A stretch of 43,638 nucleotides of DNA from Parvularculaceae bacterium (GTDB taxonomy: Bacteria > Pseudomonadota > Alphaproteobacteria > Caulobacterales > Parvularculaceae). Under the pieces are notes generated by a model that worked only from the letters and a program-made list of their open reading frames with translations, was not told where the DNA came from and did no database searches. A program made the position numbers and the translations under genes. Below are positions 1-43,638 of this stretch, piece by piece. The stretch's first letter is position 1. The number at the start of each line of letters is the position of its first letter. The DNA lies in assembly GCA_021776465.1 (NCBI GenBank), contig JAJFFU010000152.1, positions 1 to 43,638 of the forward strand, given 5' to 3'.

Positions 1-15
1 CCTGTTCGCGTCACC
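1..15. repeat. 15-bp direct repeat at the left end (copy of 43624-43638)
   Basis: The first 15 bases, cctgttcgcgtcacc, are identical to the last 15 bases of the window. This fits a circular molecule opened with a short overlap, or a cohesive-end type junction. The other copy lies 74 bases upstream of the terminase small subunit gene, where cos sites lie in lambda-like genomes. The sequence alone cannot separate an assembly overlap from a biological end. Confidence 0.8.
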
Positions 16-103
16 CGCACTGCACCATACTGAGAAGGACCCGAAATCCTTTCCGGATCGGCTGTGATTGTGCGTCTTTCTGGGAAGAGAGGTCCATTTT
101 TTC

Positions 104-460
104 CTACTCGGTCTCGCTTTGGGGCGCAGGAATGACCGGTCTCGCTGGCTTGCGTGCCTGCCTCTCAGCGATGAACGTGAACAGCTCCTCGCATAGTTTG
201 ATCAGTGCTGTGCAATCGGTCTCGACCTTGTCGAGTTCCCCCTCGACGAAGGCTCGATCGAGTGCGCTGAGGTGATCCAGGTCGAGAGGTTCCCGCCCTT
301 TCAGGCGCTCGAGCGCTCCAGGTTCCCCCCCTTTTTTCGCGACCTTGAGTTCCTCAGTGAGCTCACGTATGCGCCCGAGCAGTGCGCGCTCGGTTCTCTG
401 ACGGTCGTCGAATAGCCACTGCGCAGCACTGCGGAAGAACAAAGGCGCGCGTCTGCTCAT
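104..460 (-). CDS. Hypothetical protein, helical, 118 aa
   Basis: I do not recognise this protein. Its start is set by an ATG at 458-460 preceded by a GGAGA ribosome site. The longer open frame upstream overlaps the previous gene and is not needed. The N-terminus is basic (MSRRAPLFFRSAAQWLF). A charged helical stretch of about 80 residues rich in Glu, Arg, Leu and Lys follows and may form a coiled coil. It is the last gene of the minus-strand accessory operon, 10 bases after the preceding gene. About 100 bases with no clear terminator separate it from the window end. Confidence 0.75.
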   Translation of the reverse strand: MSRRAPLFFRSAAQWLFDDRQRTERALLGRIRELTEELKVAKKGGEPGALERLKGREPLDLDHLSALDRAFVEGELDKVETDCTALIKLCEELFTFIAERQARKPARPVIPAPQSETE

Positions 461-470
461 GATCTGTCTC

Positions 471-749
471 CTAGTTAGGGTGTCCGTGCTTGCCTCGGTG
501 CCGAGCCAGCTCGGCCCGCTGCGAGGGTGTCTGAGGTAGCAGTGTATGAGTCTTGCCGAGGTTCGGGTTCGCGCAGTCATGGCACCGCACGACGTACGGC
601 ATGCCCGAGCCGACCGCGACCTCGAGCGCAGCGGGGGTGATCCAGACCGCTTTTCGGCAGTCGCGACAAGGCCCGCGGATCGATCCCTCGATCGGTTGCA
701 GGCGCTTCTCGCAGCGCATCCCGCTCAGCTGCAGCTCGATCGGGCTCAT
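471..749 (-). CDS. Small zinc-ribbon-like protein, 92 aa
   Basis: The start ATG (747-749) overlaps the stop of the preceding gene in an ATGA, which supports this start over a GTG four codons upstream. The sequence has CRDC near residue 28 and CHDC near residue 56, two CxxC pairs about 28 residues apart that could bind one zinc ion. The C-terminus is basic and His-rich. No enzymatic domain is visible. It belongs to a run of small Cys-pair proteins (471-2047) that may be regulators or adaptors; that role is inference. Confidence 0.75.
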   Translation of the reverse strand: MSPIELQLSGMRCEKRLQPIEGSIRGPCRDCRKAVWITPAALEVAVGSGMPYVVRCHDCANPNLGKTHTLLPQTPSQRAELARHRGKHGHPN

Positions 750-910
750 CGGTAGGCACACTCAGCGCAAGAGAGGCGCCCGTCTGAAAGCGCGTTCGGG
801 TAGAGCTCGGCGATCGCCTCCCTCAGAACGGCGATCGCGAGACCGCACTTGAGCGCGGCCTCCTCGAGATAGGTCTCCATGAGATCGCAATCCTCGCAGC
901 GACGGCTCAT
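746..910 (-). CDS. Very small CxxC protein, 54 aa
   Basis: This 54-residue protein starts MSRRCEDCD and ends in CAECAYR. It therefore has one CxxC pair at each end around an Ala/Leu-rich helix, a typical minimal zinc-binding hairpin. Its start overlaps the previous stop (ATGA at 907-910) and its own stop overlaps the next start (746-749). Coupling on both sides supports it as a real gene despite its size. Function unknown. Confidence 0.7.
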   Translation of the reverse strand: MSRRCEDCDLMETYLEEAALKCGLAIAVLREAIAELYPNALSDGRLSCAECAYR

Positions 911-1215
911 TTGACGACCCTCAGCGCGTCCTCGGTGTAACCGCGCAAGAGCTCCGAATCGACCCCGAGCGAATACAGGGGGGTTCCGTCGCAGTCGCGA
1001 GCGTGCCCGGTGACCCTGAGGCGGATTCCGGCGAGAGCGGTTTTGGCGCCTTCCCACGGGATCACATCGACCAGCGTCCCGATCGATATCTCGTGCGTGA
1101 GCTCGTTGTTCTTTTCCCTGAACGTCTTCCCCGTTTCAGGATCGACGAAATCGCAGAGCAACGGAAGCCCGCCCGGGAGCGCGCCGGGCTTGGGTCGATA
1201 TTCGAGGCGACTCAT
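907..1215 (-). CDS. Hypothetical protein, 102 aa
   Basis: Unrecognised. The protein is mixed alpha/beta in composition with a segment of alternating hydrophobics (IRLRVTGHARD, TPLYSLGVDSEL) suggesting a small beta barrel. It has only two Cys and no zinc motif. Translation is probably coupled on both sides: ATGA at 1212-1215 upstream and ATGA at 907-910 downstream. The coupling and conserved reading support a real gene; the function is unknown. Confidence 0.75.
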   Translation of the reverse strand: MSRLEYRPKPGALPGGLPLLCDFVDPETGKTFREKNNELTHEISIGTLVDVIPWEGAKTALAGIRLRVTGHARDCDGTPLYSLGVDSELLRGYTEDALRVVK

Positions 1216-1613
1216 TTCGAACCGTCCTCACCGCCGCCGCGGTGCTTCCTGAACTCGTCGAACATCGTCTCGGCGCTGAACGACTCGGCCGCCTTCCTGC
1301 AGGCTTCAACGAACCCGGGGCTCTCGATCGAGAGCACGGCCAGGCCCAGAACGACGAGCTGCCGATCGCACTCCTCGAGAACGAACGCGTGAGGGCCGTT
1401 CTTCCCGATAGGCCATCCCGCGGGGCCGAGGCCCATTCGGTCGCGCCAATTGTCGATGATCGGGCGCAGCACGCTAGGAATCGAGCTCTCGTTCCTCTTG
1501 ATCGAAAGCGTCGCGACGATCTCGCCGGCCAGGCGCGCGAGGCGCTGCAGGTCCTTCGCCTCGAGGGCGATCGCTGCGAGCTCCTCGTCGAAATTGAATT
1601 CGGGCGAGCTCAT
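1212..1613 (-). CDS. Hypothetical acidic helical protein, 133 aa
   Basis: Unrecognised. The start ATG at 1611-1613 overlaps the preceding stop (ATGA at 1610-1613); the longer open frame to 1916 is a shadow of the preceding gene. The N-terminal half is acidic and helical (EELAAIALEAKDLQRLARLAGEI). The middle contains a Gly/Pro segment near MGLGPAGWPIGKNGP. The C-terminus is charged and Gly-rich. No signal peptide or metal motif is seen. Confidence 0.75.
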   Translation of the reverse strand: MSSPEFNFDEELAAIALEAKDLQRLARLAGEIVATLSIKRNESSIPSVLRPIIDNWRDRMGLGPAGWPIGKNGPHAFVLEECDRQLVVLGLAVLSIESPGFVEACRKAAESFSAETMFDEFRKHRGGGEDGSK

Positions 1614-2047
1614 GATCTCGCCTCGGGGCTGAAAGCGTGTTTCGCGAACTCGACGGCCTTCCGGTGATCGAAGCATTCCGGGCGGTCTTTGCAGACCTTG
1701 ACGTTCGCAAGCGTCGATCCCGGGGGCGATCCGTGCAGGGTCGAGATATCGATTGAATGCACGACGATCAGCGCGTCGGGTCGGCGCTCTTTGCAGATAT
1801 CGCAGCGCCAGGTGAAGACATTGCCGCCGGCGATCGCCACGAGCTCGGCGTCGGTGAGGATCGGGTCGATTCCTGAGGCCGGCCGCTCGACGGGTGACAT
1901 TTCGCGAAGCCACCACGGGTCTAGGCGTGAGGCCGGCTTGCGTCGCCTGCTCTGCAGAACCAGGACCACGATTCCGAGCGCGACGACGACCGCGACGATC
2001 TCGATGCCGTTGACGGCCGCGACCGGCAGCGTGAGGGGTATGTTCAT
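1610..2047 (-). CDS. Membrane-anchored protein with Cys-rich C-terminal domain, 145 aa
   Basis: Residues 12-32 are a strongly hydrophobic segment (IEIVAVVVALGIVVLVL) followed by RRRK. This suggests a single membrane helix with the rest of the protein in the cytoplasm. The C-terminal part has CDIC and a later CKDRPEC, possibly one zinc site. A well-placed AGGAG lies 8 bases before the ATG at 2045-2047. It appears to be the first gene of a tightly overlapped set running down to 471. Function unknown. Confidence 0.8.
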   Translation of the reverse strand: MNIPLTLPVAAVNGIEIVAVVVALGIVVLVLQSRRRKPASRLDPWWLREMSPVERPASGIDPILTDAELVAIAGGNVFTWRCDICKERRPDALIVVHSIDISTLHGSPPGSTLANVKVCKDRPECFDHRKAVEFAKHAFSPEARS

Positions 2048-2222
2048 TCGGGAGCTCCTGCAGCGTTGGAAGCGAGAGACCCGACGCCTCGTCCGCTTCT
2101 CTCTAGCAGCGATCCGCCGGGCCCCTCTGAAAGAGAGTTCGAGACCGGTCTCCTATGCGACGCGGGCCCGATCAGCTGTTTTCCCAGGGAATGCGCGAAA
2201 CCGCAAGGCCGAATCTGCCGAT
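2048..2222. promoter_or_regulatory. Intergenic region with a 12-bp palindrome
   Basis: This 175-base gap separates the 2223-2852 gene from the 2047 gene on the minus strand. It contains the perfect 12-bp palindrome gagaccggtctc at 2141-2152, about 95 bases before the 2047 start, a reasonable place for an operator. I see no open frame, tRNA or U-tract terminator. Promoter boxes are not obvious, so the regulatory role is inferred from position only. Confidence 0.35.
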
Positions 2223-2852
2223 TTATCGCGCTCGGCGAGCTGCCCTGAGTTCGGTGTCCTTGATCGCCTTCCTGAGCCGCGTTTCCATGTTCGGTTTGAA
2301 GCGATGGCGCGCCAGGATCGACACCGTCGATAGGAATCCCAGTTTGGGCCTCAGGTTGATCGACTGCCTCAGGAAGTGAATCCGCCGCACTCCTCGAGTG
2401 CGCTTTGTGCCCTTGCGTTGGATCTCGTCCTCGGTCGTGATCGTGTTCGGCTTCGAACGGATCTTGCGAGGCTTGAATCGGGCCGGGATTCTGCCCGTCG
2501 CGGTTCGCTTCACGAACCGGAACGGGATCGCGAAGCGAGCTCCGGTCTCGGTCCTGACTCGGCCGCCTTTCTCATGGCGCGCGATGAACTTATCTCGAAT
2601 GCCGACGATCGCCTTTGAGCGGGGAAAGTCACGTTTCGAAGCCGGCTCGAACACGACGGTCGACAACACTCGCCGCGAGCGAACTGTGAACCGGTTCGGA
2701 AGGTCCTTTCGGACCTTCTCTCGAGCTTCCTTCGCGGTGTCAGTCAGGCCGGCCGCGATCGCGAACGGCAGCTGAGACTTCGCCAGGCGCCCGAACTCTC
2801 GTTTGAGCTCGCGCGCGTTCGTCTTGACGTTGACCTTGAAGTCGCGAGCCAT
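2223..2852 (-). CDS. Putative phage morphogenesis (minor tail-like) protein, 209 aa
   Basis: A very basic protein starting MARDFKVNVKTNARELKREF. The layout resembles minor tail/morphogenesis proteins of prophages: an N-terminal helix, then LTDTAKEAREKV, then an Arg/Lys-rich beta region with FAIPFRFVKRTATGRIPARF. The family assignment comes from overall look, not a diagnostic motif, and is tentative. The ATG at 2850-2852 is chosen because longer frames run into Gly/Pro-rich non-coding sequence. It lies outside the main tail cluster, which is unusual for a structural gene. Confidence 0.6.
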   Translation of the reverse strand: MARDFKVNVKTNARELKREFGRLAKSQLPFAIAAGLTDTAKEAREKVRKDLPNRFTVRSRRVLSTVVFEPASKRDFPRSKAIVGIRDKFIARHEKGGRVRTETGARFAIPFRFVKRTATGRIPARFKPRKIRSKPNTITTEDEIQRKGTKRTRGVRRIHFLRQSINLRPKLGFLSTVSILARHRFKPNMETRLRKAIKDTELRAARRAR

Positions 2853-2954
2853 CGAGGAGCCTTTGAAACTGAAAGGGAGCGGGAGCAGAACCCCCGCCCC
2901 CCGGGCAACAACGACCGAGCCGCGTGAGCTCGGCCCTTGCACTCGTGCGGAGTT

Positions 2955-3281
2955 CTACTCGGCGGGGCTTTCCTCGACGACCAGTTCGCGCAGCTGGAAG
3001 CCGGCGCGGTTCGGTTGCGTCTCGTCGTAAGCTGGGACGCCGCTCACCGGGCGAGCCTTGCCCCCGATCATCGCTTGCAGCTCGTACGTCACGGGACCGC
3101 CTTTCGGCTTGTTGATCCCGGTGACGATCGCCTCGCAGTTGCAGCGCCTCGGTCCGTTCTGGAGATAGTGGTATCGGCCCTCAGATCCTTTTTTGATCAC
3201 GGGGTCGGCGATCGTCGGGCTCGGTCCAGCTGCAGCTGCAGCGGTTCCGTCCGACGCCTCGGGGGTTTTGGGGTCTGCCAT
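2955..3281 (-). CDS. Hypothetical protein, 108 aa
   Basis: Unrecognised. The start is MADPKTPEAS at 3279-3281. A low-complexity Ala/Thr/Pro N-terminus of about 30 residues is followed by a compact segment with a Cys pair (CNCEAIV) and several Gly/Lys turns, and a C-terminus ending in acidic residues. No export signal is seen. A 100-base gap to the next gene holds a short 6-bp hairpin (2915-2933) without a U-tract. Confidence 0.6.
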   Translation of the reverse strand: MADPKTPEASDGTAAAAAGPSPTIADPVIKKGSEGRYHYLQNGPRRCNCEAIVTGINKPKGGPVTYELQAMIGGKARPVSGVPAYDETQPNRAGFQLRELVVEESPAE

Positions 3282-3318
3282 CCCTCGAGTGTGCAGGCGC
3301 AAGGGGCCGAGATCCAGT

Positions 3319-3513
3319 CTAGGCCGCCTCGGCTCGTGCGAGCAGCTGAGCGCGGAGCATCTGACAGGGACTAACCTCGAGGCCGCTCAGAATGCCCGGA
3401 TCAGCGAGCTCGACCATTGTGGCGATCGCCATCGCGTGAGCGGCCAGGCTGCGAACGTGATCGGCGAATGAGAGGCTTGAGGCGGTGAGCTCGGCGGTGA
3501 CAGTGTTCGACAT
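3319..3513 (-). CDS. Small hypothetical protein, 64 aa
   Basis: A strong AGGAGG ribosome site lies 8 bases before the ATG at 3511-3513, which decides the start; the open frame continues upstream without support. The protein is Ala/Leu-rich and helical (MSNTVTAELTASSLSFADHV...), with no clear membrane helix. It is the first gene after the transcript end near 3617-3738, so a promoter probably lies within 3514-3616. Function unknown. Confidence 0.65.
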   Translation of the reverse strand: MSNTVTAELTASSLSFADHVRSLAAHAMAIATMVELADPGILSGLEVSPCQMLRAQLLARAEAA

Positions 3514-3616
3514 TTGATTTCCCTCCTGAGGAAACGGGTTGCGCGTGCAGGAGAGAATTCGGCCCAATGCGCGGGGCAGCTTGACGGCGTTTCGGTGCTT
3601 CCCGAATCGACTCATG

Positions 3617-3658
3617 ACCCAAAAAAGCGCACCGGCCTCAGGAGCGGGACCGGTGCGC
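3617..3658 (-). terminator. Rho-independent terminator, minus strand
   Basis: A perfect 9-bp stem (3627-3635 with 3650-3658, gcgcaccgg/ccggtgcgc) is followed in the minus direction by six U residues (3621-3626). It lies about 90 bases after the stop of the 3748-4251 gene, so it should end the transcript carrying the exported-protein genes above it. Confidence 0.85.
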
Positions 3659-3668
3659 AATCATGACC

Positions 3669-3738
3669 GAGATCGAACCCCTCGAGAGTGCAGCGCGGGC
3701 CGAGGTTCGATCTCTTCTTTTCAGGAACGGCCCGCGCT
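3669..3738 (-). other. Interleaved inverted repeats (pseudoknot order) before the terminator
   Basis: Two perfect inverted repeats interlock. An 11-bp pair (3669-3679 with 3704-3714, gagatcgaacc/ggttcgatctc) and a 10-bp pair (3692-3701 with 3729-3738, agcgcgggcc/ggcccgcgct) are arranged A-B-A'-B'. In RNA this allows either a pseudoknot or two mutually exclusive hairpins. The element lies between the stop of the 3748-4251 gene and the terminator at 3617-3658. It could protect a 3' end or act as a switch; this is inference. Confidence 0.6.
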
Positions 3739-3747
3739 GATTCAGTT

Positions 3748-4251
3748 TCAGCCGCCGGCGCCGACGACGTCGTCGCCGTCAGGCAGCGCGCCGATCGTGT
3801 CGTCGCCCCACACGCTGAACGCGAGGAACGGGGAGCCCTGACCGTGCGCGTGCTTGGCTCGATCGACCTCGTCGTCCTTCTGCTTGTACATGCGGCGCCA
3901 GGTGGTCTGCTTGTATTTCTTGTACTCGACGTTGCCGTTCCGCGTTCGGTAGGTCGTGCCGCCGATCACCTTCCCGGTCTCCTTGTCACGCTCAGCGATG
4001 AACACGTTCCCGCCTTCGAGGACGTCGCCAGCACCGCCGCCCGGATCGGGTGTCGCCGTGGTCGTGCCTGAGCCGTTCTTGTCGGTATAGGTCTGTTTGT
4101 AGTCGCCGTGAATGCCGCCCCCGTGGACCTGCATATCGACGGTTTGCGTGCCCTGATTGTTCTCGTAGCTCCCGCTCGAGTCAGCTAGGAGCGGGACGGT
4201 GAGCGCGGCGACTAGCGCCAGCGCGCCGGCCGCGGTTCGGATTGAAATCAT
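3748..4251 (-). CDS. Exported protein with signal peptide, 167 aa
   Basis: Residues 1-23 form a classical signal peptide (MISIRTAAGALALVAALTVPLLADS) with probable cleavage after ALA/LLA-type residues. The mature part is hydrophilic, Gly/Thr/Asp-rich and contains short repetitive turns (HGGGIHGDYKQTYTDKNGSG), so it is likely a periplasmic or secreted beta protein. An AGAGGA ribosome site precedes the ATG at 4249-4251. It ends an apparent operon of envelope proteins (4273-5106 and 5208-5837 upstream) and is followed by a terminator. No family recognised. Confidence 0.75.
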   Translation of the reverse strand: MISIRTAAGALALVAALTVPLLADSSGSYENNQGTQTVDMQVHGGGIHGDYKQTYTDKNGSGTTTATPDPGGGAGDVLEGGNVFIAERDKETGKVIGGTTYRTRNGNVEYKKYKQTTWRRMYKQKDDEVDRAKHAHGQGSPFLAFSVWGDDTIGALPDGDDVVGAGG

Positions 4252-4272
4252 TCTCAGAATCCTCTCATCTTG

Positions 4273-5106
4273 TCAGCGGAGATCCGAGCGAAGCGCGAAC
4301 CGGAGCTCGAGCGACGACCCGGGGAAATACGCGTCGGCCTTGTTCCAGATCGATCGACCTAGTTCGAGCCGGCGTGACTTGAGCATCGCGAGCGCATTGC
4401 TCGCGGAGTGAGGGAAGGCTGCAGCGAGCGCAGGGTCAATCGGCTCGAGATACGAGCGCAGCGCCTCGACCTCGTCAGGCGTCGCAGCCTGGAGCGCGAA
4501 AATCGCAATCTCAGCAGTGCGCGTTTCCTGCAGCGATCGGAAGTCCTGGCGAACGCCGACGTCGCGGCGATACAGGTCCGAGAGCTCGACCGCGCTCACG
4601 ACCGGAACGACGTCGCCGACGTTGAGCCCCTCGAGGCCGGCGATCGCCAGCGCGGCGACCGCCGGGTCATTCACTAGCTCAGGGGGAATCGCGCAGTCGA
4701 CCAGCCTCGAGGCCGGGAAGTCGTCGAGCTGAGTGAACGCCTTCGAGTACTGAGTCGCAAAATTCAGCTCGGTCGGTTTCAGGTGCTCCGGTACGCCGAC
4801 ACCGCCGAACAGCTCCAGCTGTAGAACCCGATCGTCAGGCACCGGCGGGGGAACAGGCTCGAGGTTCCTCAGAATGCGGGGCATGTTTTCAAGAAACCCG
4901 CCGCCTTCGGAGCCTCGAGCCTGAGAGGGACCGGGATCAGTCAGAGCAGCTCGCGCGCGTTGCGCCTCGAGTGTGACCGAACCCGGTGAGCTGATTGGCT
5001 TGCGCTGCACGCCGGGAGCCCAAAGCGCGATGGCGCCGGCGAACATGAATCCGCCGAGGATCCCGACGGCGAACGGGCGCGCGAAAGTCTTGAGGGTTGA
5101 GTTCAT
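4273..5106 (-). CDS. Membrane-anchored or exported protein, 277 aa
   Basis: An N-terminal hydrophobic helix at about residues 11-31 (FAVGILGGFMFAGAIALW) suggests a signal anchor, with the bulk of the protein in the periplasm. The rest is Ala/Leu-rich and mostly helical, with a Pro-rich stretch (LEPVPPPVPDDR) near residue 85. No cysteine pattern or catalytic motif is visible. It lies 21 bases upstream of the next exported protein. Function unknown. Confidence 0.7.
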   Translation of the reverse strand: MNSTLKTFARPFAVGILGGFMFAGAIALWAPGVQRKPISSPGSVTLEAQRARAALTDPGPSQARGSEGGGFLENMPRILRNLEPVPPPVPDDRVLQLELFGGVGVPEHLKPTELNFATQYSKAFTQLDDFPASRLVDCAIPPELVNDPAVAALAIAGLEGLNVGDVVPVVSAVELSDLYRRDVGVRQDFRSLQETRTAEIAIFALQAATPDEVEALRSYLEPIDPALAAAFPHSASNALAMLKSRRLELGRSIWNKADAYFPGSSLELRFALRSDLR

Positions 5107-5207
5107 CGGCAGAGTCTCCCATCGACGCCGGCGCTCGGATTGAGCCCCGCGACGTCATGAAAAACCTACTCCTCTCCCGGGATCCGTGTTCCCGATTCGC
5201 TGTTTTT

Positions 5208-5837
5208 TCAGGAACTTTCGAGATCAGGCGGTTCGAGATCCTCTTCTCGCCGCCCTCGTGCACGGTGCACGACGTACGTCATGCCCTGACGCGCCGCGCC
5301 CGCAAGCGGTGGCCCGCCCTTGATCAGTGAAATCAGCGTCACGATTCCGATCGCAACGTCGCCGGCGACCCCACCCCAATCGATCCCGGGATCAGGCTCG
5401 GGAGGTTTCTCGACTAGCACCGGCTTCGCGTTCTCGGCAGTGACTCTGAGCCAGGTCAGGAACCACTCGGGCGGAACCTCGGGCCCGTACGCCTCGGGGT
5501 TGTCTTGAACGTCAGCCGCGGCGCCGGCGAGAACGTCGCCGAGCTTAGTGTCGACGGCCGTGTCGACCGCCTCGTCGACGTAGGCAGCCGAGAGCGCCTC
5601 GTCTACGAGTTGCTGCCGGCGCTCGCGCTCGAGATAGTCACGAACGACCGGCTTGTCGAGCAGCCAGCCGAGTGTGAACCATCCGAACAGCGACGAGCCG
5701 TCGCTCGAGGCGATCTTGTTCCCGCCGCCGCGAATGATCTCGCCTTGACCCGTCGAGCCGCCGGCGCTCAGTTCGAAATAGGACGCGCAACCGGGCGCGA
5801 TCGCAAGAACAGCCAGCAGAGCGGGGATCGACTTCAT
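5208..5837 (-). CDS. Putative lipoprotein with a C-terminal membrane segment, 209 aa
   Basis: The N-terminus (MKSIPALLAVLAIAPGCAS) looks like a lipoprotein signal with Cys17 as the lipidation site, though the residues before Cys (APG) are a weak lipobox. A second hydrophobic stretch near residues 155-172 (VAGDVAIGIVTLISLI) could cross or touch a membrane. A charged RARGRREED tail follows. Third member of the envelope-protein group at 3748-5837. I do not recognise a family; a lysis or host-surface role is only a possibility. Confidence 0.65.
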   Translation of the reverse strand: MKSIPALLAVLAIAPGCASYFELSAGGSTGQGEIIRGGGNKIASSDGSSLFGWFTLGWLLDKPVVRDYLERERRQQLVDEALSAAYVDEAVDTAVDTKLGDVLAGAAADVQDNPEAYGPEVPPEWFLTWLRVTAENAKPVLVEKPPEPDPGIDWGGVAGDVAIGIVTLISLIKGGPPLAGAARQGMTYVVHRARGRREEDLEPPDLESS

Positions 5838-5864
5838 GATCCCGCGAGCGTAGAGGGCTGCAGG

Positions 5865-6080
5865 TCAGCGTTCCAGGTCGGCGGGATCGATCATAGCGTC
5901 AGGTTCGAACCCGAGGATCTCGAGCAGCTCGGAGACGTCTTCCGGATCGCTTCCCGATTCGGAGTTTCGGAGCAGCCAGAGCGTCACGACGTAATGAGCT
6001 TTCATCGGGTTCGTCGGCGGCCAGGGTCCGACGTCTATTTTTGCGCTCGGGCGCTGCTCGTTGAGCTCGTCGCCCCTCAC
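5865..6080 (-). CDS. Small hypothetical protein, GTG start, 71 aa
   Basis: The GTG at 6078-6080 overlaps the preceding stop as GTGA, matching the overlap pattern of the genes above, so I prefer it to the internal ATG at 6003. The protein has a central segment MKAHYVVTLWLLRNSE and an acidic C-terminus (EDVSELLEILGFEPDAMIDPADL). Function unknown. Confidence 0.65.
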   Translation of the reverse strand: MRGDELNEQRPSAKIDVGPWPPTNPMKAHYVVTLWLLRNSESGSDPEDVSELLEILGFEPDAMIDPADLER

Positions 6081-6505
6081 GCTTCCCCGATCAGCTGGAG
6101 CTCGAGCTCGTTCGGAACTTCCCATAGGCCTTGCTGGCCCGTGAACACGACGCCGGCGCCGAGGCGTCGAGGTCTCTTCGTGATCCAGGCGAAGCGGCCC
6201 GGCGAGAAGTCGCCGAACTGAACCTGATCGGGGAACAGCTCGACCGCTTCCTCGACCGGGATACAGTCGACGAGCTGCACGACGGCGAGAACCTCGCCGC
6301 GGTGAACGCACGAGAGCTCGGGCATTTTGACGCCGGCGCTCGCCCACCGAAAAATGGTCTGGACCTCGAGTGTCGCCTGAACCCGCTTCGACGCGTGAAT
6401 CGCGAGCTCGCCGCGGTAGCTCGTCCGCCAGCTGCGCGTTTCGATCGTCTTCAATCCCTCGGCCATGGCGCCGGCCCACGGCTGCCAGAGTGTCAGAGCC
6501 TTCAA
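6077..6505 (-). CDS. ASCH-domain protein, 142 aa
   Basis: The N-terminus KALTLWQPWAGAMAEGLKTIETRSW and the following RGELAIHASK are hallmarks of the ASCH (PUA-like) fold, found in RNA-binding or nucleotide-processing proteins of phages and bacteria. The later segments GEVLAVVQLVDC and GRFAWI fit the family beta strands. The start is TTG (6503-6505), overlapping the previous stop as TTGA behind an AAGGGG ribosome site. A role in RNA or modified-nucleoside metabolism is suggested by the family and not shown here. Confidence 0.85.
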   Translation of the reverse strand: MKALTLWQPWAGAMAEGLKTIETRSWRTSYRGELAIHASKRVQATLEVQTIFRWASAGVKMPELSCVHRGEVLAVVQLVDCIPVEEAVELFPDQVQFGDFSPGRFAWITKRPRRLGAGVVFTGQQGLWEVPNELELQLIGEA

Positions 6506-6816
6506 TTTATCCCCTTCGTTCGCAGTGAGAAAACGCCGCGCCGAAACGGGCTGTGAATCATGAATTCGTGATCGGCTCGCGCCTCGTGCCTGAGCATGAC
6601 CGGCGTTCCTTTCGGAATTGTGCCCTTGAGCGGGAGGTCGAGCGGGATCGTGATCGTCATTCGGCGCGGGTGCACGACCTCAGGCTCGAGGTCAATCGGC
6701 TCGCCGTCGACGATCGAGCAGGTGCACTCGGGCCGGCGGAAGTAGAAAACGCCGGCGACACCGCGGAGCGGGCAGCCCTGACCGTGATCGGCCGGCTGCA
6801 TCTCTTGAGCGTTCAT
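6502..6816 (-). CDS. Hypothetical Cys-containing protein, 104 aa
   Basis: The ATG at 6814-6816 overlaps the preceding stop (ATGA). Cysteines at GCPLRG and ECTCS in the first 35 residues might bind a metal. The rest is a likely small beta domain (MTITIPLDLPLKGTIPKGTPVM) ending in a basic tail. The longer frame to 6978 is a shadow of the upstream gene. Function unknown. Confidence 0.7.
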   Translation of the reverse strand: MNAQEMQPADHGQGCPLRGVAGVFYFRRPECTCSIVDGEPIDLEPEVVHPRRMTITIPLDLPLKGTIPKGTPVMLRHEARADHEFMIHSPFRRGVFSLRTKGIN

Positions 6817-7166
6817 GCAACAGGCTCGCAGGAGGAATCGAGCCGGGGCATTTTGAGAGGCCGACGTCGAAAAATCCACGCCTCGGCGAGCAGCCTGTTC
6901 GGTAGGAACGCGCGGAACTCGCCCCGCGCGCCGAGACACTGCAGCCAGATCAGGAATACGATTCCTGAGGCGGTCCATTCGATCTCATGCGGGTAGAGCT
7001 CGAGACTGTAAGTCCCCTCGAGCGGTGTCGGAAACGCTGAGACCTTGCGCGAGAGATCGAACCCGAGAGGGAGATCAGAACCGACGTCGACCTCGTTGTT
7101 CACTAGCTCGATTTTCCCGACGAAACTCCCGACGTCGCGGCCGTTGAACGTGATCCGGCCGCTCAT
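6813..7166 (-). CDS. Hypothetical protein, 117 aa
   Basis: The start MSGRITFNGRDVGSFVGKI at 7164-7166 overlaps the previous stop (ATGA). The N-terminal half has alternating polar and hydrophobic residues typical of a beta sandwich. The C-terminal third is aromatic and basic (IVFLIWLQCLGARGEFRAFLPNR). No motif recognised. It sits in the middle of a run of genes coupled by 4-base overlaps. Confidence 0.7.
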   Translation of the reverse strand: MSGRITFNGRDVGSFVGKIELVNNEVDVGSDLPLGFDLSRKVSAFPTPLEGTYSLELYPHEIEWTASGIVFLIWLQCLGARGEFRAFLPNRLLAEAWIFRRRPLKMPRLDSSCEPVA

Positions 7167-7447
7167 GAGATGAACCCGCCCGACTTCATGAGCTGCTCGA
7201 TCTGCAGGAGTTCGCGCGCGGCCGGCGGTTTGATCGCGAACAGATTGCCGGCAACCTGCCAGCCGTTGTTCAGCTGCAGCCGGGCGCGCCACATGACGCG
7301 ATCGCCGTTCTTTGGGTCGACGTATGGGAACAGCTCGCCGACGATCCGGGCTTTCGCGTGAACGTCCTGCAGCGTGCAGGCGCCGTAATGGATATAGAAC
7401 GCGCCGGTCTGTTTCGGGTGGTCCGTGAAATGGATTCGCTCGTTCAA
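7163..7447 (-). CDS. Hypothetical protein, TTG start, 94 aa
   Basis: I choose the TTG at 7445-7447 because it forms a TTGA overlap with the stop of the preceding gene, like the ASCH gene in the same run. Sequence after the start: NERIHFTDHPKQTGAFYIHYG. The protein is mixed alpha/beta with aromatic residues, ending ELLQIEQLMKSGGFIS. Function unknown; perhaps a DNA- or RNA-associated accessory protein, but no motif shows this. Confidence 0.65.
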   Translation of the reverse strand: MNERIHFTDHPKQTGAFYIHYGACTLQDVHAKARIVGELFPYVDPKNGDRVMWRARLQLNNGWQVAGNLFAIKPPAARELLQIEQLMKSGGFIS

Positions 7448-8106
7448 GAGTCGGGCGCCTCCATCGCTGAGCCAGCCTTCGAACAGCCCTCGCGGTGCAG
7501 AACGCTGACGGCGCTCCCGCACTCATGACACGGGTCCCAGCCTTTCATGACAGCCTCGACCGCTATGTCGAGGCGAGGCTCGTTTTGCGGTGCGTACTCT
7601 GCCTCGAGCGCGATCGCGTGCTCGCGGTCGAGGCGATCCTGCTCGAGCTCGTGCGCGCGAAACGCCGGCGTCGAGAGACAGATCCCGCACCACGCGATTT
7701 CGTCGATTCTGAGCGGCCAGTTGTCGCGCCCTTCCAATGCCTCGGACGCCGCAGCGGCCTCGTCGTAACTATCGGCGACGACATACGTCACGCCCGGGGG
7801 CCGCTGGCCTGGCTTGTCGTCGTCGGGGTTGTGCGTGTAGCAGCGGTAGAGCTTGCCGCCCTGCTCGAATCTCTCGCGCGGACGATAGGTCCGATCGAAC
7901 TCAGCTCGCGCCGCGGTCTCAGGGTCCTCGGCTGGCTCGCCCATTCGAACCGGCTCGTCGACGATCGCCTCGACGTTGAGGTCGAGCGGGTCCCGGCCGG
8001 CGAGCTTCTTTCGAAGACAGGGAGGGCAGATCGGTAGCCGCTCGTCGAACGAGTCGTGCAGGTGGTGAGCGTCTGAGTCGCACTCGGGGAGATGGCATTT
8101 CGTCAT
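7444..8106 (-). CDS. Cys-rich (zinc-binding type) protein, 220 aa
   Basis: At least three Cys clusters are visible: CHLPEC near residue 4, CPPC near residue 28, and CGIC/CHEC in the C-terminal half with a later Cys (REGC). This implies two zinc-ribbon-like modules around a middle segment (LYRCYTHNPDDD...TYVVADSYDEA). It resembles small phage proteins that mix zinc ribbons with unknown domains. Coupled to both neighbours by ATGA and TTGA overlaps. Function unknown. Confidence 0.75.
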   Translation of the reverse strand: MTKCHLPECDSDAHHLHDSFDERLPICPPCLRKKLAGRDPLDLNVEAIVDEPVRMGEPAEDPETAARAEFDRTYRPRERFEQGGKLYRCYTHNPDDDKPGQRPPGVTYVVADSYDEAAAASEALEGRDNWPLRIDEIAWCGICLSTPAFRAHELEQDRLDREHAIALEAEYAPQNEPRLDIAVEAVMKGWDPCHECGSAVSVLHREGCSKAGSAMEAPDS

Positions 8107-8654
8107 TCGGTGACCTCGCCGCTGTAGTCCGGTGGCTCAGGCACTCCCCGAACCTTGCCCTCGTGCCCGAGGATCTGCCCGATCTTCCGGTTCACGATTT
8201 TCGAGATCAGCTCTCGCCAGCTCAGGAAATGTTCGTCGTCCGGACCTTCGAGGACTGTTCGATTCAGTCGCCCTATATCGACCTCGAGAATGCCGTCGAG
8301 GTAGAGCGCAGCCGTGCAGAAATCACCGCTCGTTCGGAACTTGGTTCGAACTCCCTCGATCGGGGTGACGGGCCCCTGAGGGATAATAGCCGAGCCGGGC
8401 TCGGACGGATCCCCCTGAACCACGCCCTCGCGCTCCATTGCAGCGTATAGCTTGCAGTCCTCGAGGCAGCGGCCGACCTCGACGATCGATTCGTTTCGAT
8501 CGACTTGGCCGGCCATCGCAGCCGCCGAGCTCGCGGCCAGTGCTCCAGCCATGAACGCTCGCCGGCATTCGGTGACCTGCTCGGGACCCGCTTCGGGCGG
8601 CATGACCTCGGCGCGGTACGTCTCATAACACTCGACCATTGAGAGGCGCGTCAT
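8103..8654 (-). CDS. Hypothetical protein, 183 aa
   Basis: Start MTRLSMVECYETYRAEV at 8652-8654, overlapping the stop of the large upstream gene (ATGA). An Ala-rich helical segment (RRAFMAGALAASSAAAMAG) near residues 31-49 could be mistaken for a membrane helix but is flanked by charged residues. The N-terminal region resembles small phage proteins with a CxxxxR...AF..G pattern. The C-terminal part is charged. Function unknown. Confidence 0.7.
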   Translation of the reverse strand: MTRLSMVECYETYRAEVMPPEAGPEQVTECRRAFMAGALAASSAAAMAGQVDRNESIVEVGRCLEDCKLYAAMEREGVVQGDPSEPGSAIIPQGPVTPIEGVRTKFRTSGDFCTAALYLDGILEVDIGRLNRTVLEGPDDEHFLSWRELISKIVNRKIGQILGHEGKVRGVPEPPDYSGEVTE

Positions 8655-11020
8655 CGCTCGAGCCCCGCAAGAATGAACGACGCGTGAACGCTCCAGCCGG
8701 GCGAGTGCTTCGAGTGCTCGGCTTCCTGCTGCCAGAGTTTGCGCTCGAGATCGGCGTCGGTCCGCTTTGCTCCCTCGAGTCCCCAGAGATCGAACAGCTG
8801 CTCGCGGAACCTCTGCTCGCCGGTGAGCTCGAACGCCAGGCCGACGGCCGAGATTGCATTGACTACCTCGGGGCCGCCGTACCAGCTGAGCGCCTTCTCG
8901 TGATTTACCGGCTTCGCGTGCTTCGCAACCGACACGAACGACGGGCTGCCTTTCTTGCCCCACTGATTCACGACGAGCTCGCGCGCCATGAAATCAGCCG
9001 AGGCGACAACGTCCGCGAGCAGCTCGCCGGCGGTCGCGTCGTCGACGGCACCGGAGACCGCGAGAACGAACGTCCCGTTCTTGGCGATCCTCTCCTCGAT
9101 CGCCTGCAGCGCGTCGTGATCGTGGTCGAGCGTTTGTTTCCCGGGCCGGTCCTGCCACGGCTCCGAGCTCCAGTTCTGATTATGCTCGTTGCGCCTCATC
9201 GAGACGCCGTTCGGGAGCGTTGTCAGCTGAGCCCATTCCCCGAGCCCCTGATTCCATGCACCGGAAGCGTTTCGATATTCATCGTTGCCGACGAGCCAAG
9301 CGATCGCCGCGGTGTACAGGGTCCAGCCGGCGCCCCTCGAGAGTTCCCCGCGTCGGTGAGGCTGAGCTCGGTTGCGCTCGAGCTTATCGAGCAGCCCCTC
9401 GCCGCCCTTGACCTCGAGGTCGGGAATCGTGCTCCAGAGATAGCAGGCATTCGAGACCGCTCGCTCGCGGGCCCACGGGTCCGCCATGAGCCAGACGAGT
9501 CGGGCGGGTTCCTTCGCCGCGCGAATGAAATGCTGATCGTCGTGGTGAGTGATCTTCGCGAGTGCGCCGGCGTACGGTGAGCTGCCCTTGTTCCAGGCCG
9601 ACCCGCTGACGTTCTTGAAGTAAGGCACGCCGAACGCGCGATCGCTGCCGGCGATCACTCTGAACGGCTGAGTGCCGGTCGAGTTGGCCCACTCGTGCGG
9701 GGTGATTGGGTGTCCGTCTCTCGGGTGAGAGGCGTGAACGTCTTGGCGCTCGGCCCTCATTTCGGCCTGCAGCCGGGCGAGCCTGAACTCTGGCGATCTC
9801 GTGACCACGCTCCAGGTGAACTCGATCCCCTCGCCGCCGTGAGCCCAGCCGAGCCGGTGCCCGAGCGGCTGAGCCCAGCCCATCGCGTCATGGTGAGCGC
9901 CCCACTTGCCGCCGGCGTTCTTTCCAGTCTCGAGCGCCAGCGTCAGCCCGCGCACCCCTCCCTCAGTTCGAGCCAGCCAGGCGACGATTCCCTTTCTGCC
10001 GCCCTGTTGAAACGAATCCGGGATTTCCCCGATCTGCCTGAGCCCGTGGGGACCCCAGCCGCCGGTGATCGTGAACGCGTGTCCCGCGGTGCTCCAGCCT
10101 TGCCCCTCGCAGTCGAGAATGGAACGAGCCTCTCGAATGCTCGAGCCGGGGTCGAGGGGATAGAGCGCCAGCCGGCGGTGAAACGAGTACTGCGCGGGCA
10201 GAACGTGAAGGCCGCCGCCCTCGAGCTCGTCGACGAGAGTGATCCGGGTCCCGTCCCGCTTGCGCTTCATCGATGAGCGCTGGACCGCGGCCAGGACGCC
10301 GACGCCGCGGCGCGGCACGAGATCGATCGAGTCGAAATAGACCGGGCCCGAGAATGCCGGTGATCCGGGGTCGACGACCGTGTTCGTGATCTCGACCGTC
10401 AGCTCAACGACTGAACTCGTCGACCGCCGGGTCTCGAACACTCGAACGCCGAGCTCGAGCCCCTCGGCGTCGTTGAAGGTTCCCCAATGCCGGCGAATGA
10501 TCTGCCAGCGGCCAGCCTGCAGGCCCTCGGTCCATCTCATCTCAGCATGCAGGTCGCGCAGCCCCTCGCGTTTCATGATGAGATCGAAGCGGCTCGGGAT
10601 TCGTTTCGACGCTCGGGGGAGTCGGCCGATGAATCCGCGGTCGGCTCGCTTGACCTCGAACGGCCCCGGCCCGGTCACCGGGCAGACGAGCTCGACGACG
10701 TCGACGCCTTCTCGCCTGACGACTGGCGTCGTTTGGCATCGGTGCTCGCCGATCTTGAGCACCGGAACAGCCTCGCCCCCGGTCGGGATTGTCGCGCGCA
10801 AGAGATACGGCCGGCGGACTGCCGGCGCCGTCGTCTCGACTCGAGCCCAGAGTTCGCCGCTCAGCTGAGGCTCGGACGCGTAAGAGGCGCAGCACAAGAA
10901 CACGACCGCGACGAGCAGCAGGCTCAGCCAGAATGCCCAAGTCGCGAACAGGCTCACCCCCCTCGGCTGACAGTACGGCTCGCGGTGCACGGGTATCGGT
11001 CTCAGGTTGCGTTCGTTCAC
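8651..11020 (-). CDS. Large membrane-anchored or exported protein, possibly glycan-active, 789 aa
   Basis: Residues 24-47 form a signal-anchor or signal peptide (LFATWAFWLSLLLVAVVFLC). Roughly 350 beta-rich residues follow, with Trp/Gly-rich segments, then a C-terminal half rich in helices and Trp/His motifs (HEWANSTG, NEHNQNWSSEPW, HSPGWSVHASFI). The order of an N-terminal beta barrel and C-terminal helical toroid recalls exo-rhamnogalacturonan-lyase-like (PcRGLX/YetA) enzymes. That is my impression of the fold and not a confirmed match. It leads a run of eight coupled genes. It is not a typical tail fibre: it lies far from the tail genes and carries an export signal. Confidence 0.7.
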   Translation of the reverse strand: MNERNLRPIPVHREPYCQPRGVSLFATWAFWLSLLLVAVVFLCCASYASEPQLSGELWARVETTAPAVRRPYLLRATIPTGGEAVPVLKIGEHRCQTTPVVRREGVDVVELVCPVTGPGPFEVKRADRGFIGRLPRASKRIPSRFDLIMKREGLRDLHAEMRWTEGLQAGRWQIIRRHWGTFNDAEGLELGVRVFETRRSTSSVVELTVEITNTVVDPGSPAFSGPVYFDSIDLVPRRGVGVLAAVQRSSMKRKRDGTRITLVDELEGGGLHVLPAQYSFHRRLALYPLDPGSSIREARSILDCEGQGWSTAGHAFTITGGWGPHGLRQIGEIPDSFQQGGRKGIVAWLARTEGGVRGLTLALETGKNAGGKWGAHHDAMGWAQPLGHRLGWAHGGEGIEFTWSVVTRSPEFRLARLQAEMRAERQDVHASHPRDGHPITPHEWANSTGTQPFRVIAGSDRAFGVPYFKNVSGSAWNKGSSPYAGALAKITHHDDQHFIRAAKEPARLVWLMADPWARERAVSNACYLWSTIPDLEVKGGEGLLDKLERNRAQPHRRGELSRGAGWTLYTAAIAWLVGNDEYRNASGAWNQGLGEWAQLTTLPNGVSMRRNEHNQNWSSEPWQDRPGKQTLDHDHDALQAIEERIAKNGTFVLAVSGAVDDATAGELLADVVASADFMARELVVNQWGKKGSPSFVSVAKHAKPVNHEKALSWYGGPEVVNAISAVGLAFELTGEQRFREQLFDLWGLEGAKRTDADLERKLWQQEAEHSKHSPGWSVHASFILAGLER

Positions 11021-11163
11021 AGGTCCCCCGGTTGTTTGTTGAGCTCGAGAACCACTCCCGAGCAGGCGGGAAGACTAGCGCGGATTGAGATCCGCTGCCG
11101 CAATCTCCTCGAATTTCGGTCTTTTCCTTGAGCTGGGAGCGCCGGAACGACGATCAGAGAGCT
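11021..11163. promoter_or_regulatory. Divergent intergenic region
   Basis: This 143-base gap lies between the divergent 8651-11020 gene (minus) and the small plus-strand gene at 11164, so it should hold promoters in both directions. It contains an operator-like inverted repeat GCGGAT-TGAG-ATCCGC at 11080-11095. I could not pick convincing -35/-10 boxes. Confidence 0.4.
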
Positions 11164-11256
11164 ATGAACAAAACACTCGCAAGCGCAATTCTCCTCGGCT
11201 TCGCTCTCGGGACTGCAGTCACGATCGCCGCCGCGCTGATCATCCTGCCTGCCTGA
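11164..11256 (+). CDS. Very small membrane protein, 30 aa
   Basis: The 30-residue open frame MNKTLASAILLGFALGTAVT... is almost entirely one hydrophobic helix and ends LPA. It has an AGAGAG-type ribosome site just before the ATG. Its length, composition and position in a divergent region fit a phage small membrane protein, but it is too short to be certain. It could be a holin-like peptide; nothing else supports that. Confidence 0.45.
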   Translation: MNKTLASAILLGFALGTAVTIAAALIILPA

Positions 11257-11330
11257 TCAATTCGAGAACCCTCGAGCCTTCCGACCCGATTCGCTCCAGA
11301 CCTGAGCGCCCGACTCTCGATAGAGATCAC

Positions 11331-11612
11331 ATGACCAAACTCAGCAAAATCGCCGGCCTCTCCCGCATCCTCGAAAACCTTCTCGTCGAGCGCGATGAGA
11401 TCCGGACCGGCCTCGGCGAGCGCAGTCTCAACGAAGTCGACGAGGAGCTCGTCGAGGTTCGTGACGATCTCCAGGCTGCCCTGCTCGAGCGGAGTCGCGT
11501 CGAACTGTTCGCCGGGAACAACGAGAAAGCCGTCGACCTGGCGCGTGCTGCCGGCGTCGAGGAGCATCTCGCGAAGACTATGCGCGAGAACCTGGCGCGC
11601 GAGTCGGGCTGA
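11331..11612 (+). CDS. Acidic helical protein, 93 aa
   Basis: Start MTKLSKIAGLSRILENLLVERDEIRTGL. The whole sequence is charged and heptad-like (Leu spacing LNEVDEELVEVRDDLQAALLER), so a coiled coil is likely. It ends just before the large inverted repeat at 11618-11725. Downstream of the 30-residue membrane protein on the same strand. No family recognised. Confidence 0.7.
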   Translation: MTKLSKIAGLSRILENLLVERDEIRTGLGERSLNEVDEELVEVRDDLQAALLERSRVELFAGNNEKAVDLARAAGVEEHLAKTMRENLARESG

Positions 11613-11617
11613 GGAGC

Positions 11618-11725
11618 GTGACGCGGTGACGGAATGACACGATCCCCCGGAACTATTCCTCAGAGCGGTTTTCTGAGAGAGGTTCCGGGGGATCGTGTCA
11701 TTCCGTCATGCTGTCACGTGGTCAC
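11618..11725. repeat. 26-bp perfect inverted repeat flanked by 8-bp-phased TGAC/GTCA motifs
   Basis: Arms 11628-11653 and 11682-11707 are perfect 26-bp complements, with a second 6-bp stem inside the loop (11659-11664 with 11672-11677). TGAC occurs at 11619, 11627 and 11635, and GTCA at 11697, 11705, 11713 and 11721: always 8 bp apart and mirror-symmetric. It lies between convergent genes and overlaps the 3' ends of the two minus-strand frames. There is no U-tract. It may be a bidirectional terminator, or a protein-binding or replication/recombination site. Confidence 0.85.
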
Positions 11726-12985
11726 GGGCCTCGGCCCTTCCGCTTCCGGCGGCCGGGCAGCCTCGCGCCCGACTTCAATAGCAGCGCCGCGATCGCCGTC
11801 GCGAGAACTAGAATCAGAGCGAGGACCTCGAGTCCCCCCGGGTCGTCGATCGTGACCGATGTTCCCTCGGGGCCGATCTCGACCTCGATCGTCTCGTTGA
11901 ATTCCTTCTCGAACTCCTCGGCGTTCAGCTCGTCCGAGGCGCTCTCCGCTGTGGCTTGCATCATTCGCGGAACCTACTAACTCAGTGCCAATTGGGACAG
12001 AATTAGCAGCTGAGGGAGGTCGGTTCACCTTTTTCGAGTCGATCCGAGGGGGTTCCCAGCGCATGACGTCACGCCGCGCGTCCTCGAGCTCGGCGTCGAG
12101 AGCCCCGTCGAACGCCCTGAGCAGCCAGCCCGAGCGGTTTCTGATTCGATCACCGCGCTCGAGCGCGATCGCGAGGAGAGCTGTAGCGCCCTCGAGGCGA
12201 CGCTCGTTCGAGGCGACTAGGAATCCTGGCCGGCCGCGGAGCGTCAAGCCGGCGCTCCTGAGGGCAGCCAGGCGATCGAATATCCCGTGCTGAGACTTCA
12301 CGCTCTCACGCAAGAGCGCCGCAGCCTCTCGAGCCGGTAGCGGGGCAGCCACGGTAGCGGGCTCAGGATCGATCTCGGGGAACAGTTCGAGCTGCCGGTA
12401 GGTCGCCGCGTCGCGCCAGTCTCGGAAGAAACGGCGCCAGCAGGTCGGAGAGAGCTTCGCCTCGGGGTGCCGTCTGAGCATCTTCGCCCCCGGCCCAGCC
12501 CAGAACCGAGCCTCGGCGTCGAGCTCGAGAATATGAATCGTGTCGGCGTAGCGCGGGGGCGGACCGCCGTCGAGGGTCGGCATCCAGTCACCGGGCGAGC
12601 GTTTTATACACAGACTATTCTCGAGCGCCGTGAGGTGAGCTCTGAACCGGCGCTCGCCGATCGGGTCGTGAGGGAAGTGCCTCGAGTAGAGCGTCGCCAG
12701 CCCGCGAGGGCCGTTTCGAGCGACTCCCCCCGGGACGTACCACGGCTGACGCGGTGTCGAGCCAGGCGGACACCGCATCGCCAGCAGCATTAAAAGCATT
12801 CTGGAACGCCGGGCGCGGACGTCACGCCGGCGGGAGTGAGCCTCGACGACGTCGGCCAGGCGCGGAGCTCGGCACGCGAGGACCTCGAGCGGGTCGAGCT
12901 CAGGGTCGAGCCAGGCCTCGCGGCCGAACGGTCGGACCGGGCCCGCCGGCGTCGGCCGCGCCGAGTGTTCGAGTTTGAGCTGCAC
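11714..12985 (-). CDS. Candidate replication initiator (Rep-like), up to 423 aa
   Basis: The open frame begins with GTG at 12983-12985. Its N-terminal 340 residues look protein-like: a region that could hold winged-helix domains (MLLMLLAMRCPPGSTPRQPW..., then LYSRHFPHDPIGERRFRAHLTAL), and a later Arg-rich helical part. The gene starts right beside a cluster of DnaA boxes (13056-13207), the usual place for a Rep gene. The last ~80 codons overlap a better-looking small gene (11722-11964) in another frame, so the true 3' end may be near 12000. The assignment as Rep rests on context, not a diagnostic motif. Confidence 0.5.
   Translation of the reverse strand: MQLKLEHSARPTPAGPVRPFGREAWLDPELDPLEVLACRAPRLADVVEAHSRRRDVRARRSRMLLMLLAMRCPPGSTPRQPWYVPGGVARNGPRGLATLYSRHFPHDPIGERRFRAHLTALENSLCIKRSPGDWMPTLDGGPPPRYADTIHILELDAEARFWAGPGAKMLRRHPEAKLSPTCWRRFFRDWRDAATYRQLELFPEIDPEPATVAAPLPAREAAALLRESVKSQHGIFDRLAALRSAGLTLRGRPGFLVASNERRLEGATALLAIALERGDRIRNRSGWLLRAFDGALDAELEDARRDVMRWEPPRIDSKKVNRPPSAANSVPIGTELVGSANDASHSGERLGRAERRGVREGIQRDDRGRDRPRGNIGHDRRPGGTRGPRSDSSSRDGDRGAAIEVGREAARPPEAEGPRPVTT
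11722..11964 (-). CDS. Small acidic membrane protein, 80 aa
   Basis: MMQATAESASDELNAEEFEKEFNETIEVEIGPEGT... has an acidic N-terminal half, then a membrane helix at about residues 48-66 (VLALILVLATAIAALLL) and a basic tail (RRKRKGRGP). This is a sensible protein with an N-out/C-in topology. It is preceded by a relatively AT-rich spacer (11965-12010) containing the palindrome ccaattgg. It overlaps the open frame of the Rep-like gene entirely. I think this frame is the real one in this stretch. Confidence 0.7.
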   Translation of the reverse strand: MMQATAESASDELNAEEFEKEFNETIEVEIGPEGTSVTIDDPGGLEVLALILVLATAIAALLLKSGARLPGRRKRKGRGP

Positions 12986-13285
12986 GGACTGAGACTAGAG
13001 TCCGAGAGTCCTCGAGGGGAAGCACGAGCACCGCCCCGATCGTCGGCCGCGCGAGTTATCCACAATCGACCCGGATCCCCCGAGCTTGCGGAGCTTTCCG
13101 GATTCTCAGTTCTCTCTTTAAGCCCCCTGGACACTTCGCCGCCAGAACCCGAACACGCCCCGAACCTATCCACAGACAATCCACAAGAGCGGGCCGAGTT
13201 ATCCACAATCGAGAGCGCTCGAAATTTCCCCTCGAAAAATGTCCGCGCGCTCAAGTCCCGCCGGCAGATAGACGAATAGGGGGGT
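12986..13285. other. Candidate replication origin: DnaA-box cluster
   Basis: Two perfect TTATCCACA boxes (13056-13064 and 13199-13207) lie within an 18-bp direct repeat cgagttatccacaatcga (13052-13069, 13195-13212). Two degenerate boxes follow the same orientation: CTATCCACA at 13166-13174 and CAATCCACA at 13177-13185. An AT-richer patch (13220-13241) sits next to the last box. The region separates the divergent Rep-like gene (minus) and the 69-residue gene (plus). Clustered, co-oriented boxes beside a Rep-like gene resemble plasmid or phage-plasmid origins. No other gene is visible here. Confidence 0.65.
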
Positions 13286-13495
13286 ATGAACACTGCAAAC
13301 GAAAACACAACCGCGCTCGAGAACGTCGCCCCCTGCCTCCCCGCTTCGGTCCGCGCCGCCCTCGACGCTCTCGACTCTGATCGTTTCGCGACTCCCGCGC
13401 CCGCCATGCGCCTCACCGGCCAGCGCACTCACGGCGAGAACTACGCTCAGGCCTCCAGCGCCCCCGCTGTTCAGGCTCGCACCGTTCTGCTATAG
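13286..13495 (+). CDS. Small hypothetical protein, 69 aa
   Basis: MNTANENTTALENVAPCLPASVRAALDALDSDRF... with a G-rich ribosome site (AGGGGGG) just before the ATG. A clear rho-independent terminator begins 26 bases after its stop, which supports it as a real, separate transcription unit starting near the DnaA boxes. Ala/Leu-rich helical centre; no family recognised. A regulatory role in replication is possible from its position only. Confidence 0.65.
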   Translation: MNTANENTTALENVAPCLPASVRAALDALDSDRFATPAPAMRLTGQRTHGENYAQASSAPAVQARTVLL

Positions 13496-13520
13496 AGGCC
13501 TCTCCGCTCCCTTCAGAGCT

Positions 13521-13562
13521 GGCCCCGTCGGTGGAAGAGATTCCGCCGGCGGGGCCTTTTTT
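13521..13562 (+). terminator. Rho-independent terminator, plus strand
   Basis: Stem GGCCCCG...CGGGGCC with further G-C and G-U pairs inside (ccgtcggtgg/ccgccggcgg) and loop aagagatt, followed by six T residues (13557-13562). It lies 26 bases after the stop of the 69-residue gene and separates it from the sulfatase. Confidence 0.85.
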
Positions 13563-13569
13563 CGTCCGG

Positions 13570-13624
13570 TCCCGACGGAATCCCGGAAAAAACCCGGTGC
13601 AGTCCCGGTTCCGTCCCGGTCTCC
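13570..13624. repeat. Five tandem 11-bp repeats, core (T/A)CCCG, exactly 11 bp apart
   Basis: Units start at 13570, 13581, 13592, 13603 and 13614: tcccgacggaa, tcccggaaaaa, acccggtgcag, tcccggttccg, tcccggtctcc. The core (t/a)cccg recurs on exactly one helical turn, so a protein could bind it side by side on one face of DNA. The array sits between a terminator and the sulfatase gene. It may be an operator or promoter element for the sulfatase, or an iteron-like site given the nearby DnaA boxes. Confidence 0.75.
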
Positions 13625-13803
13625 CCCTCTCCGAGTTGGGCGAGTGCGGCCGCCTCTCGAGCCGCGTAGGCTCTTGCGCCGGCGAGTCGTGCTGGCTGTC
13701 GCCTCTCCTACTCCACGTGGAACACGCGCAGCGAGAGGCCGGCGAGCGTTCGAATTTCGCCCTCTCCTCTCCTCTCCTCACCCCTGACAATGGAGCCGCA
13801 CTC

Positions 13804-15168
13804 ATGCTCTCTCGATTCCTACTCCCGCTGCTGCTGTTTATCCTCTCAGCGCTCCCCGCCGCCGCTCAGCGTTCCGTTCTCGTGATCCTGATCGACGATA
13901 TCGGCCTCGACACCGTCGGAGCGTTCGCGCCTCACGTGGCCCCCGGGCTGCAGCCAGGCTCGACGCCGAACCTCGACTCGCTCGCCGCCGGCGGCCTCAT
14001 GTTCACGAACGCGATCGTCTCGCCTCTCTGCTCGCCGACTCGAGCCGAGCTCCTCACGGGCCGGTACGGGTTGCGAACGAAAATCGGGGCGATCATCAAC
14101 GAGACGACGATCGCGCTCAGCCTCTCCGAGCTCACGATCCCCGAAATGCTCGACGTCGGTCTCGCTCAGCCGGTCTACGATCACGCGACGTTCGGGAAAT
14201 GGCATCTCGGGAACTCGAGCGTCGGCGGGACGGCGGCCGCTCTCACCGCGGGATTCAATCACCACGACGGATCAGTCGGCAATCACGGCAGCTCGGGCTA
14301 TGTCGACTGGGAAAAGGTGATCGACGGCCGAGTTCTGCCCGAGCACACGTTCTCGACGACCTATCTCACCGATCAGGCGTGCGCCTGGATGAACGAGCGA
14401 GCCGGCGTGCCTTTCTTCGCGCTGCTCTCCTACACCGCGGCGCATACTCCGCTCGAGCGGCCCGAGCCGCCAACGCTCGCGCCGGTCTACGGCGACCTGC
14501 CAGCTGAGAGGCCGCCGGTCGGCGTGTTCGATCGAGACTATTTTCTCGCCATGGTCGAGGCGGTCGACACTGAGCTCGGCCGGCTGATCTCCGAGATCGA
14601 CCCTGAGGTCCTGGCGACGACGATGATCGTGATCCTCGGCGACAACGGCGCCCGAGGAGACTTGCTCTCACCCCCGCTCGATCCGGATCACGGAAAGTCG
14701 ACGCTGTACCAGCTCGGGATTCGAGTTCCCATGATCGTATGGGGCGCCGGCGTCAGGGTCGGAGTCGAGCCGACGCTCGTCGCCGGCGTCGACTTGTACG
14801 CAACGGTCGCAGCGATCGCCGGCGTCGACCTGGCCGCGATCCCCGTCCTCGAGGAGCGGATTCTCGACTCGGTGAACCTGCTGCCGCTGATCGAGGGAAC
14901 GGACCTCAGCCCGCCGCGCGAATGGGTCTACGCCTCGAGGTTCGTGAACGGCGATCCCGAGGATCGGGTCGGCCGGTGCGCGCAAAATATCGAGGGCTGG
15001 AAGGTTCACAAGAACCTCAGCCTGCCTTGGGAGCTGTTCAATCTGAACGACGACCCGCTCGAGGCCGTGAACCTGAAAGACGGCGATATGACTCCCGAGG
15101 AGCAGCTGCAGTTCGACGATCTGAAAGGCAAGATCCTCGCGCTCAGGCGATCCGCTCTCGCGGAGTGA
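13804..15168 (+). CDS. Exported formylglycine-dependent sulfatase, 454 aa
   Basis: A type I sulfatase (alkaline-phosphatase superfamily). Residues 1-21 are a signal peptide (MLSRFLLPLLLFILSALPAAA). The maturation motif C76-S-P-T-R80 is the C-x-P-x-R signature converted to formylglycine by a host enzyme. Metal and catalytic residues look complete: D31/D32 (LILIDDIG), GKWHLG at 131-136, H213 (AAHTP), D279/N280 (GDNG) and K297. It should cleave sulfate esters of sugars outside the cytoplasm. The start is decided by a GGAG site and the signal peptide. It is on the plus strand, unlike most phage genes. A minus-strand terminator lies just after it. Confidence 0.95.
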   Translation: MLSRFLLPLLLFILSALPAAAQRSVLVILIDDIGLDTVGAFAPHVAPGLQPGSTPNLDSLAAGGLMFTNAIVSPLCSPTRAELLTGRYGLRTKIGAIINETTIALSLSELTIPEMLDVGLAQPVYDHATFGKWHLGNSSVGGTAAALTAGFNHHDGSVGNHGSSGYVDWEKVIDGRVLPEHTFSTTYLTDQACAWMNERAGVPFFALLSYTAAHTPLERPEPPTLAPVYGDLPAERPPVGVFDRDYFLAMVEAVDTELGRLISEIDPEVLATTMIVILGDNGARGDLLSPPLDPDHGKSTLYQLGIRVPMIVWGAGVRVGVEPTLVAGVDLYATVAAIAGVDLAAIPVLEERILDSVNLLPLIEGTDLSPPREWVYASRFVNGDPEDRVGRCAQNIEGWKVHKNLSLPWELFNLNDDPLEAVNLKDGDMTPEEQLQFDDLKGKILALRRSALAE

Positions 15169-15171
15169 ACA

Positions 15172-15207
15172 TAAAAAGGCCGGCGCCCGCTTCCATGGAC
15201 GCCGGCC
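15172..15207 (-). terminator. Rho-independent terminator, minus strand
   Basis: An 8-bp stem (15178-15185 ggccggcg with 15200-15207 cgccggcc) is followed, in the minus direction, by five U residues (15173-15177). It ends the minus-strand transcript of the 15228-15776 gene and sits right behind the convergent sulfatase gene; on the plus strand it lacks a T-run. Confidence 0.8.
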
Positions 15208-15227
15208 CCCCCTTGCTACTGCAAAGC

Positions 15228-15776
15228 CTAGCTCGCGGCAGTTGCCGTGCCGTTGAGCCTGACGTCGCAGGAGGTGGTAGCAGCCGCTCGAGCTACTGTG
15301 CTGGCGCCGATCAGGTGATTTCCGGACGAGCTCACCGTGACCTCGCCGGCGCCGTTGTTCCAGTAGAGCAGCTCACCGACCGAGATATCGTCCGCGGCCG
15401 TCTTCGGCAAATTGTGAATCCCGGTCAAGATCAGCACCGCCGGCAATCCCGAGCCGACGGTTGCCTTGACGACTCCGAACAGATCGCCGAGTAGCAAGCC
15501 GTCGCCGCCGGTGAGCGCCGCGCCTGCTGTGAAGTCGAGCTCATAGCCGAGCAGGGATTTCGCCTGCTCGGCGAACAGGAGCAGCAGAGCGGCCTGGAGC
15601 TGAGTCTCGTCGGTGTCGGTGAGCGTGAGGCCCTGAGCCTCGATCACCGTCGCGAGCTCGGTCTGCACCGCGTTCAGCCACTTCGCGCCGACGATCGTCG
15701 AGGCGATGTTCGCGAACGGGTTTCCGTTCTGAAACCGATTCGTCGCCGTTGCGCCCGGGGTGTCGATTCTGTGCAT
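15228..15776 (-). CDS. Tail-fibre-type protein with DUF2190-like C-terminal domain, 182 aa
   Basis: The N-terminus MHRIDTPGA and the following helical segment match the N-terminus of the 422-residue fibre at 23759-25027 (MHRTDAPGN; both continue WxxEL..xIE..G..L...D.TQL.AAL), so it likely attaches to the same part of the tail. The C-terminal half (GVVKATVGSGLP...LPKTAADDISVGELLYWNNGAGEVTVSSSGNHLIG) resembles DUF2190 head/fibre domains. The adjacent minus-strand terminator closes its transcript. The function as a receptor-binding or decoration protein is inferred. Confidence 0.7.
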   Translation of the reverse strand: MHRIDTPGATATNRFQNGNPFANIASTIVGAKWLNAVQTELATVIEAQGLTLTDTDETQLQAALLLLFAEQAKSLLGYELDFTAGAALTGGDGLLLGDLFGVVKATVGSGLPAVLILTGIHNLPKTAADDISVGELLYWNNGAGEVTVSSSGNHLIGASTVARAAATTSCDVRLNGTATAAS

Positions 15777-15807
15777 GCCGAGAGGATCCCAGCCCGAGGC
15801 CCGAAAT

Positions 15808-16299
15808 TCAATCCCGGCGCCGACTCTGCAGATAGAGCTGGCCGACCTTGATCGTCTGCCAGTAGGCCTCGCTCGGCTTGACCCCTGAGTCGCTCTCGAT
15901 CTGTTTGGGGTCGAACTTGGCTTTGATCTGAGCCCTGATCTCGAACGTCAGGAGAGCCCAGCATTCCCCGCAAAATGGGGCATCGGCCGGGACCTTTTCG
16001 GCGCAAGACTTGTTCGCGCACGGGCTGAGGCGGTCTCGCCGGCGCCAGGCGTCAGCCTGAGAGCAGTGCGCGAAATGCGACTCGAGCCTCAGTTCTCCCC
16101 GCTTCTCGAGCGCCGAGTCGTAGTGCAGGGGCATCGCCTTCGATCGGCCGGGCAGCTTCACGAATACGATCCGATCGCCGCACGTGCCGCAGTTGGAAGT
16201 TTCGAAAGGCCGCTCGACTTTGAAGTCGACGCGGCCCCTCGGTGCGCTCTTTGGCTTGCGCTCGATTGGGTCTTCCCCGAATAGGTTCTGCTGGCTCAC
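15808..16299 (-). CDS. Zinc-ribbon protein, GTG start, 163 aa
   Basis: The GTG at 16297-16299 overlaps the preceding stop (GTGA). The protein begins MSQQNLFGEDPIERKP. It contains NCGTCG at about residues 36-41, a central CSQ/CANKSC cluster, and CGEC, probably two zinc sites. The mix of zinc ribbons with basic stretches resembles DNA-binding accessory proteins, but no known family was recognised. Confidence 0.75.
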   Translation of the reverse strand: MSQQNLFGEDPIERKPKSAPRGRVDFKVERPFETSNCGTCGDRIVFVKLPGRSKAMPLHYDSALEKRGELRLESHFAHCSQADAWRRRDRLSPCANKSCAEKVPADAPFCGECWALLTFEIRAQIKAKFDPKQIESDSGVKPSEAYWQTIKVGQLYLQSRRRD

Positions 16300-16775
16300 C
16301 GCTTGAGCATAAGAACCTGACCGGTCCCGAGTAGCTGAGGCTCGAGCTGCTCGGCGATCGTGACCCCGAGTTCGGGAACGACGACGTCGGCCAGAAACTC
16401 TCGCTCGAGCGTTGAGATCCCGATCGCGACGGCCTCGAGCTTTGCGTACACGAGAAGTTTGACCTGGCGCCAGCGCTGACGGTCCGCCTGCTCGAGCGCC
16501 TTGAGCCCGCCGGCATTCGATCGGACCTGACCGCCTGCCGTGTACTTGATTTCGGGGTCGTCGGGATCGGGATAGGGAACGACGAGCCGAACCTGACGAA
16601 CGACTCCCGGCGTCATTTCGCTCTCGATCTTGAACTCGAGAATATGCTGCCGAGAGTCGTCGTCCCAGGCGGACGCGAAGCCGGTCGCGCCGTAGGAGCG
16701 CAGCAGCTTTTCGAGTTCCGCCCGGGTCTTTGTGGTTGTGACCGCTGTTTCACGCGCATAGCGGCCACGGCTCAT
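16296..16775 (-). CDS. Conserved phage protein of unknown function, 159 aa
   Basis: Begins MSRGRYARETAVTTTKTRAELEKLLRSYGATGFASAW. This N-terminus (YARET..VxxxKTRAELE.LL..YGA) and the alternating hydrophobic strand VRLVVPYPD are typical of a conserved phage/prophage protein whose function is unknown. The C-terminal half is helical (LEQADRQRWRQVKLLVYAKLEAV). Coupled to the zinc-ribbon protein by GTGA and 3 bases from the next gene upstream. Confidence 0.8.
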   Translation of the reverse strand: MSRGRYARETAVTTTKTRAELEKLLRSYGATGFASAWDDDSRQHILEFKIESEMTPGVVRQVRLVVPYPDPDDPEIKYTAGGQVRSNAGGLKALEQADRQRWRQVKLLVYAKLEAVAIGISTLEREFLADVVVPELGVTIAEQLEPQLLGTGQVLMLKR

Positions 16776-16778
16776 CGA

Positions 16779-17222
16779 TCAGCCCTCATCGGCGTCACCT
16801 TCGAACGGGAGAGTCGCGGCCGTCTTGCAAACGAGGACGACGTCGGCCTCGAACACTTGGCCGGCATCCATCGCGAGGCGCATGCCAACGAACGCGATCG
16901 TCTTCTCACGATCCTCGAACGCGAACTCGATGCTGCAGGCGATCGACGAGCCGGAACCCTGAGCCCACTTCGCCCCCTTGAGGAAGCAATCAGCCTCGAA
17001 CGCTTCGCCGCCGCCCTCGGGGCCCGGGTCGATCGTGACGCGCATTCGCTCGCCGTTCGTCGCGGTCGCGAACTCCACGAACTCGGAGATCGGATCGCCG
17101 ATCACATCGACCGAGGCCTTGAGAACGCTCTGATCCTTGACCTCTCCGGTGCTGTCGAGTTTCGAGGGTTTCCAGTCGAAGCCCTTAATCAGGAACCGGC
17201 CGCTGTACTTCAATTCGCTCAT
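16779..17222 (-). CDS. Hypothetical protein, 147 aa
   Basis: Start ATG overlaps the ParB-like stop (ATGA at 17219-17222). Mostly beta strands with many aromatic and acidic residues (MSELKYSGRFLIKGFDWKPSKL), ending in an acidic tail. No cysteine motif, signal or membrane segment. The coupling with the ParB-like gene suggests the two are co-expressed and might work together, for example in DNA binding; this is inference. Confidence 0.7.
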   Translation of the reverse strand: MSELKYSGRFLIKGFDWKPSKLDSTGEVKDQSVLKASVDVIGDPISEFVEFATATNGERMRVTIDPGPEGGGEAFEADCFLKGAKWAQGSGSSIACSIEFAFEDREKTIAFVGMRLAMDAGQVFEADVVLVCKTAATLPFEGDADEG

Positions 17223-18892
17223 CGTTTCGCCTTCCGTTTCGCCTTGGTTTTACGAGTCGCCTTTTTCTTGGCGGCCTTCTTGGCCGGCTTCGCAGGCGCC
17301 GCTTTTTTCTTGGGATCCCTGAGCAGCTGCAGCCGCTTCGAAGGCTGCACCGCCTCTTTCGAGAGACGCTCGAGCTCGCGCTCATTGAACCCGAGAATCT
17401 CGTTCCAAACGAACGCGGCCTCGGCGTCCTGCTCTTTTCGAGCGTGAGCGTTCTTTGTGAGCGCCTTACAAATGCGGCCCTTGATCAGAGTCCAGGCGTG
17501 CGCGGAAGCGTCCGAGGCTCGGAACGCTTTTGCTCGAGCAGCGCCGGCGCTGGGAGTCAGATACTCGCCATCGGTCCCGTAGGCACTGACGAGCCTCTCG
17601 ACGATTCCGCGCCTGTGAAATGAGATCGCGTCGGCGATCTGCTGCCGAACGTGATCGATCCGCCAAGCGGCGCGCCGATCTTTGAGCGTTTCCTCGAGGC
17701 GCTTTTTCTCCTGATCCGGTTTTTCCTTCGGAGCGGCCGCGGCGCCCTTGGAACCCTTGGTCGAGGTCGCCGGCGTCGGCTTCGCGGCCTTGCCCTTAGC
17801 GCCCTTCGTTTTGACCCAGATCGTTTTTCCGGTGCGGCCGCCCGACACGACGAGAGCGCGCTGAGCGCCCTTGTCTGATTTCTTGGCCGGCTCCCACTTG
17901 TTGACGTCGAGCACGGACGGGGCGCCCTTGGCCGGCTTCTCGTTCCAGCTGAGCGGCTGCACGAGCGAGGGGGGACTGACGTCGCCGGCGTCTTTCGTGT
18001 GCTTGGCCCTCGAGTGCACGAGGAGCAGGTTCGAGCCGTCCTTTTCCTCAGCAGCCGCGACGACCTGCAGAACGTGAGCCTGACCCTTTTCGTGCCAGCA
18101 TTCGCGATCGAGGCAAACGGCCGAGTCGATCGGGTTCTCGGTTACAACGTCGTCGAACAGCCCGGGCGCGTTGCATGAGTTCTTAGTGCATCCGACGCAG
18201 GCGCCCGCCTTGGCGACGAGAGTCGCGTCCTCGAGATCCCACGGCGCCAGTGTGAGCCGGCCGGTGTACTCCCTCAGGTGAGCGGCGAACTCGGTCGGGT
18301 TCGGGGGCCCGTCCCAGTAGCCCTGCACGATTTCGAGCTGTTGATCGCCGGTCAGCGTCGCCAGGCCCTCGAGGAGAGCAACCGGCCAGCGCTCGATTTC
18401 GTGCTTGCCCTTGAGCGAGCCGTCGAGAATCTTCGGGTGCAGCGAGAGCAGGTTCGAGCGCCTCGAGACATAGCTCACGGCGCGGCCGAGTTGGGCTGCG
18501 AGATCGGTGATCGCCGCGGCGCGATCGCCGCCGAGCTTCTCGAGCAGCTCGGAAAGCATGCCGGCCTCATCGAGAGGCGTCAGGTCTTCCCGCTGGATCT
18601 GCTCGACGAGGTTCACGATCCTCGCCTCGTTGTCGTCCATCGAATCGCGGACGGTTGCGGGGACCTCTTTCAGACCGAGCTCGCGCGCGGCCAAGAGGCG
18701 CCGGTTTCCGATCACGGCCTCGTATTCGAATTTCCCGCTCGGCTTCTTCCGGAGTAGGAGCGGCTGCAGGATCCCCTGAGCTCGGATCGATTCTCGGAGG
18801 TCCTCGAGGTTGCGCGGTGCGCTCTTGCGGGGGTTGAGGCTCTTTGCGAGCGGACGGATTTTCGCCGTCGAGATCATCTTCGGTTCGGTCAT
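17219..18892 (-). CDS. ParB-like protein with Cys module and very basic tail, 557 aa
   Basis: Residues 5-110 are a ParB/Spo0J N-terminal domain (LNPRKSAPRNLEDLRESI, ILQPLLLRKKPSG, EAVIGNRRLLAARELGL, LVEQIQREDLTPLDEA). Residues 125-160 look like a helix-turn-helix (DLAAQLGRAVSYVSRRSNLL). Then comes a Cys module (CVGCTKNSC ... CLDRECWHEK) of the kind seen in plasmid/phage ParB-like proteins. The C-terminus is Lys/Ala-rich and ends in a histone-like basic tail. No ParA was seen in the window. It could be a partition-type or regulatory DNA-binding protein. ATG at 18890-18892. Confidence 0.85.
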   Translation of the reverse strand: MTEPKMISTAKIRPLAKSLNPRKSAPRNLEDLRESIRAQGILQPLLLRKKPSGKFEYEAVIGNRRLLAARELGLKEVPATVRDSMDDNEARIVNLVEQIQREDLTPLDEAGMLSELLEKLGGDRAAAITDLAAQLGRAVSYVSRRSNLLSLHPKILDGSLKGKHEIERWPVALLEGLATLTGDQQLEIVQGYWDGPPNPTEFAAHLREYTGRLTLAPWDLEDATLVAKAGACVGCTKNSCNAPGLFDDVVTENPIDSAVCLDRECWHEKGQAHVLQVVAAAEEKDGSNLLLVHSRAKHTKDAGDVSPPSLVQPLSWNEKPAKGAPSVLDVNKWEPAKKSDKGAQRALVVSGGRTGKTIWVKTKGAKGKAAKPTPATSTKGSKGAAAAPKEKPDQEKKRLEETLKDRRAAWRIDHVRQQIADAISFHRRGIVERLVSAYGTDGEYLTPSAGAARAKAFRASDASAHAWTLIKGRICKALTKNAHARKEQDAEAAFVWNEILGFNERELERLSKEAVQPSKRLQLLRDPKKKAAPAKPAKKAAKKKATRKTKAKRKAKR

Positions 18893-18947
18893 TGTTGCCC
18901 TAGCTTTCGTTCGGTCAGTGAGGAGAGTTCACGCGCTCTCGGATCGG

Positions 18948-19238
18948 TCAGCCGGTACTTCGCTCGTCGACGGCTTCCTTGAAACCCTTCCCGGCTCGGA
19001 ACCCGACCCGGTAGCCCTCGGCGATCTCGGCGTCGACGCCGCTCGAGAATGGAGAGCTGATCTTGCGTCCCTTGCGACGGCGCCGTTCGAAGGTGCCGAA
19101 ATTCGAGATCGTGCAGGATCCATCTTGCACGGTTCCCCGAATGATCGAGCCGACGACGCTCCGAACGAGTCGGTCGGCGTGTTGTTCGCTGACCTCCATG
19201 TCGGAAGCCACCATTTTCGCGAGGCCTGAGCGGTTCAT
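18948..19238 (-). CDS. HU/IHF-family DNA-binding protein, 96 aa
   Basis: Short, basic and one domain: MNRSGLAKMVASDMEVSEQHADRLVRSVVGSIIRGTVQDG, then ISNFGTFERRRRKGRK and GVDAEIAEG..VGFRAGKGFKEAV. These match the HU/IHF layout: N-terminal helices, the FGTF turn, and the GYRVGFRAGK beta-arm end. HU proteins bend DNA and can help replication, packaging or transcription. Located just before the ParB-like gene and after two hairpins upstream. Confidence 0.9.
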   Translation of the reverse strand: MNRSGLAKMVASDMEVSEQHADRLVRSVVGSIIRGTVQDGSCTISNFGTFERRRRKGRKISSPFSSGVDAEIAEGYRVGFRAGKGFKEAVDERSTG

Positions 19239-19344
19239 GGGCCCGAGCGTATCCGAAAATCCCCGATGGTTTGCGCCTTTTTCCCGGGGCGGGGTAGTGT
19301 TTTGAGCTGGGGACGCGGCCCCGGCAGAGCGAGCTCGCCATTGT

Positions 19345-19478
19345 CAGCCCCGCTCGGATCCTGAATCCCGTTCGGGGCTGCTTGATTCTCCTCGGAGGTT
19401 TGAAGACGCCTCTGTTTCTCAGAGTTCGTGAGGGCCGCCAACCGCAGAGCGGCCAGCCCTTCCCGGGGCTGGCCGCTC
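19345..19478. other. Two hairpins between 19239 and 19503
   Basis: This gene-free gap of 265 bases holds an 8-bp stem (19345-19352/19373-19380) and a perfect 13-bp stem (19447-19459/19466-19478) followed on the plus strand by gtttctattt. In the minus direction the second hairpin lies just after the 19504-19836 stop and could end that transcript, though it has no U-run on that strand. The promoter for the HU-ParB genes should lie in 19239-19446. Confidence 0.5.
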
Positions 19479-19503
19479 GTTTCTATTTGAGACCGCTCGA
19501 GCG

Positions 19504-19836
19504 CTAGGTGCCGGGGTCGCTCAGGCGATCGGAGAGCCCAAGCCACGCCGCCGAACGAACGTCAGCGATCGCACCGTTCAGATTTTGCGCGAGCAACATC
19601 CCGCCCGCGGCTCGGATCTGTTTCATTCGCGTCGCGAGAGCGTCTCGCTGCAGCGTGAGACTCTCCTCGGGTACGCCGGCGAGCGTCTGGATATAGAGCG
19701 CCGAGGCGGCCTCAGCAGCCAGCTCAGCACGCTCGAGCAGCGGAAGCGCGAACTGATCCGAGCTCGCTTTGAGACGGTTCGTGAGGTTCTTTTTGATCGT
19801 TCCCGCGAACCCCTCGATCACTTCCTCGAGATTCAT
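19504..19836 (-). CDS. Hypothetical helical protein, 110 aa
   Basis: Overlaps the stop of the lipoprotein gene (ATGA at 19833-19836). Ala/Leu-rich, with amphipathic helices and a possible coiled coil (LEEVIEGFAGTIKKNLTNRLKASS). No signal, no catalytic motif. The pairing with a small lipoprotein suggests an envelope-related unit, perhaps a lysis or spanin-like pair, but no family evidence is visible. Confidence 0.65.
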   Translation of the reverse strand: MNLEEVIEGFAGTIKKNLTNRLKASSDQFALPLLERAELAAEAASALYIQTLAGVPEESLTLQRDALATRMKQIRAAGGMLLAQNLNGAIADVRSAAWLGLSDRLSDPGT

Positions 19837-20114
19837 TCTGAGTCTCCCTCAGCCGGCAGCGGGGGATAGATGGCCTCGCCGACCTGAATCATGAAATCCC
19901 AGTCGGCGACCGCTTCGATCAGGGAGGCCCGGCCGAGCGGGTCGTTCACGAGTGCGGGGTCGGCCTCGACGTAAGCGATGAACCTCGGACCGATCAGGTC
20001 GTGAGTCGCTCGAGAGGCCTCGACCCAATCGCGCGCGGGTTGCGGGACGGTGACGCAGGCGGTCAGGGAGAGAGCCAGCAGGAGCGGAGTCATGAGTCGT
20101 GTCAAAATCTGCAT
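19833..20114 (-). CDS. Small lipoprotein, 93 aa
   Basis: MQILTRLMTPLLLALSLTACVTVP has a clean lipobox L-T-A-C with Cys20, typical of a lipoprotein that would be anchored after export. The rest is about 70 residues of soluble helical sequence. Small lipoproteins next to tail genes in phages can be Rz1-like outer spanins, but the sequence has none of the usual Pro-rich stretch. Coupled to the next gene by ATGA. Confidence 0.8.
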   Translation of the reverse strand: MQILTRLMTPLLLALSLTACVTVPQPARDWVEASRATHDLIGPRFIAYVEADPALVNDPLGRASLIEAVADWDFMIQVGEAIYPPLPAEGDSE

Positions 20115-20157
20115 AGTTGTTGCCCGTGTAAGGGTTTAGGGGTGACAGTCTCGGCGA

Positions 20158-20550
20158 TCACGCGATCGCGACTGTCGGGATTTCAAGCGAGAAGTCGAGC
20201 GGCTGAGGGCAGATCACGCTGTCGCCCGATACGTTTCGCTCGACGGTCATGAGCAGGACCCTCGAGCGGAATTTCTGAGTGCCGTTCGAGAACTGAACGA
20301 GGCCCTGCAGCTTCCACTGGCCGGCCGCGTCAATGTCCCCGCCGACCGTCGTGTACCTGAGCAGGCCGTCGGCGCCGTCCGTCACGAGAGTCGCCTCGCG
20401 GGTGAACGTTGTCCCGTTCGGCCTGGCGAAGATGATCGCGAGGCGCGCGGTCTCGCCGATGTTCACGACCTCGCCGGCGGGGTCGATGATCCTCAGCACG
20501 ATCTCGGTCCCGGTGTCGAACAGCTGCAGAACTTTGCTCAGGAATGCCAT
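20158..20550 (-). CDS. Tail-associated protein with C-terminal PLDF motif, 130 aa
   Basis: MAFLSKVLQLFDTGTEIVLRIIDPAGEVVNIGETARLAIIFARPNG... looks like an immunoglobulin-like or baseplate beta domain. The C-terminus PQPLDFSLEIPTVAIA is the same motif found three times in the neighbouring 743-residue protein and at the end of the gp48-like protein. It lies 17 bases downstream of the 743-residue gene. Probably a structural partner; exact role unknown. Confidence 0.75.
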   Translation of the reverse strand: MAFLSKVLQLFDTGTEIVLRIIDPAGEVVNIGETARLAIIFARPNGTTFTREATLVTDGADGLLRYTTVGGDIDAAGQWKLQGLVQFSNGTQKFRSRVLLMTVERNVSGDSVICPQPLDFSLEIPTVAIA

Positions 20551-20567
20551 ATCGGGCGCTAAGGGGG

Positions 20568-22799
20568 TCAGGTGATCTCGGCGTCGGTGTAGGTCGCATT
20601 CGTGGCGACCGTGGCGTCGAACTGTAGCAGACGACGGCCGAGGCCGGTGAACACGGCGATCGCGGGGAGCTCGAGCGTGAAGTCGAGCGGGTCGGGCTTG
20701 AGAGCTGGATCGTCCAGAGCGATCGCGGGGAGCTCAAGCGTGAAGTCGAGCGGATCAGGCGTGAGCGGGACGAGAAGCGAGATCACGCCGGCACCGACCG
20801 GGAGCGGCAGCAGACCGCCCCCGCCGAGTTCGTGACGCTGCTCGAGTACTCCCGCGCCGGTCAGCGCCGGGAGGTTCCCCCCGCCGCCCAGTTCGAACAG
20901 CCACTCGAGAACGCCGGCACCGGTCAGGCTGGGAAGTGTTCCGCCGCCGCCGAGCTCGTGACGCTGCTCGAGTACTCCCGCGCCAGTGAGCCCCGGGAGG
21001 TCGCCGCCGCCGCCGAGCTCGAACGTGCCATCGATCGCGATCGCGGGGAGCACGATCGAGAAGTCCAGCGGATCAGGCGTGAGGGGTACGATCAGGGAGA
21101 CCACGCCGGCACCGATCGGCAACGGCAGCAGGCCGCCCCCGCCGAGCTCGTGACGCTGCTCTAGGGTTCCCGCGCCAGTCAGCGCCGGGAGGTTCCCGCC
21201 GCCGCCGACCTCGTGCCGTTGCTCGAGTACTCCCGATCCGGTGAGCGCTGGAAGAGATCCGCCGCCCCCGAGCTCGAACAGCCACTCGAGAACGCCGGCG
21301 CCCGTGAGAGCAGGAAGAGAGCCGCCCCCTCCGAGCTCGTGACGTTGCTCGAGCGTTCCTGAGCCCGTGAGGGCTGGAAGACTCCCGCCGCCGCCCAGAG
21401 CGTGACGCTGCTCCAGGACGCCGGCACCGGTCAGCGAGGGCAGCGATCCGCCGCCCCCGAGCTCGTGCCGTTGCTCGAGTACTCCTGAACCCGTGAGCGC
21501 CGGGAGGTTCCCGCCGCCGCCTAGCTCGTGCCGCTGATCGACCACGCCGGCGCCGGTCAGACTCGGAAGACTGCCGCCGCCGTCCTCGACTGAGATCACG
21601 AGCTCGATCGCGAGGTACGGCATGACCCGAGCCGCGATCGCGAAAACGTTGATCCAGTCGAGTGTGAACCCGTCCGAGTCCATGCTCACGAACTCGGCCT
21701 GAGATCCGACCCCGGTTCCGTTCGCCACTCTCGCCTGAATCGCCTGATCCTCGCACCAGCTCGTAGTTTGCGAGGTCGTCTGATTGTCTTGGTTCGTGAT
21801 GTTGTGCGAGAACTCTTCGGTCTCGGTGAACACGCCGACGCCGTGGCTGCCGCCGCGGTTGTCGACGACGAAACCGGCCGCCGTGATCTGAGTGTGCAGA
21901 ACGTCCACGAACCCGGGTTTGAACCCGACGCCGGTCTCGGCCTGATTGCCGACCGCCGTCGGGCTAGAGAGGGTCGAGACGTTGGCTTGATTCACGCCGC
22001 CGAATGAGAGCGCCATGAAAACGACGACGTCGCCGCCGGCGCCGTCTCGAGTCGTCGCGGTGAACCCGGTCGACGATACGGCCGTGATCTCGCAGCCGGC
22101 ATCGACCCCGGCGCCCTCGCTCGAATGCGTGATACAACGGGTGACCGAGAGCGACGCATTGTTCTGAGTAGGAGAGACCCCGTTCGCGTGACGGAATCCC
22201 CAGGAGGCCTGCTCGATCGAGGCCCCGTCTGCGAAATAGCCGGAAGCGAGGTCCGCGTCGTCGACCGCGGTGTCGTTGAGCGCGTTGAAGATCGAATCGA
22301 AAAAGATCGCCTCAGGCCGCTCGGATAGAGACGAGACAACGGTCGTCGAGTTCTCGGTCGCGTTGGTCGTGAAGTCGTCGACGCGAATCGTGACGTCGCC
22401 AACGAACAGGACGCAGGTCACGAGGTAGGCGGCCGCGGGAAGGTTGCCCCAATTGATCCGGACGCCGTCGGTGATGAACGAATCGAAATTCGCCTCGCCA
22501 TCGATCGAGCCATCGAGCGCGAGGATCTGAATCACTTCGTCAGTCGCGCCACGCCTCGAGGTGTCGCTCGGGTTCTGGCCGTCTTCCATGACGACCGAAA
22601 CGCAACGGCTCCGAGTTCCGTCCGTCGCGCCCCTGGAAAGAACGGCGTGATCTGCTCCGGTGTCGTCGACCGTCGCGCGCGATACGTAGAAACGAGCGCC
22701 CTTGATTTCGGAGGCGGCCCCGATCCCTGCAATCGTGAAATCTTGCGTCGTGCCGGAAGTGATCGCGGCCGCGCGAACCGGTCGAATTATGACGCCCAT
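20568..22799 (-). CDS. Long tail-fibre-like protein with 21-residue repeats, 743 aa
   Basis: AGGAG lies 8 bases before the ATG at 22797-22799. Residues 1 to about 405 are beta-rich and Ser/Thr/Asp-rich. From there, about eleven units of a 21-residue repeat (consensus GGGGSLPALTGAGVLEQRHEL) follow, in two blocks that each end with a longer unit carrying VPLTPDPLDF. The protein has three PLDF motifs. It looks like a structural/adhesive protein, perhaps a long fibre with a repeat stalk. It is not similar to an enzyme that I can see. Position among the tail fibre genes supports this. Confidence 0.8.
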   Translation of the reverse strand: MGVIIRPVRAAAITSGTTQDFTIAGIGAASEIKGARFYVSRATVDDTGADHAVLSRGATDGTRSRCVSVVMEDGQNPSDTSRRGATDEVIQILALDGSIDGEANFDSFITDGVRINWGNLPAAAYLVTCVLFVGDVTIRVDDFTTNATENSTTVVSSLSERPEAIFFDSIFNALNDTAVDDADLASGYFADGASIEQASWGFRHANGVSPTQNNASLSVTRCITHSSEGAGVDAGCEITAVSSTGFTATTRDGAGGDVVVFMALSFGGVNQANVSTLSSPTAVGNQAETGVGFKPGFVDVLHTQITAAGFVVDNRGGSHGVGVFTETEEFSHNITNQDNQTTSQTTSWCEDQAIQARVANGTGVGSQAEFVSMDSDGFTLDWINVFAIAARVMPYLAIELVISVEDGGGSLPSLTGAGVVDQRHELGGGGNLPALTGSGVLEQRHELGGGGSLPSLTGAGVLEQRHALGGGGSLPALTGSGTLEQRHELGGGGSLPALTGAGVLEWLFELGGGGSLPALTGSGVLEQRHEVGGGGNLPALTGAGTLEQRHELGGGGLLPLPIGAGVVSLIVPLTPDPLDFSIVLPAIAIDGTFELGGGGDLPGLTGAGVLEQRHELGGGGTLPSLTGAGVLEWLFELGGGGNLPALTGAGVLEQRHELGGGGLLPLPVGAGVISLLVPLTPDPLDFTLELPAIALDDPALKPDPLDFTLELPAIAVFTGLGRRLLQFDATVATNATYTDAEIT
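20657..21581 (-). repeat. Tandem 63-bp coding repeats in the fibre-like gene
   Basis: Each 63-bp unit encodes GGGG-x-LP-x-LT-G-[AS]-G-x-LE-QRHEL. Twelve units or unit-like segments are visible. Units 8 and 12 are longer variants (GLLPLP..GAGV) that carry the PDPLDF motif, so the array has a 7+1, 3+1 higher-order structure. Such arrays change length by recombination in other phages. Confidence 0.85.
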
Positions 22800-22838
22800 T
22801 CACTAACTCCTGCAGCCCGCGCGCGGCCGTTTGTCGGT

Positions 22839-23267
22839 TTACGCTTCGGGCATCGTGCAGGTCGCCGAGGTGACGACGACGCGCGTCCCTGCAGTGATCG
22901 GCACGGCGTTGATGATGAGCTCGGCTCCTGAGGTGCCGACGGTCATTTGCAGTTTCGCGAGGGTGTTCGACTTGTCGAAAAAACGAGCGAACGTCGGCGT
23001 GCCGGTTGCGTTCGCGGCCGCGTCGTCGGCGATCGCGTTCGCAGTTGCGATCGCGCCGGGAGCAGCGTCGACCGCGGCGCCGAATGCGGGGTCGCTGCAG
23101 TCGTGCTCGCTGAGAACAGTCTGAGCGCCGAGAGGGGTGTCGACGTTTGCGGGGACGGTGCCGTCGTAGATCCTCAGGATTCCCTGAGGGTTGCCGGCGC
23201 CGCCGTCGATCGGATCGACCGCAGCGTTGCAAGCGGCGATCGCGGAGAGGTTAGCGATTGAGACCAT
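22839..23267 (-). CDS. Hypothetical tail-region protein, 142 aa
   Basis: MVSIANLSAIAACNAAVDPIDGGAGNPQGILRIYDGTVPANVDTPLG... with a GAGGAAA ribosome site. It has beta-strand composition with Ala/Thr repeats (DAAPGAIATANAIADDAAANATGTPTFARFF) and ends in VVVTSATCTMPEA. It resembles small phage proteins next to fibre genes, perhaps a fibre cap or chaperone. Function unknown. Confidence 0.75.
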   Translation of the reverse strand: MVSIANLSAIAACNAAVDPIDGGAGNPQGILRIYDGTVPANVDTPLGAQTVLSEHDCSDPAFGAAVDAAPGAIATANAIADDAAANATGTPTFARFFDKSNTLAKLQMTVGTSGAELIINAVPITAGTRVVVTSATCTMPEA

Positions 23268-23307
23268 GATTCAGTTTCCTCGGGGTCGGGTTGGTTCGGC
23301 GCGCAGC

Positions 23308-23748
23308 CTAGAGAATTCGGAGCAGGCCGAGCGCGTTGACCTGGACAACTTTGTCGACGCCGGTTCCGGTGAACGGGAAACCTCCCGTATCGACCGCGCC
23401 GATGATTCGGTTCGTTGCAGCGGATCCGCCGTGCTCGTACAGGATGAGAGCCATCCCCTGACGGGTTCCAGCGCCGAGCGTCGGGAACGTGAAGTCGGCG
23501 ACGTCGACCTCGGCGTTCGCACCGTTCAGCGCGACGGTCGTCGCTCCGAGAGTCTGGCGCGCGTAGCTCGTGCCGTCGTACTCGTCGAGCGTTGCGATAT
23601 CCGATTCGAACACGGCGCCGGCGGCCTCGTCGGCGACGAAAGTCGAGTTCGTCATGACGATCATCGCCCGAATATCGATCGTGTCGAATCCGGTCTGATC
23701 GCCGTTCGCGATTCTGAGCTTGTACTGACGAAAGGGGAGGTTTGCCAT
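23308..23748 (-). CDS. Hypothetical tail-region protein, 146 aa
   Basis: Begins MANLPFRQYKLRIANGDQTGFDTIDIRAMIVM with an AAGAGA ribosome site. The middle and C-terminus are beta rich with Gly turns (HGGSAATNRIIGAVDTGGFPFTGTGVDKVVQVNALGLLRIL). No motif recognised; it lies between the fibre protein and the 142-residue protein and is likely part of the tail tip or fibre apparatus. Confidence 0.75.
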   Translation of the reverse strand: MANLPFRQYKLRIANGDQTGFDTIDIRAMIVMTNSTFVADEAAGAVFESDIATLDEYDGTSYARQTLGATTVALNGANAEVDVADFTFPTLGAGTRQGMALILYEHGGSAATNRIIGAVDTGGFPFTGTGVDKVVQVNALGLLRIL

Positions 23749-23758
23749 TTGTGATCTC

Positions 23759-25027
23759 TTACAGAGGGAACTCGGCGTCGGCGATCGCTTGAACTTCGAA
23801 GTGCGTCGCGCCAGCCGGGACGGTTGCGAGGACAGGGTAGCCGGTGCTGAGCTCGCTCGTGCCTGCAGTTGAATCGATCGGCTGCGAGAATCGCAAGGCC
23901 GACGGGTTCCAGTAGGTGATTCGATCGATTCCCCCGCCCGTGCCGCCGGTCGAGGTGTCTTTCCAGGTCAGATCGGGGATCCGCCTCATCGGAACGGGGA
24001 AGCGCGTATCGATCGTGAACAGTCGTTTGATCGCCGCGACGTCGTCGAAACTGCCCGTCGCGCGGAGCGGTGAAACAGAGTCAGCCGACGGCGGGGGAAC
24101 GACGAGGTGCACGTTCCGGCGAAGACTCGTCCAGTAGTAGCGAGCGCAGAGCAGGCGGTTCACTTCATCGCTACGAGTCTGAAAGGCCGTCGGAGCGCCG
24201 CCGGCCTCGAGCTGCATCCCCCAAAAACTGACGTTTCGGGTGCCGCCTCGAGGAAGGTCGAGCTTGAACTCGAGGAACGTCTCGGTGAACGGGACGATCA
24301 CCGATTTTCCGGCGACGCTCGGGAGCGTAATCGTCGTGAAATAGCGGGTCCAGGCAGTCCCGCTGACGCTGAGATCCGCTCCAACCGTCGCGACGTCAGC
24401 GCTTCCGCCGGCGCCGAAATTCTGAGTGAGCGTCGGCGTGATCGCCGTGACCGGGTCGCCGCCGTCGAGCTTGGCATAGAAACTGATCGCGACGGTTCGA
24501 TCCTGCAGGGTGCGAACGTCCTCGACCCTCTGACGCAGATTCGGGAGCTCGAGCACGCCCGAGGACGCGTTCGCGACGAGCTGCGAGTGTTTGAAATAGG
24601 AATGCTCTCCGCCGACGCCATCGTCAGGGAGTCCTGGCTCGTCGAGAACCCTGACAATACGAGAGGCTGAGCCGCTTCCGGAATCAGCAGCCTCGCCGGT
24701 CTGAGAGGCCCAGCGGTCCGCGTGCCAGTCGCCCGGGGAATCGAGCACCGTGCCCGAGAGATTCGTTTGTCGCCAGGACTGGAAAGCGCCATTGATCAGA
24801 ACATTTCGCTCGCCCTGGACGCCGCCGCCAATTGCCCCGAGTGCCGCTGTGAGCTGAGTGTTGTCGAGCTTGTTGAGGACGATCCCCTTTGACTCGATGA
24901 AATTCGCGAGCTCCTCTTGCCACGAGTTCGCGGCAGCGGCCGACACAACGGTCGGCGGGATTCCCATCGAGGGATCCCCCTCGGTGTAGAGGCCGGCGAG
25001 GTTCCCGGGTGCGTCGGTGCGGTGCAT
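23759..25027 (-). CDS. Tail fibre protein, 422 aa
   Basis: The N-terminus MHRTDAPGNLAGLYTEGDPSMGIPPTVV and the segment WQEELANFIESKGI..LDNTQLTAAL match the N-terminus of the 182-residue protein at 15228-15776. That suggests a shared tail-attachment domain. The rest is beta-rich with Trp and Gly and a segment (RNVLINGAFQSWRQTNLSG...DWHADRW) typical of phage fibre/receptor-binding domains that start with N-I-G. The fibre lies right after the gp48-like gene, as in Mu-type tails. Confidence 0.85.
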   Translation of the reverse strand: MHRTDAPGNLAGLYTEGDPSMGIPPTVVSAAAANSWQEELANFIESKGIVLNKLDNTQLTAALGAIGGGVQGERNVLINGAFQSWRQTNLSGTVLDSPGDWHADRWASQTGEAADSGSGSASRIVRVLDEPGLPDDGVGGEHSYFKHSQLVANASSGVLELPNLRQRVEDVRTLQDRTVAISFYAKLDGGDPVTAITPTLTQNFGAGGSADVATVGADLSVSGTAWTRYFTTITLPSVAGKSVIVPFTETFLEFKLDLPRGGTRNVSFWGMQLEAGGAPTAFQTRSDEVNRLLCARYYWTSLRRNVHLVVPPPSADSVSPLRATGSFDDVAAIKRLFTIDTRFPVPMRRIPDLTWKDTSTGGTGGGIDRITYWNPSALRFSQPIDSTAGTSELSTGYPVLATVPAGATHFEVQAIADAEFPL

Positions 25028-25030
25028 GCC

Positions 25031-25708
25031 TCAGAGTATGAGAACTGACGGGCTGTCAATCGAGAAGTCGATCGGGTCGGGTGCGAGAGTTTCCCAAGGT
25101 GCATAGCCGACATAGGTGTCGGTGAACGAGAACGTAACCGTCGTATGAGCGGGTTTCAGCTGCTCGAAAACGCAGGTCAAACGGGAGTTATCAGCGGCGA
25201 CCAGCGCGTCGCCCGCTCCGGACGATCCAGCTGAGAAGAATGCCGGCGAGAGGCTCGAGGCCTGCACGGTCCAAGTGAAAACCCAGTCCTCATTGGAAAG
25301 CAAATCACCGACGACTGAACGGCCGACCTCGAAAGCGCGATACTCGATCAGCTGCGAAACTTGGAAGCCAAGCGAGGCGGCCAGCTCCAGGAAGTAGGCC
25401 GGCGACTGCCCGACGCGGTTCACGAGTTTCGAGACAACGTCCGCGCGGCGCTGCTCGAGGGCCGGTGCGAGAGTGTCGCAGGCGCCCGGCAGACCGAGGA
25501 AACTCTCCCACTCGCTCAGGAGCTCGGTCGCGGTCGTCGGGAAGGCCTCGACGTTGACGATCGTTTTCGCTCTCTCCTCGATCCTGCAGAGCTCATCGGC
25601 GAACCCCTGCAGCAGCCGGCCGAGGTTCGTGTTCGCGTTCTGAGTCCAGGCGAAGCCAGGGGGCAGCAGTCGGAGCAGCTGGCTCTGATAGTTTCGTTGA
25701 GTCGTCAC
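25031..25708 (-). CDS. Mu gp48-like (DUF2313) baseplate protein, 225 aa
   Basis: MTTQRNYQSQLLRLLPPGFAWTQNANTNLGRLLQGFADELCRIEERAKTIV followed by helical and LGLPGACDTLAP... segments are characteristic of the DUF2313/Mu gp48 family at the edge of the baseplate. It follows the gp47-like gene as in Mu. GTG start at 25706-25708. The C-terminus PDPIDFSIDSPSVLIL is another copy of the PLDF motif, unusual for this family. It may be an attachment tag for the fibre. Confidence 0.85.
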   Translation of the reverse strand: MTTQRNYQSQLLRLLPPGFAWTQNANTNLGRLLQGFADELCRIEERAKTIVNVEAFPTTATELLSEWESFLGLPGACDTLAPALEQRRADVVSKLVNRVGQSPAYFLELAASLGFQVSQLIEYRAFEVGRSVVGDLLSNEDWVFTWTVQASSLSPAFFSAGSSGAGDALVAADNSRLTCVFEQLKPAHTTVTFSFTDTYVGYAPWETLAPDPIDFSIDSPSVLIL

Positions 25709-25715
25709 GGTCGCC

Positions 25716-26771
25716 TCAGCTGAACGTGATCGTGCCGAGGGTCGTGAGCGTGCCGGCCGCGGTCGTGACGTTAGCCGTCGGGCTGACGAGAACGTGATCC
25801 TCTTCGCCGGCGGCCGTCGAGATCGCTTCCCTGATTCGGCTGAGGAGTAGGGTTCCGCCGGGTTCAGCCTCGTCGAAAATCAGGTCGGCGAGAGCCGCGG
25901 TCACCGATTCGCGAATTGAGGCCGTATCGGGGATGAGCTGGATTTCCGGGTCGAGTGGCGCCGCGGCTGGCGCGAATACGGTGAGCGTCGCGGTGATCGG
26001 GGTTCGCCCGTCGTCGAGATAGGCTTGAACCTCGGCGACCTTGCCGACGCCCGGGATCGGCCCGGCGGGGTCGTTGTCGATCGTGAAGGTGAGCCCGACC
26101 GTGCCGGCGCCAAAGTGTCCGCCGAGCGCGAACGCCCGGGTGACTTCGGAGACCTCGAGCGCGAACAGCTCGTAGGATGATTTCGTTCCGATCGAGTCCG
26201 AGCTCCGAGCTTTCGCGCGGAACCGAGTCAATAGATCCTCGTTGCTCTCGGTCTCGGCGCCGCCGGCGAGCCCGTTCGAGTCGACGATCGCCGCGGAGTC
26301 GATCCCAGCGATCGGAGACACGAGCGAGAGCTCGGTCGTCGCCGGGGTATCGCCGGCATCGCCCGCCACTAGAGCCTGCACGGTGATCAGAGCGACGCCG
26401 GCCGTGACCGTGGCGCCGACGGTCGTTTCGAATTGGGTCCCGTCGACCCGGCGCGTTTGAGTCCCCTGAGGGATCACCGTTCCGTTCGTCCCGGTGAAGG
26501 TGATCGAACCGGTCGCGAACTCGGCGGGTTTTCTGAATACGCCGTACAGGTTGGCCCAGCGCTCGAGGTTAGCCGAGTCGGCGCGGTCCGGCACGACCTG
26601 ATCAGCGAGCGAGGCGAGGTGCCCGTGTAGCAAGTGATCCTCGCCGGCGATCACACGAGCGAGGACGATCAGAACAGAGCGAGCGAGCAGCGGGCCCACG
26701 TTGAGACGGTCTGAAATGTCCGCCTCGACGCGTTCCCTGAGCTCGGTGAATGTCGGTCTCTCGAATGCCAT
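25716..26771 (-). CDS. Mu gp47-like (baseplate J) protein, 351 aa
   Basis: Typical Baseplate J layout: N-terminal MAFERPTFTELRERVEADI, LARVIAGEDHLLHGHLASLADQVVPDRADSANLERWANLYGV, then beta domains with VTGTNGTVIPQGTQ and a late helical domain with LDEAEPGGTLLLSRIREAI. This forms the wedge of contractile tail baseplates. Position between gp46- and gp48-like genes is as in Mu. Confidence 0.9.
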   Translation of the reverse strand: MAFERPTFTELRERVEADISDRLNVGPLLARSVLIVLARVIAGEDHLLHGHLASLADQVVPDRADSANLERWANLYGVFRKPAEFATGSITFTGTNGTVIPQGTQTRRVDGTQFETTVGATVTAGVALITVQALVAGDAGDTPATTELSLVSPIAGIDSAAIVDSNGLAGGAETESNEDLLTRFRAKARSSDSIGTKSSYELFALEVSEVTRAFALGGHFGAGTVGLTFTIDNDPAGPIPGVGKVAEVQAYLDDGRTPITATLTVFAPAAAPLDPEIQLIPDTASIRESVTAALADLIFDEAEPGGTLLLSRIREAISTAAGEEDHVLVSPTANVTTAAGTLTTLGTITFS

Positions 26772-26780
26772 TCTCAGAGC

Positions 26781-27878
26781 CTACCGAAACACGAGCCTCA
26801 GGCGGACCCCGGGTGCATCGAGAGCAGCTGATTCGAGCGCGTCCCATACCTCGGCGTGCCTGAGCGCCGATCCGCGGGTGACCGAGACCTCGAGGGCAAT
26901 CCGGCCGGCTCCGAGATCGGAGGCCGTGACCGCGACCGCCTCGGCGATCGAGTCGCGAACGAGCCATGAGAGGCTATCCTCGGTCCATCGCTCAGCCTCG
27001 AGCAGCGTCGAGGGCAGAACCTTCGATCGCGCGAGGAACCAGAGTTTCGAGCCGAATCGATCGATCGCGGTGTCGGCCCAGAACCCGCGGCGCTCGAGGT
27101 CCCCGAACTCGGGCGCCTCGCCGTCCTCAGCCCTCGCGTCCGAGAACATCGAGACGAGCGCGGGGGTTTGCAAAGTCTCATCGAGAACTAGGTCGCCATC
27201 CTTGAGCACGAGATCGAGCTCGTCGGCCGTCGTGACCGAAACCTCAGTCGGGAGCAGGTGGTCGAGCGGGATCATAGTTCCCGAATCGACTCGCATTCCG
27301 TACGCGAGAATGCTCCTTGCCGGGTCGCTGGCCGCTCCGATCGCGATGAATGGGCGAATATTGCGGAACTTGCCGACGTCGATCAGAGCGTTCGAGTCGA
27401 CGTCAAGGGAGATCCAGCAGCGATAGACGCCATCGCCCACGTGTTCGATCCCCGTGACGGTCCCGGCGGGGTTCACAGAGTTCAACGTAACGACGCCCGA
27501 GGCGGCCATATCGAACGTGGCGACGATCTGAACGAATGGGAAACTCGAGATCAGCTGCAGGCCGAACTGATCAGCCCGGGGAGTGAGCCCGGAGAGCTTG
27601 AAATAGCAGCTGCAGCATTGCTGCTGAGTCATGAGCCCGACTGACTGATCCCAAGAACCGCTAGAATCGACGGTCGTCAGCGTGAGAAGCTGCCAGTTCC
27701 CGAATTCCGCTCCGAACGGACCCGGCTCGAAATCAGGCGTTTCCCTGGCGCCTCCGCCGTTCGACCATAGGAGATCATCCGACCAGTCGTTCGGATTGAC
27801 GACGGGGTTCGGCGAGAGAACGTCGCCGCCCGGCACGACCTGAACGGTCGGCAGTTGTGCAAGTAGGAGGTCGGTCAT
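26781..27878 (-). CDS. Mu gp46-like baseplate protein with an N-terminal extra domain, 365 aa
   Basis: The C-terminal part (from about residue 230: LDLVLKDGDLVLDETLQTPALVSMFSDARAEDGEA, RRGFWADTAIDRFGSKLWFLARSKVLP) is a GP46 family domain. The first ~225 residues form a different beta domain with Trp/Gly motifs (DGVYRCWISLDVDS..., SILAYGMRVDSG), the type found in fibre or spike carbohydrate-binding domains. Mu gp46 itself is about 140 residues, so this is a fusion. Start overlaps previous stop (ATGA). Confidence 0.85.
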   Translation of the reverse strand: MTDLLLAQLPTVQVVPGGDVLSPNPVVNPNDWSDDLLWSNGGGARETPDFEPGPFGAEFGNWQLLTLTTVDSSGSWDQSVGLMTQQQCCSCYFKLSGLTPRADQFGLQLISSFPFVQIVATFDMAASGVVTLNSVNPAGTVTGIEHVGDGVYRCWISLDVDSNALIDVGKFRNIRPFIAIGAASDPARSILAYGMRVDSGTMIPLDHLLPTEVSVTTADELDLVLKDGDLVLDETLQTPALVSMFSDARAEDGEAPEFGDLERRGFWADTAIDRFGSKLWFLARSKVLPSTLLEAERWTEDSLSWLVRDSIAEAVAVTASDLGAGRIALEVSVTRGSALRHAEVWDALESAALDAPGVRLRLVFR

Positions 27879-28264
27879 GATTGCTCGGATCTGATCTGAC
27901 TGACTCGTTCGACGAGCCTCGTGAGGTGCTCCTCGACTCTACGGTTTGATTCCGCGAAAGCCGAGATCGCCGCGTGCATCTGAGCCGAGTCGCGATCGTG
28001 CGAGCTCATGACGATCGCCAGGCTCTTGGAGAACTGATCCTGCGCGCTCTCTTGTGCTTCGTGACACGTGCCGGCGATATCCGAGAGCCGGTTCGCGTAG
28101 TGCTCCTGAACCCGGATCCAGGCGCCGAGCATCTTGAACGCGAGCAGGGAGAAGATCGCGACGACGACGATGATCCCAAGAACAGCGGCGCCGGCGGGGC
28201 CGAACTTCTCGAAAGCGGAGGACAGGGGATCGAGTAGGTCGGTCGGTGTTTGGGGCGGCAGCAT
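27875..28264 (-). CDS. Membrane protein with coiled coil, inside baseplate operon, 129 aa
   Basis: One strong membrane helix at about residues 25-45 (AAVLGIIVVVAIFSLLAFKML) followed by a long charged helix likely to be a coiled coil (EHYANRLSDIAGTCHEAQESAQDQF...NRRVEEHLTRLVERVSQI). This shape resembles inner-membrane spanin-like proteins or holin partners. It lies between gp45 and gp46 genes, where Mu has no such gene. Role unknown; an inner-membrane lysis protein is a possibility. Confidence 0.75.
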   Translation of the reverse strand: MLPPQTPTDLLDPLSSAFEKFGPAGAAVLGIIVVVAIFSLLAFKMLGAWIRVQEHYANRLSDIAGTCHEAQESAQDQFSKSLAIVMSSHDRDSAQMHAAISAFAESNRRVEEHLTRLVERVSQIRSEQS

Positions 28265-28291
28265 GCCCCTATCTTGCCGGCAGCAGGACCG

Positions 28292-28855
28292 CTAGACCAT
28301 GAGCCCATTCGGGAGACCGGTCGGAGCGGGAGCGCTGTCGTTCTCGTTGTGCGTGTGCACGTTGTAGGTATCTCTCATGTCAGCCATCGAAAGAGCCGTC
28401 GAATCCGCCTGATCGGTGACGTCGCCGGTGACCTCGAGATCGCCCTCGATTCTGACACTCGGGGCCGTGACAGTGACCGAGGTCGGGCTCGTGACCTGCA
28501 GCCCGGCACGCGTCAGGTGCACCGTCTGGCCGAGGTCGTCGTAGATTGCGACCTCTCCCTCGGCGAGCGTCTGCACTCGAAAGCGGCGATCGGCGACGAC
28601 GATCGCGATCCCGTGGTCTCGGTTGCCGCCAAAGAACAGCGCGAAACACTCGGCGCCCGGCTTGGGGTGAGAGGTGAACCCGTAGTTCTCGGGGTGCTCG
28701 AGCCCGTCGCGAAGTTCGTTTTTGAGAAGGCTCGTCTGAACCGTCTGCATGCGGGGCGAGTTGTTCACTCGCTTCACTTCCCCTCGAGCCGCGACGCTCA
28801 TGATCCGAGAGGTCAGGTCGCGCAAGAGGGCCCGGATCTGCGAGAGGTTGAGCAT
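28292..28855 (-). CDS. Mu gp45-like baseplate spike protein, 187 aa
   Basis: Begins MLNLSQIRALLRDLTSRIMSVAARGEVKRVNNSPRMQTVQTSLL. The OB-like segment HPENYGFTSHPKPGAECFALFFGGNRDHGIAIVVADRRFR and the following beta-helix-like triplets (VHLTRAGLQVTSPTSVTVTAPSVRIEGDL) match gp45, the spike that pierces the outer membrane. HTH residues at 167-169 are a probable metal-binding tip. Next to the hub gene as expected. Confidence 0.9.
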   Translation of the reverse strand: MLNLSQIRALLRDLTSRIMSVAARGEVKRVNNSPRMQTVQTSLLKNELRDGLEHPENYGFTSHPKPGAECFALFFGGNRDHGIAIVVADRRFRVQTLAEGEVAIYDDLGQTVHLTRAGLQVTSPTSVTVTAPSVRIEGDLEVTGDVTDQADSTALSMADMRDTYNVHTHNENDSAPAPTGLPNGLMV

Positions 28856-28860
28856 GCCCC

Positions 28861-30003
28861 TCAGTCTCTCGAAAGGCCGAGCGCCTCGAAATCGATTTCG
28901 TCGGGATTCGTGAGGAAGTCCTCAGCGACGCCTGAGGGGGGTATGACCGGCTGAGGCGTGTACGCGTCCGGACGTACGAACACGAGCTGAGAGAGCGTCC
29001 CTGATTCGCCGTCCCGGCTGAACGTGATCCCCTCGAGGAGCAGCTCGCCCTCGAACTGTAGGGTCGGGATCCGGATCGGCACGCGTTGGTTCAGCTTCCA
29101 GAGCGGGCCGGCCTCGGCGTTGCGAAGCGTCTGACGCCATCCCTGAGCCTCTACGGTGACCTTAAAGGCTCGCGCGGCCCTGACCGTCGCCTCCCACTGC
29201 GCGCGATCTGAGGCGTTCTCGAACGTGACCTGACCCTCGGCCTGAATCAGCAGCGGCCGGAAGCGGCCGACGGCTGAGTCGGTTGCGGTTCCGATGATCG
29301 CCGCGACGTCGTCGCCCCAAGCGTCATCATTCCCCGCCCGCTGCCCTTGCACGGTGTAGACCTGATATCGGTCCGCGTCCGACGTCCGGATCGAGCTCCT
29401 GAGAATGTTCCCGATCTCGCGATCCTCGAGCAGAATCCCCTCGGCCTGAACCTCGCCGGCGCGCTCGAGGACGATTCGACCGAGCTCGTCAGGGAACGCG
29501 AGAACCGCTCTCAGCCGAGCGGCGCGTTCAATCGCATTCCAGGCAGTCTCGCCAGGCTGCAGTTTGAAGAGATCGAACACGGGCAGCCCGAGCGGAGTGT
29601 TGTCGACGACCTTGATCCCGAACGGATCGGCCAGGCGCTCGACCTGTTCCGCGAGAGTCAGCCCGGACCACTCGCCAGGCTCGGCCGTGGCGCTGCAGTC
29701 GACGAGGTCCGAGGTCCGGTCCCGGCCGGCGATCACGATCTCGCGGTTCTCGGCGCTCGAGCGGCCCTCGATCACATCGACGAAACCGGTCATGACCAGC
29801 TCATCGAGCATTCGAACCTCGACCTCGTCGCCGCGTGCAATCGGGTAGCTGCGCGCCCCGCTGACCTTCACGATGAACGTCCCGGCGACCTGTTGAATCG
29901 AACGAGAGAGGCTCATCGACTCCCAGCCGGAAAAGGCTTCGCCGTTGATCACGAGCTCGAACGGGTCGCCCCTGATCTGCTCCGATGCGTCGAACTCAGG
30001 CAT
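28861..30003 (-). CDS. Mu gp44-like baseplate hub protein, 380 aa
   Basis: Contains the late-control/tail hub fold: FELVINGEAFSGWESMSLSRSIQQVAGTFIVKVSG, then GDEVEVRMLDELVMTGFVDV and PFGIKVVDNTPLGLPVFDLFKLQPGETAWNAIERAARLRAVLAF. It forms the trimeric hub onto which the spike sits. ATG at 30001-30003, overlapping the previous stop by 8 bases. The large N-terminal open extension seen upstream is a shadow of the DNA circularisation gene. Confidence 0.9.
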   Translation of the reverse strand: MPEFDASEQIRGDPFELVINGEAFSGWESMSLSRSIQQVAGTFIVKVSGARSYPIARGDEVEVRMLDELVMTGFVDVIEGRSSAENREIVIAGRDRTSDLVDCSATAEPGEWSGLTLAEQVERLADPFGIKVVDNTPLGLPVFDLFKLQPGETAWNAIERAARLRAVLAFPDELGRIVLERAGEVQAEGILLEDREIGNILRSSIRTSDADRYQVYTVQGQRAGNDDAWGDDVAAIIGTATDSAVGRFRPLLIQAEGQVTFENASDRAQWEATVRAARAFKVTVEAQGWRQTLRNAEAGPLWKLNQRVPIRIPTLQFEGELLLEGITFSRDGESGTLSQLVFVRPDAYTPQPVIPPSGVAEDFLTNPDEIDFEALGLSRD

Positions 30004-31213
30004 CGACCAGGAGCTCCAGCGGAACCCCGGCCGGAACGAACGCGGGGTGAGTGATCCGGTTTCGATCCTGAATCTCGCCCTCTCGCTCGAGGTCGTCGTA
30101 GACCTGATACGCGATCTCGAGCGTCGTCGTCGAACCGGCCGGCCTGATTGTCCTGAGGCTCGGGAGCTGCTCGATGAGCGGGGGAACAGCCTCGACGAGA
30201 ATCGCGCGCAGATCCAGCAGCGCCGAATATGTTCGATCGTCGTCGCCTGAACTTTCGGCGAGCAGGTCGAGCTCGGTCGAGATTGACGCTCGAGCCTCGA
30301 GAGCCTCACGCCTGAAAGCGAATTTCGCAGCAGCGCCAGCACGAACGGCGCCGCCGGCGGCCGCGGTTCGAATCAGGTTCGCGACGAGCGTCGAGTTCAG
30401 ATCCGCCGCAAGTCCTCGAGCAGAGTTTCCCCCGCTCGTCGTCGGACGGGTTTCGAGCAGAGATTGATACGCAAAGAAGGCCCCGCGGGCTGACTCGGGC
30501 AGCACGGCGAGAACTTCCCTCGAGAGCCTCAGAACCTCAGCGGCCAGGTCCGCCGGCGCCGTCGCCAGCGCAGAGGCATTCGCGACGAGCTGGATCGATG
30601 AGCGCTGCAGCGCGGCCGCTTCGCGAGCGGTGCCCGTGAAGATGTCTAGCCCCTGCAGCATTTGGCCGAACTCGGCGAGCTTGGCCGAGGTTGCGAGTCG
30701 AACAGCCTCGGGACCTTTCGGCTCGAGCTTCGCGACGAGGTTCGAGGCTGAGGCTTCCTCGGCCGCCGTTGCTCGAGCGTTCGCGGTGCCCTTGTGATCC
30801 CGGCGCTGCCGCGGGGGGCGAGTGTCGGGAGCCTCGACGAACGTGAGCTCGAGCCGAGCGGTGCGGCCCTCGTTCGCGGCCTCGGTGACGACGCAGCTCG
30901 TACAGAGCATTCGACGCTGGCCGAGGTAGGGGTGAACGAGGATCGCGCCCGCAACGTGAGGAAACCCGACGCCGGGTTCTCTGCACGCTTTGATCAGTCG
31001 GTCGCGATCTTTGTCGTAGTCGTCCGACGGCTTGAGAAAGGCGGTGAGCTGGACCTCCTCGACCATCCGGCCGAGGTCCTCGATGAACGGCGTATCCCTG
31101 AGCGGGAACGTGTGCCGAGCTGCTCGCCGGCCAGTCCGGAGCGAGCTCGAGGTCGTCACGAACGGAACCCCGCGGTAGCTCGCCTCGAGTAGTTTCTCTC
31201 TGAATTCGACCAT
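29996..31213 (-). CDS. Mu gpN-like DNA circularisation/tail protein, 405 aa
   Basis: N-terminal domain MVEFREKLLEASYRGVPFVTTSSSLRTGRRAARHTFPLRDTPFIEDLGRMVEEVQLTAFL, with HPYLGQRRMLCTSC and TARLELTFVEAP, matches the DNA_circ N-terminal family (Mu gpN). In Mu-like phages it is a tail protein near the hub. The C-terminal part is Ala-rich and helical. Placed between tape measure and hub, as in Mu. Confidence 0.9.
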   Translation of the reverse strand: MVEFREKLLEASYRGVPFVTTSSSLRTGRRAARHTFPLRDTPFIEDLGRMVEEVQLTAFLKPSDDYDKDRDRLIKACREPGVGFPHVAGAILVHPYLGQRRMLCTSCVVTEAANEGRTARLELTFVEAPDTRPPRQRRDHKGTANARATAAEEASASNLVAKLEPKGPEAVRLATSAKLAEFGQMLQGLDIFTGTAREAAALQRSSIQLVANASALATAPADLAAEVLRLSREVLAVLPESARGAFFAYQSLLETRPTTSGGNSARGLAADLNSTLVANLIRTAAAGGAVRAGAAAKFAFRREALEARASISTELDLLAESSGDDDRTYSALLDLRAILVEAVPPLIEQLPSLRTIRPAGSTTTLEIAYQVYDDLEREGEIQDRNRITHPAFVPAGVPLELLVDA

Positions 31214-31216
31214 GGA

Positions 31217-32953
31217 TCAGGCCCCCGCCATCGCGAGCCCGGTCTCGAGCTCCACGCCCTCGCCGAGCTCGTCGCTCTGAACCTTCGCCTCTTTGGGGAA
31301 GTTGTCGAAGATGATTTTGAGTTTCGACTGCGCGGCGAACGCGTCGCCGACGATCCCGCCGTTCTCATCCCCGAGGTCGCTTTCAACGAAAGCCTGAGCA
31401 GCGCCGACCGTGACCAGCGCGGCCGGGTTGCTGAACTTGACGAGGTTGACGAACCAATCGGGGAACAGGTTCAGCAAGTCGCGGACCTCGGATTTCAGAG
31501 CGCGGATCACCTTGTTCGCCTGGAACTGCATAAGCGTCCAGCCGACCTGCCAGGCGAGCGTGACCTCGTCCCAATGGTTCACGAGCCAGACGAGCGCAAG
31601 ACCGAGCGCGACGATCGCGGTGATCAGCAAGAAAACGGGGTTCGTCGCGAGCGCCACGGTGAACGAGACGATCGCAGGAATGACTACGGTGAACAGGGTC
31701 GTCGCCAGGCTGACGAGGGTCGGACCGAGGAACCCGACGACCGAGACCATGCCAGTCGCGGCGCTGATCAGAGCACCGAACCCGATCAGAACCGGGCCGA
31801 CGGCGGCAGCGATTCCGAGCAGGCCCGCGGCAATCTTGAGCGTGCGAGGTTCGGCAGCCGAGAGTTTCGAAACGAACCCGGCGAGCTTGGTGACGATCTT
31901 GGTGAATAGGTCTAGCAGTCCGCTCTCGCCGACGGCGATCGCCAGGCCCTCGGCCGAGGCCTTAAGCTTGAACATCGATCCCGCGGCGCCCTGCATTCTG
32001 ATCTCAGCGATGCGCGCCGCTTCGCCTGTTGAGTTCTTGAGCTTGTCGTTCAGCTCGCCGAGCGCGTCAGAACCGAGCCCGATCGCGCCGAGGAAACCCG
32101 GGCCCGCCTTCTGACCGAATACGGCCATGACGTCGCCGGCGTCGGCGCCGGATTCCTGAATTTTGCTGAACAGGTTCTCGAGCGAGATCAGATCGCCGTT
32201 CTCGTTGAACAGGTCTTTGCGCTCGATCTTCATTCGCTTCAATCCGGCGACGACTTCCGCCGTCGGGTTGAGCAGCCTGACGAGTCCGCCGCGGAGTGCC
32301 GTTCCGCCTTCCTGACCTTTGAATCCCGCCTGAGCAAACTGCGAGAGAGTCGCGACGGTCTCCTCGAACGGAAGTTTCATCGCTCGAGCGAGCGGGCCGG
32401 CCTTCCGCAAGGCCTCGCCCATATCGGTGATATCCTGATTCGCCGAGATCGTCGCGACTGTCAGAACGTCGGTCACCTTCCCGAGATCGCCGACCTCGAG
32501 CCGGTAGCCTCGGAGCGCCGTCGCTGAAATGTCAGCCGACTCGCCGATCTCGATATTCGCCGCGGCCGCGAGCTGCAGCGTGCCCGGCAGAGCGCCGAAA
32601 ATCTCGCCACTCTTAAAACCAGCTTTCGCGAGGATGGACTGCCCCTCTGCAGCCTGGCGCGCTGAGAATTGGGTTTGCGAGCCCATCTCCTTCGCTTGCT
32701 CTTTGAGCTTGTTGAGCCCCTCGCCCGTCGCGCTCGTTAGCGCCTGGACGTTGTTCATTTCCGACTCGAACCCGGCGCCGGTGGAAATGATCGCGGCCCC
32801 CGCTGCCAGAATCGGCAGCGTGAGGCCCACGGTCATCGACTTGCCGATTTTCGTCGCGTTGGCGCCGAACTTCCCGAGCTTGCCGCTGATCCGGCCCAGC
32901 GGGTTCGAGAGCCGGTCGATCGCCGTGAGAGCGACTGTGAGCGGGAGAGCCAT
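31217..32953 (-). CDS. Tail tape measure protein, short (578 aa)
   Basis: MALPLTVALTAIDRLSNPLGRISGKLGKFGANATKIGKSMT... matches TP901-type tape measure proteins. It includes the AAxxGF.....VQALTSATGEGLNKLKEQA and LAQxGFKGQEGGTALRGGLVRLLNP segments, a coiled region, and several hydrophobic stretches (AATGMVSVVGFLGPTLVSL..., IVALGLALVWLV). At 578 residues it predicts a short tail. Ends with acidic residues. Follows the chaperone genes as usual. Confidence 0.9.
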   Translation of the reverse strand: MALPLTVALTAIDRLSNPLGRISGKLGKFGANATKIGKSMTVGLTLPILAAGAAIISTGAGFESEMNNVQALTSATGEGLNKLKEQAKEMGSQTQFSARQAAEGQSILAKAGFKSGEIFGALPGTLQLAAAANIEIGESADISATALRGYRLEVGDLGKVTDVLTVATISANQDITDMGEALRKAGPLARAMKLPFEETVATLSQFAQAGFKGQEGGTALRGGLVRLLNPTAEVVAGLKRMKIERKDLFNENGDLISLENLFSKIQESGADAGDVMAVFGQKAGPGFLGAIGLGSDALGELNDKLKNSTGEAARIAEIRMQGAAGSMFKLKASAEGLAIAVGESGLLDLFTKIVTKLAGFVSKLSAAEPRTLKIAAGLLGIAAAVGPVLIGFGALISAATGMVSVVGFLGPTLVSLATTLFTVVIPAIVSFTVALATNPVFLLITAIVALGLALVWLVNHWDEVTLAWQVGWTLMQFQANKVIRALKSEVRDLLNLFPDWFVNLVKFSNPAALVTVGAAQAFVESDLGDENGGIVGDAFAAQSKLKIIFDNFPKEAKVQSDELGEGVELETGLAMAGA

Positions 32954-32959
32954 CGGGTC

Positions 32960-33453
32960 CTATGTTGCGCGCTGGGATCGCTTTTGACAACGAACCGCCT
33001 CGTCGATCCACGGTTCGACCTCGCTGATCGGCAGAGCGAACAGGCTTTCCGGCGACCAGTGAAAGACGAACGCTAGAGCTCCGAGTCGCTCTCTGAGTCG
33101 TTTGGACCCTTGATAGGTGCCAAAAAAAGCTTCACCCAATCGATGCACGCGTTCAGATCCCAGGGGGCGAGCTGTTTGAGCACGCTCGGCGGGACCAGCG
33201 AGAACTTCCCGAGCAGCTTGAGGATCTCAGCGATCGTGAGATTGCCGGTCGATTCGATCGCGAGCAGGTCGCCCGCGGTCGGCTCGTTGAATACGAGCTC
33301 GGTGATTTCCTTCTTGCCCCACTTGATCGGCTTTTTCAGAACGTGCGTCACCGGATACTGGACCTCGTCCTCACCGGCCTCGGCGCCGTCGACGAGCTCC
33401 GAGTCGAGTTCCGGTTCTCCGTCGAGTAGTTCGTTCTCTGATTTCTTAGCCAT
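32960..33453 (-). CDS. Tail assembly chaperone, -1 frameshift product, 164 aa
   Basis: This entry is the predicted read-through of the upstream 126-residue chaperone. A slippery T-TTT-TTG (33121-33127) allows -1 slippage to the overlapping frame that ends at 32960. It adds about 53 residues after residue 111 (GTYQGSKRLRERLGALAFVFHWSPESLFALP..., resembling the GpE-type domain of P2/lambda GT). Such frameshift products are a conserved feature of tailed phages and help to load the tape measure. Confidence 0.8.
33073..33453 (-). CDS. Tail assembly chaperone, Mu gp41-like, 126 aa
   Basis: MAKKSENELLDGEPELDSELVDGAEAG...VTHVLKKPIKWGKKEITELVFNEPTAGDLLAIESTGNLTIAEILKLLGKFSLVPPSVLKQLAPWDLNACIDWVKLF matches phage tail assembly chaperones of the gp41 type. 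ATG at 33451-33453. It lies between tail tube and tape measure genes, the normal place. The C-terminal codons overlap the frameshift site. Confidence 0.9.
   Translation of the reverse strand: MAKKSENELLDGEPELDSELVDGAEAGEDEVQYPVTHVLKKPIKWGKKEITELVFNEPTAGDLLAIESTGNLTIAEILKLLGKFSLVPPSVLKQLAPWDLNACIDWVKLFLAPIKGPNDSESDSEL
33121..33127 (-). other. Slippery heptamer for programmed -1 frameshift
   Basis: On the minus strand the sequence reads CTT TTT TTG in the chaperone frame, giving the heptamer T-TTT-TTG. After a -1 slip, the second frame (through 32960) continues with GGC. The two frames are in the correct relation and the heptamer is at codons 109-111. Confidence 0.85.
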
Positions 33454-33514
33454 TGTTGCCCTTTCAGTTTCACGCGACTCGAGCGCCGCCTCGCCACGCC
33501 GGCCCCAAGAGGGA

Positions 33515-33553
33515 CGCGGGGGCGCTTCCAGTCGAGCCGGAAGCGCCCCCGCG
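33515..33553 (-). terminator. Perfect 15-bp hairpin between tail tube and chaperone genes
   Basis: Arms 33515-33529 and 33539-33553 (cgcgggggcgcttcc/ggaagcgcccccgcg) are perfectly paired with a 9-nt loop. There is no U-tract in the minus direction. It could lower expression of the genes downstream of the abundant tube protein, stabilise the tube mRNA, or act as an attenuator. Confidence 0.6.
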
Positions 33554-33597
33554 CGTGCAGTGCTCAGCGAGAGGCTAGAGCGTGAACCGTGTCGGGT

Positions 33598-33957
33598 CTA
33601 GCCCTCTTCGGCGCTCTTGCCCTCGAATCGAACTCCGATCCCGCCTTCCTCGGTGCCGCCCGTGCCCTCGCCGGCGAACCAGGCGTCGCGGAGAATGACG
33701 ATTTTCCCGTTCGCGAGCTCGAGCGTGATCGTCGCGTCCTCGAGGGTGAAGAGTGCGTCGAGATCGGCATTCCCGGGGTCGACGATCTCGCCCTCGATGA
33801 ACGGGATCTGAACCTCGTCCTTGTAACCCTCGACGCGAGTCGAGCCGACCATGCCCGTACGTTTCGGGCGGCCGAGGTTCCAGGTGAAATTCCCTTTCGG
33901 GCTCTGCTGCACGCCATTGATGGCGAGGACGATGATTCCGGCAATTCGAGCGGCCAT
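33598..33957 (-). CDS. Tail tube protein, Mu gpM-like, 119 aa
   Basis: MAARIAGIIVLAINGVQQSPKGNFTWNLGRPKRTGMVGSTRVEGYKDEVQIPFIEGEIVD followed by GNADLDALFTLEDATITLELANGKIVILRDAWFAGEGTG is the normal Mu-type tube layout. The major tube protein forms the inner tube of the contractile tail and lies just after the sheath. Confidence 0.92.
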   Translation of the reverse strand: MAARIAGIIVLAINGVQQSPKGNFTWNLGRPKRTGMVGSTRVEGYKDEVQIPFIEGEIVDPGNADLDALFTLEDATITLELANGKIVILRDAWFAGEGTGGTEEGGIGVRFEGKSAEEG

Positions 33958-33969
33958 GAGCTGTTTCTC

Positions 33970-35445
33970 CTACAGGCGGAACTGGACGCTCGCGGCGCCT
34001 TGGATGAATGAATTGACGAGATCCGGCGGGAGCAGGAAGTCGAGGCGGTTCGGGTCCTGAGCGTTTCGTTCAACGATGAGACCCGTTTTGAATTGTTCGA
34101 AGCCTTCCACGAGGCCCTGCTCCTCCCAGCCTCGGAACAGAGAGAGGATCTCCGCTCGAGCTCCTCGAGGTGTCAGCACCGCCTGACCCGCTCCGAAGTT
34201 GGTCCCGTTGTCGGCGAGCTTGTGCCGCGGGAATTTCGTCTGGAACGTGGTCCGGAGACTGAACCGCAAGAACGCGAGAGTCTGGAAGGTCTGAACGTCA
34301 GCGAACGCAGAGTCGGGAGCGCCCGACGCGTTCGTTTGGAAAGTCGAGACGAGGCGCTCGAGCTGAACGACTCCTGAGCGGTCGACGGTGAACGTCGCGA
34401 TCCCGCCCGTGAGGAGCAGGTTTCGCTCGGTCCAGTCGAAACGCTTATCGGACACCGGGGCGAGGACGCCGTTCAGCGTCAACGTCTGGAACGGGCGAGC
34501 CGGGTCGACCTGACCCTCTCGAGCGACGATTCCAGCGACGCCGGCAGCCCAAGCCCACGGGGAGCTGGGAGACTCGTCGGCGCCCATGATCACGATATGC
34601 TTCGAATTGTTCGCGCCGCCGAGGGTGATCAGATTCGAGTGAGTGTCCCGAACGCCGAAACAGGCCAGACCGTCGCGCTGCTCGATCGGCCCGTACAGGG
34701 TCGCGAGCTCGGCCGCGACCGCGGTGATCGTGGCTTGATTGTTCACGCCGACGGCGAGAACGTTGTAGTGCGTATCGCCCATGACAGCGAGCGCGCCGGT
34801 GATCGTCGGGTCGGTTGCTCCGGCGATCACGCCGCCCATAGCGACGACGGTCGAGGTGAGCCCCGCGGGAGTCTCCTCGCCCGGGTTGAAGTTGGTTCGA
34901 AGGTCGATCGAGTTTCCGAGCGTGCCTTTGTTCTTGGCGGTGAACGTGACGACGCCGAGCGCAGCTGCAGCAGTCACCGGCGAGGCCGTGTCCGCATTCA
35001 CCGCAGCGGCCATCGCGGCCGCGATCGTGGTCGGAGTGCTAGCGGTCGTGACGCCGGCCGTGAAGCGCGTCCCGTCGACGTAGAACGCGATCGTACCCGA
35101 GGCGGTCGGAGTGCCGGCGATCGTGATCGTGCCGGTCGCCGCGGCCGAGCCGCCGGCGTCCTCTTGCGTGATGAAATGCGCCTCGGTGATCAGGTTGTTC
35201 GCGAACAGCGCGATCGCCATTCCGTGAGCAATCGAGCCGCGACCGAATGCGGCGCCGGCCTGATCGGCGTTCGTGATCAGCGTCGGCTCGAGCTCGGGAA
35301 CTGTTCCGACTCCCACCATTCGCTGAGCGATCACGAGAATTCGGTACGGCTGAATCGCGGGACCCTGATTCGCGTTCGAAGCGTCGAACTCGACGAAAAA
35401 GAACGGGACCCGGGTTCCGGCGGGGACTGTGTTAAAGCTGACCAT
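33970..35445 (-). CDS. Tail sheath protein, Mu gpL-like, 491 aa
   Basis: MVSFNTVPAGTRVPFFFVEFDASNANQGPAIQPYRILVIAQRM..., a middle beta domain (TGTITIAGTPTASGTIAFYVDGTRF), and FDWTERNLLLTGGIATFTVDRSGVVQLERLVSTFQTN are diagnostic of the contractile sheath. It lies between DUF2635 and the tube gene. The usual length (about 490) indicates a full gene. Confidence 0.95.
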   Translation of the reverse strand: MVSFNTVPAGTRVPFFFVEFDASNANQGPAIQPYRILVIAQRMVGVGTVPELEPTLITNADQAGAAFGRGSIAHGMAIALFANNLITEAHFITQEDAGGSAAATGTITIAGTPTASGTIAFYVDGTRFTAGVTTASTPTTIAAAMAAAVNADTASPVTAAAALGVVTFTAKNKGTLGNSIDLRTNFNPGEETPAGLTSTVVAMGGVIAGATDPTITGALAVMGDTHYNVLAVGVNNQATITAVAAELATLYGPIEQRDGLACFGVRDTHSNLITLGGANNSKHIVIMGADESPSSPWAWAAGVAGIVAREGQVDPARPFQTLTLNGVLAPVSDKRFDWTERNLLLTGGIATFTVDRSGVVQLERLVSTFQTNASGAPDSAFADVQTFQTLAFLRFSLRTTFQTKFPRHKLADNGTNFGAGQAVLTPRGARAEILSLFRGWEEQGLVEGFEQFKTGLIVERNAQDPNRLDFLLPPDLVNSFIQGAASVQFRL

Positions 35446-35448
35446 GGT

Positions 35449-35646
35449 CTAACCCTTTTTCGGCTTGTCGGATTTCTTGGGGGCCGTGTAGCCCGGAACG
35501 GGTGTCTCGTCGACGACGATCGAACCGTCGCGAGCTCGGCGAGTCCAGTAGCGAGAGGCGTCGACGTCGCAGAACTCGGCGTCTGAGATCGCTCGACCGG
35601 TTGCGGGGTCGAGGACGGTGATTCCCTTGGCTGCTTTTACTCTCAT
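35449..35646 (-). CDS. DUF2635-type small tail protein, 65 aa
   Basis: MRVKAAKGITVLDPATGRAISDAEFCDVDASRYWTRRARDGSIVV matches the DUF2635 family (M-x-V-K-x-x-x-G...V-x-DP-x-T-G...YW-x-RR-x-x-DG) that precedes the sheath gene in Mu-like phages. The C-terminus is Lys/Pro rich. Confidence 0.9.
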   Translation of the reverse strand: MRVKAAKGITVLDPATGRAISDAEFCDVDASRYWTRRARDGSIVVDETPVPGYTAPKKSDKPKKG

Positions 35647-35658
35647 GATGCTCGGAGT

Positions 35659-36240
35659 CTAGGGGTTCTTGAGCGTGATTTCATCGCTCGCCTCGGGGGT
35701 CGCGTCCGCGGAGTCCTCGAGATTCCAGTCGACGCCGATCCGGTTCGCCTGGCCTGAGCGGGTCGCGTCCTCGGTCGGCGGTGATTCGGTGTAGTACACG
35801 ATTTCCCACGTGACCCGGGCGGCCCCGAGAAGCATGCGACCATCTTCGTCGACGTCGATCTCAGTCCGCAGGAGCCGCGATAGGCTCGGATTGATCGCAA
35901 CATCCTCGCAGCCGGGCAGCGTGAGATTCGCCTCGACGACGTCCTCGACGGCCAGACATAGCGCGTCGATCTGATCATCAACGAGGGTTCCGTCGATCTC
36001 TCTCTCGCCGCTCCAGACTTCCACGGCGAGCTGCAGCGTGCGCGCGTATCGGCGCGGGTTGCTGTCGGTGTGCGTTTCGCAGTTTTCGTTCAGGCTGTAG
36101 ACCGAGAGCGCGTCTTGACGCAGCTCCTCGTTCCAGACTTTTGCCGACCTCGAGCTCGTGACGTTGTCGCCGGCGGGGGTCTGACCCTTGAGCAGCCGGG
36201 CGAACTCTTTCCGGATTAGCTGCCGGTGGTGGGTGCTCAT
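35659..36240 (-). CDS. Tail terminator/joining-type protein, 193 aa
   Basis: MSTHHRQLIRKEFARLLKGQTPAGDNVTSSRSAKVWNEELRQDALSVYSLNE has the layout of tail terminator/gpU-like proteins (an amphipathic N-terminal helix, then V/I-rich strands VEVWSGEREIDGTLVDDQIDALC). It overlaps the previous stop (ATGA) and precedes the sheath gene, where Mu places gp37. The family assignment is moderate. Confidence 0.65.
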   Translation of the reverse strand: MSTHHRQLIRKEFARLLKGQTPAGDNVTSSRSAKVWNEELRQDALSVYSLNENCETHTDSNPRRYARTLQLAVEVWSGEREIDGTLVDDQIDALCLAVEDVVEANLTLPGCEDVAINPSLSRLLRTEIDVDEDGRMLLGAARVTWEIVYYTESPPTEDATRSGQANRIGVDWNLEDSADATPEASDEITLKNP

Positions 36241-36581
36241 TGGATCTCGCGCAGGAAGAGTTTCAGCATTCCCTCGCCGTCAGCCTGAGCGTCGTCGATC
36301 CTGAGTCGCTCGCCCCTCACGACCACGTGATCGGCGCTCTCGCGCGGCTCGGGCGGGTTGGGGAAGCGGGGAAGCGCGTTGAGCTTGACGTCTAGCGTCG
36401 GGACTGAGGACGAGATTTCAGCCTCGAGATCAGTGCTGACGGCAACGTGAGGCTCACGAAAAATCGCGGGGACCGGCACCGTTTGGAGCCCAATCCCCGC
36501 GAAATCGAGAAATACGTTTTCCTCCCGGAAATGCCGAGTCGCAGCGTCTTGTACGCGTTCAGTGCGGTCGGCCCAGGACAT
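36237..36581 (-). CDS. Head-tail joining-type protein, 114 aa
   Basis: ATG at 36579-36581 with a GAGGGG site. MSWADRTERVQDAATRHFREENVFLDFAGIGLQTVPVPAIFREP... and the acidic/basic C-terminus resemble small head-tail connector proteins of Mu/lambda-like phages that precede the tail terminator. The assignment is mostly by position and weak similarity. Confidence 0.6.
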   Translation of the reverse strand: MSWADRTERVQDAATRHFREENVFLDFAGIGLQTVPVPAIFREPHVAVSTDLEAEISSSVPTLDVKLNALPRFPNPPEPRESADHVVVRGERLRIDDAQADGEGMLKLFLREIQ

Positions 36582-36595
36582 TCGAGAAAGCCCCC

Positions 36596-36955
36596 TCAGA
36601 CAACGGCGAGGCGTGTAGCCCCGTCGAGGCGGACACCGCAAACGGCGGGGCCTGAGCCCTTGGCCGCGGTCGAGTGTCCGACGAGGAACAGACCGGTCGC
36701 CGAGGTGATCGTGAGTCTCGAGTTGCCGTCGTCCCAGTAGAGCGGGATCCCCGGCCCTGAGATAACGTCCGTACCGAGACAGGCCACGCCGTCGAACTCG
36801 CCGACGAGTTCCTTGACGCCAGTCGCACCGATCGCCGCGTCGTTGGCAACGATCCCGAAACGACTTCCGTCGAGGTGACCTTGCCCACTGACAACGGCAG
36901 AACCGGCGACTGTGAACTCGCCCGTCTTTCCTTCGCCTACGTATGTCTTAACCAT
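36596..36955 (-). CDS. DUF2190-type head fibre/decoration protein, 119 aa
   Basis: MVKTYVGEGKTGEFTVAGSAVVSGQGHLDGSRFGIVANDAAIGATGVKELVGEFDGVACLGTDVISGPGIPLYWDDGNSRLTITSATGLFLVGHSTAAKG is the DUF2190 (capsid fibre) layout; the same fold is seen at the end of the 182-residue protein at 15228-15776. It lies next to the capsid gene, as usual. Confidence 0.85.
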   Translation of the reverse strand: MVKTYVGEGKTGEFTVAGSAVVSGQGHLDGSRFGIVANDAAIGATGVKELVGEFDGVACLGTDVISGPGIPLYWDDGNSRLTITSATGLFLVGHSTAAKGSGPAVCGVRLDGATRLAVV

Positions 36956-36999
36956 CGGGTTTCTTTCCTAGAGCTGTTGAGTTTGGAGCGCGATCCGGA

Positions 37000-39246
37000 T
37001 CAGACGCCGGAAGAACGGTACAGACCGCGGTGATCGAGAACCGCGCCGTAGAAGTCGTGAAGCACGCGCCAGGCCATGCCGTCACGGGTGAACGAGCGCT
37101 CGGTCTCGACGCGCGGTCCGGTCTCGCCGTCGAGGAATCCGTACTGGATCACATCGAGCTGGCCGGGATCGGTCGCCATGTACCACTGAGCCGCCGACGC
37201 GTCGGAGAGACGCGGCTCGGCGAAGACTTGGCTGAACTGCCCGACGAACGGGTTCACGCTGCCGGCGACCTGAGCGTTGATCGCGCTCGTGAGCTGCTCG
37301 GCCTCGGTCTCGAGGTCGGTCGGAACGAACAGGATCCGCGGAATCGCGCTGATACGCTGACCGTCGAGGTCGGTCTGCTTGCGCATGATCGAGCGACCGG
37401 CAGAGAGACCCGCGACGTCGAGGGCACCGGTTCCAATGTTCGAGTGAGCCGCGGAGAACAGAGCGTTTCCGTCGCCCATGACTACGTTCGAAGTGATGAG
37501 AGCCCAGATGATATCTTGCTCGAGCTCGGCAGCCTTGCGGCCGAGTTGTCCGGGCAAGCGATCGAAGGCGCGCGAGTCGTCGTTCACGATCGCCTGGCGC
37601 GTGAGCGTCAGCGCTCGAGCGTAGGTGAGCAGCGAGAACTTCTCGGCCTCGTCGCTGAGCGTTCCGTGCTTGATCTCGGCGCCCTCGGGGAGCTCGAGCA
37701 GGCTCGAGCCGGTTCCGAGCTGGACGCTAGACATTTGGCGGAAGTCCGTCGCGTTGACCTGGCGACCGAGGAAACGGTACGTGAGAACCGTTTGATCGTA
37801 GGCCTGGCGCAGCGTCTTGTTCGCGATGTTCTCGACGATGCTCGGGAAGTCCGAGCTGCCGTGCAGTGCACGAGTCGCTAGGTCCATCTTCCCGTATGTC
37901 GAGATTTTCTCGCCGGCGTTGACGAGACATTCCTCAGCCATTCGGAGCAGCGTCATTCCTTGGAATTGGCGGCCGTCTTCGCTGAGCGTGAGGCGCTTGC
38001 CGTCGTCGGCGTTCAGGAGCGCGCGAACCGAGAGTGCGTTCTCGATTCCCGAGGCGACTTTCGATCGCTGTTCCTGCCCGACCTGAGTTGTTTGTCCTCG
38101 GATCATGGTTCCATCGTCTTCCAGGTCTGCAGCTGCATCGATCAGCCGTTTTCGAGCGTCCGCGAGCGGGATCGCGCGCGTGATCAGTTTGTCGGTCAAG
38201 TCGTGACCCTCGGGGAGCCCGACGGTGCGGGCTGTTTTCTGGATCTCCAGAACCCGGTGTCGCTCAGCCTTGGCGGCCTTGCTGTTCTTGGCGGGTCGCT
38301 TCGCCGGCTTGCGCGGCTCGGTCTCGAGCGAGCGCTGCTCACCTTCAACAACCGGAGCGGGATCGCCTTCGGTTTCGTCGCCGGCGGTTTCGTCGTCGTC
38401 GGAGATTTCGCCCTCGACCTCGTCCGCGGCGCCTTCGGTCTCGACGGCTTCGCCCTCGGTCTCGACCTCGGGATCGTCCCCCGCGGGGTCGTCCTCGAGC
38501 TCGGCAGCGTCGGCCTCTTGTTCTGCTGCGCGAGTACGCGCGGCCGGTGCTTTGCCTGCTGCTTTGCGGCCGGCCTTCTTAGTGGTCTTGGGTTTGCGGA
38601 CTGCCATTTCGAGAACTCCTTCGCCGGTGATAGTGCAGAGTGAACTTTGAGAATGCGAGCGAACGCCGGCGCCAGTGTCAACCGGGATCCCGAGCAGGGA
38701 AACCTCGAACGGCTCCCAATCGATCGCGAGCAGGACTGTCGTCGTGTCGTCTGGCCCGGTGATATCGCGCGATCGGTGGACTAGGTAGCCCATCGAAACG
38801 TTCAGAATCACACCGTCGAGAATGTCCTGCCAGATATCCTCGACTGCAGCGCGACGCGAGATTCGAATCGTGCAGCGGCCCTCGGTTCCGTCGACGACGG
38901 CCGTCCCCTGAACGACGACGCCGAGGACGTCTTGCAGTCCCGAGCCCCCTCGTCGGTGAGTCGGCTGACCGTGCGAATCGAGAACCGGAGCGCCTGAGTT
39001 CAGGCGCTCGAGGCGAACATGACCGGGCTCGAGACTGAGCTCCTCGAAAAAGTCTTCCTCGAAAATTGAGGCGCGAAGAGTCCGCTGCCCCGTCGAGAAA
39101 ACGATATCGACCGTGCGCTCCTCTTCGTTGACGGTCCCCGGGACAATCAGCGCCCGGGTCTCGAGCATCGGCAATTGAACCTGAATCTGATTCTCACCAG
39201 ATCGAACGCTCATCGCTCTCGCCTTCTTTCGAGTTGTCGCTGCCAT
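37000..39246 (-). CDS. Fused prohead protease and major capsid protein, 748 aa
   Basis: Residues about 30-200 are an HK97-family prohead protease (GHVRLERLNSGAPVLDSHGQ with a catalytic His at about 92, and ILNVSMGYLV with Ser at about 151). A 100-residue Lys/Glu/Ala-rich, low-complexity linker follows (like a delta/scaffold domain). Residues ~380-748 are a major capsid domain with MIRGQTTQVGQEQ... . The ATG at 39244-39246 (GAGGAG site) is my choice; a TTG at 39280-39282 overlapping the portal stop is a rival start. The fusion combines protease, scaffold and capsid. Confidence 0.9.
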   Translation of the reverse strand: MAATTRKKARAMSVRSGENQIQVQLPMLETRALIVPGTVNEEERTVDIVFSTGQRTLRASIFEEDFFEELSLEPGHVRLERLNSGAPVLDSHGQPTHRRGGSGLQDVLGVVVQGTAVVDGTEGRCTIRISRRAAVEDIWQDILDGVILNVSMGYLVHRSRDITGPDDTTTVLLAIDWEPFEVSLLGIPVDTGAGVRSHSQSSLCTITGEGVLEMAVRKPKTTKKAGRKAAGKAPAARTRAAEQEADAAELEDDPAGDDPEVETEGEAVETEGAADEVEGEISDDDETAGDETEGDPAPVVEGEQRSLETEPRKPAKRPAKNSKAAKAERHRVLEIQKTARTVGLPEGHDLTDKLITRAIPLADARKRLIDAAADLEDDGTMIRGQTTQVGQEQRSKVASGIENALSVRALLNADDGKRLTLSEDGRQFQGMTLLRMAEECLVNAGEKISTYGKMDLATRALHGSSDFPSIVENIANKTLRQAYDQTVLTYRFLGRQVNATDFRQMSSVQLGTGSSLLELPEGAEIKHGTLSDEAEKFSLLTYARALTLTRQAIVNDDSRAFDRLPGQLGRKAAELEQDIIWALITSNVVMGDGNALFSAAHSNIGTGALDVAGLSAGRSIMRKQTDLDGQRISAIPRILFVPTDLETEAEQLTSAINAQVAGSVNPFVGQFSQVFAEPRLSDASAAQWYMATDPGQLDVIQYGFLDGETGPRVETERSFTRDGMAWRVLHDFYGAVLDHRGLYRSSGV

Positions 39247-39278
39247 GCCCGAGAGTCTCCTCGCCTCGGGCCGGGTTT

Positions 39279-40823
39279 TCAAGCGCCCGACGCCGCGTCC
39301 GCTCGGACCTCGTCGTCATCGGCCGCCTCATCCTCGATCGCTTTCAAGCCCTCAGCGGTCATCGCGGCCGGGGTCTCGCCGGCTTTCGCGCCGATCGAAT
39401 CGAGCGTGAGACCGAGCTCCTCGAGTAGAGCCTGATCGTCGCGGAGCTCCTCGAGCAGCTCGCGCGGATCGTAGCCGAGCTGACGGATTGCCTCGGATAG
39501 TGAGGAGAATCCGCTCCTGACCATCTCGGTCAGCGCCTTCACTTCCTTCACCGGGTCGATCATTTCCCGGCGGGGCGGGGTCCAGGTCGCAGCGATCGGC
39601 TCAGAGATTTCGCCCATAGCGACGAGCGCCTCATTGAACCAGCGCCAGACCGGATCGCAGACCTGAGGTTTCATGATGAACGCGCGCCACTGAATGATGC
39701 TCCGGAAATGTTCGATCCAGCCCATCCGGCCGCTCGAGAAGTTGACTCCCGAGAGATCGCCGGTGAGCTGCTCGTACGTGACGCCGTACCCCGCGGCGAT
39801 TTCCTGCAGCGTGACCTTCGCGTATTCAGTGTACCCCTCGATCTGAGGCGGGTTCGAAAACGCGATATCCTTCCCGGCCGGCAGCTGCTCGACCATGCCC
39901 GGCGTGAATTCCTCGGGGATCGGGCTCGGAACCGTTGCGCCGACGGTGTTCGTGCCGCCGGCCGCGCTGTCATGAACGAACGCAACGTAGCAGGCCGCGA
40001 GCTTTTGCCGAACGAGCTGAGCGTCGGCGTAGTCGTCGAAATCCCTGAGCCTGATCAGGCACGAGGCGCCCCAAGGGATCCCGCGAACCTGGCCGATGCG
40101 CTCGACGTTGAAGGGGTGCAGGAGCCGGCTCGCCTCGACCGGGTCCGAGCGGAAGCGGCCCGACGTTTTGAAAAAGCCGGGCTCGCCGGGGTGATCCGGG
40201 AAAAGCCAGTATCGCCGCGGCCGGCCGCTCGGCGCGAACTGAATGCCCTGAACGATCCGGTCGCCGCCGGCCAGGTCCTCGGTTTTGTTCGTGTCGATAT
40301 GGTCGGGCTCGAGCAGCTGCAGCTGGAGCGGGACGGCCAGGCCCTCGGAGGTTCGCCGGCGGTGACGCTGAATCAGGTGCTCGCCGCCCTCGACGGCAGA
40401 GCGGAACCCGAGCGACTGCAGCCCGTGGAAATCCATTTTCCCCGTCGAGTCGATCTCGGGGGTGAGAGCCCAGCGTTTCCAGAGATCGCCGACGCGCGCG
40501 TTTTCCGCAGCGTTGGGCCCGTTGGGCTTCGCCAGGATCCCCGAGCCGATCACGTTCGAGTTCAGAGCGGCGACGGCTTTTTTCGCGAACGAGTTGTTTC
40601 GAACGAGCTCCCTCGAGCGGTTCCTGAGCACGGCCAGGCCGCCCCCGATCTCAGCGTTCGCCGATCCCCCGCCGGCGCGCCAGCCTGAGGTTCGTCGACC
40701 GTTCGAGGCCGCGTCGTACTTCCTCAGCTCCTCGCGGAGAATGCCGAGGCGATAGCGCGAGTAGATCCGTTTCGCTCCCGCGTTCGGGCTGATCCATGAG
40801 ACGACCTTGTCGATCGGATTCAT
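39279..40823 (-). CDS. Portal protein, lambda family, 514 aa
   Basis: Contains the lambda-type portal domain: AEIGGGLAVLRNRSRELVRNNSFAKKAVAALNSNVIGSGI and GEHLIQRHRRR, QLLEPDHID, AASGVTY-type segment GVTYEQLTGDLSGVNFSSGRMGWIEH. The portal is the dodecameric ring through which DNA is packaged. It overlaps gpW-like (ATGA) upstream and precedes the protease/capsid gene. Confidence 0.95.
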   Translation of the reverse strand: MNPIDKVVSWISPNAGAKRIYSRYRLGILREELRKYDAASNGRRTSGWRAGGGSANAEIGGGLAVLRNRSRELVRNNSFAKKAVAALNSNVIGSGILAKPNGPNAAENARVGDLWKRWALTPEIDSTGKMDFHGLQSLGFRSAVEGGEHLIQRHRRRTSEGLAVPLQLQLLEPDHIDTNKTEDLAGGDRIVQGIQFAPSGRPRRYWLFPDHPGEPGFFKTSGRFRSDPVEASRLLHPFNVERIGQVRGIPWGASCLIRLRDFDDYADAQLVRQKLAACYVAFVHDSAAGGTNTVGATVPSPIPEEFTPGMVEQLPAGKDIAFSNPPQIEGYTEYAKVTLQEIAAGYGVTYEQLTGDLSGVNFSSGRMGWIEHFRSIIQWRAFIMKPQVCDPVWRWFNEALVAMGEISEPIAATWTPPRREMIDPVKEVKALTEMVRSGFSSLSEAIRQLGYDPRELLEELRDDQALLEELGLTLDSIGAKAGETPAAMTAEGLKAIEDEAADDDEVRADAASGA

Positions 40824-41038
40824 TCGGGCCCTCGCTGTTCGTGTCCCTTGTTGAAGGCGAGAAGCGTGCGCTGAGGCGCTTTGCTCTCGAGGCCCAGCTC
40901 GGCCTTCATGAGTCTCAGGATCGCCTGCATCTCCTTGAGCGATCGGTATTCGACCTCGCGGTCCTCGTACTTCACTCGCCGCTCACCGCTTGCGATTGAG
41001 GCCTCGAGGGAATCATGTTGCTCGATCGTGTACGTCAT
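40820..41038 (-). CDS. gpW-like head-tail connector, 72 aa
   Basis: MTYTIEQHDSLEASIASGERRVKYEDREVEYRSLKEMQAILRLMKAEL matches the gpW family (V-x-Y-x-D-R-x-V-x-Y-R-S...). ATG at 41036-41038, overlapping the terminase stop (ATGA). Its usual place is between the large terminase and portal genes. Confidence 0.85.
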   Translation of the reverse strand: MTYTIEQHDSLEASIASGERRVKYEDREVEYRSLKEMQAILRLMKAELGLESKAPQRTLLAFNKGHEQRGPE

Positions 41039-42918
41039 CGGTGCCGCCTCCAGAAATCCGAGTTCCCCTTGCGTTTGCGTGTCGGCGCCGCGGCATCGGC
41101 CGGGAGCCCCTCGACCTGAGCCTCGAGGTTCAGCCAGTCCTGATCGCTCATCCGATCGAGCCCACACGCGGCCGCCGCGGCTCGAGCATAAACTCGGCAA
41201 TCGAGAGCCTCGTTCCGGTTCCTAGTCTTCTCCCACACGTGAGAACGGTATCCGCGCTGATACCTCACAACAATCTGCTCGGCGCAGAGCTGTTGGAAAA
41301 ATTCCTCGGGGTACTGGGGAAACTCGCACCATCCGACCGGCAGAGGTTCCTTCGGATCCGTTGGTTTTTGTGATCGCAGCCAGCCGTATAGCTCGCCCTT
41401 GAGCATCGAAACGCCGATCGGCCACATCTGACAACCGCGCGCGATCTTGCGACCGCCGAGGTCGACGTCGACCGCCTTGGGCTGCCCGACCGCGACCTTG
41501 TAAGTCGGGCCCATTCCGCGGATCGCCATCGCGCGATTAAGGCCTTGCTGCCGAACCCAGTCGTAGACGAGATTCGATTTGTGCGCGGAATCGCAGGCGA
41601 GCCGCTGGATCGAGAGCTCGGTCCTCCCGTTCTCGTGCATGTACGATCGAGTGAGCAGGCGATCGAGCTCGACCCAGGGTTCGCGGTCCTCGGGCCGGCC
41701 GGGGAAAACGTAGTACTCGACGCTCCAGGATCTTTTTTCTCGACCCCACGCGACGACCTCGCACTCGAGACGATCGTCCTGAACATCGACCCCCGCGGTC
41801 AGGAACAGGCCGCCGGCGGGAACCGTCCCGGGCTCGTAGCTGAGCCGGCGGTGATAGAGCACGGACCACTCAGGCGCCTCGCCCTTTTCCTTCCAGGTCT
41901 CGCCGAGCACCGTGTTCACGAACACCTTCAAACGGGTCGGGTTCTTGCCGGCCTTGACGAACTGAACGGCCGCGTCGGCCCATGAGAACCAGCCGACCGG
42001 CGAGTACAGAGCGGAGAGGTGGAACCCGCGAATCTTGTGCGAGCGATCGGGGAATCTGGCGATCCACTTCCCCGCCGCGAGCATCCCTGTTTTCTCGTGA
42101 TTCGAGATCAGGACCCCGCACTCCTCGCAGGCGTACTTCGCGGTTTCCGGCTTGCCCTCTTCCCATGAGACCTGCTTCCAGCTGAGGACCTGGAACGTGC
42201 CGCAGTGAGGGCACGGAACGTGATACTGAGCCTGATCCGAATCCTCGTACGATTTCTGAATGTTCGACACGCCCTCGACGAGCGGAGTCGAGACCTTGAA
42301 CACTTTCCGCCGGGGGAACGTTCGCGTCGCGCGCTCGGCCAAGAGGACCGGGTTTCCCTCAGCCCCTAGCTCGACCTGAAACGCGTCGAGCTCGTCGAGG
42401 AACAGATATTTGGCCGCGGTCGACCGGAGCCCAGAGGCCGAGTTCGCGCCGGTCAAGATCAGCAGGCCGCCGGGAAACTCTTTGAGCTTGAGTTTGTTCG
42501 CCGAGCTCCTCGAGTTCTCGGGCGCGACCTTGTCGCGAACGACCTCGGTGTCTCGGATCAGGGTTCGAATCCGCGTCTGGCTGTTCCGGTCGGATAGGTC
42601 CTGAGTCGGTAGGACCATCATCGTCGCCGCCGGCGCATGGTCGATTATGTATCCGAGCCAGTTGTTGCCGGCCTCGGTCGCTCCGATCTGCGAGCCCTTC
42701 ATGAACACGACCTCGGCCGCGGGCTCGTGCGCGGAGAGCGCATCCATGACGCCGGCGAGGTACGGGGTTCTCGAGGTTCTCCAGCGGCCCGGCTCTGAGG
42801 AAATGTCCGGCAGCCATCGGTGACGGTCGGCCCACTCGGAGACCGTCAATCTCTCGGGCGGTATCAGCCCGCTCGCGAACGTGCGCGAATAGTTGCTACT
42901 GCGCGACGGCGAGATCAC
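41035..42918 (-). CDS. terL: Terminase large subunit, GpA family, 627 aa
   Basis: The packaging motor with ATPase and nuclease domains. A Walker A variant GSQIGATE at 75-82, Walker B YLFLDELD near 171-178, and a CPHC...CEEC zinc pair (about 236-267) match lambda gpA-type terminases, as do LIPPERLTVSEWADRHRWLP at the start and the later GVDVQDDRLECEVVAWG. I prefer the GTG at 42916-42918, which has a GAGAGG site, over a GTG at 42981 with no such site. It overlaps the small subunit by 23 bases. Confidence 0.93.
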   Translation of the reverse strand: MISPSRSSNYSRTFASGLIPPERLTVSEWADRHRWLPDISSEPGRWRTSRTPYLAGVMDALSAHEPAAEVVFMKGSQIGATEAGNNWLGYIIDHAPAATMMVLPTQDLSDRNSQTRIRTLIRDTEVVRDKVAPENSRSSANKLKLKEFPGGLLILTGANSASGLRSTAAKYLFLDELDAFQVELGAEGNPVLLAERATRTFPRRKVFKVSTPLVEGVSNIQKSYEDSDQAQYHVPCPHCGTFQVLSWKQVSWEEGKPETAKYACEECGVLISNHEKTGMLAAGKWIARFPDRSHKIRGFHLSALYSPVGWFSWADAAVQFVKAGKNPTRLKVFVNTVLGETWKEKGEAPEWSVLYHRRLSYEPGTVPAGGLFLTAGVDVQDDRLECEVVAWGREKRSWSVEYYVFPGRPEDREPWVELDRLLTRSYMHENGRTELSIQRLACDSAHKSNLVYDWVRQQGLNRAMAIRGMGPTYKVAVGQPKAVDVDLGGRKIARGCQMWPIGVSMLKGELYGWLRSQKPTDPKEPLPVGWCEFPQYPEEFFQQLCAEQIVVRYQRGYRSHVWEKTRNRNEALDCRVYARAAAAACGLDRMSDQDWLNLEAQVEGLPADAAAPTRKRKGNSDFWRRHR

Positions 42919-43549
42919 TCGGCGGGTCCTCTCCGGATTCAGCGTCGGCGACGAGCTGACCCGCAACCGACTCGAGCGCACCGCGGATCTCGAGGTCGAG
43001 CGCCTCGCGCGCCTCGGGGGTGAGCAGACCAGAGAGGCGATCGGGGATTCTGAGCATCGCGTCTCGGGTCATTCGGGCGCAATGGTCGGCCTCTCTCTCG
43101 ACCTCCCGTCGACCGAGCAGGTCGCCGGCGGCCCGCTCGTATTCCATCTGAGCCGTTTTCGTTTTCCAGCGCAGCTGCTCGCGCTGCATATCCGCTAGCG
43201 AATTCTTCGCAGCGACGCCGGCCTTTGTGCTCGGCGCCGGCTGCAGCTGCGAGGGAGGTAGCGGGCCGGCGTCCTCGAACAAACTCGCCTCGTCGGAGAG
43301 GTTCGCGGCCCGGTGCTTTTCGCGCTGCTGAATCGGGTCTGTATTCTCGGTCCACTCGGCATCGGCCGCGTCGACGTCGATCCGCCAATGACCGTTGGGC
43401 TGTTTGACCGCAGCGGCCTCGGTGACCCGACCGCCGGCGAGCGCCTTACGAACGGCCGCCGGCGAAATCCCGCGATGCTCAGCGTAGGCCCTGAGCGAGA
43501 CCCGAGGCCGGGGCGGTGTCTCGTTCTTGGCTGAGGGAGCGGTGACCAT
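42896..43549 (-). CDS. terS: Terminase small subunit (Nu1-like), 217 aa
   Basis: N-terminal basic helix-turn-helix-like part (SLRAYAEHRGISPAAVRKALAGGRV...WRIDVDAADAEW), a Lys/Gln-rich linker and a C-terminal helix (MQREQLRWKTKTAQMEYERAAGDLLGRREVEREADHCARMTRDAMLRIPDRLSGLLTPE) match the phage Nu1/DNA packaging family. It recognises DNA ends for packaging. It overlaps the large subunit gene and starts about 90 bases from the right window end. Confidence 0.88.
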   Translation of the reverse strand: MVTAPSAKNETPPRPRVSLRAYAEHRGISPAAVRKALAGGRVTEAAAVKQPNGHWRIDVDAADAEWTENTDPIQQREKHRAANLSDEASLFEDAGPLPPSQLQPAPSTKAGVAAKNSLADMQREQLRWKTKTAQMEYERAAGDLLGRREVEREADHCARMTRDAMLRIPDRLSGLLTPEAREALDLEIRGALESVAGQLVADAESGEDPPSDLAVAQ

Positions 43550-43623
43550 CGTGAGCGATCTCGGGGGCTCAGCGCTGGCGAGGGGGGGAACCCGGTTCCC
43601 GTTCTCATTACTAGAGTTAGCCG

Positions 43624-43638
43624 CCTGTTCGCGTCACC
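43624..43638. repeat. 15-bp direct repeat at the right end (copy of 1-15)
   Basis: The last 15 bases equal the first 15. The copy is 74 bases upstream of the terS start on the minus strand. See the entry at 1-15. Confidence 0.8.

Follow-up and report, generated by a model that had tools for sequence, protein, structure and literature searches.

A contractile-tailed phage carries a complete sulfatase gene, and its product falls into one well-supported branch with ten other sulfatases from viral contigs, most of them unlike this phage, and three from bacterial genomes. By the sulfatase tree, phages that share its tail module have gained such genes more than once or swapped them. The original prediction covered none of this, neither the relatives nor the branch that unites them nor the repeated gain.

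The sulfatase

The window is the whole stretch of DNA that was analysed, 43,638 nucleotides in length. Its sulfatase gene is the following.

13804..15168, plus strand: sulfatase gene, 454 aa, ATG start, signal-peptide-like N-terminus, motif C76-S-P-T-R80

The same frame can also be read longer, from 13717 or 13531, and a GGAG lies close upstream of the ATG at 13804. We call the 454-aa protein P0001. Its residues 25-341 match PF00884 over profile positions 3-301 of 301 (E 5.7e-31, 108.4 bits with a cut-off of 25), which is far above chance. The active-site set consists of D31, D32, C76-S-P-T-R80, G131-K-W-H-L-G, H214, D280, N281 and K298. We take D31, D32, K132, H134, H214, D280, N281 and K298 to be the metal and sulfate-site residues. 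Across the 59 sequences of alignment A5 there are eight invariant positions (D31, R80, K132, H134, H214, D280, N281 and K298), and D32 and C76 are almost invariant. A complete sulfatase had been predicted, and that is what the full-length profile match and the presence of every expected active-site residue show. The predicted residue numbers are right for D31/D32, C76-S-P-T-R80 and GKWHLG, while H213, D279/N280 and K297 should all be raised by one.

The structure agrees with the sequence. An AlphaFold2 model made from 59 aligned sequences, for which 58 of the 101 usable relatives of P0001 were taken, has a pLDDT of 92.8 and a pTM of 0.92. Foldseek places it closest to two carrageenan sulfatases of family S1_19 and related ones, PsS1_19B (6psm; E 2.0e-30, TM 0.76) and i-CgsB (6bia), and to human arylsulfatase A (1n2k). 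Normalised by query length, the TM scores are 0.74-0.76, and identity is 24-25%. These S1 sulfatases share with P0001 the fold, CxPxR, the metal-site Asp/Asn, GKWHLG, the His and the Lys. P0001 differs from them in being phage-borne, and it stands apart from all but three of the sampled bacterial sulfatases. The fold matches of the model support the enzyme class, not a substrate. No NCBIfam equivalog reaches its curated cut-off against P0001 (TIGR03417 scores 58.2 of 433.45 bits, NF010322 55.9 of 481, NF045661 46.9 of 900). By the whole profile, the C/S-x-P-x-R motif, the site residues and the fold, P0001 is an S1 sulfatase (PF00884).

The N-terminus, MLSRFLLPLLLFILSALPAAA-QR, is strongly hydrophobic with an AxA-like end. 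It is probably an export signal, in line with the signal peptide that had been predicted. The family-profile search found no attachment domain in P0001.

The phage genome around the gene

The features that matter for the argument are these.

24..43638, no strand: phage contig; the first 15 bases of the window are the same as the last 15 (1-15 and 43624-43638)
41035..42981, minus strand: terminase large subunit, by profile matches
37000..40823, minus strand: portal and protease-major-head genes, by profile matches
23308..23748, minus strand: small gene of the distal-tail module, with homologues directly before the sulfatases of two relatives, L207 and L169
20568..22799, minus strand: repeat-rich gene, tail-fibre-like by its place, with homologues near the sulfatases of relatives
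15228..15776, minus strand: convergent neighbour gene, tail-fibre-type N-terminus and head-decoration-type C-terminus
15178..15207, minus strand: hairpin just past the sulfatase stop, followed on the minus strand by TTTTT
13521..13556, plus strand: terminator-like hairpin upstream of the sulfatase, 16-pair stem and T6
13286..13495, plus strand: small ORF of 69 aa that precedes the terminator-like hairpin
13056..13207, plus strand: DnaA-box-like cluster, possible replication origin
11714..12985, minus strand: replication-initiator-like gene (a guess from its place), kept in relative G446 at 45%

The identity of the two ends suggests a closed genome, though the repeat is short. Recognised phage genes include a GpA-type terminase, a lambda-type portal, a protease-head protein, a contractile sheath, a tape measure, Mu-type gp45 and gp48, baseplate J and a ParB-like gene. 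The set of terminase, portal, sheath, tape measure, gp45/gp48 and baseplate J marks this as a contractile-tailed phage. No integrase was recognised among the window proteins scanned, which are a subset of all. The ParB-like gene lies at 17219-18892 on the minus strand, and no ParA was recognised among the scanned proteins. There is an inverted repeat at 11617-11718 with 37-base arms that are 89% complementary and 28 bases apart. A 768-aa protein (8651-10957, minus strand) has an N-terminal membrane or signal helix. It has no match in Pfam, PHROGs, NCBIfam, the PDB or cultured phages; its model, made without an alignment, is poor (pLDDT 37) and has a strand-then-helix pattern.

Phage genes flank the sulfatase gene on both sides. 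The description of a plus-strand gene in a mostly minus-strand phage holds, with 53 of the 58 gene calls on the minus strand. Among the 5 plus-strand calls at least one is doubtful, 7495-8037, which overlaps a minus-strand gene. The sulfatase therefore runs against most genes, and it has terminator-like hairpins on both sides. The upstream hairpin at 13521-13556 is terminator-like and may close a short plus-strand unit; it is notable for its long stem alone, because 4 terminator-like sites were found in 6 kb where 3.7 are expected. The downstream hairpin at 15178-15207 probably ends the leftward operon. Its fold z is -4.5 for the plus strand, and the terminator pattern scan missed it. No sigma-70-type promoter for the sulfatase was found in the promoter scan, and the 69-aa ORF has no PHROG match.

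The placement beside a replication region is plausible. DnaA-box-like sites at 12604-13207 (two exact, two with one mismatch) speak for it and possibly mark the phage origin; in the control, 5 of 100 window shuffles had as many over their whole length. The product of the gene at 11714-12985 matches nothing in Pfam or PHROG.

The product of the convergent gene at 15228-15776 matches PHROG tail-fibre families over residues 1-76 to 1-163, and also phrog_122 (head decoration) and PF09956. It is the one gene for which "fibre" is more than a label taken from gene place. The sole PHROG match of the 20568-22799 product is a family without known function. This protein has many repeats of about 21 residues resembling GGGGSLPALTGAGVLEQRHEL, and the DNA repeats are spaced by 63 bases or multiples of it.

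The contig, its bin and maturation

The sulfatase gene is even in composition with the rest of the phage. Tetranucleotides in the stretch 10001-20000, which holds it, correlate with the whole window (a reference that includes the stretch itself) at r 0.975, and the other stretches give 0.933-0.976. Its GC3 is 0.826, and seven phage genes range over 0.757-0.827. There is no sign of a chimera, and host contamination is rejected on composition as well. With phage genes on both sides, this bears out the prediction of a true phage genome.

The bin that holds the contig is another matter. The window has 64.1% GC, and 17 of the 20 sampled bin stretches have 55-60% (the other three have 40-52%). The tetranucleotide correlation between the window and the bin mean is 0.548. 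For comparison, there are 14 longer bin stretches, and all but two of them correlate with the rest of the bin at r 0.955-0.984; the two exceptions reach 0.34-0.37. The composition of the window is foreign to the bin, so the bin is probably not the phage's host. Two more contigs of the same bin (genome G000), C70 (L387) and C170 (L392), are foreign too, with GC of 45% and 40% and r of 0.34 and 0.37, which means the bin is mixed. Tetranucleotides did not point clearly to any host; the best genome stretch was that of Poly30 (r 0.808).

This matters for maturation. The original prediction pointed to a formylglycine-generating enzyme (FGE) of the host. The cysteine motif that such an enzyme would act on is kept at C76. 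The host side does not fare as well. The bin is 83% complete, and in it the window gene is the sole PF00884 match. It has one PF03781 protein in all, which we take to be EgtB-like, and it has no match to TIGR03942, so a search of this 83% complete bin gives no convincing FGE or anSME. Within the bin's family, 29 of 62 genomes have sulfatases. A PF03781 match stronger than 1e-64 occurs in 12 genomes, every one of which also has a match to P0001. This implies that true FGEs accompany sulfatases in the family. The bin has no PF03781 match of that strength. Since there is no convincing FGE in a bin that is itself foreign to the phage, we do not assign maturation to any particular host.

Relatives and the sulfatase tree

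No relatives turned up when IMG/VR was scanned for exact peptides of P0001, of the major head protein or of the 768-aa protein. A scan with alignment A1 (P0001 and nine bacterial sulfatases) found 25 loci, among them L164, L165, L166, L167, L169, L170 and L179. A second scan with alignment A3 found 18 loci, among them L207, L208 and L209; A3 was built from branch members, so the placement of these three in the branch is partly by selection. The phage setting of L164, L167, L169, L170 and L208 is given by PHROG matches of their neighbours, and that of L179 (which is G446) and L207 by homology with the window. L166 was judged by its near-identity to L167 and its gene layout. L165 and L209 are viral by IMG/VR classing, and L165 also has a homologue of window 20568-22799 adjoining. 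We excluded L168 on account of its bacterial-looking neighbours. L170 and L179 are two mutually dissimilar phages from one sample (IMG/VR 3300032144), which also holds a sulfatase-free relative, L044.

Cultured phages add little to this. Searches with tblastn using four sulfatases against cultured-phage records hit 20, 11, 2 and 11 records, and all matches listed are below 60% identity. Those listed are mostly unverified faecal contigs, bacterial-looking Salmonella records and Acinetobacter phage MD-2021a bins. They include two Campylobacter phages with partial matches and one record, H7, that is unannotated.

A first tree held 71 of 83 sulfatases after near-copies and fragments were dropped. 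A second held 74 rows: 42 of 80 genome matches (the 14 best and 28 random ones) and 32 others. The bacterial rows come from the best 80 of more than 596 matches. In the 74-row tree P0001 forms a 14-row branch (support 100/97) with ten viral-contig and three bacterial sulfatases, namely L159 (genome G376), L216 (a planctomycete bin) and L238 (Poly30). Within it is an inner branch of 8 rows that holds viral contigs only (99/97). It should be kept in mind that L166 and L167 are near-copies and that L209 and L179 sit on long branches. The rows nearest P0001 are bacterial, L159 and L216 (98/82), and by this position P0001 may have been acquired from bacteria independently. L216 has S-S-T-T-R where P0001 has C-S-P-T-R. 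The Poly30 locus (L238, 8504-11236) encodes a 910-aa Planctomycetes bacterium protein with two tandem sulfatase domains. In the first tree, most of the viral-contig sulfatases (19 of 29) lie not in this branch but among bacterial ones.

The argument for repeated gain comes from phages that share the window's tail module. G446 (41,452 bp, closed by a 127-bp end overlap) shares 25 of the 49 window proteins. L207, for which 11.5 kb of a 26.9-kb record were used, shares 11 of them, and both counts include the sulfatase. G447 shares 19 of 49 and has no PF00884 match. The sulfatase tree pairs G446 with L169 and L207 with L208. A clade of P0001, G446 and L207, a group picked after the tree was inspected, is rejected in a 23-row tree (p-AU 0.00044, likelihood loss 57.8). 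Phages of this tail type have therefore gained the gene more than once or swapped it.

In the window, G446, L207, L165 and L169, distal-tail genes adjoin the sulfatase or sit within three genes of it. In G446 a tail-fibre-like gene and two small genes come before the sulfatase. The L207 sulfatase is preceded directly by a homologue of window 23308-23748, and the L169 sulfatase follows a weak homologue of the same gene. In L165 and L169 the sulfatase is followed by a homologue of window 20568-22799, and in G446 such a homologue lies nearby. L207 and L208 have related genes behind the sulfatase, the start of the L207 one matching its L208 counterpart at 48.6% identity over 74 aa. Elsewhere the settings vary: between portal and head genes in L164, before terminase-like genes in L166 and L167, and near a DNA polymerase in L170. 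Hydrophobic starts like that of P0001 are found in L165, L166, L167 and L170. The G446 and L169 sulfatases begin directly with the first strand of the fold, apparently without a signal peptide, so export is no rule of the branch.

How common and how new

The original prediction called sulfatases rare as phage genes, and among phages related to this one they are. PF00884 was found in 1 of 50 baseplate-J records, and that one is the record of L207, which was itself in the query alignment. The 50 were taken from 80 kept of 393 matches; many are fragments, and G446 is outside the 80. None of the 14 terminase relatives has PF00884, after 18 other positives were excluded because they had been chosen beforehand for a sulfatase. 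With 49 of 50 baseplate-J and 14 of 14 terminase relatives lacking it, the sulfatase is dispensable in the phage lineage. BFVD gave 8 significant fold matches for P0001, all of them giant viruses of eukaryotes by name, with no phage protein among them. These sulfatases (Yasminevirus, Satyrvirus and Tetraselmis virus 1) have the same fold as P0001, but they reach at most 17-18% identity and their hosts are eukaryotes.

PHROG 19870 matches P0001 over residues 25-428 (E 5.9e-29), yet it is annotated as unknown function, not as a sulfatase. It matches all 9 viral relatives scanned (L166 was outside the scan), L209 only weakly at 1.8e-4. The bacterial L216 matches it too (8.5e-32), so the family is not phage-specific.

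Viral sulfatases have been annotated in print. The passages seen in PMC11077953 and PMC10029852 place sulfatases on viral or prophage contigs, as in the window; the former counts 13 on potential prophage regions, and the latter labels its viral sulfatase as thiosulfate oxidation. These passages offer counts or a mention, without a branch, a position or repeated gain. An FGE is described in a passage on Pseudoalteromonas phages (PMC10232697). That is also a phage gene of the sulfatase pathway, but it is the maturing enzyme, and by PF03781 all ten sulfatase-bearing records related to the window are without one. An entry in a review table gives changed sulfatase activity on VHML lysogeny in Vibrio harveyi (PMC6359870), a hint that lysogeny can alter this activity. 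Our searches of the open-licence PubMed Central literature brought up no study devoted to phage-borne sulfatases or to their branch. Going by the passages cited, phage FGEs and viral sulfatases are known as annotations, and the branch and its repeated gain are new here.

What the enzyme may do

We argue that P0001 is probably accessory cargo of a contractile-tailed phage, an exported enzyme that desulfates glycans on or around the host surface. A host enzyme would convert C76 to formylglycine in the cytoplasm. The protein, judging by its N-terminus, would then leave by the Sec route and cut sulfate esters from host-envelope glycans or from the surrounding polysaccharide. The benefit might be a way through a sulfated coat, the release of progeny or an altered receptor on cells already infected. 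Because relatives often adjoin distal-tail genes, we favour a benefit in the encounter with the host surface over one in feeding, with moderate and somewhat lesser confidence. One can imagine a wider scenario in which compact sulfatases form a common pool among phages, move with distal-tail genes and are swapped among unrelated phages for host-surface desulfation. They would then parallel capsule depolymerases, with the charge of the glycan as their target in place of its backbone. This we offer tentatively, as a doubtful extension.

It is also conceivable that P0001 is an ordinary auxiliary metabolic gene, a bacterial sulfatase that helps an infected or lysogenic host gain sulfate or sugars. 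The bacterial rows nearest P0001, the sulfatases in 29 of the 62 family genomes and the 13 in potential prophage regions (PMC11077953, in the passage seen) all fit this. However, no other polysaccharide-use gene was recognised among the window proteins scanned, and the relatives sit in structural modules rather than beside catabolic genes. We consider this reading rather unlikely.

Alternatively, the sulfatase could be bound to the virion and act in adsorption as a tail enzyme, like a capsule depolymerase. The adjoining distal-tail genes of several relatives make sense under such an arrangement, and so do G446 and L169 with no apparent signal peptide. Signal peptides are unusual for virion proteins, though, and P0001 has a signal-peptide-like N-terminus. 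Its strand is opposite to that of the structural genes and it has no attachment domain, so a virion enzyme is improbable in this phage. We give an equally low probability to a hydrolase of another ester (phosphate or phosphonate), or to an enzyme that is inactive because it stays unmatured in the true host. The sulfatase superfamily is promiscuous, L164 also matches PF01663, and the bin has no convincing FGE or anSME. Against another ester, P0001 keeps CxPxR, both metal Asp, the Asp-Asn pair, the His and the Lys, and its nearest solved folds are sulfatases. A bacterial sulfatase misassembled into a phage contig would explain why the contig sits in a bacterial bin of different composition, but it is very improbable, since the gene and its flanks match the phage in tetranucleotides, in GC and in GC by codon position, it is flanked by phage genes and its relatives occur on other phage contigs.

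If the branch is real and its members are active, then phages own a tool against sulfated coats that is undescribed as such in the literature we found. PHROG 19870, a family of unknown function, would get a likely one. Whether sulfation shields bacteria from phages would then become directly testable, and so would the effect of phages on the turnover of sulfated glycans.
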